Assembly: GCA_001784175.1 (NCBI GenBank)
Contig: MFPR01000027.1
Location: forward strand, 45,167 to 93,214
DNA length: 48,048 nt
Reading direction: 5' to 3'
DNA from: Candidatus Lindowbacteria bacterium RIFCSPLOWO2_12_FULL_62_27
Lineage (GTDB): Bacteria; Lindowbacteria; 2-12-FULL-62-27
The position numbers were made by a program, and so were the translations under genes. Below are positions 1-48,048 of the stretch, in pieces. The notes under the pieces were generated by a model. The model did not search any database. It had not been told where the DNA came from and saw nothing but the letters and a program-made list of their open reading frames with translations. The first letter of the stretch is position 1; each line of letters begins with the position of its first letter.

Positions 1-1567
1 GCCGCATGCCCGATTCATCCGCCTCAACGGGCACCGGGCCGTTACTTTCGACCCGGACGCCATCCGTCGTTTTGGCGATCTCCCTCGCGAGGGCGGCCAG
101 ATCAAAAGAACGCCGCACCGGATCGCAGGGCCGCGCGAATTCAAGATATTGGTTGACGATCTGTTTGAGCCTTCGGAGTTCCGACACGACCAGATGGCCG
201 ACCTCGTGCAATTCCGGATTGCGGTGGCCGGACTGCAGAATTTCTGCGGATGCGATGATCGTCGTCAGCGGATTCTTGATTTCATGGGAAACCTGCGCGA
301 CGGCCTCGCCCATCTGCGCGAGCCGCTCCCGGCGATTCAGGCGCAGATTCTCATGGGCGAACGTCAGTTCCTCGCCCAGCGTCTCGATCAGCCGGAGTTC
401 GTCCGGAAAAAACCGGCGGCCGTTCGTTTTGGGCGCCAACAGCAGCGTTCCCGCGAACTGGTGGTCCCGGAAAAAGCCGAAGGCCGCGCCGAGTTCGCCC
501 GCGTCGAACCGCCCCCGCAGGTGGTCTTCATACGAGTCCGGCAGCCGCTCTGTGTCCGATGCGGTGACGGGACCTTGACGCAGCGCTTCAATTTCCCGCG
601 GGGACAGATTCGCGGCCGATGTCGAGAACGTCGATCCCGTCAATTTGAACGTGTCGTTGAGAAAGGCGCAGAACCGCGCGGTCAACTCCGATTCGGATCT
701 TGAAGTCAGGATCAACTTTCTCGCCGATCCCACGACCTCGGCATCCTGAATCTTGATCCCCAACAGCACGCGTTTCAAAAAAAGACGGATCGCCTCCGCC
801 GCCGGACGCAGGCTCATGATTGCCAGGAGCGCCGTGAGGCCGGCCGCCCAGATTGGGCCGATCAGGCGATTCAACCCGAATCCCGCGCCCGCGTAGACGG
901 CGCCCAACCCGCTGTACACAACCAGGTCCAAGGCCAGCGGATGGACCGCGACAACCTCCAGCCGGGCGGTGGCGACGGCCAGGATCGCAAGCGCGACCGT
1001 GCTGCCCAACGCCCCGGTCAGCGGCAGCCGGCCGCTCAATCCCTGAACCAGGTCCGCCAGCCCGCCGATGCTGGCGGCCAGAACCGCGACGAGCATGTAC
1101 CTCGCCCGAAACCGAATGACGGGGTTGGTGTTTCTCCACGCCCGGCCGATGATGAACAAGGCGAGAAGAGTCGCGAGGACAATGAAAATCATGAGATTGA
1201 CTTTCCACCGGTAGGTGATTCCCAGGACAAAACTGACGAGGAAGAACCCCAGACCCACAGCGTAGAGCAGGCGGCCCGCCCGGCGTCCCGGCGACTCGAC
1301 GCTTCGAACCATGAAATCCAGAAACGCGCCGGGCAGAAAACACGCCGCGCCGAACATCAATCGGTATGGAAATGCATTCGGATCCTTGAACGGCCAGGAA
1401 AAAATGAAGCCGGCGTCCCAGGCCAGATTGCAGAGAATGAGAAACAGAAACGAAATGTCGTCCGCGCGGAATTTCCACTTGATCAGAACCGCCGCAAAGA
1501 GCAGCGCCGAGAGGACGACCGCAGCCCACGCAAACATCGTCGGATAAAACGCCGGCGTGACCGTCAT
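1..1567 (-). CDS. Membrane sensor histidine kinase (3' end beyond window)
   Basis: This is a two-component sensor kinase, partial because the gene runs off the left edge before its ATPase domain. About seven hydrophobic segments fill residues 1-260, a GAF-like sensor region follows, and then comes the dimerisation/phosphoacceptor box SHEIKNPLTT with the phosphorylated histidine near residue 428. The layout resembles kinases with an N-terminal 7TM module, such as the PrsK group. An in-frame stop at 1754-1756 bounds the frame upstream. The start is taken as the ATG at 1567, although no clear Shine-Dalgarno sequence precedes it and upstream GTG or TTG codons are possible. It is divergent from the acyltransferase fusion at 1818. 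The ligand and partner regulator cannot be told from this window. Confidence 0.85.
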   Translation of the reverse strand, partial: MTVTPAFYPTMFAWAAVVLSALLFAAVLIKWKFRADDISFLFLILCNLAWDAGFIFSWPFKDPNAFPYRLMFGAACFLPGAFLDFMVRSVESPGRRAGRLLYAVGLGFFLVSFVLGITYRWKVNLMIFIVLATLLALFIIGRAWRNTNPVIRFRARYMLVAVLAASIGGLADLVQGLSGRLPLTGALGSTVALAILAVATARLEVVAVHPLALDLVVYSGLGAVYAGAGFGLNRLIGPIWAAGLTALLAIMSLRPAAEAIRLFLKRVLLGIKIQDAEVVGSARKLILTSRSESELTARFCAFLNDTFKLTGSTFSTSAANLSPREIEALRQGPVTASDTERLPDSYEDHLRGRFDAGELGAAFGFFRDHQFAGTLLLAPKTNGRRFFPDELRLIETLGEELTFAHENLRLNRRERLAQMGEAVAQVSHEIKNPLTTIIASAEILQSGHRNPELHEVGHLVVSELRRLKQIVNQYLEFARPCDPVRRSFDLAALAREIAKTTDGVRVESNGPVPVEADESGMR

Positions 1568-1817
1568 GCCGCAACTGTATGTGCGGCTGCGGGCGGCGTC
1601 AAGCAAACCGGAATGCAGTTTCGCAGCCCATGCGAACGTCAGAACGTTTGCTGCGAAGAGACGTTCGCGGCCGCAGGAAAGGCCGGTAAAAACGGCGTTG
1701 TGCGCAACTGTCTCAAAATCGCCCGGTAACGGAGAAACTTCCAGGACCGGCAATCAAAGGCGAGGGATTTGCATCTGGGATGGACGAACCACAAACGAAT
1801 GGTCAGGAGGGGATCAA

Positions 1818-4800
1818 ATGAACGGATTGACGAACACGGAACTCCAAAAAAACGGACTGACGGGCAAATCCCTTTTCGGATATCTGGCAACCCTGGGCTT
1901 GGACGCGTTCAACGACAACGCCTATAAAGTCTCGGTGTCGCTGACCGTGATGGCGAAGTTATTGCCGCAGGAAGGCGGCACGCTTCTGATTTCGGCGGCC
2001 TCGGCCGTGTTCATTCTGCCGTATATTCTGGTTTCCTCGTTCGCCGGCAGTCTGACGGACCGGCTGTCAAAGCGGACCATCCTGGTGGGCGCCAAGTGCG
2101 GCGAGGTTGCGGTGATGGCCGTCGGCGCCGCCGGATTTTATGCGGGACACATCCCGACGCTTTTTGTCGCGATGTTTCTGAACGGCATACAGTCGGCCAT
2201 TTTCAGCCCGGCGAAATTCGCGATCATTCCGGAGCTGGTCGAGGCCGGGGCGATCGCGAAAACGAACGGCCGTGTGGAGGCCATGACATTTCTTGCGATT
2301 GTGTGCGGAACGGCCGCCGGCGCGCTGCTCATGCCGGTCTTTGGAGACAAGTGGATCGGCTTGTGTTTCGTCGGAGTTTCCATGACGAGCCTTCTGACCA
2401 GCCTCTGGATCCCCCGCGTGCCGGCGGCGGACCCCGCGCGACGCCTTGCGATCAATCCGTTCGGCGACGTTTTGCGCACGCTGCGCGGAATTCTGGGCAG
2501 CCATCGGGTCACGGCGCCGATGGCGGGGTTGACCTGGTTCTGGTTTTTCGGCGCGTTTCTCCAGATGTCGTTGCTCCTGTTCGCAAGGCAGTCCCTCGGA
2601 CTCGACGAAACCTCTACCGGGCTTCTTTTGACCGCCCTCGCGTTGAGCATCGGCCTTGGCTCTCTCCTGGCCGGCCGGTGGTCCGACCGGAAAATAGAAA
2701 TCGGGCTGATTCCGCTCGGCGCCGTCGGCATGGCCGGTTGCACAGTTGCGTTGTCCTTTGTGAACACGGCCGGCGCCGCTGCCTGCGCCCTGTTTTTCCT
2801 CGGACTCTTTGGCGGTCTCTTCATCATCCCGCAGGACGCCATGGTCCAGCACAGGACAAATCCGGCCGAACGCGGCCGGGTGCTGGCCGCGTCCAATTTC
2901 CTGATTTTTTCCGGCATCCTGCTCGCTTCAGGCGCGTTTTCGCTGATGTCCGAAATTTTTGGCGCAACGCCGGCATGGGCAATCCGAGCGGCCGGGATGG
3001 CCGCGACGGTGGTGGCCGCTTACCTCGCCGCGAGATTGGCCGCGCCGTTGTTCCGGTTCATGGCCTGGCTGTTTACGCACGCGGTGTTCGACATCCGTAT
3101 TCGAGGCACGGAGAACATCCCGCATCACGGCGCGGCGATCCTCGCGGCCAACCACGCTTCCTTTATGGACATGGCGATCATCGGCGCCTCCGTCCAGCGC
3201 ATGATCCGATTTCTGATGCTCCACGAATATTTCAAGATCCGCTGGTTCAAACCAATCTGCGCGCTCATGCGGGCGATTCCGTTCAAGCCGGGCAACGGCA
3301 TCGAGGCGCTGGAACGGGCGGCGGCGGAGCTGCGGGCCGGCAAGGTCGTCTGCATATTTCCTGAGGGTCAGATTTCTCGAAACGGGCAGATTCTGCAGTT
3401 CCGAAAAGGAATCGAAATCCTCGCGCAAAAATCAGGCGCGCCGATCATCCCCATCCACATCGACGGCATGCGCGGCGGGCCGGTCACAGAAGACCCGACC
3501 GGCCGGAGGACGTGGCTGCCTCGGAAATTTCCATGGCGCGTGACGGTGACCTTTGGCGCGTCGATGCCGGCAACGTCGAACGCGGAATCGGTGCGGTCAG
3601 CGGTGGTGCGCATGAGTTCGGACGCGGTCGCAAACCGCCCGGCGGTTCGGTCGACCTTGGCGGCGGAATTCGTTCGGGCGGCCAAAAAGAATTGGGACCG
3701 CCCGGCCATGGACGACTCCACCGGCAGGTCCCTGACCTACGGCAAGCTGCTGACAGCCGTCGTTTCGCTGCGTTCCATCATCCGCCGGCAGATTCCGACG
3801 GCGAACGTCGGGATCCTGCTGCCGACCTCGGTTGGCGCGGGGGTCGCGAATCTGGCGGTCGCGCTGGCCGGAAAAACGGCCGTGAATTTCAATTTTACGA
3901 CTTCCGAAGAGTCCCTGCATTCGGCGGCCGAACGGTGCGGGATTCGGCGGGTGATCACATCGAGAAGATTTATTGAAAAACTGAATCTGACGCCGCCGGT
4001 CGAGCCTGTTTATCTTGAGGACCTCATGGGCGGCATGTCGAGGATCAGGAGTCTCATGGTCTACCTCGGTCTTCGCATCGTTCCCGCGCAAGTCGCGGTC
4101 AGACTGCTCGTCGATCGCCAGGTTGAGCCGGACAGCCTGGCGGCGATCATTTTTTCGTCCGGATCGTCCGGCGAGCCGAAGGGCGTGATGCTTTCAAACG
4201 CGAACGTCCTCGCGAACGTTTCCGCTCTCACGGACGTGTTTTACGAGCAAACGAACGAACGGATTCTGGGCGTCCTCCCCTTTTTCCACTCGTTCGACTG
4301 GACCGGGACGCTCTGGTATCCGTTGATTCGCGGATTCCGTGTGATCTACCACCCCAATCCGACGGACGCGCGGGCCATCGCAGGCCTGGCGCGGCGGCAT
4401 GGCGCGACGTTCATGGTGGCGACACCGACGTTCTGCCGGATGTATCTGCGCCACATTGCGCCCGGATATTTTGCGGCCCTGCGGACGATCGTCGTCGGCG
4501 CGGAACGGCTGCGGCCGGAGTTGGCGGCGCAACTCCGCGAAACCTACGACGCGGACGTTTTCGAAGGATATGGCGCGACCGAATGCTCTCCGGTGATCTC
4601 CGTGAACATTCCGTCGGTCGGACTCTCAGGCAAGCGCCAGCGCGGCGTCAAGTCCGGCACCGTCGGACGGCCGATCCCCGGCGTTGCGGTCAAGGTGGTA
4701 GACCCCGATACGTTCGAGGAGAGGGCAACGGGCGACGAAGGACTTCTGCTGGTCGGCGGGCCGAACGTGATGCAGGGATACTGGAAGGATCCGGAGCGCA

Positions 4801-5240
4801 CCGCGCAGGCGCTCCGGGACAGCTGGTACGTGACGGGTGACATGGCGATGGTCGACGCAGAGGGATTCATCACGCTGACAGGGCGGCTGGCGCGATTTGC
4901 CAAAATCGGCGGCGAGATGGCGCCGCTCGGACAGATCGAGGAAACGCTGATGGATATGACCGGCGCAACCGATCCCATCCTCGCCGTCACAGCCGTTGCC
5001 GACGAGGCGCGGGGCGAGCGGATCGTAGTCGTGCATACGCAGGACATGGACATCCCGGCGATCCTTGAAGGACTCAAGGCGCGCGGGTATCCCAACCTTT
5101 GGATTCCCAAGCCACTCGATTTTTTCCGCGTCGAGGCGCTTCCGATGCTCGGAACCGGCAAACTCGACCTGATGGCGTTGCGGCGGCTCGCGGAGGAGTG
5201 CACGCGGCCGGCATGCGTGAAGGCGCAGACTTTGGTATGA
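1818..5240 (+). CDS. Fused lysophospholipid transporter / acyltransferase / acyl-ACP synthetase (LplT-PlsC-Aas)
   Basis: This is a 1140-residue inner-membrane protein that would flip lysophospholipid inward and re-acylate it with a fatty acid activated on ACP. Residues 1-410 are an MFS transporter of the LplT type. A PlsC acyltransferase follows, with its HX4D motif at His446 and Asp451. An AMP-binding ligase fills the rest, with the phosphate-binding loop FSSGSSGEPKG near residue 780. E. coli carries lplT and aas as separate neighbouring genes, so the fusion itself supports the function. The start is the ATG at 1818, preceded by AGGAGG seven bases upstream; the frame stays open upstream to 1557 but without a comparable ribosome site. 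Chain specificity cannot be judged. Confidence 0.9.
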   Translation: MNGLTNTELQKNGLTGKSLFGYLATLGLDAFNDNAYKVSVSLTVMAKLLPQEGGTLLISAASAVFILPYILVSSFAGSLTDRLSKRTILVGAKCGEVAVMAVGAAGFYAGHIPTLFVAMFLNGIQSAIFSPAKFAIIPELVEAGAIAKTNGRVEAMTFLAIVCGTAAGALLMPVFGDKWIGLCFVGVSMTSLLTSLWIPRVPAADPARRLAINPFGDVLRTLRGILGSHRVTAPMAGLTWFWFFGAFLQMSLLLFARQSLGLDETSTGLLLTALALSIGLGSLLAGRWSDRKIEIGLIPLGAVGMAGCTVALSFVNTAGAAACALFFLGLFGGLFIIPQDAMVQHRTNPAERGRVLAASNFLIFSGILLASGAFSLMSEIFGATPAWAIRAAGMAATVVAAYLAARLAAPLFRFMAWLFTHAVFDIRIRGTENIPHHGAAILAANHASFMDMAIIGASVQRMIRFLMLHEYFKIRWFKPICALMRAIPFKPGNGIEALERAAAELRAGKVVCIFPEGQISRNGQILQFRKGIEILAQKSGAPIIPIHIDGMRGGPVTEDPTGRRTWLPRKFPWRVTVTFGASMPATSNAESVRSAVVRMSSDAVANRPAVRSTLAAEFVRAAKKNWDRPAMDDSTGRSLTYGKLLTAVVSLRSIIRRQIPTANVGILLPTSVGAGVANLAVALAGKTAVNFNFTTSEESLHSAAERCGIRRVITSRRFIEKLNLTPPVEPVYLEDLMGGMSRIRSLMVYLGLRIVPAQVAVRLLVDRQVEPDSLAAIIFSSGSSGEPKGVMLSNANVLANVSALTDVFYEQTNERILGVLPFFHSFDWTGTLWYPLIRGFRVIYHPNPTDARAIAGLARRHGATFMVATPTFCRMYLRHIAPGYFAALRTIVVGAERLRPELAAQLRETYDADVFEGYGATECSPVISVNIPSVGLSGKRQRGVKSGTVGRPIPGVAVKVVDPDTFEERATGDEGLLLVGGPNVMQGYWKDPERTAQALRDSWYVTGDMAMVDAEGFITLTGRLARFAKIGGEMAPLGQIEETLMDMTGATDPILAVTAVADEARGERIVVVHTQDMDIPAILEGLKARGYPNLWIPKPLDFFRVEALPMLGTGKLDLMALRRLAEECTRPACVKAQTLV

Positions 5241-5247
5241 CACAGAT

Positions 5248-6600
5248 ATGAAATTCAACGAATCCGGGTGGCTGGCATCCAGAATCCGACAGTGGGTGGA
5301 GAAGGGATTGATCAGCGCCGAGCAGGCCGACGCCATCCTGAAAACCGAAAGCGATAAAACGGGGCCGGTCAAAGCGCTTACCCTGCTCGCCGCGCTCGGC
5401 GCCGTCTGCGTGGCGGCCGGCGTCGTTCTCGTCATTTCGTATAACTGGGAATTGATTCCACGATTTTTCAAGATCGCGGGCCTCATGATCCTGCTGGCGC
5501 TTCTCGCTGAGACGGCGGTCCGGCTGTCGGATGAACGGAGGGCGTTCAGAACGGTCTGTCAGATTCTGTGGCTGTTCCTGCCTCTTGGCGGGATCGGGTT
5601 GTACGGCCAGATATACCAGCTTTCGGGCGACGTGTTTAAACCCTTGATCACATGGCTGGTCCTCACCCTTCCCCTGATTGTGCTGGTCCAAAACACCCTC
5701 GTGACGTTTCTGCATACGGCCGGACTGATCGCGGCGATATTCGCCGGAACATCCGATCCTGGGTCGGTCATATCACTTGTGGCGGCCGACCCGGCCTGGA
5801 GACGTTCCGGATGGAGCGGGACGTTTGGCGAATTGGTCGATAATTTCGGTGTGGCGCTGGTGCTTCTGCCGCTTCTATGGACCTGGGCGTTCCTGCAGGC
5901 CAAACGGGGATTGAATGATCGAAGCGTTGCGTGGGTCCTGCTCACGTGTCTGATCCATGTATGGATACTCGGCGCGGTTCACCGGACACCCTTTACAGTC
6001 CACTTCGCACCGGCGTCGTTCCTTCTGGTAAGCTCACTGTGCGCGCTGTTTTGGGGCGGCAGGCAGATGCTGCTGCCGGCGGCGACGGCTGGGAGGAGTT
6101 GGGGGATCGCCCTTCTGAGCGGCATTTACTACGCGATGACGTATCTGTGGCATGTGCCTTCTGAACGGTTTACCGTTGTGAACCTCGCGCCCGTTCCGAG
6201 GGGGGCGCTGATCGCACTGGCGGCGGGAGGTGTACTGGCGCTGTTGGCGACGATGCCGCGCATCTTCAAACTGATACTTCTTCTGCCCCTGCTTCTGAGC
6301 GCGGCGCTCTGGACAGACGTCTCGACCAGGGTCATCGCCGTGATCGCCAACGCCGGACTGATCGGATTTGCGCTCTGGCTCATGTGCGAGGGCGTTCGGA
6401 CGGCGAATCACAAGTTCATCAACGCCGGCGTCGCGCTGATGGGACTGCTGATCGTCACCCGGTTCATCGACTATTTCGGCTCCCTGCTTCGGAGCGGGAT
6501 CGCGTTCATCGCGGTCGGGCTGTTGTTCATCGGGATGGCGTTCGCACTGAATATGGGCCGCCGGAGACTCATCGAGATGATGAGAGGAGGTGCGGCATGA
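5248..6600 (+). CDS. DUF2157 multi-pass membrane protein
   Basis: This is a 450-residue integral membrane protein. The first 50 residues are soluble and helical (GLISAEQADAIL), matching the DUF2157 N-terminal domain, and a dozen or more hydrophobic helices follow. It starts seven bases after the stop of the acyltransferase fusion and its stop overlaps the next start as ATGA, so the genes are probably cotranscribed. DUF2157 proteins often sit beside GDYXXLXY proteins, as here. The molecular role of this pair is unknown. Confidence 0.8.
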   Translation: MKFNESGWLASRIRQWVEKGLISAEQADAILKTESDKTGPVKALTLLAALGAVCVAAGVVLVISYNWELIPRFFKIAGLMILLALLAETAVRLSDERRAFRTVCQILWLFLPLGGIGLYGQIYQLSGDVFKPLITWLVLTLPLIVLVQNTLVTFLHTAGLIAAIFAGTSDPGSVISLVAADPAWRRSGWSGTFGELVDNFGVALVLLPLLWTWAFLQAKRGLNDRSVAWVLLTCLIHVWILGAVHRTPFTVHFAPASFLLVSSLCALFWGGRQMLLPAATAGRSWGIALLSGIYYAMTYLWHVPSERFTVVNLAPVPRGALIALAAGGVLALLATMPRIFKLILLLPLLLSAALWTDVSTRVIAVIANAGLIGFALWLMCEGVRTANHKFINAGVALMGLLIVTRFIDYFGSLLRSGIAFIAVGLLFIGMAFALNMGRRRLIEMMRGGAA

Positions 6601-7118
6601 AGCCGTTGCGGATTCTGCTAGCGGCCCACCTCGCGTTTTTTCTGGGCTGGGCCGGCTTGGAAGAATGGCGCCGCGCCGACTCGACCGTCATATGGCTCCA
6701 AACGCTGCCCATCGATCCCCGGGATCTCATCTCCGGGCACTACATGATCCTCCGATACGGGATTGGCGAGATACGGAACCTCCCGGGGTTTCCGACAGAC
6801 AAGCCGGGCCGCAAGACTCGGGTCGGCGTGCGGCTGGTGCCCGGACCGACTGCGGTCATTCACGGCTCAGAAAAACAAATACATGTGGCCGAATCGGTCC
6901 GGATCCCGCCGCCGCGGAATGGGCCGCAGCCGGACCCGAACAACGGCGTCTGGGCGGCAGGGACGTGGACGGGAAAGGGCATCGTGTACGGCATCGAACG
7001 ATATTATTTCAGCGAAAAGCGGAAAGAGGCGCTGAACACAGTGCGGTCGGGGAAGGTATATGTGGCCGCCATTGTCGGAGAGGACGGAACATTGCGGATC
7101 AAGGATATTGTGTTTTGA
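6597..7118 (+). CDS. GDYXXLXY-domain membrane-anchored protein
   Basis: This is a 173-residue protein with one N-terminal hydrophobic helix (LLAAHLAFFLGWAG) and a soluble, probably periplasmic, domain. The family signature is present in slightly altered form as GHYMILRY near residue 49, with His in place of the usual Asp. The start codon overlaps the DUF2157 stop (ATGA) and is preceded by GAGGAGG. The partner gene is the expected one for this family. The function is unknown. Confidence 0.75.
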   Translation: MKPLRILLAAHLAFFLGWAGLEEWRRADSTVIWLQTLPIDPRDLISGHYMILRYGIGEIRNLPGFPTDKPGRKTRVGVRLVPGPTAVIHGSEKQIHVAESVRIPPPRNGPQPDPNNGVWAAGTWTGKGIVYGIERYYFSEKRKEALNTVRSGKVYVAAIVGEDGTLRIKDIVF

Positions 7119-7131
7119 ACAAGGCAAGACC

Positions 7132-8097
7132 GTGACTGACCGGAAAAAAGACCTGGTGGACGTCCACGTTCATCTGCTGGCCCTGCCGGCGCCCGGAAAC
7201 GGATGCCGCATTTCACCGCGTCTGAAAAACGGGCTTCTGGCCCGCGCGCTCGCACGGTTGCGCGGATGGCCGCTCGACGACGCGGACCGGTTCAACCGGA
7301 TGTATCTCGAGCGGCTCTTGCGGGACTTGGCGGAGTCCGAGCGCGTGGGCCGGGCGGTGATCCTGGCGATGGACGGGGTGTACGACGACGACGGCCGGCT
7401 GGACGAACAGAAGACTGACATTCTGATTTCGAACACCCATTGTCTGGAGATTTCACACGAGCATCCCTGCCTCCTCGCGGGCGTTTCGATCAATCCCCTG
7501 CGGCGCGACGCGCTCGACGAGCTGGATCGCTGCGTTCAGGAGGGCGCGGCGCTCGTCAAATGGCTGCCGAATTCGCAGGGATTTGATCCCGCCGACCCGC
7601 GGTGCCTTCCGTTCTACCGGGCACTCGCCGCGCGCGGCATGCCGCTCCTGAGCCACATCGGGTACGAATTCAGTCTCATCGGGAAGGACCAGTCGGCCGG
7701 GGACCTGCAGAGAATACGATGCGCGCTGGACGAGGGCGTGACGGTGATCGCCGCGCACGCGGCGAGTTTCGGCCTCTTCTTCCACGAGCCGTTTTGGCGG
7801 CTGTTCACGCACTATATGAAAACTTATCCGAATTTCCATGCTGATGTGTCGGCCCTCACGCTGCCCAACCGGGCCGGGATGCTGTGGCGGCTTCGGTCGC
7901 GGCCTGAATTTCATGGCCGGCTCCTGTTCGGTACAGATTACCCGCTCCCTGTCTTCTCCTATCCCTCCCTCCGCACAGGCTCGCTCCGTGCATGGCGGGA
8001 GGCACACGCCTGTGCCAATCCGTTTGACAGACATGCGGGTGTTCTCGAATCCGTGGGAATCCGTGCCGATGCGCGGGTGATCAGGGTGTCCGGATGA
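7132..8097 (+). CDS. Amidohydrolase-family metal-dependent hydrolase
   Basis: This 321-residue protein has the TIM-barrel amidohydrolase pattern. An HxH metal site (DVHVHLL) lies right at the N terminus, a lysine follows in ALVKWLPN, histidines in SHIGYEF and AAHAASF come next, and a late aspartate in FGTDYPLP matches the catalytic Asp of the family. The start is taken as the GTG at 7132, fourteen bases after the GDYXXLXY stop, because the HxH motif should be close to the N terminus; a longer in-frame reading back to 7060 would overlap that gene. The substrate is unknown. Its 3' end overlaps the convergent DHH gene by 17 bases. Confidence 0.75.
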   Translation: MTDRKKDLVDVHVHLLALPAPGNGCRISPRLKNGLLARALARLRGWPLDDADRFNRMYLERLLRDLAESERVGRAVILAMDGVYDDDGRLDEQKTDILISNTHCLEISHEHPCLLAGVSINPLRRDALDELDRCVQEGAALVKWLPNSQGFDPADPRCLPFYRALAARGMPLLSHIGYEFSLIGKDQSAGDLQRIRCALDEGVTVIAAHAASFGLFFHEPFWRLFTHYMKTYPNFHADVSALTLPNRAGMLWRLRSRPEFHGRLLFGTDYPLPVFSYPSLRTGSLRAWREAHACANPFDRHAGVLESVGIRADARVIRVSG

Positions 8098-8995
8098 GAA
8101 GCGCGTCGACGATTTTCCGCACCGTTTCGTCCACCGCGGGCGGCGGCATGGAGCATCCGCCGGCTTTGGGGTGACCGCCGCCGCCGAACTGCTTCAGAAA
8201 ATTACCGATGTGCGTCCGAAGGCGCTGGTCAGGACTGAAAATATTGAAGCCCACCGTGACGATCGTCCGGTTCGCCTCGAGCGGTTTCACCCGGACCAGG
8301 ACGTCCGCGCCGTCGAAGAGGACATAGGGAAGGAATTTGTTGTTGCAGAGATCCCGCTCCTGCTCGGTGAGATCCCGCTGGTCCATGATCAGGATGTTCC
8401 CTTCGCGCATCATGCGCTGCAGGATCGCAGCCTTGGACATCTCGAGATTCGCCAGAAATGCCTCGGCCTTGCGCGCAAACGTCGGATGCGCGAGCGCATG
8501 TTCGGCAGGGCCCTCGGAGAGGAGCCGGATCAAAAGCAGGTTGTCCTCGACCGTGCCGTCCATGACCGGCTGGGAGGAGATCAGATGGCTGATCAGCACG
8601 TATCGCCGGGGATCGAGAATGTCGTCCCGCGCGAAGGCCGCGCTGTCGACCTTGTCAGTTTCCCGCAAGAGTTCGTCGTAGCGGTCGAGAATGGGGCCGT
8701 AGGCTGGAGCGTAAAAACGGTAAACCACGCGCGCGGCGCTGGGTGCGCTCTCATGCCGCCCGGCGAACGGCCGGGTGATCACGTTCGAATCGTGGTGATC
8801 AAACCAGAGGCCGCAGCCTTCCACGTAAGGAATATTCACCGCGATGTCGGTCTCCTCGCCCTTCCACCCCTTCCGAATTTCGTCAAGATCGATGAACTTG
8901 ACGTCGCCGATCGGTTCGACGGCGCGCAGAAGAACGCAGGAGGTGATCGCGTCCAAATCAGAGTTGGTGACGATCCGTTTCAAGATTTTACTCAT
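8081..8995 (-). CDS. DHH-family phosphoesterase (exopolyphosphatase / nanoRNase-like)
   Basis: This 304-residue protein contains the DHH motif in WFDHHDSN (near residue 70), an N-terminal aspartate motif NSDLDA, and the DHHA1 glycine-rich motif GGGGHPKAGG near the C terminus. DHH/DHHA1 proteins hydrolyse phosphodiesters such as nanoRNA, cyclic dinucleotides or pNpN, or polyphosphate; the sequence does not say which. The ATG at 8995 is chosen because it leads directly into the first motif; an in-frame TTG at 9010 is an alternative. It is the last gene of the lipid A operon, 38 bases after lpxI, and converges with the amidohydrolase. Confidence 0.82.
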   Translation of the reverse strand: MSKILKRIVTNSDLDAITSCVLLRAVEPIGDVKFIDLDEIRKGWKGEETDIAVNIPYVEGCGLWFDHHDSNVITRPFAGRHESAPSAARVVYRFYAPAYGPILDRYDELLRETDKVDSAAFARDDILDPRRYVLISHLISSQPVMDGTVEDNLLLIRLLSEGPAEHALAHPTFARKAEAFLANLEMSKAAILQRMMREGNILIMDQRDLTEQERDLCNNKFLPYVLFDGADVLVRVKPLEANRTIVTVGFNIFSPDQRLRTHIGNFLKQFGGGGHPKAGGCSMPPPAVDETVRKIVDALLIRTP

Positions 8996-9033
8996 TTCAC
9001 AGTATAACAAGCCCGTCCAATGCGGGCAACGCC

Positions 9034-9855
9034 TCAGGCGGGGGACTCGAACCCGACCACCGAAATGCCCGCCGCATCCGATTCCGCCAGCATCTCGTCC
9101 TTTTCCAGCAACAACGTCTGACCCGCCTGGACCGCGAGCACGGTGGCGCCGGAATCGCGCATCCGGTGGATGGTGGCCAAGCCGACCGTCGGCACGTCAA
9201 AGCGCAGGTCACGGCCGGGCGCGTTTGTTTTGACCACCACACAGCCGGCGCCGGCGATCCGGCCGCCGCGCTCGATCGTTTCGTTGGTGCCCTCCACCGC
9301 CTCCACCGCAACGACCATCCGGTTCTTGACGACCACGGTCTGCCCCACATCCAGCGCCGCGATCGATTGCGCCATCCGGATCCCGAACTCGACGTCGCTC
9401 TCTTCACGGTCGTCCGGCGTTCGGCGGGTGAGAACGCCGGCCGTTGGAAGATGGTCGCCGAGAAACGTCACGGAGGACCGGACCGAAAACCCCTCCGATT
9501 CCAGAAAATCGGCCGCCGCATTCAGAATGCCGCCCGTCCGCATGTCCCCCAGCCTTCCCAAAAGCCTGAGCCCGACCAGATCGATCGACGGATGCTTGAA
9601 AAAAATCTCCTTGCGGATCCGCCCGCACATGACAAGTTCCTTGACGCCCTCGGACCGGAAATGCTCCAGAATCCGGCCGATCTTTCCAAGCCCCACCCAG
9701 TACGTCCGGTCCGCGGCGGTCTCGATCTCCGCCGGCGCCGCATTCTCGATCGCGCACGCCACCACCCGCCGCCCGGACCGCCGGGCCGCGCGGGCGAACA
9801 GGAGCGGAAAACTCCCCTCCCCGGCGATGAGCCCGACAGGTTCCAGCCCGGCCAC
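9034..9855 (-). CDS. lpxI: UDP-2,3-diacylglucosamine pyrophosphatase LpxI
   Basis: This 273-residue protein matches LpxI (DUF1009), which hydrolyses UDP-2,3-diacylglucosamine to lipid X, the step done by LpxH in enterics. Recognisable parts are the N-terminal GLIAGEGSFPLLFA, the middle TVVVKNRMVVAVEA..EGTNETIERGG region and FDVPTVGLATI near the C terminus. The start is the GTG at 9855, eight bases after the lpxA stop, which gives the expected family length (about 280 residues). Its position directly after lpxA in an lpxD-lpxC-lpxA-lpxI order strongly supports the call. Confidence 0.92.
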   Translation of the reverse strand: MAGLEPVGLIAGEGSFPLLFARAARRSGRRVVACAIENAAPAEIETAADRTYWVGLGKIGRILEHFRSEGVKELVMCGRIRKEIFFKHPSIDLVGLRLLGRLGDMRTGGILNAAADFLESEGFSVRSSVTFLGDHLPTAGVLTRRTPDDREESDVEFGIRMAQSIAALDVGQTVVVKNRMVVAVEAVEGTNETIERGGRIAGAGCVVVKTNAPGRDLRFDVPTVGLATIHRMRDSGATVLAVQAGQTLLLEKDEMLAESDAAGISVVGFESPA

Positions 9856-9862
9856 AGTGATA

Positions 9863-10663
9863 TCAGCGGTGGATGCCGAGCTGGCTTGCGCGGACGAACC
9901 GCACGAGGTCGAGAACTTCGGGCGGGGCAGACGATTTTTCCAGAAGGTCGAGCGCCTCGGCGACGGTGTGTTTGGGCGACACCAGGACGCGGACGGCTTC
10001 CTTGAGCGCATCGATGACCGGCTTTCCGAACCCGCGACGCTGGAGGCCGATGCTGTTGACGCCGATGATGCGGACCTTGTCCTCGCCCGCGACCCGGCAG
10101 TACGGCGCGACGTCCTTGGTGATTCTCATCTGCCCGCCGATGTGCGCGTGCCGGCCGACCCGCGCGAATTGAATGACGCCGGTCATGCCGCCCAGCACCG
10201 CCCAGTCCTGAACCTCGACGTGGCCGGAAAGGCCCACGCCGTTGGCCATGATGATGTTGCCGCCCAGGTGGCAGTCATGCGCGATATGAACGTAGGCCAT
10301 GAACAGGTTGTTGTCCCCGAGCCTCGTCACGCCTCCGCCGGGGACCGTTCCGAGATGGACGGTCACATATTCCCGGAAAACGTTGTTCCGGCCGATCCGG
10401 AGTTCCGTGATTTCTCCGGAATATTTCAGGTCCTGCGGGATCGTTCCGATGACGGCGCCGGGGAAGAACTCACAGCCGGCGCTGATCTCCGTGCGGCCGT
10501 GGATGGAGACCCGCTCGTGCAGCCGGCTCGGCCCCAGGAATTTGACGTTCTGGCCGATCACCGAATACGCGCCGACATACATGCCCTCCGGCAACTCCAC
10601 GGATGGATGGATGACGGCCGTGGGATGAATTTCGCGGAGGCGGCCGGACCGCCAATCAGTCAT
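9863..10663 (-). CDS. lpxA: UDP-N-acetylglucosamine O-acyltransferase LpxA
   Basis: This 266-residue left-handed beta-helix acyltransferase catalyses the first step of lipid A synthesis, transferring a hydroxyacyl chain from ACP to UDP-GlcNAc. Hexapeptide repeats run through residues 10-190. The catalytic histidine is in AYVHIAHDCHLGG (His126) and the GHVEVQDWAVLGGMTGV stretch is typical. The ATG at 10663 places IHPTAVIHP at the N terminus as in known LpxA proteins; an upstream ATG at 10699 would overlap the preceding gene. It lies 19 bases after the fused lpxC-fabZ gene. Confidence 0.94.
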   Translation of the reverse strand: MTDWRSGRLREIHPTAVIHPSVELPEGMYVGAYSVIGQNVKFLGPSRLHERVSIHGRTEISAGCEFFPGAVIGTIPQDLKYSGEITELRIGRNNVFREYVTVHLGTVPGGGVTRLGDNNLFMAYVHIAHDCHLGGNIIMANGVGLSGHVEVQDWAVLGGMTGVIQFARVGRHAHIGGQMRITKDVAPYCRVAGEDKVRIIGVNSIGLQRRGFGKPVIDALKEAVRVLVSPKHTVAEALDLLEKSSAPPEVLDLVRFVRASQLGIHR

Positions 10664-10682
10664 GGCGTCCGGTGCGGGTTCA

Positions 10683-11987
10683 CTATTCGGCAACGGCATA
10701 TTTGAAAACCCCTTCCGTGGCCAGATTTCCCTCCACATAGGCCCGGCCCTCCATCGCGCCAAGCCGGCCGCCCATGTTGATCGCTTCGCATTCCAGCACC
10801 AACTGGTCCCCGGGCACCACAGGACGCCGCCATTTCACCTTATCGAGCCCCAGAAAATACACGATCCGGCCCTTGATCTTGAGGCGGGACAAAAGAAGGA
10901 TCGCGCCGAGCTGCGCGATGGCCTCAACGATCAGCACGCCCGGCATGACCGGACGCTGGGGAAAATGTCCCTGGAAAAATAACTCGTTGCCGGTGACGTT
11001 TTTCAATCCTATGATTTTTGTGTCGGTCATGCCCAGGACCCGGTCGACCAGCAGGAACGGATATCGATGCGGCAGGATTTCCTTCACGGCGTTCAGATCA
11101 AGACAAAAATCCTCGGCGCGGCCCAGAGGCTGCGGCATGGTCTCCGGAATTCCCTCCGGCAGCTTCAAGAACCGCTCCCGCAGCATCTGAACGAAGCGGA
11201 TGTTGAACCCATGACCCGATTTGATCGCAACGATCCTGCCTTTCAGCCGCCGGCCCATGAGCGCCAGATCGCCGACCAGGTCGAGAATCTTGTGTCGGAC
11301 CGGCTCGTCCGGAAACCTCAGGGGGCCGCTTAGAAGTTTTCCATTTTCGTACACGACCGCATTCTCCAGGCTGGCGCCTTTGATCATGCCCTGCTTCATG
11401 AGCTCGTCGGCCTCCGACACGAACCCGAACGTCCGGGCGGGCGCGATCTGGGCGCTGAACTCCTCCGGCGTCAGCCGAAACGCGGCATACTGCGTGCCGA
11501 CGGCGGGGTCCGGAAAGCTGACCGTTTCGCACACGTTGAAATCCGAGGCCGGCAGGGCGATCAGCGTCCGTTCGTTGTCTGTGAGGTGGATCGGCTCCCG
11601 GATTCGCAGCTCGCGCGCAGGGGCCGACTGCCGCACGAGCCCCACCGACTGAACGGCCTCCACATACATTTTGGAAGACCCGTCCAGAAGCGGCAATTCC
11701 TCCGCGTCGAGTTCCACCGTGCAATTGTCGATGCCGAGCCCCAGGAACACCGCCATCAGGTGCTCGATCGTGTGCACGTGAACATCGCCCACCGCGAGGC
11801 TCGTCCCCCGGTTCGCCCGCACCACAAGATCCACGCGAGCGGGAATTTCGACGGCCTCCATGAGGTCCACCCGGCGAAAGACAATCCCGCGGTTGGGTTC
11901 CGCCGGGACCAGCCGCACGCCGGCCGGTCGGCCCGTATGAAGGCCGATGCCCTGCAGTGGAACCGGGGACTTGAGTGTGTATTGCAT
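10683..11987 (-). CDS. lpxC/fabZ: Bifunctional UDP-3-O-acyl-GlcNAc deacetylase / 3-hydroxyacyl-ACP dehydratase (LpxC-FabZ)
   Basis: This 434-residue fusion joins the committed deacetylase of lipid A synthesis to the dehydratase of fatty acid elongation. LpxC covers residues 1-285, with zinc ligands His76 (HTIEHL), His232 and Asp236 (HKILD) and the general base His259 (SGHGFN). FabZ covers residues 295-434, with the catalytic pair His341 (QGHFPQRPVMPG) and Glu355 (VEAIAQ). Both enzymes draw on the hydroxyacyl-ACP pool, which gives the fusion a clear logic. Such fusions are known from Bacteroidota and PVC-type bacteria. It starts 28 bases after the lpxD stop. Confidence 0.95.
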   Translation of the reverse strand: MQYTLKSPVPLQGIGLHTGRPAGVRLVPAEPNRGIVFRRVDLMEAVEIPARVDLVVRANRGTSLAVGDVHVHTIEHLMAVFLGLGIDNCTVELDAEELPLLDGSSKMYVEAVQSVGLVRQSAPARELRIREPIHLTDNERTLIALPASDFNVCETVSFPDPAVGTQYAAFRLTPEEFSAQIAPARTFGFVSEADELMKQGMIKGASLENAVVYENGKLLSGPLRFPDEPVRHKILDLVGDLALMGRRLKGRIVAIKSGHGFNIRFVQMLRERFLKLPEGIPETMPQPLGRAEDFCLDLNAVKEILPHRYPFLLVDRVLGMTDTKIIGLKNVTGNELFFQGHFPQRPVMPGVLIVEAIAQLGAILLLSRLKIKGRIVYFLGLDKVKWRRPVVPGDQLVLECEAINMGGRLGAMEGRAYVEGNLATEGVFKYAVAE

Positions 11988-12015
11988 GGCTCAGTTCACG
12001 AGGCCGGATCGTTTC

Positions 12016-13125
12016 CTAAGCCGAGCCGATCGAAACGTTCTCAACAGATGATATCCTTCTGGACAATCGCACAATGGAGGCCTTGAGCCGGTGTACATCC
12101 CGGACGACGTCCGGCAGACGGCCCAGGGAAACCTTGATGCGCTTCTCCTCCGGGTGCGGGCGCGCCGGAAATCCTGACACGGCCTGTGCCGGCGCAAGGG
12201 ACTTGGTGACGCCGGACTTGGCGCCGATCATGACGCGATCGCCAACTTCGATATGCCCCGCAACGCCCGACTGGGCCGCGAGCACCACGCCGTGGCCCAG
12301 CTTCGCGCTGCCGGCGATTCCCGATTGCGCGATCAGAAGACAGTGGGACCCCAGCCGGACATTGTGGGCGACATGAACCAGATTGTCGATCTTGGTGCCC
12401 CGGCCGATCACGGTGTCGCCGACCGTTCCGCGATCGATCGTGACGTTCGCGCCGATCTCCACGTCGTCCTCGATTCGAACGCCGCCGATCTGCGGCACTT
12501 TGTGATGTCCCTCGGCGGTCGACACGTATCCATACCCGTCACTGCCGATCACGGTTCCGGAGTGGATGAGGCATCGGGATCCGATGCAAACGCCGTCGTA
12601 CACGCGAACGCCCGGAAAAATGCGCGTCTGAGCGCCGATCCGGCTGCCCGGCCCGATGCTCGCGAGCGCCTCCACGATCGCGCCGTCTCCCAGCTTGCAG
12701 CCGTCGCCGATCACCGCATGAGGGCCGAGCGAAACGTTTTTGCCAAGTTCCACCCGGCTGCCCACCACGGCCGTCGCATGAACGCCCGGCGCCGGAACCG
12801 GCCGGTGGTCGAACAGGGCCAGGAGATGCGGCATGGATGCGCGGACATCCGAAACGCCAAGCAGCGCGCGGCCCGAGGACGGAATCAGATCCGAGAGCGC
12901 CGGGCGCGGAAGCATGACGATCGCGGCCAAACTTCGCATCGCCGCCGGCACATCCTTTAATTTCTCCACAAAAATCAGGCTGGCCTCATCGGCCTCGGCC
13001 GGCTGCGCCAGGCGCGCAGCGCGCGCGTCGGGGTTGCCCCGCAGCTCAGCCGTCAGGCCCGCCTGCTCGATGGCCGCCAGGAGGCCGGCGGCGGTGCGGC
13101 CTGTGTTTCCGGGCTCTGTGTTCAC
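12016..13125 (-). CDS. lpxD: UDP-3-O-acylglucosamine N-acyltransferase LpxD
   Basis: This 369-residue enzyme adds the second hydroxyacyl chain in lipid A synthesis. An N-terminal uridine-binding domain (about residues 1-110) precedes a long hexapeptide beta-helix and a C-terminal helix. The catalytic histidine lies in [12 protein letters not shown], and [13 protein letters not shown] is a familiar LpxD stretch. It begins with a GTG that overlaps the stop of the preceding chaperone gene (GTGA), so it is translationally coupled to it, the same skp-lpxD neighbourhood seen in many Gram-negatives. Confidence 0.94.
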
Positions 13126-13712
13126 TTTTTCTTTTCTTCTGGCTTCTCCGATTTCGACTTGACCGCTTCCTTCACCCTGGAAATGACCGCCTCGGTGATG
13201 TCCAGCGAGTCATCGACGTAAAGAATCGGCCGGCCGGAGGGGGCGGCCGCGTCGAACACGACGTTAAATCCCTTGGACTTCGAAACCTCCTCGATGGACT
13301 TGCTGAGCGTTTCCTTGACGGGCGACAAAAGCTCGTCCTCCTTTTCGGCCAGCTCGCTCTGCAGTTGCTTGACGAGGTCCTGGTATCCGCCCAGCTCCTT
13401 CTTGAACTCGCCCTCCTTTTCCTTCTTGGAGTCTTCCGACCGCAGAAGATTCTTTTTCAGGTCGTTGTCGAGCTGCTGGATCTGCCGTTCCTTCTCGGTG
13501 ATCAGCTTCTGCTTGGGTTTGGCCCATTCCTCCAGCGTCTCCTTGGCCTTGGCGTACTCCGGATAATTGCGGAGCACCTCCTGCAAATCGATGAAACAGG
13601 CCTTGATGTTTCCGGCGCTGATCAAGGGTTCTTCGGCGCGGGCGGCATGGCTCAGGGCCGGGCCCGCCAAAAACGCTGCGCACAGGATCGCTCGCAGGTA
13701 CGGAATGTTCAT
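13122..13712 (-). CDS. Skp/OmpH-family periplasmic chaperone (second copy)
   Basis: This 196-residue protein has a Sec signal peptide (about 25 residues, ending near HAARAEE), a short core strand ([18 protein letters not shown]) and a long charged coiled coil, the Skp/OmpH architecture. Skp holds unfolded outer-membrane proteins in the periplasm. The ATG at 13712 has AGGAGG upstream at good spacing. It follows the first Skp-like gene by 11 bases and overlaps lpxD. The lysine-rich C terminus (EKPEEKKK) is a minor peculiarity. Confidence 0.85.
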
Positions 13713-13723
13713 GGAAAACCTCC

Positions 13724-14245
13724 TCATGGCTTTTTCGGCTTGTTCAATTTCTCGATGACGGCGCTCGTCATGTCGACGTAATCCTCGGATGCGTACAAAA
13801 TCTCGTTTTCGGAAAACACCAGGCTGAATCCCTTCTGGATCGCAATGTCTCGGATCGCGTTGTAGATGGACTTCCGGGCGTCCGAAATGAGCGTCTCCCG
13901 CTCCTTGTCCAGCACGTTCATCGACTGGTAATAGGACGTCTGGAGTTCCACCTTCTGCTGGGCCAGGATGGCCTGCATGCGCTGGACGCGGACAGGATCG
14001 TTTTCGGAGGCCAGCTCCTTTTCCATCCGGCGGATGTCCTCGTTGGCCTTGGTGACGTTCTGCACCACTCGGTCTTTTTCGGCGTCGTTCTTCTTGAGCT
14101 TTTCCTGAAAGGCATCGTAACTCATGGAAACTTCTTCGAAATTCACCACGGCGATCCGGATGAGCGCCTCGGCCGAGGCGGAAACCGCCGGCAACCCCGC
14201 CAGACACAGACCGAAGGTCAGTCGATAGAGCATTTTTTCAAACAT
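13724..14245 (-). CDS. Skp/OmpH-family periplasmic chaperone (first copy)
   Basis: This 173-residue protein has a signal peptide (residues 1-26, ending ASAEA), the strand RIAVVNFEEVSMSYDAF and a long helix pair, matching Skp/OmpH. The ATG at 14245 is preceded by GGAGG and overlaps the end of the thioredoxin reductase fusion by eight bases. It is clearly related in layout to the next gene but diverged in sequence, so the duplication is old. No bamA gene is present next to it in this window. Confidence 0.84.
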   Translation of the reverse strand: MFEKMLYRLTFGLCLAGLPAVSASAEALIRIAVVNFEEVSMSYDAFQEKLKKNDAEKDRVVQNVTKANEDIRRMEKELASENDPVRVQRMQAILAQQKVELQTSYYQSMNVLDKERETLISDARKSIYNAIRDIAIQKGFSLVFSENEILYASEDYVDMTSAVIEKLNKPKKP

Positions 14246-15467
14246 GTTGATGTTCCTCCAAATATCGTTCGGCGTCCAGCGCTGCCATGCAGCCTGTGCC
14301 GGCGGCCGTCACGGCCTGCCGGTAAACCCGGTCCGCCACATCGCCGGCCGCAAAAACACCCGGCGCGCTGGTCTTCGTGCAGCCGGGCATCGTGCGGATG
14401 TATCCATGCTCGTCCATGTCGATCTGTCCGCGAAACGCCGCCGTGTTGGGCTGATGGCCGATCGCGACAAAGAGTCCCTGGCAGGGAAGAACCTCCTCCG
14501 CTCCGTTCACGGTCGATTTGAGCTTAAGTCCGGTCATGACCTTGCCGTCGCCCACCACTTCCGTCACGGCCGTGTTCCACCGTACCTCCACTTTCGGGTT
14601 CTTGAGCACTCGATCCTGCATGATCTTCGACGCGCGAAACTTGTCCCGGCGGTGAATCAGGATCAGCTTCGAAACGAATTTCGTCAGAAAGTTCGCCTCC
14701 TCCATCGCCGTGTCGCCGCCGCCAACCACTGCGACAGCCTGGTTCCTGAAAAACGCGCCGTCGCATGTTGCACACGCCGATACTCCGCGCCCGCCGTACC
14801 CGGCCGGCGCCGGCGCCTCGCCCGGAATGCCGATCCATTTGGCCGACGCGCCGGTCGCGATGATCAGCGCGCGACAGCGCCGGGCCGTGCCGTCGCCCAT
14901 CGAAAGCACGATCGGCCGGGCCTTGAGGTCCGCCCGGACAACCTCGCCGGACACGATCCGCGTTCCGAACCGGCTCGCCTGCCGGCGAAACAAGTCCATC
15001 ATGTCCGGGCCGAGCACGCCTTCCGGAAAGCCCGGAAAATTTTCGACGTCGGTCGTGATCGTCAACTGGCCGCCCGGCTGAAGGCCGTCGATGACCAAGG
15101 GGTTGAGATTCGCGCGCGCGGCGTAAATCGCCGCCGTCAAGCCGGCGGGGCCGCTGCCCAGAATAACCACCTCTTCCGTTGCCCCCGCGTCGGCCGATCC
15201 GCCGCCGATCGGCGCCAGACCGAGAACCTCATCGAGCTTTCCCTGCCGCTCCAGGTCCGCGAGATCTTCGAATCCGCCATGGGGCCGGCCGTCAATGAAG
15301 ACTTGGGGCACGGTGTCCCGGCCGGACTCCCGGCGCATTTTCATCTCCAGCTCCAGATCACGTTCCACGTCAATTTCCTTGAACGGCACTCCCTTCGATT
15401 TCAACAACTCCTTCGCCCACCGGCAAAACGGGCAGTAGGGTTTCGTGTATACCAGCACGCTTACCAT
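14238..15467 (-). CDS. Glutaredoxin-thioredoxin reductase fusion
   Basis: This 409-residue protein begins with a glutaredoxin domain (residues 1-80; active site Cys12-Pro-Phe-Cys15, cis-proline in TVPQVF). After a short Gly/Ala linker it continues as a low-molecular-weight thioredoxin reductase: FAD-binding GSGPAG, redox pair Cys232-Ala-Thr-Cys235, NADPH-binding GGGDTAMEEA and a second FAD motif near GVFAAGDV. Electrons could pass from NADPH through the CATC pair to the fused glutaredoxin. The ATG at 15467 places the glutaredoxin strand at the N terminus; no strong Shine-Dalgarno is visible. It follows the TPR gene in the same operon. Confidence 0.9.
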   Translation of the reverse strand: MVSVLVYTKPYCPFCRWAKELLKSKGVPFKEIDVERDLELEMKMRRESGRDTVPQVFIDGRPHGGFEDLADLERQGKLDEVLGLAPIGGGSADAGATEEVVILGSGPAGLTAAIYAARANLNPLVIDGLQPGGQLTITTDVENFPGFPEGVLGPDMMDLFRRQASRFGTRIVSGEVVRADLKARPIVLSMGDGTARRCRALIIATGASAKWIGIPGEAPAPAGYGGRGVSACATCDGAFFRNQAVAVVGGGDTAMEEANFLTKFVSKLILIHRRDKFRASKIMQDRVLKNPKVEVRWNTAVTEVVGDGKVMTGLKLKSTVNGAEEVLPCQGLFVAIGHQPNTAAFRGQIDMDEHGYIRTMPGCTKTSAPGVFAAGDVADRVYRQAVTAAGTGCMAALDAERYLEEHQHV

Positions 15468-15522
15468 AAAAGGAAAGCATATCTGAAACCGCCGGCAAAA
15501 TTCAACACGCGGCGCCGGTCCA

Positions 15523-16254
15523 CTACTCGTACGACCGGATGTTTCGCTCAATCCGGCGGACATTCGATTCAACCGCCTGCCGCAGCTTCGCCGCGCTCTC
15601 CCCAAGGAACGTCCCCGGCACGGCCGTCTCGATGTCCTTCAACAGATCCACCGATTCCGCCGGCGCCGATAGCTCCATCAGGCAGACAGCCATCCGGAAC
15701 TTGGCCGCCAGCGCGCCTTCGCCCTCCGGATCCTGCGTCAGCGACTCCCGGTAGAGCTGCAGCGCCTTCAGGTGGTCTTTCCGGTTCTCTTTGAGCGTGG
15801 CCAGCCGGCGGTACACTTCGGCGCGGTCTTTCCCGCCCGTTTCGACATCCGTGAGAAGCTGCTCATACAGGGACTCCGCGCGGTCCGTCTCTCCGAGTTC
15901 ATCTGTGAGCAGTGCGACCATCAGGCGGCACCGGCCGCGAACCTGGCCCGACGTCTCGGCGATCATGGCCTCAAAGTGCTGCCGGCCCCGGCCCAACTGA
16001 TTGAGGGACCGGTGACAGAATCCCAGAAACACGCCGCTGTCAGGTGCCAGCGCCCGACGCGACCAGAGCTGCTCCAAGATCGCAGCCGCATCGCCGACCT
16101 GCGAGAGATGGTACAGGCACACCGCGACGTTGTAGAGGTACTTGTCCTCCTTCAAGTCGGCGTGAAGCCCCCTGTACACCTCCAGGGCCTCCTCATATTT
16201 CTTCTCCCGAAACAAAGCTTCCGCCCGCCGTTGGGCCGCAGGTTTGTCGCTCAT
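15523..16254 (-). CDS. TPR-repeat protein
   Basis: This protein of about 243 residues has tetratricopeptide-like helices throughout (AEALFREKKYEEALEVY, DRAESLYEQLLTDV, LKALQLYRESLTQDPEGE). No signal peptide is visible. It is the first gene of the long envelope operon and lies under a plausible minus-strand promoter at 16315-16342. The start is uncertain: an ATG at 16290 adds 12 residues with equal merit. TPR proteins scaffold protein assemblies; the specific partner is unknown. Confidence 0.7.
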   Translation of the reverse strand: MSDKPAAQRRAEALFREKKYEEALEVYRGLHADLKEDKYLYNVAVCLYHLSQVGDAAAILEQLWSRRALAPDSGVFLGFCHRSLNQLGRGRQHFEAMIAETSGQVRGRCRLMVALLTDELGETDRAESLYEQLLTDVETGGKDRAEVYRRLATLKENRKDHLKALQLYRESLTQDPEGEGALAAKFRMAVCLMELSAPAESVDLLKDIETAVPGTFLGESAAKLRQAVESNVRRIERNIRSYE

Positions 16255-16314
16255 CTCGACACCATCGCATATTTTTTGCGGAATGAACATCTTTCAAACA
16301 CATGGATTGAACAT

Positions 16315-16342
16315 GTTATACTCATGGAAGGAAGCGAGACAA
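16315..16342 (-). promoter_or_regulatory. Candidate promoter of the TPR-trx-skp-lpx operon
   Basis: Read on the minus strand, TTGTCT (16342-16337), a 16-base spacer and TATAAC (16320-16315) form a reasonable sigma-70-like promoter. It would start transcription near 16308, just before the first gene of the operon. The call rests on sequence match only. Confidence 0.4.
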
Positions 16343-16368
16343 AACTGTCATACGAGGAGGCGATGTCC

Positions 16369-16779
16369 ATGTTCGAAGTATCAAGCGCACTGAGGCGCGG
16401 ATGGTGCGCCGGTTTGTTCGCTCTGCTCTTGTGCCTGCCGCTGACGGCCGGCGAGGAGGGCGGCGAGAAGGCCCGTCACGAGCAGCGCGAAAAGGCGGGA
16501 GAGGAAATGCAGGCGGAACGGCATAAAATCCGGGAGGAATTCGACAAAAAGCGCGACGTCGTCCAGGAAAAACGCAAGAAGCTCCGGGCCGAAATCCGGG
16601 AACTCAAGGCCAAAATGCGGGAACTGCAGAAACAACAAAACGACCTCGAACTCGAAGTCGGCGCGATCCAGGACCAGATGGAGGTCGCCATGGAGGAGCT
16701 GGAGGAGAAGATGGAACAGAAACGGAAAGAAATGAGGGAAAAAGAACAGGAGAAACGAAAGGAGCGCGGGGAGGATTGA
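16369..16779 (+). CDS. Small secreted coiled-coil protein
   Basis: This 136-residue protein has an N-terminal hydrophobic signal (LFALLLCLPLTAG) followed by about 105 residues of almost pure charged heptad helix (Glu/Lys/Arg-rich, ending KRKERGED). The ATG at 16369 has GAGGAGG eight bases upstream; an ATG at 16363 is too close to that site and one at 16324 lacks one. It may be a periplasmic structural or Skp-like helper, but low-complexity coils give no reliable family. It diverges from the envelope operon and ends four bases before repeat copy A. Confidence 0.65.
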   Translation: MFEVSSALRRGWCAGLFALLLCLPLTAGEEGGEKARHEQREKAGEEMQAERHKIREEFDKKRDVVQEKRKKLRAEIRELKAKMRELQKQQNDLELEVGAIQDQMEVAMEELEEKMEQKRKEMREKEQEKRKERGED

Positions 16780-16783
16780 TACA

Positions 16784-16989
16784 TCAGACTGGCCCGCGTT
16801 CCCGGGAAGTCAGGGCGGAACGGCAAGGTCGGAGTGCCGGAGCCGGTGGCGCCACACGGATGTGGCGGCGCATGTTCGGCGGAGGGACGGGGTCCGCCGC
16901 CGTAGCTCCCCCCAAGAGCTGGGGCTCCTCCCCTCATTCGATGCTTCCTTGTTGGGGGCTGCCAAGGAGAGGAGGAGTTGAGGGGAGGA
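16784..16989 (+). repeat. Dispersed 206-bp hairpin-rich repeat, copy A
   Basis: This stretch recurs at 35994-36200 in the same orientation with only scattered substitutions and one single-base indel. It begins TCAGACTGGCCCGCGTTCCC and ends at TGAGGGGAGGA. It contains a hairpin CGCCACA-CGGA-TGTGGCG and an 11-bp inverted repeat (16926-16936 with 16979-16989) whose right arm ends exactly at the repeat end. No codon pattern is evident. It lies between the convergent coiled-coil gene and ygjP-like gene 1. Confidence 0.9.
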
Positions 16990-17043
16990 CGCTGCGCGCC
17001 TGCGGCCGGTGTCAGGACGTAGAGGCGGGTGCGCCCGGACGCG

Positions 17044-17760
17044 TCAATACATCCACCTTTCATGCCTCACAGGAAGACGATTCAACACATCCCGATAATA
17101 TCCCCACTTCGGTATAAACCGGTCCATGAAAGATTTGAAGCGCGCATTGTGCCTGGGTTCCAGCAGGTGGAGCATCTCGTGCACGACGATGTATTCGATG
17201 CACTCGGATGGCTTCCTGGCCAGATCCGTGTTGAGCCGGATGTTTTTGGAGACGAGGTTGCAACTTCCCCACCTTGTTTTCATCCGTTGCACAAAGAACC
17301 GCTCCACCTTCACCCCTATGAGCGGCTCCCATTTGGCAATCAAGGGCGGTACGGCTTTTTTGACTTGCTCTCGATACCATTCATCCACGATGGTTCTCTT
17401 TTTCTTTTGCCGAGTGCCGGGCCGAATCCGAAGGAGCATCTTGCCGTGCTTCAGTTCCACGCTTGGCGCTTCGTCGACCTCGATTGGCCTGAGGATGTGC
17501 CGCCTTCCCCAGACGTAATGGCTTTCCAGGTCCAGATATTCACGCGGGGTTTCACGCTCCTGAGTCCGAAGCTTTTCCCGCTGTTTTTTGATCCATCCGA
17601 GTTTCGAGATCGCGAAGACGCGAATCAAGTCCAGACTCATCCGCGATGGGGCGGAAATCCGGACTCTGCCGGTTGGAGGATAGACGCTGAGATGGATGTT
17701 TTTGATGTCCTTCAGCGTCACATCCACCGCGATCTCGCCCATTTTTATTTGCGTGATCAT
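17044..17760 (-). CDS. YgjP-like (SprT/DUF45) metal-dependent hydrolase, copy 1
   Basis: This 238-residue protein has the zinc site His194-Glu-x-x-His198 in VVHEMLHLLEPRH, with His204 as third ligand, and the family stretch RWGSCN near residue 163, both typical of YgjP/DUF45 metallopeptidase-like proteins. Its ATG shares one base with the hsdR stop (TGATG), so it is translated as the last gene of the restriction operon. YgjP genes have been seen beside type I restriction genes elsewhere, but the substrate is not known to me. The second locus in this window has the same arrangement. Confidence 0.88.
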   Translation of the reverse strand: MITQIKMGEIAVDVTLKDIKNIHLSVYPPTGRVRISAPSRMSLDLIRVFAISKLGWIKKQREKLRTQERETPREYLDLESHYVWGRRHILRPIEVDEAPSVELKHGKMLLRIRPGTRQKKKRTIVDEWYREQVKKAVPPLIAKWEPLIGVKVERFFVQRMKTRWGSCNLVSKNIRLNTDLARKPSECIEYIVVHEMLHLLEPRHNARFKSFMDRFIPKWGYYRDVLNRLPVRHERWMY

Positions 17761-20700
17761 CAGTATTCTCTCTGCGCTCTGATGATGAGGAAGATGCGTT
17801 CCACCTCGGCCTCATTCCTTCCTAAAAGCGGGAGCAATTCCCCTTTGATGATGTTCTCGCGCGTCCGAATGCCTCGCCAGCCGTCCGGCCGGACCCTTTT
17901 CACGGTCTCGTCAATCTTCAACGCCAACTCTTCATTCTGGTTCAGATTGTGGTAGAGGGCGCGTTTCCCCTGCGTGTCCAGCTTTTCCGGCGTCTCCTCC
18001 GAATGCCCGGCATCCACCTTCTTCGCCAGCTCGGCGACGCGTTTCAAGTATTCCTCATACTCGATCGCCTTGGCCTTGCGCGCCGCGATGATCTCGTCCA
18101 GGAGCGTCGACATCTTCTCGTAGAAAGCCGGGTCGTTCAGGTGCTCCTTGATGATCTTTCTGCGGACGTTGTTCTCGATGGTTTCGGCGATGGCGTCCTT
18201 GTTGCCCTTCAGGCCGCCCAGCTGCGTGGCGATGGCATTGGCGATGCCGGTCTTCACAATCAGCTCCAGCAGGCCCATGTTGTCGAAGGGCGAAATTTTG
18301 CGCGGCTCATCGGCCTCGATGTAGGTGTCAATGAGGTGCCGCATGTCGGCCTCGTAGGCTTTGAGGTCGAGCGTCTCGCCGCTGGCCTTGCGGATGATCT
18401 CGCGGACGTTCAAGTGGTAGTCGAGCTGCTTCTTGATGCGCGCAATGTCGGAGCTGCTGTAGCCGGCCGCGTCCAATTCGTCGGAGATGTTGGCGTAGGC
18501 GCGCACGAGCGCCACGGTCGCCTTGTAGAGCGCGGCCCGCTGCGGTTCGCGTTCCTTCAGGTCGGAAGCGATCTCGGTATTGCCGCAAAAATAGTGGATG
18601 TGCTCCAGCTCACCCTTGGGCGGCTCAACCGGTTCGCGCAGAAGGGCGATCACTTCAATGGCGTCGTCGAGGCGTTCTCTCCCCTTCTTCAAACGATCCT
18701 GCAACAGGACTTCCGGGTCTGTCCCGCCGTCGCTGTGGTCCAGTTCGGAGGTGTAGACCGCGATGGCGTTCTCGACTTTTTTGAACAGGTCTTTGTAGTC
18801 CACGATGTAGCCGAAATCCTTGTCCTCGCCGTCCAGCCGGTTGACGCGGCAGATGGCCTGGAACAGGCCGTGATCCTGCATGGACTTGTCGATGTAAAGG
18901 TAGGTGCAGGGCGGCGCGTCGAATCCGGTCAAGAGCTTGTCCACCACCACCAGAAGTTTCATGTTCGCCGGCTCTTTTGTGAACAGCGCCTTTGCTCTCT
19001 CCTCGTATGTCTCGGTCCGGGTCTGCCCCGGCTTGGCGTCGACGTCCTTCAGAAGTTCCGTGTATGTGTTGTAGATGAACTGCTTGTCGGTCTCGGTGTT
19101 GGCGCCGGTTTCCTCCAGCGTCACATCTTTCGCAAGCGGGTTGTAGGATGTCACCACCGCGCACTTGCCCCTGAACGGCGTCTTCTGGAACAGCGTAAAA
19201 TATTTGCTCGCATCGTAGATGCTGGAGGCCACCAGGATGGCGTTGCCGCGTTCGCTCGAAAGACGCGGCTTCACGCTGAAATCGAAGACGATGTCGTTCA
19301 CCACCCGATCCATGCGCGATTTGGAGCTGAGCACGTTCTGCATCGTGCCCCATCGCTTTTTCAGCTCGTCCTTTTGCCAGTCGTTCAGCCCTTTGGTCTT
19401 GGAGTCGAACCACGCGTCGATCTTGTCTTCGGAGCCGAGCCGTTGATCGATGTCCCGCGCCTCGTACACGATATCCAGCACCACCCCGTCATCCACCCCC
19501 TCGCTGAACTTGTAGGTGTGGATGTAGCCGCCGAACACTTCAAGGCTGGTCGCCTTGTCTTTCATCAGAAGCGGCGTGCCCGTGAATCCGATGAAGACGG
19601 CGTTCGGCATCATCGCCTTCATCACGCGGTGCAGCTTGCCGCTCTGCGTGCGATGGCATTCGTCCACGAACACGAACACTTCGCCCATCGTCGGGCTGGG
19701 CCTGGCTTCCAGCTCCTTGATGAAGGCGTCGAAGTCGTCCACGTCCTTTCGGCCGAACTTGTGCACCAGCGAGCAGAGCAGGCGCGGTCTGGCTTGGCCG
19801 AGCTGATTCATCAGTTCACGGCCGCTGTTGGTGCGCTTGATGGCCTCGCCCGTTTCGGTGAAGACCCGCTCGATCTGTTTGTCCAGCTCGTCGCGGTCGG
19901 TGATGATGGCAACGCGGGCGTTCGGGTTGTTTTCCAAAATCCATTTGGCGAGCATGACCATGACGATGCTCTTGCCGCTGCCCTGCGTGTGCCAGATGAT
20001 GCCGCCCTTTTTCTCGCGCACATGGCTCTGCGCGGCCTTGACGCCGAAATACTGGTGGACGCGCGGCAGTTTCTTTACGCCGCCGTCGAACAGCACGAAG
20101 TCGCGCATCAGCTCGATCAGCCGGCGCTTGTCGCACATCTTGAGCAGATACTTGTCCAGCTTGAACCGGCTGTTGTCCGCTTCGTCCTCCTTCCACTTGA
20201 GGAAATATTTCTCCGGCGTGCCGATGGCGCCGTATTGCAGTCCCTCGGAATCATTCCCGGCGAAAACAATCTGAACGGTGGAGAAGAACCACTCGTTGAA
20301 CTCCTTCTGCTGGTTGGACAGCAACTGCCGGATGCCGTCGCCGATGGTGACGCGGCTGTTCTTCAGTTCCAGCATGCCGACAGCGATGCCGTTCACGTAC
20401 AGAACCAAGTCGGGCCGCCGCTCGTGGTTGCCCTGGAGCGTCACCTCCTCGGCGATGGCGAAGTCATTCTTTAATGGATTGCCCCAATCGATCAGTTGGA
20501 TCGATTCCGTCTTCTCGCCCGCCTCCACTTTTACCGGGACGCCGTAGCGCAGAAGTCCGTACACGATTCTGTTATTTTCGTAGAGACTCCGGTTGGGATG
20601 GTGGGCTTCCGTGAGAAGAACGTGAATCGCCCGGGCGATTTTATCCGCGCGGTATTTCCGGCTTTCCAGATATGCCTTGAGAATTTTTCCCTCGATGTTG

Positions 20701-20813
20701 CTGTTGCCGTCGCGGTCGGTCCAGTCGCCGAGATATCGATAGTCCAGCTCGTCGCGGAAGAGGGCGATGACCCGGTTCTGCGTGGCGCGTTCGGGCTGGC
20801 CGATGGTGCTCAT
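17760..20813 (-). CDS. hsdR: Type I restriction enzyme R subunit (HsdR), system 1
   Basis: This 1017-residue motor/nuclease subunit translocates DNA and cuts it when the site is unmodified. Domains in order are a PD-(D/E)xK nuclease (Asp135 in RRPDLVLY, then Glu149-Leu-Lys151), an SF2 translocase with Walker A in HTQGSGKS (Lys281) and a DECH-type motif II (VDECHRTQ), motif VI-like QAICRVNR, and a helical C-terminal region for binding the methylase. The ATG at 20813 overlaps the preceding gene's stop (ATGA). It is co-translated with ygjP-like gene 1. All key residues are intact. Confidence 0.95.
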   Translation of the reverse strand: MSTIGQPERATQNRVIALFRDELDYRYLGDWTDRDGNSNIEGKILKAYLESRKYRADKIARAIHVLLTEAHHPNRSLYENNRIVYGLLRYGVPVKVEAGEKTESIQLIDWGNPLKNDFAIAEEVTLQGNHERRPDLVLYVNGIAVGMLELKNSRVTIGDGIRQLLSNQQKEFNEWFFSTVQIVFAGNDSEGLQYGAIGTPEKYFLKWKEDEADNSRFKLDKYLLKMCDKRRLIELMRDFVLFDGGVKKLPRVHQYFGVKAAQSHVREKKGGIIWHTQGSGKSIVMVMLAKWILENNPNARVAIITDRDELDKQIERVFTETGEAIKRTNSGRELMNQLGQARPRLLCSLVHKFGRKDVDDFDAFIKELEARPSPTMGEVFVFVDECHRTQSGKLHRVMKAMMPNAVFIGFTGTPLLMKDKATSLEVFGGYIHTYKFSEGVDDGVVLDIVYEARDIDQRLGSEDKIDAWFDSKTKGLNDWQKDELKKRWGTMQNVLSSKSRMDRVVNDIVFDFSVKPRLSSERGNAILVASSIYDASKYFTLFQKTPFRGKCAVVTSYNPLAKDVTLEETGANTETDKQFIYNTYTELLKDVDAKPGQTRTETYEERAKALFTKEPANMKLLVVVDKLLTGFDAPPCTYLYIDKSMQDHGLFQAICRVNRLDGEDKDFGYIVDYKDLFKKVENAIAVYTSELDHSDGGTDPEVLLQDRLKKGRERLDDAIEVIALLREPVEPPKGELEHIHYFCGNTEIASDLKEREPQRAALYKATVALVRAYANISDELDAAGYSSSDIARIKKQLDYHLNVREIIRKASGETLDLKAYEADMRHLIDTYIEADEPRKISPFDNMGLLELIVKTGIANAIATQLGGLKGNKDAIAETIENNVRRKIIKEHLNDPAFYEKMSTLLDEIIAARKAKAIEYEEYLKRVAELAKKVDAGHSEETPEKLDTQGKRALYHNLNQNEELALKIDETVKRVRPDGWRGIRTRENIIKGELLPLLGRNEAEVERIFLIIRAQREY

Positions 20814-22168
20814 TTCAAGACCTTCCAATGTCCACCTTTGGCTGCGCCGATGCGTTGCACATACCCATGCGACTTCAAATACTGGATGTTCTTTTCCACC
20901 GCCGTTGTGCTGAATTTCAGCATACTCGCCAGTTTGGTCAGCGTGATTTTTGGGTTATCCTGCATTGCGCGCACAATGGCTGTGCGGGTTTCACCCAACT
21001 TTTCACCCAACTTTTCTCCCGACGATACCCCTGCAGTATCGGCCGCAAGCGCCGCCGGCAGATGCGCGGGGTTGGCATGAAACGTCAACATGAGTCCCGA
21101 CATTTCAAAATCATAGAGAGGCGGCTCTATGCCGTGCTCCCGGCACTCCCGGCGAATTTTTTCGATGCCCCGTCCCCAGGATTCTATATACCCGGCTCTG
21201 AAAAATGCGTTGGCCAGGAGCGGATTGGGTGGGTTCGACGGATGCTTACCCAACAGACGCTTCAGCGTCCACCCTTCCGGAAGTCGCCCGGGGTTCCACA
21301 GAACGATTCTGTCGTCATACACGCTGATCTGGATCGGCGCACCGACGCTGTAGTCCTTGTGAACGATGGCGTTCAGCAGAGCTTCACGCATTGCACCATG
21401 AGGGAATAAAAAGATCTCGCGGCGTTGAATGCCCTCGTAACTGATATATGCCTTCAAGTACTTCGTGTGCAGAATCTCCAAGGTTTTCTCGACTTGATTA
21501 AACAGATTCCCGTGAATTTCGTCCTGATAGCGGAGGTCGTCGTCGGTGACGAAAAAGCCGATCTTGATCCATGCACCGCTGACATAACGCTCCGGCCAGT
21601 CGGAAAACAGCAGACACGCGGCGCGTTTGAGGTGGCGCTTCTCCGACAATTCCAGATTCTCGAGGATGACCGCGCGGCTGTCCCGCAACACGGCCCGATC
21701 CATGCGGCCGCTGCGGGCGGCCTTCTGCTTGAAAAGCCGAAGCGCAGTATTGCTGCAATCTTCGAATGAAAATGCGGGTTCAGGCACGCCATCCCAATGG
21801 CGTCCGCGCTTCTTCAACAAGAACCGATCGAGCGACGCGCCCTTCAACTCCTGCTTGGTACTGCCGCTACGGTAGTGGTACTCGCCCTTGTAGCTGACCG
21901 GATACGGATAGGGCTCGACGGCGATCTCCAGCGTCTCCTTGCCCGACTCCTCGCGCAGGTTCACATCCACCATGATGCCGAGAATATCGCGCACCTTGTT
22001 TGGAATGTCTTCGAGCAGTTTGGCCGCATTCTTGACCCCGACGGCCTTGCCCCGGTTGTTGCGGCCGATGATCAGTACCCCGCCTTCGGCATTGGCGAAG
22101 CCGCATATCCAGCGCAGATACTCGTCGCGCCATGTCTCTTTCCATTCAGTCTTCTGGCTCTCCTTCAT
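20810..22168 (-). CDS. AlbA_2/Schlafen-domain ATP-binding regulator (RecG-like family)
   Basis: This 452-residue protein has an N-terminal AlbA_2 domain (WKETWRDEYLRWICGFANAEGG), a GHKL-like ATP-binding domain with ALLNAIVHKDYSVGAPI and LWNPGRLPEG, and a C-terminal winged helix (ITLTKLASMLKFSTTAVEKNI). Members are often annotated as putative RecG-like helicases but lack helicase motifs; they are common in type I restriction loci, where a regulatory role is suspected. A duplicated four-residue unit (GEKL twice) lies in the linker. The gene overlaps both hsdS and hsdR by four bases (ATGA on both sides). Confidence 0.85.
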   Translation of the reverse strand: MKESQKTEWKETWRDEYLRWICGFANAEGGVLIIGRNNRGKAVGVKNAAKLLEDIPNKVRDILGIMVDVNLREESGKETLEIAVEPYPYPVSYKGEYHYRSGSTKQELKGASLDRFLLKKRGRHWDGVPEPAFSFEDCSNTALRLFKQKAARSGRMDRAVLRDSRAVILENLELSEKRHLKRAACLLFSDWPERYVSGAWIKIGFFVTDDDLRYQDEIHGNLFNQVEKTLEILHTKYLKAYISYEGIQRREIFLFPHGAMREALLNAIVHKDYSVGAPIQISVYDDRIVLWNPGRLPEGWTLKRLLGKHPSNPPNPLLANAFFRAGYIESWGRGIEKIRRECREHGIEPPLYDFEMSGLMLTFHANPAHLPAALAADTAGVSSGEKLGEKLGETRTAIVRAMQDNPKITLTKLASMLKFSTTAVEKNIQYLKSHGYVQRIGAAKGGHWKVLK

Positions 22169-23355
22169 ACCAACCTCGTCTTCCCAGTCAGTAATTCCTG
22201 CATCATCCCCTGCTTGAGCGCGCGGGTTTTGTCGCGTTTCCGCTCCACCGCCGCGATCCCGGCGTCCATGTCGGAAAGCACGGCGGCGATGGCGGTTTGT
22301 TCGGGGATGGATGGCAATGAAATCGGGAGTTGCGCATACTCGTTACCATTGATTCCAGGTTGCCCGCTGCGCATCGACATTAGTCGCACCCAATTCCAGT
22401 AAGCATCAGTGGTTGCATACGCAGCCAAGAAAGCGGGTATGAGGATCGCGGGATCAGGCCGAACACGGATAAGAAAACCAGCGAACACCAAACGACCATC
22501 CAGCGGGTTATATAAATAGGATTTGCCTACGCTCGCACCTGTCCTCGCAAAAACGAGATCACCGTCGCCGAGGTAGTAATTGCCGGCATTCGCAGCCCTG
22601 ACTGAGACAAGCTTCTCAGGAGAGAAACGACTATCTTCAGAAATGTCAGTAATCCGAATGTAGGCGGGCAGCCTGTCCGAAAATGGAACGGCAGGCGCAT
22701 TGATTCCATAGTCGGGGCGTGAGATCAGACAGTCCCCCAACCGTTTCACCTCCCACTCCCCGCTGAAACCCGGCAGGCGTTTTTTGCCGGTAAGGAGTTC
22801 CTGCATGGCGGCCTGTTTGAGGTCGCGCTTCTTGGCGATGAGTTTGTCCAGCGACGCAATCAGTGCGTCCACATCCGACAACGCCTCGGCGATGGCTTCT
22901 TGCTCGGCTTTCGTAGGCGGGAGGGCGATCTTCATTTCGGTCAACGTGCCTCGCGTGATGTATGGTGTATTGCCGGCATTCACCTCAACCCGAATTCTTT
23001 CAGAGAGATTCCGCCCCATGTAATGCTGAACGTATTTGATCGAGTCCACGAAACCCGACAGCACATAAGTACGCTGATACGCGTTGAACTTTCCCTTGTA
23101 GTAATGGATGTATCCCACGTTCGCGCCATTTCCTGAAACAAGGAGCGCTTCGGTATCAAAAGCGTAGGTGTCGATTTGGTAATAGTCTCTCGCGCAGGTA
23201 TAAAAGTTGTATTGACCATTTGGCGTCATAGCGTTTACATCAAGTTTGCCGGTCGTAACTTGGGTGCATGTAGTTCCAAGTTCGGCGACCACCCACTCCT
23301 CCGGAATCACGCCGACCTCGGTTTGCTTGTATCCTTTCGGCACGGTTCCGGTCAT
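22165..23355 (-). CDS. hsdS: Type I restriction enzyme specificity subunit (HsdS), system 1
   Basis: This 396-residue subunit recognises the two half-sites of the target. It has two target-recognition domains (about 12-150 and 205-350), each followed by a conserved helical region (TKAEQEAIAEALSDVDALIASLDKLI and EQTAIAAVLSDMDAGIAAVERK), and repeated ends QAAMQELLTGK and QGMMQELLTGK. The ATG at 23355 overlaps the stop of the DUF1016 gene (ATGA). The internal duplication is normal for HsdS. The recognition sequence cannot be deduced. Confidence 0.93.
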   Translation of the reverse strand: MTGTVPKGYKQTEVGVIPEEWVVAELGTTCTQVTTGKLDVNAMTPNGQYNFYTCARDYYQIDTYAFDTEALLVSGNGANVGYIHYYKGKFNAYQRTYVLSGFVDSIKYVQHYMGRNLSERIRVEVNAGNTPYITRGTLTEMKIALPPTKAEQEAIAEALSDVDALIASLDKLIAKKRDLKQAAMQELLTGKKRLPGFSGEWEVKRLGDCLISRPDYGINAPAVPFSDRLPAYIRITDISEDSRFSPEKLVSVRAANAGNYYLGDGDLVFARTGASVGKSYLYNPLDGRLVFAGFLIRVRPDPAILIPAFLAAYATTDAYWNWVRLMSMRSGQPGINGNEYAQLPISLPSIPEQTAIAAVLSDMDAGIAAVERKRDKTRALKQGMMQELLTGKTRLV

Positions 23356-24494
23356 GCTGGCGACCTTGCGCGGAGTCTGCGTTCGATCACTCGTTTCAAC
23401 TGCTCGCGTTTGGGCAGGTGAAGCTGATATTTGGAGACGAAGAGTTTGTTGTCCATGCCGGCCAGGGCGTACTCGGCGAGGGCGTGGTCCTTTTTGGCGC
23501 AGAGCAGGATGCCAACGGGCGGGTTGTCGCCTTTGGCCATGACGTTTTTGCGGTACCACGTCACGTAGGTGTTGAGCTGGCCGATGTTTTCGTGGCTGAA
23601 TTCCTCCAGCTTCAGTTCAATCAGCACATGACACTTGAGGACGCGGTGGTAGAAGACGAGATCCACGAAACCATGCGTATCGCCGATGAGGATGCGTTTC
23701 TGTCGGGACTCGAAACAGAAGCCGTGGCCCAGTTCCAGAAGAAACTCCTGCAACCGGTCCAGCAGTTGGTCTTCCAGATGCGACTCGCCCATGACCTCTC
23801 TCGGTTTCAAGCCGAGGAACTCAAAGATGTAGGGGTCGCGGATGTTCAAGCGCGGTTCGGATTTTTCCGCTCCTCGTCTGGCCAGCGCAGCCAGCTTCTT
23901 CCTGTCGCGGGACAGGCCGGACCGCTCGAAATAGAGCGACGCGATCTGGCGCCGGAGTTCGCGCACCGACCAGCCGCCCTGAACGCATTCGGCCTCGTAA
24001 AAGGCGCGTTTGTGCTTGTCGTCGATTGCGACCAATTGCTCGATGTGCGTGTAAGAGACCTGCTGGAGAAACCCTTTCTTGAAAACCTGAGATTGTGCGG
24101 TCAGTGACCGCACTTTCCCGGACTTGGCGCCGCCTCCATCCGGCAGAAGGAGTTGGAATTGTGCGGGCAGTGACCGCAGAATTTGAGGATAGACTTGGTA
24201 AAATCGGAGGTACTGGTAAAGCTGGCGTTTTCCGCAGGCGCTGACATTCGACGTTTCCAGTTCAACCGACAGCTTCGCAAACAGCTCACTTCCATATTTT
24301 GCCCGGTCGGCGCCACGCAGTTCATATTCGGCGATGTAACATCCGATCAGCCAATTGCGCATGGTCAGAGCGATGTTGACCGCGCGGCCGGCCTGCGCGG
24401 CCAGATTGTCATGAACAGCGCGGATAGACTTGACGAGTTCGGCAAAGGTGAGACGCGCCCGGCCGGCAATCGCGGATTTATTTGGTTTCGTCAC
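23352..24494 (-). CDS. DUF1016 / YhcG-type PDDEXK nuclease
   Basis: This 380-residue protein pairs the DUF1016 N-terminal helical domain (LVKSIRAVHDNLAAQ, YGSELFAKLSVELE) with a C-terminal YhcG-type PD-(D/E)xK nuclease: Asp278 in GFVDLVFYHR and Glu293-Leu-Lys295 in VLIELKLEEF. It starts with a GTG overlapping the hsdM stop (GTGA) and its own stop overlaps hsdS, so it is built into the restriction operon between hsdM and hsdS. Residues 105-135 contain a duplicated element (RSLPAQFQ, RSLTAQSQ) encoded by a palindromic DNA repeat. The role beside the restriction enzyme is unknown. Confidence 0.88.
   Translation of the reverse strand: MTKPNKSAIAGRARLTFAELVKSIRAVHDNLAAQAGRAVNIALTMRNWLIGCYIAEYELRGADRAKYGSELFAKLSVELETSNVSACGKRQLYQYLRFYQVYPQILRSLPAQFQLLLPDGGGAKSGKVRSLTAQSQVFKKGFLQQVSYTHIEQLVAIDDKHKRAFYEAECVQGGWSVRELRRQIASLYFERSGLSRDRKKLAALARRGAEKSEPRLNIRDPYIFEFLGLKPREVMGESHLEDQLLDRLQEFLLELGHGFCFESRQKRILIGDTHGFVDLVFYHRVLKCHVLIELKLEEFSHENIGQLNTYVTWYRKNVMAKGDNPPVGILLCAKKDHALAEYALAGMDNKLFVSKYQLHLPKREQLKRVIERRLRARSPA
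24092..24179. repeat. Duplicated palindrome inside the DUF1016 gene
   Basis: GTGCGGTCAGTGACCGCAC at 24095-24113 is a perfect palindrome with 9-base arms around one central base. A near-copy, GTGCGGGCAGTGACCGCAG, lies 66 bases away at 24161-24179. Both keep the reading frame and encode the related peptides RSLTAQ and RSLPAQ. It looks like an in-frame palindromic insertion that was duplicated. Confidence 0.7.
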
Positions 24495-26905
24495 GACCTG
24501 AACCCCATCTTCTTCAGATGCCCGTCCACCCGGGCGGAGAGCGTCTCAACTTCCTTCGTGATTTCCAGGAGCGGTGAGGCGTAGCGGTCGGCCAGTTCCC
24601 TCACGCGCTGGGTGAGGGCCTGACTGACGCGGTCCATCTCCCCGTGAATGGCGGCATCGAGGGCGGTGAGCCATTTGTCGTCTACGACCAGCATCTTAAT
24701 CTCGGCCTCGGCAAGTTTGGGGTATTTGGCGCAGGCCTTCGCATCCAGATCGGCGGCGGCCTCTTTGTGGCGTTTCTTGAGGTCGGATTCCCGGTTGCTG
24801 AATTCCAGCCACGCATTCAACACGGCGGCTTCGTCCTTGGCATCCTTGTCGTCCTTGATCTCCTTCAACCGGGCGGCGACGCTGGCCTTGTTCACCTTGT
24901 CGAGATCGGCGAAGGCGCCCTCCTCACCGCCGTGTTCTTCCTCCAACTCGGCGATCTTGGCGGTGACGCTTTCCAGCTCGGCGGCGAGTTGGTCAATCGC
25001 CTCCTGCTCCTTCGCGTAGTAGCGGGCGACGATGAGAGACTTTGGGATCAGATCGCAGGTCCAGCCCTTGTCCACCTGTTTCCCCGGTTTGCCGTCCTTA
25101 TCTTTCCTGGTCTCGATAACCCGGTAGGTCTCGGCTTTCCATCCGTCAGCGGCGATGAGGTAGCAGTCGTCCTGCATGGTCTCGGTCCAATAGTCCATCA
25201 GGCGTTGATAGACATCGTAGGGATCGATGAGTGGCTTGCCGGCGTAGTGGACGAGCAGGTCCTCGGCAAGGTCAGCGATAAGTTTCTTCGGATGGAATCC
25301 AATTTTCAATTGCCGCAGGGCCTTGGCGTTTTTTTGCCGCCATGTGTCGAAGTGGGCGTTCATGTTCGCGGCAAAGGCGACGAATTCCGGGTGCTCGAAG
25401 ATTCTGGATTTGATGGCGGCCTTCTCCACGGCAAGGTCGATGTAGCTGACACGATTTTTTTTAAACAGGGTTTGTCGGAGCCTGGGGCAGACGGCCCAAT
25501 ATCGATCGAGGGCATCCACATCGCGAATCGGGATTCCGCCTTTTAGATGGCCTTCAATATCTTGAATGTCCTCGGGCGTCTGGCTGTCGATATAGCGCGG
25601 CAGGTTGAGGTTGAACTCGTTCTTCTCGATCTCCTCGACGCCGACCATGCGCGCAAAGCGGGGCACATCGAGCCGCCGCGTGAAGACGTCCACGATCTTG
25701 TGGATGTCCCGGGCGCGCAAGCGATTCTTGGGGCCGTCCTTCATGAAGCCGCCGCTCGCGTCGATCATGAAGATGCCCTTGCGGGCCGGCGCGTCCTTCT
25801 TGTCGACGACCACGATGCAGGCGGGGATGCCGGTGCCGTAGAAGAGGTTGGCGGGCAGGCCGATGATGCCCTTGATGTACCCCTTGCGCACAAGAGCGCG
25901 ACGGATGTCGGCCTCGGCATTGCCGCGAAAGAGCACGCCGTGCGGCAAGATGCACGCGCCTTTGCCGGTGCTCTTGAGCGAGCGGACGATGTGCAGGAGG
26001 TACGCGTAGTCGCCCTGCTTGGCGGGCGGCGTGCCGAATGGCGCAAAGCGCTGGTATGGGTCCTTCAGCGGGTCGATTCCGGTGCTCCAGCGTTTGTCGG
26101 AAAATGGCGGGTTTGCAACGACGTAGTCGAATGTCTTGAGGGTGTCGCCGTCCTTGAAGAGCGGTGTTGCCAGCGTGCTGTGTCCCCCCTGAATCAGGGC
26201 CGTCGGATTGTCGTGCAGGATCATGTTCATCCGGGCGAGACCCGCCGTCGCCACGTCTTTCTCCTGCCCGTAAAGCGTGACGGCGGTGCCGGCCTCGTCG
26301 CCCACCTTCAAGAGCAGGGAGCCGGAGCCGCAGGTGGGATCATAAACGGTGGTGGCGGCGCTGGTCTTCGCATCGCGGATGCCGATAATCTGCGCCATGA
26401 TCCGGCTGACCTCGGCCGGCGTGTAGAACTGTCCCTTGCTCTTGCCGCTCTCGGTGGCGAAGTGCCGCATGAGATATTCGTAGGCATCGCCGAGGATGTC
26501 GTCGCCTTCGGCGCGGTTTTTCGAGAAGTCGAGCGCCTTGTTCTCGAAGATGGCGATGAGATGGGTGAGCCGCTCGACCTTCTCCTTGCCGCTGCCCAGT
26601 TTAGTGGCATCATCGAAGTCCGGCATGTCGGACAGATTGTTGGCCTTGGCCAACGGTCCGATGATTTTCTTATTGATCTGATCGCCAATGTCGCTTTTGC
26701 CCTTCAGCGCCACCATGTCCTTGAAGCCCGCGCCCTTCGGGATCGTGATCGGCGCGTAAGGTTGACCGGCGTATTTATCGCTGACGTACTTGATGAACAG
26801 GAGGACGAGGACGTAGTCCTTGTACTGGCTGGCATCCATGCCGCCGCGCAGTTCATCGCAGCTCGACCAGAGGGATGAATAGAGTTCGGATTTCTTGATG
26901 GGCAT
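24491..26905 (-). CDS. hsdM: Type I restriction enzyme methylase (HsdM), system 1
   Basis: This 804-residue N6-adenine methyltransferase has an N-terminal HsdM domain (LWSSCDELRGGMDASQYKDY), SAM-binding DPTCGSGS (189-196) and the catalytic NPPF (265-268). It is longer than the usual 500-550 residues; the extra C-terminal 300 residues are largely charged helix with coiled-coil character and may substitute for contacts to HsdS. The start is the ATG at 26905, three bases after the stop of the truncated AlbA-family gene. It overlaps the DUF1016 gene by four bases. Confidence 0.94.
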   Translation of the reverse strand: MPIKKSELYSSLWSSCDELRGGMDASQYKDYVLVLLFIKYVSDKYAGQPYAPITIPKGAGFKDMVALKGKSDIGDQINKKIIGPLAKANNLSDMPDFDDATKLGSGKEKVERLTHLIAIFENKALDFSKNRAEGDDILGDAYEYLMRHFATESGKSKGQFYTPAEVSRIMAQIIGIRDAKTSAATTVYDPTCGSGSLLLKVGDEAGTAVTLYGQEKDVATAGLARMNMILHDNPTALIQGGHSTLATPLFKDGDTLKTFDYVVANPPFSDKRWSTGIDPLKDPYQRFAPFGTPPAKQGDYAYLLHIVRSLKSTGKGACILPHGVLFRGNAEADIRRALVRKGYIKGIIGLPANLFYGTGIPACIVVVDKKDAPARKGIFMIDASGGFMKDGPKNRLRARDIHKIVDVFTRRLDVPRFARMVGVEEIEKNEFNLNLPRYIDSQTPEDIQDIEGHLKGGIPIRDVDALDRYWAVCPRLRQTLFKKNRVSYIDLAVEKAAIKSRIFEHPEFVAFAANMNAHFDTWRQKNAKALRQLKIGFHPKKLIADLAEDLLVHYAGKPLIDPYDVYQRLMDYWTETMQDDCYLIAADGWKAETYRVIETRKDKDGKPGKQVDKGWTCDLIPKSLIVARYYAKEQEAIDQLAAELESVTAKIAELEEEHGGEEGAFADLDKVNKASVAARLKEIKDDKDAKDEAAVLNAWLEFSNRESDLKKRHKEAAADLDAKACAKYPKLAEAEIKMLVVDDKWLTALDAAIHGEMDRVSQALTQRVRELADRYASPLLEITKEVETLSARVDGHLKKMGFRS

Positions 26906-26908
26906 GGA

Positions 26909-27505
26909 TTACCCCATACCTTTTATCCCAGGCCCAAACCGGCGGCGGTTTTCAATGACTTTCCTGCCGGCGGCCGTTGTGCGGTATCGCTGGAGGCGGC
27001 TGTTGGGTTTGTCGGGGATCGTGTATTCGATCAGACCGGTTTGCAACGCGGGCTGAAGATATTTTTCAATGAAGTGCATCTTATCCACAAGCTCCACGAT
27101 TGCCTGAAGTTCTTCCCGCGATTTTTCCTTCACAGCAGCCTTGAGAAGTTTTCCGACTGTAGGGGTGACTGTAGGGGCGACTGTAGGGGCGACTTGCGGG
27201 GTCTTCTTCGTCTCCGCTTTCCGGAATCGTACAACAAACGATGTGCCTCGCTCCTCAAACTCCGGGCCGGGAATGCCCGCCTCCCGACAAAGCCTGACGA
27301 TCTTCATCGTGCCCTGGCCAAACCTCTCGATGAGGCCGACGTAGAAGAAGGCCGTCGCGATCAGTTTGTTCCGAGGAAGGGATTCATGAGTGCGTTTCAG
27401 GTCGCGGATCGAAAGTCCCGGATGCAGTCGCCCGGGATTCCAGATTTCGAGCGCATGGTCAAAAATCCGGAGCATCACGTTCCCCGTGGACGTGTATGGG
27501 GGCAA
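26909..27505 (-). pseudogene. Truncated AlbA/RecG-like ATP-binding protein (C-terminal part)
   Basis: About 198 residues match the C-terminal half of the AlbA_2-type regulator found at 20810-22168: LEIWNPGRLHPG, then IATAFFYVGLIERFGQGTMKI, then a winged-helix tail. The AlbA_2 domain and the HRDY-type ATP motif that should lie upstream are missing. The frame is closed by a TGA at 27515-27517, directly beside the start of the oppositely oriented TOTE helicase gene. No good start codon is present (TTG at 27505). It sits just before hsdM and may be a remnant cut when the TOTE gene pair arrived. A short expressed protein remains possible. Confidence 0.7.
27155..27202. repeat. 12-bp tandem repeat, four units
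   Basis: The unit GACTGTAGGGGC occurs at 27155, 27167 and 27179, the first with a terminal T, and a degenerate fourth unit follows at 27191. On the minus strand it encodes the (A/T)PTV peptide repeat in the linker of the truncated AlbA-family protein. Unit number can change without a frameshift. Confidence 0.85.
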
Positions 27506-27521
27506 GGTGGTTATTCAAACG

Positions 27522-29951
27522 ATGATTGACAGTGACACATTGACCGCCCAGCGCGTCATTGATTTTATGCTGGAGATGGATCAGGAATTGGAACAGGCTC
27601 GACTTGAAATCGAAAAACTGAGAAATGAGAACGTAGAACTTCGGAAGATGCTGGAATTGCCGGCCACCGAATCACAACCCCATCTTGAAATGGGCATTCG
27701 CGAAGTCGTGCTCGATTCCAAGCCATTGCCCTCAATGACAAAAGATTCGCCCACAAAAGAAAAAATCGCGTTGTTCCGGATGCTCTTCAGAGGCAGGGAC
27801 GATGTATATGCGCTCCGTTGGGAGAATGAGCGAACAGGCAAGAGAGGTTATTCCCCGGTGCGCGAGGGAGGGGCGGTCGGGAAAGCGGCGAAATCCAAAA
27901 AATATTTGCCGTTGACGGATCAAGCCGTCCAGTACCATTTGTCGGGTGAGAAGACGATTGGCGTCTATCCGCTGCTCTTGGACAATACCTGCTGGTTTCT
28001 TGCGTGTGATTTTGACAAAGAGGGGTGGACGCTGGACGCACTCGCGTATCTGAATGTTTGCAATCGATATGGACTGCCTGCCTATCTGGAGCGTTCCCGG
28101 TCGGGCAATGGCGGCCATGTGTGGACCTTTTTCTCGTCACCCGTTTCAGCGACTTCGGCCAGGCAGTTGGGTATGAGATTGCTTCGGGAAACAATGGTTG
28201 TGCGCGGCGAGATGGACCTTGCCAGTTACGATCGATTTTTCCCGAATCAGGATTTTGTCCCCAAAGGCGGGTTTGGAAATCTCATCGCCCTGCCGCTCCA
28301 GAAAAAATGCCGGCGGCTTGGGAACACGGAATTCGTAAACCCCCACGATGCTGACCTCCGGCCATGGTCGGACCAGTGGGGATTTCTCAGCCAAGTCAAA
28401 AGGCTGTCCTCCGTTCATGTTGATGCCCTGCTTGAAAAAATTCCGCCGATCTCCGTCGGATTGGGATCCACGGCCAAGGTTTCCGCTGAATTGTCTCGAA
28501 AATATCCTGCTCCGCCCAAGATTCGCTGCACGTTTGCCAGTGCATTCAGTATCGAAAAATCCGGCGTCCCACCTTGGCTTCTCTCACAGATCAAGCATCT
28601 CGCGTCACTTCATAATCCTGAATTCTACCGGCGCCAGAAATTGAGACTGGAGACATATCGGACGCCAAGATTTGTCAAATGCTACGGCGAAGACATGAGT
28701 CACCTTCACCTGCCGCGCGGGGCGCTGGATGATCTGCAAGGGATATTCGCCGAAGCCAATTCGGAGATGGACATCATCGATCGCCGCCCCAGATTTGAAA
28801 AATTGGATATGCACTTCCAAGGATCGCTCAGACCTGAGCAGGAGAAAGCTCTGCATGCCGCCTTGTCACACGATATGGGCGTTCTGATTGCGCCGCCGGG
28901 AGCGGGCAAGACGGTCATGGGATGCTTTGCCGTTGCAACGCGGAGCGTGCCGACGCTGATATTGGCCCACCGAAAGCCCATCCTCGATCAATGGCGGACA
29001 CATTTGATGGAACACTTGGGACTGAAATCGAAGGAAATCGGGCAGATCGGCGGAGGCAGAAAGCGATTGAGCCGGCTTGTGGATCTGGCGATGATCCAGA
29101 GTCTCGAACGGATGGAGGATATGGAGGATTTATTTTCTCAATACGGATTCATTGTCGTCGACGAATGCCAGCACATCCCGGCTTATACATTTGAAAGATG
29201 CGTCAAGAAGGCCGCAGCGCGCTACATCCTCGGCCTCACAGCGACACCCCACCGCCGTGACGGATTGCAAGGGATAATCGAGATGCAGTGCGGTCCGATC
29301 CGCTACCGGATGCCGGCGGCGAAAAACGGCATGACCGTTCATTTGATCGAGAGGTCGACAAAATTTTCATACCCCTCGGCCGATCTCTCGGCTCCGGCCA
29401 TACAGGACATTTTTGGCGCTCTGGTCAAAGACGATCTCCGAAATGCGTTGATCATGGAAGATGTCCGGCAGGCGCTGTCACAGAAGGGGCATTGCCTGAT
29501 TCTGACTCACAGAAAAGAACATTGCCGAATACTTGCGGAGGGGCTGGCCGGATCCGGCGCAAATCCATTTGTGCTGACCGGCGATTTGGGCAAGAAAGAA
29601 CGGACGGCCATCATCAAGGCGATTCAGAATTTGCCTGTCGATGGAGAATTCATCATCGTTGCCACAGCCCAGTACCTCGGCGAGGGATTCGACTGCCCGC
29701 AGGTCGACACCCTCTTCCTGGCATTCCCCATTTCGTTCAAGAGCAATCTGGTTCAATACGTCGGAAGATCACTGCGAACCTGTGAGGGCAAAGAGAGCGT
29801 CCAGATTTATGACTATGTGGACACCGAAGTGCCGGTGCTCAAGAGAATGTCCGCCAAGCGCGTCAAGGCTTATAAATCTCTCGGGATTGGCGTAGATGAC
29901 GACGAGGTATCTTCGCGAGAATACACTTTGCCCATGCCGGCGGGGCGCTGA
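27522..29951 (+). CDS. TOTE-type primase-helicase (AEP primase domain plus SF2 helicase)
   Basis: This is an 809-residue protein. Residues 1-48 form a coiled coil. A primase-polymerase domain of the archaeo-eukaryotic type follows (about 80-300), beginning KIALFRMLFRGRDDVYALRW, with a catalytic Asp163-x-Asp165 pair in CDFDKE and SGNGGHVWTFF (His199). An SF2 helicase forms the rest: Walker A APPGAGKT (Lys463), DECQH (547-551), and a late GRSLR arginine-finger region. This combination is the TOTE conflict-system architecture, linked to defence or selfish elements. The ATG at 27522 is preceded by AAGGTGG at long spacing. It appears co-transcribed with the SEC-C gene one base downstream. Confidence 0.82.
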   Translation: MIDSDTLTAQRVIDFMLEMDQELEQARLEIEKLRNENVELRKMLELPATESQPHLEMGIREVVLDSKPLPSMTKDSPTKEKIALFRMLFRGRDDVYALRWENERTGKRGYSPVREGGAVGKAAKSKKYLPLTDQAVQYHLSGEKTIGVYPLLLDNTCWFLACDFDKEGWTLDALAYLNVCNRYGLPAYLERSRSGNGGHVWTFFSSPVSATSARQLGMRLLRETMVVRGEMDLASYDRFFPNQDFVPKGGFGNLIALPLQKKCRRLGNTEFVNPHDADLRPWSDQWGFLSQVKRLSSVHVDALLEKIPPISVGLGSTAKVSAELSRKYPAPPKIRCTFASAFSIEKSGVPPWLLSQIKHLASLHNPEFYRRQKLRLETYRTPRFVKCYGEDMSHLHLPRGALDDLQGIFAEANSEMDIIDRRPRFEKLDMHFQGSLRPEQEKALHAALSHDMGVLIAPPGAGKTVMGCFAVATRSVPTLILAHRKPILDQWRTHLMEHLGLKSKEIGQIGGGRKRLSRLVDLAMIQSLERMEDMEDLFSQYGFIVVDECQHIPAYTFERCVKKAAARYILGLTATPHRRDGLQGIIEMQCGPIRYRMPAAKNGMTVHLIERSTKFSYPSADLSAPAIQDIFGALVKDDLRNALIMEDVRQALSQKGHCLILTHRKEHCRILAEGLAGSGANPFVLTGDLGKKERTAIIKAIQNLPVDGEFIIVATAQYLGEGFDCPQVDTLFLAFPISFKSNLVQYVGRSLRTCEGKESVQIYDYVDTEVPVLKRMSAKRVKAYKSLGIGVDDDEVSSREYTLPMPAGR

Positions 29952-29952
29952 A

Positions 29953-31374
29953 ATGAATCCCGGCCGGAATGAAAGATGTCCCTGCGGCAGCGGGAAGAAA
30001 TACAAGAAATGCTGCATTGACAATCCGAAGGCGTCCTGGCGAAAGCCGGCGGCAGAGCCGGTTTCCACTCCTGTCAGAGCCGCAGACAGAGATGATGATG
30101 AATTTGAGGATGAGGAAGACGAAATGGAAACCGGTGAGGATGCGGAGTCGGATGACGAAATGGCAGGCGTTTCACGGGGGACCAAATCCAGGTTCGAGCG
30201 GATTCGATACCCGGAGCCGGACGCATCCCTTCCTAAAATATCTCCGGAGGATGAACGCATCGTCGACCAATGGTGGATCGATTTCAAGCCCGTATACAAA
30301 GGGAGTGACCGCGGTGAAATGACCAAACGCATCGCAGACTTTATGGACGCCCATCCCGGGTTGTTCGTCCATTTGCGATTGGACGATGAGGCTTTGTTTG
30401 AACTTGGGGCCATGTACGGCCGTAAGCAGGAATGGAACATATTTGTGGATTTATTAAATCGCATCAGGCAGGAACACCCTCGCGCATACCTTCGGGCGTT
30501 CGGATACTGCGATTCGTATATCATCGCGCATCTTTTAGCGAGCGGGAGGAACAATGAGATTCCCGAATATTTGAAAAATTTCAAGACCTATCCCGACACG
30601 GATCCGGATGATTTGCGGCGCGTGATCGACATGCTTGCCTTGGCCGATATGACGGAGGTTCTGGGAGACCTGATTGAGGCCGTGGCCATTCCTCTGTGCC
30701 AATCATCGAAAATCATCAACAGCGGATTTGCCTTCCGCTGGGTGATATTCAGGCGGATGATCCCCCGGCTTGATCGGAAATCCTATCCGGAGGATGACGC
30801 GCGGCTCATCGTCGATGAATTGAACGCCCTGCATCCTCCATTTGATTTCGATCCGGGAACATTTCGCCGAACACTTGCCTGCTACGCCGCGCCACCGGAT
30901 TTTCGTGACATCAAACTCATGCGGATGGAAAAACTATTCGAAATTTATATCCATGTCGTCTGCCATTTTTGCGCTTGGCTGCATGAGAAGAGGAGCATGG
31001 GGTGGATTCGCGCGCGATTTCTGGCGGATCGGCTTGAAGAGTACTTGTTGGACATTCCCTCCGGCAAGCGTCCGAAAACCCCGTTTCGTTTTTCAGATGA
31101 ACGGATGGAGCGCCACATCTCCACACACTACAAATGGATCGTCAGCATCCACGGCGTTCCCGCCATGGCATTTCTGCACGCCGTATTTCTGTTTTCAGAA
31201 TATCTTCTGGAGGCCGGGTATCACGACCGGGCGGAGTGTGGCCGGATCCAATCCGAGTGTTTGAATGTCTTGGATCGTTGTAAGAAGGTGTGCGATCCGA
31301 CAGATCCGGCGGCGCGTCTCTATACACATTTCCCGCATCTGGCGGCCGGCTCCCCGCCTGCCGGCGTCAGGTAA
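29953..31374 (+). CDS. SEC-C zinc-motif protein of unknown function
   Basis: This 473-residue protein opens with a SEC-C motif (RCPCGSGKKYKKCC; cysteines at 9, 11, 20 and 21), which binds zinc and often mediates protein or ribosome contact. A very acidic linker follows (DDDEFEDEEDEMETGEDAE), then about 380 residues of mostly helical sequence without a motif I recognise. The ATG lies one base after the primase-helicase stop, so the two are almost certainly translated from one message. The DNA here is more A+T-rich than the lipid A operon, suggesting transfer. Its function is unknown. Confidence 0.8.
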   Translation: MNPGRNERCPCGSGKKYKKCCIDNPKASWRKPAAEPVSTPVRAADRDDDEFEDEEDEMETGEDAESDDEMAGVSRGTKSRFERIRYPEPDASLPKISPEDERIVDQWWIDFKPVYKGSDRGEMTKRIADFMDAHPGLFVHLRLDDEALFELGAMYGRKQEWNIFVDLLNRIRQEHPRAYLRAFGYCDSYIIAHLLASGRNNEIPEYLKNFKTYPDTDPDDLRRVIDMLALADMTEVLGDLIEAVAIPLCQSSKIINSGFAFRWVIFRRMIPRLDRKSYPEDDARLIVDELNALHPPFDFDPGTFRRTLACYAAPPDFRDIKLMRMEKLFEIYIHVVCHFCAWLHEKRSMGWIRARFLADRLEEYLLDIPSGKRPKTPFRFSDERMERHISTHYKWIVSIHGVPAMAFLHAVFLFSEYLLEAGYHDRAECGRIQSECLNVLDRCKKVCDPTDPAARLYTHFPHLAAGSPPAGVR

Positions 31375-31391
31375 CGGTTCTGGAGTTACGA

Positions 31392-31718
31392 TCAGTTTTC
31401 TGACGGATCCATTTTCATCATGGATTGGAGGTCGAGGGGTTGCGGGAGGCGCCGCAGATCGACCTTTGTCAGAAAACGCGGAGGAATTCTCCAACTCCCC
31501 TCTTTAGTTTGGATGGTGGCCGTTTTCTGATTGACTCGCACGACCATTCCCTCCACGGTTCTGCCTTCGTTTTGAAAACTGACCCGATCCCCTATTTCAA
31601 ACTTTCTCAACGCATCCCCTGTTTTGATCTCGGATAAATACCGAATACGCCGGACAATGCGCCGATTCAGTTCGATCAATTGTTCGAGTGACAACTTTTC
31701 AATATCCACGCAAGTCAC
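31392..31718 (-). CDS. Small conserved protein with SH3/KOW-like barrel
   Basis: This protein of about 108 residues has an N-terminal helix (SLEQLIELNRRIVRRIRYL) and a beta-rich part (FEIGDRVSFQNEGRTVEGMVVRVNQKTATIQ, then PPRFLTKV) that reads like a small SH3/KOW-type barrel. GTG codons at 31718 or 31709 follow AAAGGAG; the former is used here. It converges on the SEC-C gene, leaving 17 bases between them. The helix-plus-barrel pattern seems conserved, but I cannot name the family or a function. Confidence 0.55.
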   Translation of the reverse strand: MTCVDIEKLSLEQLIELNRRIVRRIRYLSEIKTGDALRKFEIGDRVSFQNEGRTVEGMVVRVNQKTATIQTKEGSWRIPPRFLTKVDLRRLPQPLDLQSMMKMDPSEN

Positions 31719-31790
31719 ACGCTCCTTTCTTTGCGAGAGTCGTTCGGAACCCAACCGCCGCCAACCTGTTCGACATCCCACTCAGTTTCT

Positions 31791-31811
31791 ATTCTAAGCC
31801 TATTCTAAGCC
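31791..31811. repeat. Direct repeat ATTCTAAGCC x2 near tRNA-Val
   Basis: ATTCTAAGCC occurs twice in tandem (31791-31800 and 31802-31811). The core CTAAGC recurs three times on the other side of the tRNA, beside the integrase gene. Direct repeats around an integration site can be arm-type binding sites for an integrase; that role is inferred. Confidence 0.6.
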
Positions 31812-31881
31812 GACCAGTCGATTTTGGGCACTTTTCGACAATTTTTGGAAATTTTGATTGTCATAAGTCGAAATAAATCAA

Positions 31882-31955
31882 TGGGCGCACGAGGACTCGA
31901 ACCTCGGACCTCCTGCGTGTGAAGCAGGCGCTCTAACCAGCTGAGCTATGCGCCC
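31882..31955 (-). tRNA. tRNA-Val (anticodon CAC)
   Basis: The minus strand folds into a complete 74-base cloverleaf. The acceptor stem is GGGCGCA/TGCGCCC with discriminator A. The D arm is GCTC-AGCTGGTTA-GAGC, the anticodon arm CCTGC-TTCACAC-GCAGG gives anticodon CAC (reads GUG, valine), and the T arm is CGAGG-TTCGAGT-CCTCG. The 3' CCA is not encoded. It adjoins an integrase gene, a usual setting for element integration. Confidence 0.97.
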
Positions 31956-31991
31956 TCGGCAAAACGCTAAGTCCAAGATTCACAAGTACGC

Positions 31992-32019
31992 ATCATAGTT
32001 TTTGCGGGCGTAAATTCAA
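31992..32019 (-). promoter_or_regulatory. Candidate promoter of tRNA-Val
   Basis: On the minus strand TTGAAT (32019-32014), a 16-base spacer and TATGAT (31997-31992) form a good sigma-70-like promoter about 37 bases before the tRNA. The match is to consensus only. Confidence 0.5.
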
Positions 32020-32047
32020 GGGCGTGTCGAAGACCTCGCGCGGCCTT

Positions 32048-32089
32048 GCCTAAGCGTGGCCTAAGCCGGATTTTCATTTGGCCTAAGCC
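32048..32089. repeat. CCTAAGC direct repeats x3 at the integrase 3' end
   Basis: GCCTAAGC occurs at 32048-32055, 32059-32066 and 32081-32088. The latter two extend to GGCCTAAGCC (32058-32067 and 32080-32089), and the last overlaps the integrase stop codon. Together with the two copies left of the tRNA they surround tRNA-Val. They are candidate integrase or excisionase binding sites. Confidence 0.6.
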
Positions 32090-33294
32090 GCGCGCAGTGC
32101 ATGGAGCTTGGCGGGGATGTTCTGAATGTCCCGAGCGGTAGAGGGCTTCACGTAATATTTGTAGATCGTCGCGGGCGTGTTGCCCGAATGCGTGGCGACG
32201 TCTTTGACGTTCACACCGGCGTCAAGCATCTCGTTGATCATCGTGACGCGCGCCGCGTATGGCGCGGCGTATTCAACGCCGGCCTTTTTCAACACGGCGC
32301 GCCACGTGCGGCGCATTGTTGAGCGACTGAGGGGTTCGGACAGAAACGGACTTTCCACTGCATTTCCAACCTGATCGATGAAGTCTTGACCATTCATGTG
32401 AAAGCCGAGGCGGTTGGCATAATGTTCGATCAGTCCTTTGGCTTCGGCCGGAATGAACGACGGCGACGCCTCGCCGGATTTTCTGTGCGTGGGCGATTTG
32501 TGAACCTCGGGCCGAACCCACAAAAGGCCGGCGGACATGTCGAGATCGTCCCAGCGGATCTTGTTGAATACGGACGGCCGCAGGCCCAGCCAGACGTTCA
32601 TGCCCACCCATACGGCGCGCGGATCGCGCCAAGTCTTTACGACCTCGCAAATTTTTTGCCGTTCGGCCGGTGTCAGGAATTTCCGCATGGCCGGATTCTT
32701 GCGCTCCTGGGGAATCTTCCGGAGCTGTTTGGCCAAGACCTCGTTGCTTCGCGCGTCGATCACGGGATTGAACTTGTACAACCCTCGCGACATGGCCATG
32801 CCGTAGACGACATGCAGGAGCCGCAGACACATTTCTATCGTTCGCTCGCTCTTTCTCGTGCTCCGCATCCACTTGGCAAAATCCACGACCGATACGGCGT
32901 CCGAGAAATGTTTTCGATTGTGCTTGGCGAGATAGTCGATGCACATGCCAAAAAGTGAATAATCGCTGTGATTTGAATACAGGACGGAATATCGGACGCG
33001 GCCAGTCTGTGAGGCTGCTTTACGGACGTCGCCGTGCTTCACGAGTTCGTCAATCATTTTCCCGAACGTGGACACCGGCAGACGCCGGGACTCCAACTTG
33101 CCATCCGTTTCCATCAACTCGGACTTCAGCCGCACCCGCGCGTTCCGGGCCTGCGTAAGCGAGGTGAACCCGGAGCGCCAATATTGTTTGCCGCGCCACT
33201 GGGACACGCATGAAAATTTCGCCGGCGATCCCTTTCGGGCGGCTCTCAGATCAACGTAGACGCCCTCGTATTTCGTTTTCTCCCACTTGTTCAT
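32083..33294 (-). CDS. Tyrosine recombinase / integrase
   Basis: This 403-residue site-specific recombinase has an N-terminal arm-binding part, a core-binding domain (about 75-185) and a catalytic domain. Arg239 in LGLRPSVFNKIRW is the box I arginine, Arg349 in PYAARVTMI the box II arginine, His369 lies in THSGN, and a tyrosine at 378-381 (IYKYY) is the nucleophile. The usual box II histidine is a tyrosine (346). The gene's stop lies 128 bases from the 5' end of tRNA-Val. It is the last gene of a leftward module with an excisionase-like gene seven bases upstream, and would move the small element in and out of the chromosome. Confidence 0.9.
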   Translation of the reverse strand: MNKWEKTKYEGVYVDLRAARKGSPAKFSCVSQWRGKQYWRSGFTSLTQARNARVRLKSELMETDGKLESRRLPVSTFGKMIDELVKHGDVRKAASQTGRVRYSVLYSNHSDYSLFGMCIDYLAKHNRKHFSDAVSVVDFAKWMRSTRKSERTIEMCLRLLHVVYGMAMSRGLYKFNPVIDARSNEVLAKQLRKIPQERKNPAMRKFLTPAERQKICEVVKTWRDPRAVWVGMNVWLGLRPSVFNKIRWDDLDMSAGLLWVRPEVHKSPTHRKSGEASPSFIPAEAKGLIEHYANRLGFHMNGQDFIDQVGNAVESPFLSEPLSRSTMRRTWRAVLKKAGVEYAAPYAARVTMINEMLDAGVNVKDVATHSGNTPATIYKYYVKPSTARDIQNIPAKLHALRAA

Positions 33295-33300
33295 GTGATG

Positions 33301-33750
33301 TCACCCCACGACATTTTCGGCCGCCCAACGCTCAAGATCCGCCGCACGGTATCGCTTTCGCTGATAAAGTCCAGTGCCTTTCACTTCACCCGTTACGGGG
33401 ACAAACGGAATTTTCCCCTGTGCTGAAAGTTTCCGAAATTGTGATTCTGTCAGTCCCAAATGATCAGCGGCAGATTTGGCGTCCAGCAGGCGGCCCCCTC
33501 CGTTGGACTCGTTGTCCGCCTTACCCGGCCCGCCACGCGCTGTCAAGGTATCGCTCTGACGCTGATACCATCCCTTATCCGACAGTGTCAGAACGATTCG
33601 GCGGTATTGTTCGTCGTTCAGCACATCCGGGCGGTCTTCCGCGAGAAGTTCGGCCAGATCGGCATTGAACAATAGCGCGTCGCGCGGAGCCATGACGCAG
33701 ACGCGGAAAAAATCTTCGATATGGCGGCGCGATTTCGTGCTGGCCGTCAT
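33301..33750 (-). CDS. Excisionase-like / helix-turn-helix DNA-binding protein
   Basis: This 149-residue protein has a MerR/excisionase-type winged helix in its C-terminal third (LLDAKSAADHLGLTESQFRKLSAQGKIPF, then RKRYRAADLERWA). The first 75 residues are helical and unassigned. It starts at an ATG overlapping the stop of the zinc-ribbon gene (ATGA) and ends six bases before the integrase. Position and fold make a role in directing excision likely, but it could also be a transcription regulator. Confidence 0.7.
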   Translation of the reverse strand: MTASTKSRRHIEDFFRVCVMAPRDALLFNADLAELLAEDRPDVLNDEQYRRIVLTLSDKGWYQRQSDTLTARGGPGKADNESNGGGRLLDAKSAADHLGLTESQFRKLSAQGKIPFVPVTGEVKGTGLYQRKRYRAADLERWAAENVVG

Positions 33751-33992
33751 TCGAGTTTCATCTCCCCGGCGAAATAATATCGCTCGATCGAAAGGCAGTC
33801 TTTGTCACGGGTCAATGCGCTGAATCGGACCAAAGTTCTGCATCCATCCGGCTCGTGAACAACACAGCGGTCGGGTTGTTTGAGTCCGTCTCCCGTGCAA
33901 AAGTCGCGCTTGCACCGCGGGCATTCGACCAAAATATAACGCGGGGCCGGCGCCTCCGACTCATTCGCTGAAAACGATTTCCTTGACGCCAT
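33747..33992 (-). CDS. Small zinc-ribbon-like protein
   Basis: This 81-residue protein has a CPRCKRDFC cysteine cluster and two further cysteines (DRCVVHEPDGC), consistent with one small zinc ribbon. It lies three bases after the replication protein gene and overlaps the next by four bases. I do not recognise a family; phage-type modules often carry such proteins. Confidence 0.6.
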   Translation of the reverse strand: MASRKSFSANESEAPAPRYILVECPRCKRDFCTGDGLKQPDRCVVHEPDGCRTLVRFSALTRDKDCLSIERYYFAGEMKLE

Positions 33993-33995
33993 GGC

Positions 33996-34829
33996 CTACG
34001 AGTCCCGATATTGCCCTTCGTAGACTTTGACCGCGTTTTCGGTCCCGTCCTGCCCCTTTGTCAGAAGCCAGTCGAAGCTGGCCACGAATTTTCCGTGGCC
34101 CGGCGTATTGTTCAAACCGCGCAAAAATTTTGAATGGTGGATCTCGACACAGACCTGATCCCAGAATTCCCGCTCGGAAAACATCGCGAGATACTTCTTC
34201 GCCTTTATCTGGCGGGCCGGAGAAAGGGTTGTTACCTCCGGACATTCATCCGGAGTTTTTTGGTTGTATAGTTCAACCAGGGCTTCGGGTGTGCCCCAGC
34301 CATTGTCGGAAAGTTCTCCTGTCGGCTCGTCGGTCCCGCCGGCGGCGGGAACGGCAGGGGTAGATTCAGTTACAGCAGTTGAAGATGAAGGTGGAGTTGG
34401 AGATGAAAAGCCATCTTTTGCCATCTGTTTTTTATGGCTGACCTTTGGGTGACCCATAGGTGACCTATGGGTATGCCATCGCCTGTCCGCCCCTAACTTT
34501 CCGCCCAGTTGTCTGGCCTTCTGATGTTCTTGCTGCTTTCGCAATTCTCGCACCAGGCGCTTCTGGATGAGGATCCCGTCCTGTGCGGCGTCCCACGCTC
34601 GTAGGACGTTTTTCTTGCACGCCTCCCAGCGTTCCGGCCCAAGGCGGCTCAAAGCGGCCAGCATCGTGTCGTCGTTTGGAAGTGTTCCGATGTCCTCCTG
34701 TTTCCAGGCATGGCAAATCAGCCGCCAGTTGGCGCCCTGCTCCTCCAGCGACATCATCTCGACGTTTGGGTCGGACAGGTAGTTGTCGGGATAGAACTGA
34801 AATGCCGGAGGCCGCTCGCGCCGTTTCAT
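33996..34829 (-). CDS. DUF1376/YdaU-type phage replication protein
   Basis: This 277-residue protein starts with a DUF1376/YdaU domain (AFQFYPDNYLSDPNVEMMSLEEQG), a winged-helix-like domain of prophage replication initiators. A Ser/Thr/Pro-rich linker follows and then a C-terminal domain (SPARQIKAKKYLAMFSEREFW, FVASFDWLL) like the one seen in phage replication-initiator and helicase-loader proteins. Its ATG overlaps the stop of the Cro-like gene. It supports reading this block as an early phage or satellite module. Confidence 0.78.
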   Translation of the reverse strand: MKRRERPPAFQFYPDNYLSDPNVEMMSLEEQGANWRLICHAWKQEDIGTLPNDDTMLAALSRLGPERWEACKKNVLRAWDAAQDGILIQKRLVRELRKQQEHQKARQLGGKLGADRRWHTHRSPMGHPKVSHKKQMAKDGFSSPTPPSSSTAVTESTPAVPAAGGTDEPTGELSDNGWGTPEALVELYNQKTPDECPEVTTLSPARQIKAKKYLAMFSEREFWDQVCVEIHHSKFLRGLNNTPGHGKFVASFDWLLTKGQDGTENAVKVYEGQYRDS

Positions 34830-35059
34830 TGTTGTGGGGTCTCCGGTTGCGGCACGATCTCGAATACTTCGTCAAAGGCGGCAATCTTCAGCGCGGCCAT
34901 GATTTTCTTCCGAAGCTCCGGTGACGGATGGCGCGTGCCGTTCATGAGCTGGGACATGTAGCCGCTGCTCGCCCCGATCCGGCCGGCAAGCCCGTTCTGG
35001 GATTGGTTCTTCTTCGCCATGATCTCGCGAATGGCCTTGGCTTTTAACGCAACTTTCAT
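34826..35059 (-). CDS. Cro-like HTH regulator
   Basis: This 77-residue protein is almost entirely an XRE-type helix-turn-helix (IREIMAKKNQSQNGLAGRIG, SSGYMSQLMNGTRHPSPELR). The ATG at 35059 is chosen because GGGG lies seven bases upstream, whereas the ATG at 35065 would abut it. It is the first gene of the leftward replication-integration module and diverges from the CI-like gene, the usual lysogeny-switch layout. Confidence 0.8.
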   Translation of the reverse strand: MKVALKAKAIREIMAKKNQSQNGLAGRIGASSGYMSQLMNGTRHPSPELRKKIMAALKIAAFDEVFEIVPQPETPQQ

Positions 35060-35101
35060 TTTCATTCCCCCTTGCGATTTATCTTGCTTTTGTTATGTCT
35101 A

Positions 35102-35190
35102 TTGCTTGCTTAAACGATGCGAGACGATTAGTCAACACAATTGTTAAAATAGTGCTTGCAATAATATAGCGGTGCTGATAGGGTGCTTGC
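35102..35190. promoter_or_regulatory. Divergent operator/promoter region with TGCTTGC sites
   Basis: The 131-base gap between the Cro-like and CI-like genes holds TTGCTTGC (35102-35109) and TGCTTGC (35153-35159 and 35184-35190). The inverted form AAGCAAGC follows at 35197-35204, inside the CI-like coding start. A plus-strand promoter TTGTTA (35141-35146), 15 bases, TAATAT (35162-35167) would be covered by the middle site. These are the likely operators of the two regulators. Confidence 0.55.
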
Positions 35191-35658
35191 ATGACCAAGC
35201 AAGCAAAACAGACGTCCGTTGGCGTCCCGGTTCGGACAGGGGCTTCGGCGGTGATCAAGGTCAGGTCAACAGACATGCTGACCTCGGAGGGAAAGAGCCG
35301 GCCATTCGGGGACTACATCAAGGAATTGCGTCAGCGGCGGAATATGTCGCTCCGGGACGTCGAACAGAAATGCAAAATATCGAACGCCTATTTGTCCCAA
35401 GTCGAGCGGAACAAAAGGGGAATTCCCACCGTCCCGGTTCTAAGGAAGCTGGCAAAGGTTTACGGCGTCCCACTTGAACACATTGCCATCATGGCGGGGG
35501 ACGAGTCCGATCGGCGCAAGAAACTGGCGCAAACGCCTCTCCCGCCGGATGCGCAATTCATCGTGGACGGCTACGACAGATTGCCACCGGAGAATAAACA
35601 TCTGCTGACCGAGTTTCTGAATTTCCTGCTCAAGCGGAGCCAAGGCAAAATCGTCTAA
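35191..35658 (+). CDS. CI-like XRE-family repressor
   Basis: This 155-residue protein has a central HTH (FGDYIKELRQRRNMSLRDVEQKC, SNAYLSQVERNKRGIP) and a short helical C terminus; there is no LexA-type peptidase domain. The first 28 residues are dispensable-looking, and an ATG at 35275 would be an alternative start. It diverges from the Cro-like gene and probably represses the module. Loss of self-cleavage implies release by another signal, perhaps an antirepressor. Confidence 0.8.
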   Translation: MTKQAKQTSVGVPVRTGASAVIKVRSTDMLTSEGKSRPFGDYIKELRQRRNMSLRDVEQKCKISNAYLSQVERNKRGIPTVPVLRKLAKVYGVPLEHIAIMAGDESDRRKKLAQTPLPPDAQFIVDGYDRLPPENKHLLTEFLNFLLKRSQGKIV

Positions 35659-35993
35659 CGCGTCTCCGTGCCCGGCGATTCACCCCCCTGTTTGGGAAAA
35701 CAAGTGTCAAGGCTAATTCTTGGTAGGCCATCGCATTACAAAAATCGACTGCTGGATAAGATCGAATGGCCGACGCCACTGGAAACGGGGGTTAAGCTGT
35801 CTTTGGCGTCAGGGGGGACGTTTGTGGAAACGAGTGGTCAGGTCAAGCCGTTTGTTTTCAGCGGGTTAATCGTGATCCTCCGCACGGGGTGGGTTGCGGG
35901 GTGATTTTGCCGCGCGGACAGGAGGTCCGCGCCAAAAATACCACGGACGGTCCGACAGCGTGTTCGCCGCGCCGGACGTTTCTGCTTGGACGG
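35659..35993. other. Intergenic stretch between the CI-like gene and repeat copy B
   Basis: I see no gene with convincing family features here; a 78-codon open frame (35668-35904) has no ribosome site or recognisable motif. If the small element ends to the right of the repressor, its right boundary should be within or near this stretch, but no copy of tRNA-Val sequence is visible. Confidence 0.5.
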
Positions 35994-36200
35994 TCAGACT
36001 GGCCCGCGTTCCCGGGAAGTCAGGGGCGGAACGGCAAGGCCGGAGTGCCGGAGCCGGCGACGCCACACGGATGTGGCGGCGCGTGTTCGGCGGAGGGACG
36101 GAGGCCGCCGACGTAGCTCCCCCCAAGAGCTGGGTCTCCTCCCCTCATTCGATGCTTCCTTTTTGGGGGCTGCCAAGGAGAGGAGGAGTTGAGGGGAGGA
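35994..36200 (+). repeat. Dispersed ~206-bp hairpin-rich repeat, copy B
   Basis: This second copy of the element at 16784-16989 is in direct orientation and one base longer. The CGCCACA/TGTGGCG hairpin and the 11-bp terminal inverted repeat (36137-36147 with 36190-36200) are conserved. Like copy A it lies between convergent genes (the CI-like gene and the nuclease/HEPN gene). Confidence 0.9.
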
Positions 36201-36414
36201 GAACCTGCGGCGGGGGGAGCGGTCCGCCCCGCTCGTCGTCGGAGCGGCGGACGGGCGACGTGGCCGCTGATTTTTGCGGACACGGCGCGAGAGGACGCCG
36301 CGCTCTACGTCTCCTTGGTCATCTGCCCACAATTCGAGCGGGCCAGTCCTCAGCCCTATGCTCAGGCGCGGCGAATAGAATATGCTTGGTTTTTTATGTT
36401 GGAGACCATGTTAC
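36201..36414. other. Intergenic stretch downstream of repeat copy B
   Basis: No supported gene is visible in these 214 bases. The first ~60 are G+C-rich with a GGCGGGGGGAGCGGTCCGCC-like dyad that could fold. The remainder leads to the stop of the nuclease/HEPN gene. Confidence 0.4.
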
Positions 36415-37866
36415 TCAGTCAGAATTTTCACGTTGGATTTTCGTGCTCAACGCCAATTTTCGGCCAGCCTCGCAGAGCGCGCGGACGCGCTCCTTTTCAG
36501 CATGTCGGAGATGTGGATTGCCAGATTCAGCCGCGAGAAACTCGATGATGTCGAAATACGTGGCGACGATGGTCGGCAACCCGTGGAGTTCGATAAACGA
36601 GGATCCCGGGATAAAGTGCGCGACCTTGTTTCGGATTTCGTTTTTTAAAATATCGACAGCTTCTTTCTGATCTGCTGTGAGAGTCAGAGTTTGTGAAAAT
36701 ACGTATTGTTTCATCCACCCGTCCTCCTGACATCTTTTGAGCGCGGTATCAAAATTGATCAGCTTGAGCCGGCCCCCACCGTCCGTCTTTGTCACACGCA
36801 TATAGTCAGTACCCTTAATCGCGCAAACAGCAAATCCATATAACGAGCCATGTAACGAGATGCAAACCCATTTCCATGCCCACGGATTTTTCTCGACATC
36901 CATGAGGGAGCGAACAGCCATCTCCAAGTAATCGAGCGCGTTGGATTCCTCCGTGAGTTCCCAATAGGCAGTCTCGACCGTCTCCGAGACTTTGGGTTGA
37001 ATTTCAGGGCGCGAAAACTGAAACAGAATCTTATTTTTTGCTGCATCAAAGACGTAAATTTTTCCGAACGGCGAGGAAGCGATATTTTGCTCAACAAATG
37101 AAGAGAATGCCGGCAGCCAAATATCTTCGGGCAGGACAGGCTGGGATTCGTAAAATGCCAAAAGCTCGATAGGCGCGTCTGTTGTGTATTTCTTTTCGAA
37201 TTTTTTCTGAACCGCCTCCAATGCCGGTTCACCGAACGACCCGGTGGCATCCACACCGAAAAGCGGTCCTTGAAGGTGTTCATACCGAGAAACATTGAGC
37301 CAGTCCACGGTACCTAAGAGGGGGGAATGATTCTTGATGAGAAACAGAGGCGACCTCCGATATTGAGGAAACACGACACGGACATGGTCGTCCGCACGCG
37401 CGAACTCCGCATGTCTGTAAACTTTTTCGTAGTCCTCTCTATATTCTGCAAATCTGTTTGTTCCGGTTATGGATTCAGCAGAAGACAAAAGAAGGTCGAG
37501 GATGGCCGGCACCGCATCCGCCCGACGCCGATAGGCAGCCTCGTCCTGAAAAGAAACATATATCGAACAATGTTGATAACGAGATAAAAAAGATGCATGC
37601 CGATCGTCCGGCAAGCTCTTGAATGCGCCGACAAGCAACTCCCGCAGCCGTGTCGCGTCGCTATCCCGTCTGGCCATGCTCTCGTCGATGATCTCAACAA
37701 GCTCGAAGGCCATGTCCCCGCGCCCATCGGTTGAGCAGAGAATATCCGGTTCCGGTGACTGGCGTTTTTGGATGGAATTCGGAGATACGGCAAGTTTGGC
37801 CGCCACGACAAATTGATTGAATATCGTCAACTCATGGTTTCCCTGTGGGTCGCGACCCTCTTTCAC
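36415..37866 (-). CDS. Putative nuclease-like / HEPN-like protein
   Basis: This protein of about 483 residues has a short restriction-endonuclease-like N terminus (SPEPDILC, then MAFELVEI; Asp and Glu present but the catalytic lysine of the motif is not). A long middle domain is unassigned. The C-terminal helical domain contains WAWKWVCISLHGSLYGFAVCAI and the R-N-x-x-x-H motif RNKVAH (about 412-417) typical of HEPN RNases. The start is uncertain: GTG at 37866 or a TTG at 37902. It follows ygjP-like gene 2 by under 40 bases on the same strand. The family is unknown to me; a defence effector is plausible but unproven. Confidence 0.7.
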   Translation of the reverse strand: MKEGRDPQGNHELTIFNQFVVAAKLAVSPNSIQKRQSPEPDILCSTDGRGDMAFELVEIIDESMARRDSDATRLRELLVGAFKSLPDDRHASFLSRYQHCSIYVSFQDEAAYRRRADAVPAILDLLLSSAESITGTNRFAEYREDYEKVYRHAEFARADDHVRVVFPQYRRSPLFLIKNHSPLLGTVDWLNVSRYEHLQGPLFGVDATGSFGEPALEAVQKKFEKKYTTDAPIELLAFYESQPVLPEDIWLPAFSSFVEQNIASSPFGKIYVFDAAKNKILFQFSRPEIQPKVSETVETAYWELTEESNALDYLEMAVRSLMDVEKNPWAWKWVCISLHGSLYGFAVCAIKGTDYMRVTKTDGGGRLKLINFDTALKRCQEDGWMKQYVFSQTLTLTADQKEAVDILKNEIRNKVAHFIPGSSFIELHGLPTIVATYFDIIEFLAAESGNPHLRHAEKERVRALCEAGRKLALSTKIQRENSD

Positions 37867-37904
37867 GCCACCCGGCCTGCCTTCGGTGTGTGAATCATAC
37901 AACG

Positions 37905-38612
37905 CTAAACCATCAACCCAAACACAAGATAGTCCTTCGCCTTTCGGGCCAAGGCATCCTTACGCTTTTGCCAATCGGGCACGGCACGGCCCAATGCCTT
38001 CCAAAATTCAGGCCCGTGATGGCCTTCCCGCAGGTGAACGAGTTCGTGCAGGATGATGTAGTCCACGAGCCGGACCGGGAGTTGGAGGACTTTCCAGTTG
38101 AAATACAAAATATCGTTCTTGCCGCACGAGCCCCAGCGAAATCCGAGGTCACGAACTTCAATCCGGGGCGGATTGCTTGCGGCACGGCTCGAAAGGCGTT
38201 CGACCCGGCGGCGAATCCAGTCCGTACCCGTCTCCACATACCAGCGCCGGAAATGCTCCTCGGCGGGCCGGGCATCCCGGCGAAGCATGAACCGGTTGCC
38301 ATCGAAGTGAAGCGGACGCTCCTGCTTTTCCACAACCTTGAGTCCGAACCGGCGACCCAGATAACAGAATGCCTCGCCTGAAACGTATTCGGGAGCCTGC
38401 AACTTGGGCACAGCCTCTTCCTTCAACGCCAGCTTGCGATGCACCCAGAGCAACTTCCGATTGGTCCACCGGGCCAGCTCCACAGCATCGGCCTTCGCGG
38501 GAGCATGAACCACCAACTCGCCGCCTCGATCCACGGTCAAACCGAGAGTCTTGCGGCGAACACTTCGGCGCACCTCAAAGACCAACCCGCCGACCTCCAG
38601 CGTCTCGGTCAT
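37905..38612 (-). CDS. YgjP-like (SprT/DUF45) metal-dependent hydrolase, copy 2
   Basis: This 235-residue protein has His189-Glu-x-x-His193 in LHELVHLREGHHG with a third histidine at 198 or 199, and FRWGSC at 158-163, the YgjP/DUF45 signature. Its ATG overlaps the hsdR stop by four bases (ATGA). It shares fold and position with copy 1 but differs over most of its length, so the two loci look independently acquired or anciently split rather than recently duplicated. The substrate is unknown. Confidence 0.88.
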   Translation of the reverse strand: MTETLEVGGLVFEVRRSVRRKTLGLTVDRGGELVVHAPAKADAVELARWTNRKLLWVHRKLALKEEAVPKLQAPEYVSGEAFCYLGRRFGLKVVEKQERPLHFDGNRFMLRRDARPAEEHFRRWYVETGTDWIRRRVERLSSRAASNPPRIEVRDLGFRWGSCGKNDILYFNWKVLQLPVRLVDYIILHELVHLREGHHGPEFWKALGRAVPDWQKRKDALARKAKDYLVFGLMV

Positions 38613-41600
38613 GAGCGGGTCAGGTATTCGTGATTCTCGCGCGCCAAGGCCACGAGGCGTTGCGCAAGATCGCGTTCGCCGCCGGCCCGGCAGATTCCGG
38701 CGCGGTCGATGTCGCGAACCAACGTCCGCGTCAACAGTTCCCGCATGTCGTCATTCTTCCAGAATCCGACCTTGCGTACTTCCTGGCGAACGCGGTCCAC
38801 CATCTCCAGCGTGGCCGAGAGTGCGGTCGTTCGCTGCGCTTCGGTCAGTTCACGCCCTTTGCCGCATTCCTCCAGAACGAGACGGACGAACGGCACTTGC
38901 ACTTTCGGGTCAAGGTCGGGGAATTCGTTGCGGTCGCCGCGCCGCAACTCGTCGATGAACTTTCGGAGCTCCCTCTCCAGCGCATCCCAATCATCTTTAA
39001 ACCGCCGAAGAATTTCCTCCAACTTCTCGCTCATCTTCCGGGCATAGGCCGGATTCTGATTGGTAAAGCCGATGATGTGATAGCGCGCGGCGTGCTGCAT
39101 CTGCGCCGCGCGGGCGCGGCTGTTGGACTGGCCTTGGAGCACTTTCTCAAATTCCGCGTCGGTGATGGCCGTCGGCGGAATCTTCGGGTCAACGCCCCGG
39201 GCGGAGATGTGCGCATAGATGAGCGCCTTCACCTTCTCCGCCACGCCCAGAAGATTGAGCGCGGGGTCGCGATAGAGGTTGGCCGCAACCTTGTTGATGA
39301 ATCCAAGCAACTTGGCGTCTCGGAACACGGACGTCGGTACTTCCGGGCGGTGCTCCAGCAGGCCCAGCATTTCGTAAAACATCCGCAGTTTGTTGATAAA
39401 ATCGGCGCGAATCTTCAGATCTTCGAGCATCTGCACGCACACATCCACTTGGCCCTGCAAATCCGTCACGCCCCGGTCGGTGAACACCGCGACGGCCCGC
39501 GCCCGCCGGTCGAGCAGTTTCGGCAATTCGACGTTGATGTCGATCAATGCGCACTCGATATCCTCGCCGTCGTAATCCTTCAGCGCATCGTTCAAATGGC
39601 GGGCCACGCCGATGTAGTCCACCACGTAACCGCATTTCTTCTGTCCGGAAGTCCGGTTCACCCTGGCGATGGCTTGCAATAGATCGTGCGCGACGACTTT
39701 CCTGTCAAGGTACAGCACCTGCTCCACCGGCGCGTCGAATCCCGTGAGCAGCATGTTCATCACCACGAGAATCGAAAGCGGGTCGGTCTTGTCCGTTTTT
39801 GCCGCGCCGAATTTCCGTTTGAACCGCTTGATCACATCTTCCTGCTTGTCCTTGTCCGACCACTCCCACCATGACTCCGGGTCGTTGTGGTTGCCGGAAA
39901 AAACGGCCGCAATCTCCATCGCGCGCAGTTTGGGCAGTTGCGGATGGGTTTGTACCAGAAAGCGCGTCTTTGCATCGAGCTTGACGAGTTCGTCATCGGA
40001 GAGCGCCAGCGTTGCAGCGGGCACGGCTTCCAGTTCCGCGACCAGTTCATTCCGCGCCTGCGCCAATTTGTCGATATAGGTCATGACCGCCGGGCGGCTG
40101 GTGGCCACGACCTGCGCCTTGAATCCCTCGGGCAACACCACGCCGGCGTAATGCCGGATCATGTCGCGCGCCTTTTGCTCGATGAGCATGGGCGCTTCGA
40201 TCACGTCGCCCTCGGTCGCGTACTTGGCTTTGATGAGCGCCAGTTCGTCGGGGGTGTAATCGCGGAACATGTCCTCAAACACCGCGTCGAGGCTGGGCGC
40301 ATCCTTCACGATGCCGTCCGCCGTCCGGCCCTCGTAGAGAATCGGCACGGTCGCGCCGTCCAGTTCCGCGTCCTGGAGGATGTATTTGTCAATGAAGTCG
40401 CCGAATATCTCGCGGGTCTCCTTCTTTTCACTGCTCAAGATCGGCGTGCCGGTGAATCCGATGACGGCGGCGTTCGGCAGGGCCCGGCGCAGGTTGCGGT
40501 GCAGGGTGCGCGTGTGCGACCGGTGCGCCTCGTCCACCAGCACGAGGATTTCCTCCGAGTCGTTGAGCTGTGGAAACTCCTCGAAGCGGATGTTCTCCGT
40601 GAAGGTGACTTCCTTCCCGACGACCTCTTCGTGCTTGCCCGGTTTCTTTTCCTTGCGGACGATCGTCATCGCCACCTTGTCGTCAGGGCGGCTGCCCGCC
40701 TGCGGCAGAACGGCGAGGCTTTTACCGTCGGTCCTGCCGCCCACCGGTTGATACTTTTGCAGCATCGCCATGACGATGTCCGGCGTGCGCTCGCTCAAGA
40801 GCCGCTGGGTTAACGCCGTCGGCGACTCGCGCGATCTCAAATCCTCGTCCGTCGGCCGCACCGATTCCCCGCTCAACCGCGCCGTCGCGCCAAGCTGGTC
40901 CTGCAAATCCGTGCGGTCGGTCACGACGACAATCTTGAAACGGTTCAGGCGCGGCATCATCCGCATCTTTCGAACGAGGAAGACCATGCTAAGGCTCTTG
41001 CCCGACCCTTGCGTGTGCCAGACGATGCCCCCGCGCTCGTCGCGGTCCGCTCCCCGCGCTTTCGTTCGGCCTTCCTGCAATTTTTTCACCGCCTTATGGA
41101 TGGCGCGGAACTGCTGGTATCGCGCCACCACCTTGCGCGTCTTGCCGTCCACCTGCTGGAACAGCGTAAAGTTGCGGATGAGGTCGAGCAGATGCGCCGG
41201 GCGCAACATGCCGGCGGCGAGAATCTGCTGGCTTTGGAGCGTAGCGCCCTGCCCGCGCAAGGCGGCGGGCCGTTGCTCCGGTTTACGGAAGAAGAGCGGC
41301 GTGCCGACGCGGTCGCCTTGTTCCTGTCCGAGCGTGGCCAGTTCCTGCGCGGCTTCCGTCGTGTCGGCGGACCGGGGCAACACGCCGAGTTCCTCCGCCA
41401 CTGTGCCGAGCGGCACGGGACTGGTATCCGCCCATTCCAGATACGCCTCCGGCGGCGCGCCGACCGTGGCCGCGCGCGCTTCGAAGAGATTGCTGGCGAT
41501 GAGCAATTGGTTCGTGTGAAAGAGCCGCTCGACGCCCTCGTTTTCGGTGTAGAGCGTGGGAAATAATTCCTTGCGCTGATTCGTGTAACGCAGGAGCTGG

Positions 41601-42142
41601 TTGATGGCCTCCTGCAACGGATTTTGGATGCCGGGACTTTTGAATTCCGCCACCGCCACCGGGATGCCGTTCACGAACAGAACCGCGTCCGGAATGACGT
41701 GACCGCGGCCGCTGGTCAACTCCACCTTGAACTGGTTGATGACGAGAAAATCATTGTTGGCCGGGTTCTCGAAATCAATGAACCGCACCGGCTGGTTGCG
41801 CCCGAAATTCCAATCCGGCAGACCGTCAATCTCCGTTCCCTTGAGCAGCATCCGGGTCGCCGACTCGTTGACTTCCATCAGGCGATGGCCCTCGGCCTTC
41901 TCCAGCTTTTCGATGATACGGCGGATGCGGTCATCATCAAGCCACGTCTGGCCGTCTTTGCCCAGATTGAGCTTCCGCAGCGCTGCGGCGAGCCGCCCTT
42001 TGAGCAACACCTCGCGGAAGTTGGCGCGCTCGGTGAATTCCGCCACGTCCGTGTCGCCCTCAATCCACTGCCAGCCCATCGCCTTGAGCTGTTCGCAAAA
42101 AGGGCGCTCGACGAGATCGTATTCCCATTGGACTTTGCTCAT
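38609..42142 (-). CDS. hsdR: Type I restriction enzyme R subunit (HsdR), system 2
   Basis: This 1177-residue restriction subunit has nuclease residues Asp152 (VIPDAVLFVNG) and Glu166-Phe-Lys168, translocase Walker A in HTQGSGKSLSM, DEAH motif (VDEAHRSHT), GFTGTPIL, and an ARVNRTSGQ motif VI region, followed by a helical C terminus. It is longer than, and only distantly similar to, the system 1 protein, indicating a different type I family. It overlaps hsdS upstream and ygjP downstream by four bases each. All key residues are intact. Confidence 0.95.
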   Translation of the reverse strand: MSKVQWEYDLVERPFCEQLKAMGWQWIEGDTDVAEFTERANFREVLLKGRLAAALRKLNLGKDGQTWLDDDRIRRIIEKLEKAEGHRLMEVNESATRMLLKGTEIDGLPDWNFGRNQPVRFIDFENPANNDFLVINQFKVELTSGRGHVIPDAVLFVNGIPVAVAEFKSPGIQNPLQEAINQLLRYTNQRKELFPTLYTENEGVERLFHTNQLLIASNLFEARAATVGAPPEAYLEWADTSPVPLGTVAEELGVLPRSADTTEAAQELATLGQEQGDRVGTPLFFRKPEQRPAALRGQGATLQSQQILAAGMLRPAHLLDLIRNFTLFQQVDGKTRKVVARYQQFRAIHKAVKKLQEGRTKARGADRDERGGIVWHTQGSGKSLSMVFLVRKMRMMPRLNRFKIVVVTDRTDLQDQLGATARLSGESVRPTDEDLRSRESPTALTQRLLSERTPDIVMAMLQKYQPVGGRTDGKSLAVLPQAGSRPDDKVAMTIVRKEKKPGKHEEVVGKEVTFTENIRFEEFPQLNDSEEILVLVDEAHRSHTRTLHRNLRRALPNAAVIGFTGTPILSSEKKETREIFGDFIDKYILQDAELDGATVPILYEGRTADGIVKDAPSLDAVFEDMFRDYTPDELALIKAKYATEGDVIEAPMLIEQKARDMIRHYAGVVLPEGFKAQVVATSRPAVMTYIDKLAQARNELVAELEAVPAATLALSDDELVKLDAKTRFLVQTHPQLPKLRAMEIAAVFSGNHNDPESWWEWSDKDKQEDVIKRFKRKFGAAKTDKTDPLSILVVMNMLLTGFDAPVEQVLYLDRKVVAHDLLQAIARVNRTSGQKKCGYVVDYIGVARHLNDALKDYDGEDIECALIDINVELPKLLDRRARAVAVFTDRGVTDLQGQVDVCVQMLEDLKIRADFINKLRMFYEMLGLLEHRPEVPTSVFRDAKLLGFINKVAANLYRDPALNLLGVAEKVKALIYAHISARGVDPKIPPTAITDAEFEKVLQGQSNSRARAAQMQHAARYHIIGFTNQNPAYARKMSEKLEEILRRFKDDWDALERELRKFIDELRRGDRNEFPDLDPKVQVPFVRLVLEECGKGRELTEAQRTTALSATLEMVDRVRQEVRKVGFWKNDDMRELLTRTLVRDIDRAGICRAGGERDLAQRLVALARENHEYLTRS

Positions 42143-43359
42143 GGCGTGGCTCCGATCGTTTCCGGCACGCGGACGCGGCCGGTGAGCAGGTCGGTCATCA
42201 GGCCGGATTTCAGGTCACGGAGCTTGGAGAATTCGCGCATTGTCGCTACAATCTCACGATCAATTGTATCAAGTGCATCGGAAATCTTCGTTTGCTCGGC
42301 AGGTGGTGGGATTCTCAGCGGAACAAATTCCAGATTGCGTTGTGTGAGCTTGGGTTGAGCTGAGCCAAGCAGCCAAGGGACGTAGTCCTGCGCCTCCAGA
42401 ATTGTGGCCAAGAAACGAACATCTGTGGTTGGTAGTGGCTCAAAAATGTGAGCGTGATTGTTTACCCAGAACTTACCGGAAGCGATAAAGGCCAAAGGTA
42501 ATTGGCGCGAACGTAGATTCTCGCCGTCCTCTCCGATGAGAACGAAATCTCCGTCAAACAGATAGTCATCAATGAAATCAATTACGCCCGACGCGCCGTA
42601 GTATGGATATATACCGTGCCTCGTATCTCGGTCACCCTGCTTTAACGGCACTCGGCGAGCGTCTCGATTGTTAGCCAAGGCTGAAACATTTCTGACGATC
42701 CACTCGCTGGGGATGCGGCCAATGGGGGAGTCTTGGAATTGTTCGGGGTGGGCGATGGGGTCGCGGAGTTGGCCGTTTTGGTCGAGGCCGCGGGTGAGGA
42801 GGTCGTGGAGCAGGCCGGCGCGCACCTGCCGCAGTTTCGCAATCACCGCCTCCGTCTTCGCGATCGCTTCGTCCACCGTGTCCAGCACAGCCGTGATGCG
42901 CCACCGCTCCTCCTTCTCTGGACAGAAAACACTAATGCGCCGAACGTCACTTTCATTGACCGCTGGATAGCTTGACCCTGTTTCGAGGGCGCGAAGCTGT
43001 GTTGCAACTGAGTCACCAAAGATTTGGTGAAAGACAAAACCGGAGTCCCCGGATAAGTTGGGCCGCAAAACGGCGAAGCCTGTCGAACCAACGAGCGGAG
43101 CATCTGCTTCTTGGCGGATTCTTGCATGCGCTTGTAGGCCCGGTCGGACAGTGCAGAGCAAAACGTCTCCCGAACGCAACCGCCTCCGCGCCCGGCTCGG
43201 AGCGTTCGCATATTTCCACAGTTGCGTTGCCGACCAATCAACTTGGCCTTTCGTCACAGCCGAGATGTCGAGATATCGGAACTCCATGTCCATCGGAGTG
43301 GCGGCACCGAGAGCCTCCGGGTTGATGCTACAAAGGGAGTCGAGAGTTTGCGTGCTCAT
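42139..43359 (-). CDS. hsdS: Type I restriction enzyme specificity subunit (HsdS), system 2
   Basis: This 406-residue subunit has two target-recognition domains separated and followed by helical conserved regions (RWRITAVLDTVDEAIAKTEAVIAKL and EQTKISDALDTIDREIVATMREF), ending GLMTDLLTGRVRV. It gives the second system a specificity unrelated to system 1. The ATG at 43359 overlaps the hsdM stop. Confidence 0.93.
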   Translation of the reverse strand: MSTQTLDSLCSINPEALGAATPMDMEFRYLDISAVTKGQVDWSATQLWKYANAPSRARRRLRSGDVLLCTVRPGLQAHARIRQEADAPLVGSTGFAVLRPNLSGDSGFVFHQIFGDSVATQLRALETGSSYPAVNESDVRRISVFCPEKEERWRITAVLDTVDEAIAKTEAVIAKLRQVRAGLLHDLLTRGLDQNGQLRDPIAHPEQFQDSPIGRIPSEWIVRNVSALANNRDARRVPLKQGDRDTRHGIYPYYGASGVIDFIDDYLFDGDFVLIGEDGENLRSRQLPLAFIASGKFWVNNHAHIFEPLPTTDVRFLATILEAQDYVPWLLGSAQPKLTQRNLEFVPLRIPPPAEQTKISDALDTIDREIVATMREFSKLRDLKSGLMTDLLTGRVRVPETIGATP

Positions 43360-45962
43360 GCGTAGCTCAGTTGCTTGAGAAACTCGCTCAGGCTCGTCTC
43401 AACTCCGGTGCGGTCGCCTCGCAGTTGGGCCAGCGTCACCCGATACTTGTCCCACAACCCCTCGATGTATCGAACCAACTCCTGCCGCTTCTCGGCCACG
43501 GCGGCGTCGAGACCGGCTTGCACGTCCTGCTCGAACAGTTCGAGTACGAGCGCGCGCTTCTGATCGCCGTTCAGCGCGGCACAGCGGGACTTGAGTTCGT
43601 TCACGAACTCGTTGGTCAGGGTGCGGTACCGCACGCGAGCTTCGGAGAGCTGTTCCTTGATTTGTTCGTAAGGCGCAAGAGTCTCTGCGTACGCCGCCAG
43701 TTGGTCGAGCACCGGCTGGAGCGCGGCTTTCGCATCGGAGGCGTCGCGCTTGTCCTCGGTCGTGGCGCGGGGCCTGTCGGCGGCGCGTTCCAGTTTGGCG
43801 AGTGTCTTGAGCGCATCCCTGTTTTCAGTTTTGAGTTCGCGCATCTGCCGGTCGATGTCCTTGGCGTAGTTCCAGTCGGCTTGTTCCTCCTCGTCGAGAT
43901 CGTCGGGCGCGTTGCTCTGCTCGAAGGATTCCTTCTCGCCCTTGAGCCGGGCGACGTCGGCCTTGGCGGCGGCGATGCGTTCGAGGTAGTCGCTCATGGT
44001 GCGGCGGACGAGTTTGTGGCCGAAGGGGTCGAAGGCCGGGCCGGCGGCTTCGTCGTCCTCTACCGCATCGGCGATGGCATCCACCCAGCCGTCGATCACA
44101 CCGGGGAATCCGTTTTCGAGCAGGGTCTTGAAGTCGGACAGCGTGTCGGTCCACCAAGTGGCGATGACGCCCGAGAGTTTGAATCGGTCCAGCGTGTTCG
44201 GCGGCAGGAGCGCTTCGACGAAGGTCTCGAGGAACTCGGCGCGGACGCGATTGAGGTCGCGACGACGCGGCAGGTTGGCGAGGCGGGGCGAGTGTTCCGC
44301 CCACCATTCGGCAAGGCGGCGGCGCACCGCCACCAAACACGCCTGAACGCCGGGATCGTTCTCGACCAGCGGGCGAATGGCGGCGCGGTCGGGAAGCGCG
44401 GCGGCGAAGTCGAGATAAGCGGGATCATTCTCGCGCCTGGCGAAGGCGTGGGACGAGTTGAATCCGAGCGCATCAAAGAGCGGGCGCTTGTCCGTCACTT
44501 CGGCCGCGGGCACGCCGCCGAGCAGGTGAGCACGCACGTCGTGCGGCTCGGGCGGCGGCGAGTTGTCCACGTACCGGCGGATGTTGAGATTGAAATCATT
44601 GGCGTCGCCGGCGATTTCAGTGATGGGAACGACGCGGGCATAGCCGGGGATGTCCTGGTAGCGGTCGAAGGTGGAGACGATTTTCTCGATGTGTTCCGGC
44701 CGGAGATAGTTTTGCGCGCGGCCGGCATGAAACTCGGCGTCGGCATTGATGAAAAGCACCCGGCCGCGGCGGTCGGCGGGCTTGTTCGGATTCGGCGCTC
44801 GGCCGGTGAGGTTCGGGCGCATTACGAGAATGCAGGCCGGGATGCCGGCGCCGTAGAACAGATTTTGCGGCAGACCGATCACGGCTTCGATGAGATCCTC
44901 TTCGAGAAACTTTTTCCGGATTTCCTTTTCCGCCCCGCCGCGAAAGAGCACGCCATGGGGCATGACGGTGGCAACCATGCCGCCGTTTTTGCAGACGGCG
45001 AGCATGTGCTGGGCGAACATGAGGTCGCCCTTCTTGCCCGAGGTCGGACACCATCCCCAGCGAAACCGCTCGGGAAATTCCATATTGGTGCGGGTGTAAT
45101 TCTGGCTGAAGGGCGGATTGGCGATGACGCGGTCGAAGCGTTCAAGTTCCCCGGCATCGCGGTGCTGGGGATGGAGCAGAGTATCTTGCAACTGAATGTC
45201 CGCGCCGGGCACGCCGTGCAGAAGCATATTCAACCGGCAGATGGACCATGCGGAGGCGTCGTTGACCTGGCCGCAGAGGCGGAGGTTGGTGGGATCGCCG
45301 CCGGATTGCTCGATGAACTCGCGGCTGATGATGAGCATGCCGCCCGATCCGCAAGTGGGATCATAGACGCTCATGCCCGGCGCGGGCTTGAGGATGCGCA
45401 CCATGAGCCGGATGACGTCGCGCGGCGTATAGAAATCGCCGCCCTTCTTTCCCGCCGACTCGGCGAACATGTTGATGAGAAATTCGTAAGCCGCGCCGAG
45501 CAGGTCGGAAAACTGGAAATCCTCATTACGCAGGCGGTGGCGGGTAAAATGCCGGACGAGGTCCTTGCAGGCGTCATCAGACAGAATGCGCTTGTTGCCC
45601 TGGGTACGCAGGAATTGGATATGATCGAGGACGTGTTCGAGGGATTCATTCGCTTCGCTCAAAGCGCCCAGCGCCTTATCGAGGACGCTGCCGTAAACCA
45701 CGGTGCCGTCGTTGAGTTTGTCCTGGAGGAATTGCCACCTGGCGATCTCGGGAACAAAGAAACCGTCGTAGTAGTCCGGTTTCTCGCGATTACGCTCCGG
45801 AAGTTTCTCCCGATCCGCCTCAAAGACATCGGAGCAACGCTTTAGAAAGAGCATTCCAAAGATGTAATCTTTGTAGGTGGCGGCATCGAGGCCCTCCTGC
45901 CGCAGCCGGTCGGCGGCCGAGTACAGGTGACGTTCGAGTTTAGCAAGAGAAAGACGTGGCAT
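43356..45962 (-). CDS. hsdM: Type I restriction enzyme methylase (HsdM), system 2
   Basis: This 868-residue adenine methyltransferase has an HsdM N domain (LERHLYSAADRLRQEGLDAATYKDY), SAM motif DPTCGSGG (201-208) and NPPF (282-285). The last 350 residues are unusual: a helical domain with long coiled-coil segments, well beyond the normal HsdM length. The ATG at 45962 is chosen because it begins the conserved N domain; an open upstream extension to 46205 overlaps the divergent cyclase-like gene and looks non-coding. It is the first gene of restriction operon 2. Confidence 0.94.
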   Translation of the reverse strand: MPRLSLAKLERHLYSAADRLRQEGLDAATYKDYIFGMLFLKRCSDVFEADREKLPERNREKPDYYDGFFVPEIARWQFLQDKLNDGTVVYGSVLDKALGALSEANESLEHVLDHIQFLRTQGNKRILSDDACKDLVRHFTRHRLRNEDFQFSDLLGAAYEFLINMFAESAGKKGGDFYTPRDVIRLMVRILKPAPGMSVYDPTCGSGGMLIISREFIEQSGGDPTNLRLCGQVNDASAWSICRLNMLLHGVPGADIQLQDTLLHPQHRDAGELERFDRVIANPPFSQNYTRTNMEFPERFRWGWCPTSGKKGDLMFAQHMLAVCKNGGMVATVMPHGVLFRGGAEKEIRKKFLEEDLIEAVIGLPQNLFYGAGIPACILVMRPNLTGRAPNPNKPADRRGRVLFINADAEFHAGRAQNYLRPEHIEKIVSTFDRYQDIPGYARVVPITEIAGDANDFNLNIRRYVDNSPPPEPHDVRAHLLGGVPAAEVTDKRPLFDALGFNSSHAFARRENDPAYLDFAAALPDRAAIRPLVENDPGVQACLVAVRRRLAEWWAEHSPRLANLPRRRDLNRVRAEFLETFVEALLPPNTLDRFKLSGVIATWWTDTLSDFKTLLENGFPGVIDGWVDAIADAVEDDEAAGPAFDPFGHKLVRRTMSDYLERIAAAKADVARLKGEKESFEQSNAPDDLDEEEQADWNYAKDIDRQMRELKTENRDALKTLAKLERAADRPRATTEDKRDASDAKAALQPVLDQLAAYAETLAPYEQIKEQLSEARVRYRTLTNEFVNELKSRCAALNGDQKRALVLELFEQDVQAGLDAAVAEKRQELVRYIEGLWDKYRVTLAQLRGDRTGVETSLSEFLKQLSYA

Positions 45963-46018
45963 GGCAGGAACGATACCTTTTGGTCGGGCAAGAGGGCAAC
46001 GGGATAAATTCTTCTCGC

Positions 46019-46045
46019 TTGAATAAATTCGAGGTTCGATATAAT
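46019..46045 (+). promoter_or_regulatory. Candidate promoter of the cyclase-like/aroD pair
   Basis: TTGAAT (46019-46024), 15 bases and a perfect TATAAT (46040-46045) lie just upstream of the cyclase-like gene. Transcription would begin near 46052, almost at the ATG at 46056, so the message could be leaderless or the real start lies further in. Confidence 0.5.
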
Positions 46046-46055
46046 TTCGTTTGTG

Positions 46056-46937
46056 ATGGTCAAACGAAAAAGAGAAAAGGGCAGAAAAATCAGAATACAG
46101 GAGTATAATTTTCTGTCCATAGACACAGTTTCCTCCACAGAACTTTGTTCCATCGTGGGTACGGCCCAAATCGACGCAGTCGTCCATACCTTTAATATGC
46201 TGCACGATACGTTGCTGTCGGCCATCCGCGGTCGATATGATGAATATCGCTGGTCATTTGATGGCGGACTCTGGAAACGGCGGATTGTTGACGCGCGCAT
46301 CGACGCTGAGAAAACTGTTCAAACCGGGTTTGAAATATTTCAACGAATCAATGCCATCAATAGAAAACACCGGTTGGGCAATGGGCGCGTCATTGCCCTG
46401 CGCGTCGTGGCCCATAAAGGAAAGGTAGTGTTCTCCGGCCCCACATGGGGTACCGCCTTCAGTCCGGCCCTTGGGGCGCTGGCCAAATATGAAAAACAAG
46501 CCGTGAATGGTGAAATATGGCGGTTTCATATCAGCGAAGATATTTACGAAGATTTGCCAAACAAAATCCAAAAAAAGTTTGAACTCGGTGGTGGATCCAT
46601 ATCCGAGATTGGACGAAGCGGCGGAACACGGTTTTACCAGTCTCAGCGGCTATTCGGCGGCCCTGCTCTCCGCGAAGCTCATTTACGCTTTAGGGATGGC
46701 AATCCGAGTCCGATGGGTAAGAAGAAAACAGATTCGATTAATTCAGTGGTCAAAAAGGCAAAATCTCTTATGAAAAAGAATGAGCACAGGAAAGCCTACA
46801 GGATGCTGTTGAAAGCCCATGGAACTGACCGTCTAAACAAATCTTTCTTGACACTGCTGGTCAGCATATGTAAACATCTCGGGTGGATGGCAACAGCAGG
46901 ACAGTATCAACAACTTCTGGGGTCCCGACAAGAATGA
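46056..46937 (+). CDS. Divergent class III nucleotide cyclase-like protein
   Basis: Of about 293 residues, 17-190 follow the class III cyclase homology pattern. A first strand has Asp23 (FLSIDTVSSTEL), and a turn has Asp69 (SFDGGLW) where the second metal-binding Asp should be. A helix follows (AEKTVQTGFEIFQRINAIN), then VIALRVVAHKGKVVFSG, and AALAKYEKQAVNGEI-like lineup near the end of the domain (ALAKYEKQAVNGEIWRFHIS). The C-terminal 80 residues are lysine-rich and helical, TPR-like. Residues for base recognition are not obvious. The gene diverges from restriction operon 2 and its stop overlaps the aroD start (ATGA). Cyclase activity is inferred, not shown. Confidence 0.6.
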   Translation: MVKRKREKGRKIRIQEYNFLSIDTVSSTELCSIVGTAQIDAVVHTFNMLHDTLLSAIRGRYDEYRWSFDGGLWKRRIVDARIDAEKTVQTGFEIFQRINAINRKHRLGNGRVIALRVVAHKGKVVFSGPTWGTAFSPALGALAKYEKQAVNGEIWRFHISEDIYEDLPNKIQKKFELGGGSISEIGRSGGTRFYQSQRLFGGPALREAHLRFRDGNPSPMGKKKTDSINSVVKKAKSLMKKNEHRKAYRMLLKAHGTDRLNKSFLTLLVSICKHLGWMATAGQYQQLLGSRQE

Positions 46938-47770
46938 AAATGAAGAATAGACGCGCAATGGGGGGAATGCCAATACTGCGGCAGCCGAGACCGAGGAAGA
47001 CTGTTCTTATTGGGAGCAAAAAAATCGGTAGCGGCCCCACACGGATCATCTGCGTCGTGGGTGGAAAGTCTGCCCTGAAGGATGCCCTGACGGCCAAGAG
47101 ACAGGGTGCGGACATATTAGAGGCCAGGGTGGATTTGTGGGACAACCCAGGTCAGGCAAAAACCGACCTCCGCGAACTCAGAAAAATGAAAATACTGCCT
47201 ATTATCGCAACGGTCCGGCGCGTCCAAGAGGGCGGATTTTGGCCGGAGAATGAAGAGATAGATAGAAAGAATTTTTTAGGGGAAATTATCGATGAGGAGC
47301 TTGCGGATTGCATCGACATCGAACTCAACGCCACCAAAATCCGTACGGCCATTCTGCAATTGTGCAAGAGGAATGAGATTGCCACGATCGTGTCTTACCA
47401 TGATTTCGTAGGGACGCCGTCTTCGTCCCAACTCTCAAAAATCATTGACCGGATAAACCGAACAGGCGCGGACATTATTAAAGTGGCGGTCATGGCCAAT
47501 AGCCGGGAAGATGTCCATCAAGTCATACGGCTGACGGAAAAATATGCAAAAAAGCTCAGGCCCATGGTGATGATTTCGATGGGCGAGCTGGGTCGACCCA
47601 CGCGCGTCATGGCGGGTCTTTTTGGATCGTCCATGACGTATGGTTATTGCAGTGCCCAACCCATGGCGCCGGGCCAAGTGCCAGTTACTGAATTGAAAAA
47701 AGCTTTGCAAATGTCCCCCAACAATATTTCCGGACAGGTTCGTTTCTCTGATTTAGCCGCGGTTCTCTAA
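46934..47770 (+). CDS. aroD: Type I 3-dehydroquinate dehydratase
   Basis: This 278-residue enzyme dehydrates 3-dehydroquinate to 3-dehydroshikimate in the aromatic amino acid pathway. Active-site residues are Glu63 and Arg65 (EARVDLW), the general base His156 (SYHDF), the Schiff-base Lys183 (DIIKVAVMA) and the arginines in GELGRPTRV. The first 35 residues (Lys/Arg-rich) precede the normal N terminus, so a later start is possible; the ATG at 46934 is favoured by its overlap with the upstream stop. Other shikimate genes are not adjacent. Confidence 0.9.
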   Translation: MKMKNRRAMGGMPILRQPRPRKTVLIGSKKIGSGPTRIICVVGGKSALKDALTAKRQGADILEARVDLWDNPGQAKTDLRELRKMKILPIIATVRRVQEGGFWPENEEIDRKNFLGEIIDEELADCIDIELNATKIRTAILQLCKRNEIATIVSYHDFVGTPSSSQLSKIIDRINRTGADIIKVAVMANSREDVHQVIRLTEKYAKKLRPMVMISMGELGRPTRVMAGLFGSSMTYGYCSAQPMAPGQVPVTELKKALQMSPNNISGQVRFSDLAAVL

Positions 47771-47804
47771 ATTCCGACAACTCCCACCCGCAAAAACTGG
47801 GTTG

Positions 47805-47835
47805 GGCAGCCTATATGGCCGCCTTTTTATTTTTC
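47805..47835 (+). terminator. Rho-independent terminator after aroD
   Basis: GGCAGCC (47805-47811) and GGCCGCC (47817-47823) form a seven-base stem with one mismatch and a TATAT loop, followed by TTTTTATTTTT. It lies 35 bases after the aroD stop. Confidence 0.75.
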
Positions 47836-48048
47836 CCAATTGAGATTCCTTCCTATGCTTGGCCCAAGCTGGATGTTCAATTCGGAACGCACTGCGTTCC
47901 GTTTTCCTGTCGCATCTGATTCATCACGCGGTGAGTGATGAATCGGGGGAGGCCAAATAAAAGTGCCTCTTCCGGTTTTCCTGTGGGTGAATTTTCGAGG
48001 TTGTGAGTCATAATCATCTGGTGCAAGGTGAGATGAGACTGCCAACGG
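47836..48048. other. Intergenic DNA with two perfect hairpins
   Basis: No supported gene lies in this right edge. CGGAACGCA-C-TGCGTTCCG (47883-47901) is a perfect dyad followed by TTTTCC. GATTCATCAC and GTGATGAATC (47918-47927 and 47935-47944) form a ten-base perfect stem with a seven-base loop. They may be terminators, protein-binding sites or part of an intergenic repeat. Confidence 0.6.

Follow-up and report, generated by a model that had tools for sequence, protein, structure and literature searches.

The analyzed window, a 48,048-nucleotide stretch of contig MFPR01000027.1 from Candidatus Lindowbacteria bacterium RIFCSPLOWO2_12_FULL_62_27, contains a gene encoding a class III cyclase-like protein that overlaps a downstream aroD gene and is encoded divergently from a type I restriction operon (Table 1). 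The divergent arrangement had been proposed in a first-pass annotation and is borne out, with the restriction operon encoding HsdM, HsdS, HsdR and a YgjP-like protein on the far side of an intergenic region of about 93 bp. The same annotation had placed the cyclase-like gene at 46019-46937; the end coincides with the end of the stop codon, but coding begins at the ATG at 46056, or at the GTG one codon further upstream. All residue numbers used here count from this ATG. The cyclase-like gene is genuine; each of the other five frames contains between 5 and 19 stops across it, and its codon-position G+C values (0.53/0.41/0.50) are coding-like. A TATAAT sequence is found at 46040-46045, about 10 nt ahead of the start codon, tentatively pointing to a possible leaderless start, while a promoter scan gave no score at this position.

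Table 1 Features at the cyclase-like locus (window coordinates).
Feature	Position	Strand	Details
hsdR	38609..42142	-	same operon as divergent hsdM
hsdS	42139..43359	-	same operon as divergent hsdM
hsdM	43356..45962	-	first gene of divergent type I restriction operon
Divergent intergenic region	45963..46055	.	~93 bp, between hsdM and cyclase-like gene
Class III cyclase-like gene	46056..46937	+	293 aa; ATG 46056, alternative GTG start 46053
Cyclase-like domain, residues ~10-197	46083..46646	+	predicted by AlphaFold2 with alignment; VIA Z 18.8 to CyaB 3r5g
Asp23 codon (YNFLSID)	46122..46124	+	aligned with first metal-binding Asp of class III cyclases
Asp69 codon (YRWSFDGG)	46260..46262	+	candidate second metal-binding Asp; two-residue shift needed; low-confidence loop
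Gly140-Lys144 codons	46473..46487	+	aligned with class III catalytic Asn and Arg (Asn to Gly, Arg to Lys)
Helical C-terminal tail, residues ~206-293	46671..46934	+	weakly TPR-like in the no-alignment model
aroD, type I 3-dehydroquinate dehydratase	46934..47770	+	PF01487, TIGR01093; 4-nt overlap with cyclase-like gene

Defense genes abound in the wider window. A second, separate type I restriction-modification operon is located at 17047-26905 (minus strand) and consists of hsdM, hsdS, a gene for a Schlafen/AlbA_2 plus HATPase protein, hsdR and a YgjP-like peptidase gene; a YgjP-like metallopeptidase gene follows both restriction operons. At 27390-31374 (plus strand), a TOTE-type archaeo-eukaryotic primase-helicase fusion is followed by a 492-aa SEC-C motif protein. 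A phage integrase gene (31882-33294, minus strand) adjoins tRNA-Val(cac) at its 5' flank, which suggests a genomic island; a repeat of the tRNA-Val end, as would mark a tRNA-based island boundary, was not found in the window. Downstream of hsdR and the YgjP-like gene of the divergent operon, a 495-aa protein without Pfam or PADLOC match is encoded at 36415-37902 (minus strand) by a gene of low G+C (0.505).

The product of aroD matches PF01487 with an E-value of 1.7e-55 and scores above the TIGR01093 cut-off, and the active-site His, Schiff-base Lys, Arg and Gln are all present when aligned with 3js3 and 3l2i. Coupling to the cyclase-like gene, considered odd in the first-pass annotation, is real, the two genes sharing the four nucleotides ATGA that contain the aroD start codon, and would be odd only for a housekeeping gene. 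This aroD copy is accessory, since the genome encodes a type II dehydroquinase as well (C43:193064-193474; type I enzyme at C27:92238-92873, window 47072-47707) and two family relatives (81-88% complete) have no type I enzyme. Cyclase-like gene and aroD also share a low G+C content (0.48 and 0.51, with GC3 of 0.50 and 0.58, respectively), unlike hsdM and hsdR (G+C 0.61-0.62, GC3 0.78-0.80), and thus look like one separately acquired pair that stands outside the restriction operon. As a guide to possible partner genes, 29 loci with the most similar aroD homologues (up to 39% identity) were inspected, and none has a cyclase-like ORF beside it. A stretch of 278 bp separates aroD from the end of the contig, where the window ends too, and the visible neighbors of the cyclase-like gene are hsdM and aroD.

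Searches of Pfam, NCBIfam, PADLOC and PDB sequences returned nothing meaningful for the cyclase-like protein; its class III similarity lies below the reporting limits of Pfam, in which no match was obtained at E-values up to 10. Matches to PHROG 31587 (E 0.011, 44 residues) and to Chlorophyllase (E 0.05) were dismissed as noise. Remote homology could be detected using dedicated profiles. A profile of 12 class III domains from the same genome scored the protein at 15.1 bits, rising to 20.5 bits in a variant that included a Ruegeria cyclase found by tblastn, compared with 6.3 and 7.8 bits, respectively, for the best shuffles (n=2,000) and 8.4 bits for the best of about 1,700 unrelated ORFs. A broader profile, which also takes in cyclases from viral contigs, yielded 13.7 bits versus 12.0 bits for the best unrelated ORF, a narrower margin, and the same profile without Ruegeria sequences gave weak support, ending in a tie (11.1 bits versus 11.2 bits for one phage tape-measure-like ORF). 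Across all four class III profiles, the scores of the protein lie at 11-20 bits. They exceed those of every shuffled copy in the three profiles so tested and, in three of the four, those of all roughly 1,700 unrelated ORFs, with the tie in the fourth. HHalign aligns 205 columns co-linearly at a probability of 27%. A tblastn search of 7.3 Gb of plasmids gave four weak matches, one of them to the Ruegeria cyclase, which is aligned in register and whose orthologue was the sole locus confirmed in the second of two scans of 85k genomes. Based on these profile scores and on both structure models described below, residues ~10-197 are a divergent class III nucleotide-cyclase-like domain.

The predicted secondary structure elements follow the strand and helix order of class III cyclases: β1 (10-24), α1 (36-56), β2/β3 (60-76) and α2 (80-104) in the N-terminal half of the domain, and β4/β5 (115-127), α4 (137-149), β6 (157-160) and β7/β8 (175-196) in the C-terminal half. 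A model generated without an alignment is poor (pLDDT 41), and its best three PDB matches are, at low confidence, class III cyclases (E 0.04-0.29) with CyaB ranking first. The AlphaFold2 model of the domain reached a pLDDT of 78.7 and a pTM of 0.80 but was built on an alignment of 19 cyclases and consequently leans towards the class III fold, so that it does not represent independent proof. With this bias, 179 structure matches were found at E-values up to 0.001 with Z-scores of up to 18.8, the best being P. aeruginosa CyaB (3r5g_B, 182 residues, 3.0 Å). Domain order and predicted fold across residues 10-199 are shared with class III cyclases (PF00211) such as CyaB (3r5g), S. platensis CyaC (1wc1) and the Ruegeria protein WP_260066607.1, as are the first metal Asp and a weak yet calibrated profile similarity, while identity in the alignment is only 10-21%.

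Class III cyclase domains followed by TPR repeats are a known architecture, and the protein analyzed here likewise consists of a cyclase-like domain and then a helical tail, albeit one of only about 85 residues. TPR proteins are among the matches that follow the class III cyclases in the no-alignment model, aligning with tail residues 220-293 at Z-scores of 4-6 (pLDDT 41). The TPR-like tail of the first-pass annotation thus persists as a weak structural likeness; Pfam contains no TPR match for this region.

The active site departs from that of canonical class III cyclases in several respects. Asp23 falls in the sole invariant column of the cyclase alignment. The second metal position is taken by Ser67 in a gapless register and by Asp69 only if a two-residue insertion is allowed, the GD motif of class III cyclases being FD here with a two-residue shift, and residues 65-69 have pLDDT values below 50 in the alignment-based model. 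Both aspartates, proposed earlier to occupy the metal positions, are where they were said to be and Asp23 is aligned, but Asp69 is not established as the second ligand. Registers are ambiguous around residues 62-73 and 132-145; in either register, the catalytic-helix residues Asn and Arg are replaced, by Gly140 and Lys144 (the best register) or by Ser136 and Gly140. The earlier observation that base-selecting residues are not recognizable is correct, and the defect extends further to the missing catalytic Asn/Arg pair. As judged from one sequence, the active site appears degenerate. Because the site is incomplete by canonical standards, the protein is filed as containing a class III cyclase-like domain and not as a class III enzyme; the original class III reading holds for remote homology and fold.

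We propose, with moderate confidence, that the gene, which makes up a two-gene unit together with that of an accessory type I dehydroquinase, encodes an acquired, stand-alone, strongly diverged and degenerate class III cyclase-like protein with a short helical TPR-like tail, and that this protein represents a pseudo-cyclase or weak cyclase, not a Pycsar enzyme. A pseudo-cyclase or a weak non-canonical cyclase is suggested by the missing transition-state Asn/Arg and base-selecting residues. Most likely, such a degenerate cyclase-like protein would have a nucleotide-binding or weakly active signaling role. The domain would dimerize and may bind nucleotide with Asp23, at a minimum, as metal ligand, and the signal could then be relayed via contacts of the helical tail. 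If the domain is indeed a pseudo-cyclase, the protein would be an example of class III fold drift to a point where Pfam and NCBIfam profiles no longer detect it.

It is also conceivable, if rather unlikely, that the protein is catalytically active as an unconventional class III cyclase. Two metals would then be coordinated by Asp23 and Asp69, with Arg65 and Lys144 standing in for the usual selecting and transition-state residues, and one of the many cNMP-binding proteins encoded in the genome would read the product. The alignment of Asp23 is consistent with this, as are the resemblance of the DGG at the β2-β3 turn to GDG and the conservative nature of the Arg-to-Lys exchange, yet the catalytic Asn is gone in both registers and Asp69 is two residues off in a loop of very low pLDDT (<50). 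Given 13 matches to class III domains and 30 to cNMP-binding domains in the genome, ordinary cyclic-nucleotide signaling is plentiful in this organism and a reader of the product could be at hand. Unconventional catalytic sets have been predicted in DUF2652 proteins (PMC4886424), which are, like the cyclase-like protein, uncharacterized, cytosolic and remote (<25% identity) from established cyclases. These class III cyclase-like proteins reportedly retain residues for substrate specification and for transition-state or other stabilization (PMC4886424), and the protein analyzed here has no Pfam match to DUF2652.

No close homologue of the cyclase-like protein was found among relatives and phylum genomes, with about 580 genomes queried by protein, nor in the two pattern scans of 85k species genomes, which catch close relatives only. 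Viral contigs, phages and plasmids (the latter two searched by tblastn) likewise yielded no homologue except for the remote Ruegeria cyclase. Two weak 19-bit matches in 386 genomes, confined to the tail, were rejected as chance-level. Distant homologues may exist. The lack of homologues in every collection searched would, along with the degenerate motifs and low G+C, fit a functionless orphan gene that is either decaying or recently formed. We consider this improbable given that the 293-codon frame is intact with coding-like codon-position G+C, the order of the cyclase-like domain is complete, and the gene overlaps an intact aroD by 4 nt.

A signaling role in defense, by analogy with Pycsar, had been suggested in the first-pass annotation, and a Pycsar-like or other nucleotide-signaling defense cyclase with an unlinked or unrecognized effector is, in our assessment, highly improbable. 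Location speaks for it, as the region contains two type I restriction-modification operons, the TOTE-type gene and an integrase. The alignment-based domain model also matches the cUMP synthase BcPycC (7r65) at a Z-score of 17.5, but this is level with many ordinary adenylate and guanylate cyclases. Base-selecting residues are reported as F100/R142/Q144 in EaPycC and F60/K104/F109 in AnPycC (PMC11224242). In the Asp69 register, on which this comparison depends, Arg65 stands at the EaPycC Arg142 position and, like it, precedes the putative second Asp by four residues; it is the only match to the PycC set. Where EaPycC has F100/Q144 and AnPycC has F60/K104/F109, the residues here are Ser21, Ser67 and Leu72. 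The class III-like fold is common to the model and to BcPycC, EaPycC and AnPycC (PMC11224242), whereas the remaining base-selecting residues, the cysteines for a zinc ribbon as found in AnPycC, and an accompanying cNMP-binding effector gene are not. As already noted in the first-pass annotation, no obvious effector is encoded next to the cyclase-like gene, both neighbors being accounted for by hsdM and aroD; a cNMP-binding effector with a transmembrane or TIR domain was likewise not found among those proteins of the window that a Pfam scan covered, the contig ending shortly after aroD, beyond which a further gene may lie. PADLOC defense models gave no matching family for the protein at E-values up to 1, its gene differs in composition from the restriction genes, and no homologues that would reveal a defense association were found in the collections searched. 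Assignment as a Pycsar cyclase is not supported, and a class III-like fold adjoining restriction genes is too little for proposing Pycsar.

Scarcely probable, finally, is a functional pair in which the cyclase-like protein, as a nucleotide sensor or maker, would control the accessory shikimate-type enzyme or use AroD as its effector, possibly as an island-borne defense or stress module, though it would, if true, constitute a new link between cyclic-nucleotide-type signaling and a metabolic enzyme.

Class III cyclases that stand alone, measure about 220-240 aa and retain intact motifs were observed to recur in IMG/VR viral contigs (L019:3178-3900, L053, L031 and L026), several of them scoring identically across contigs.
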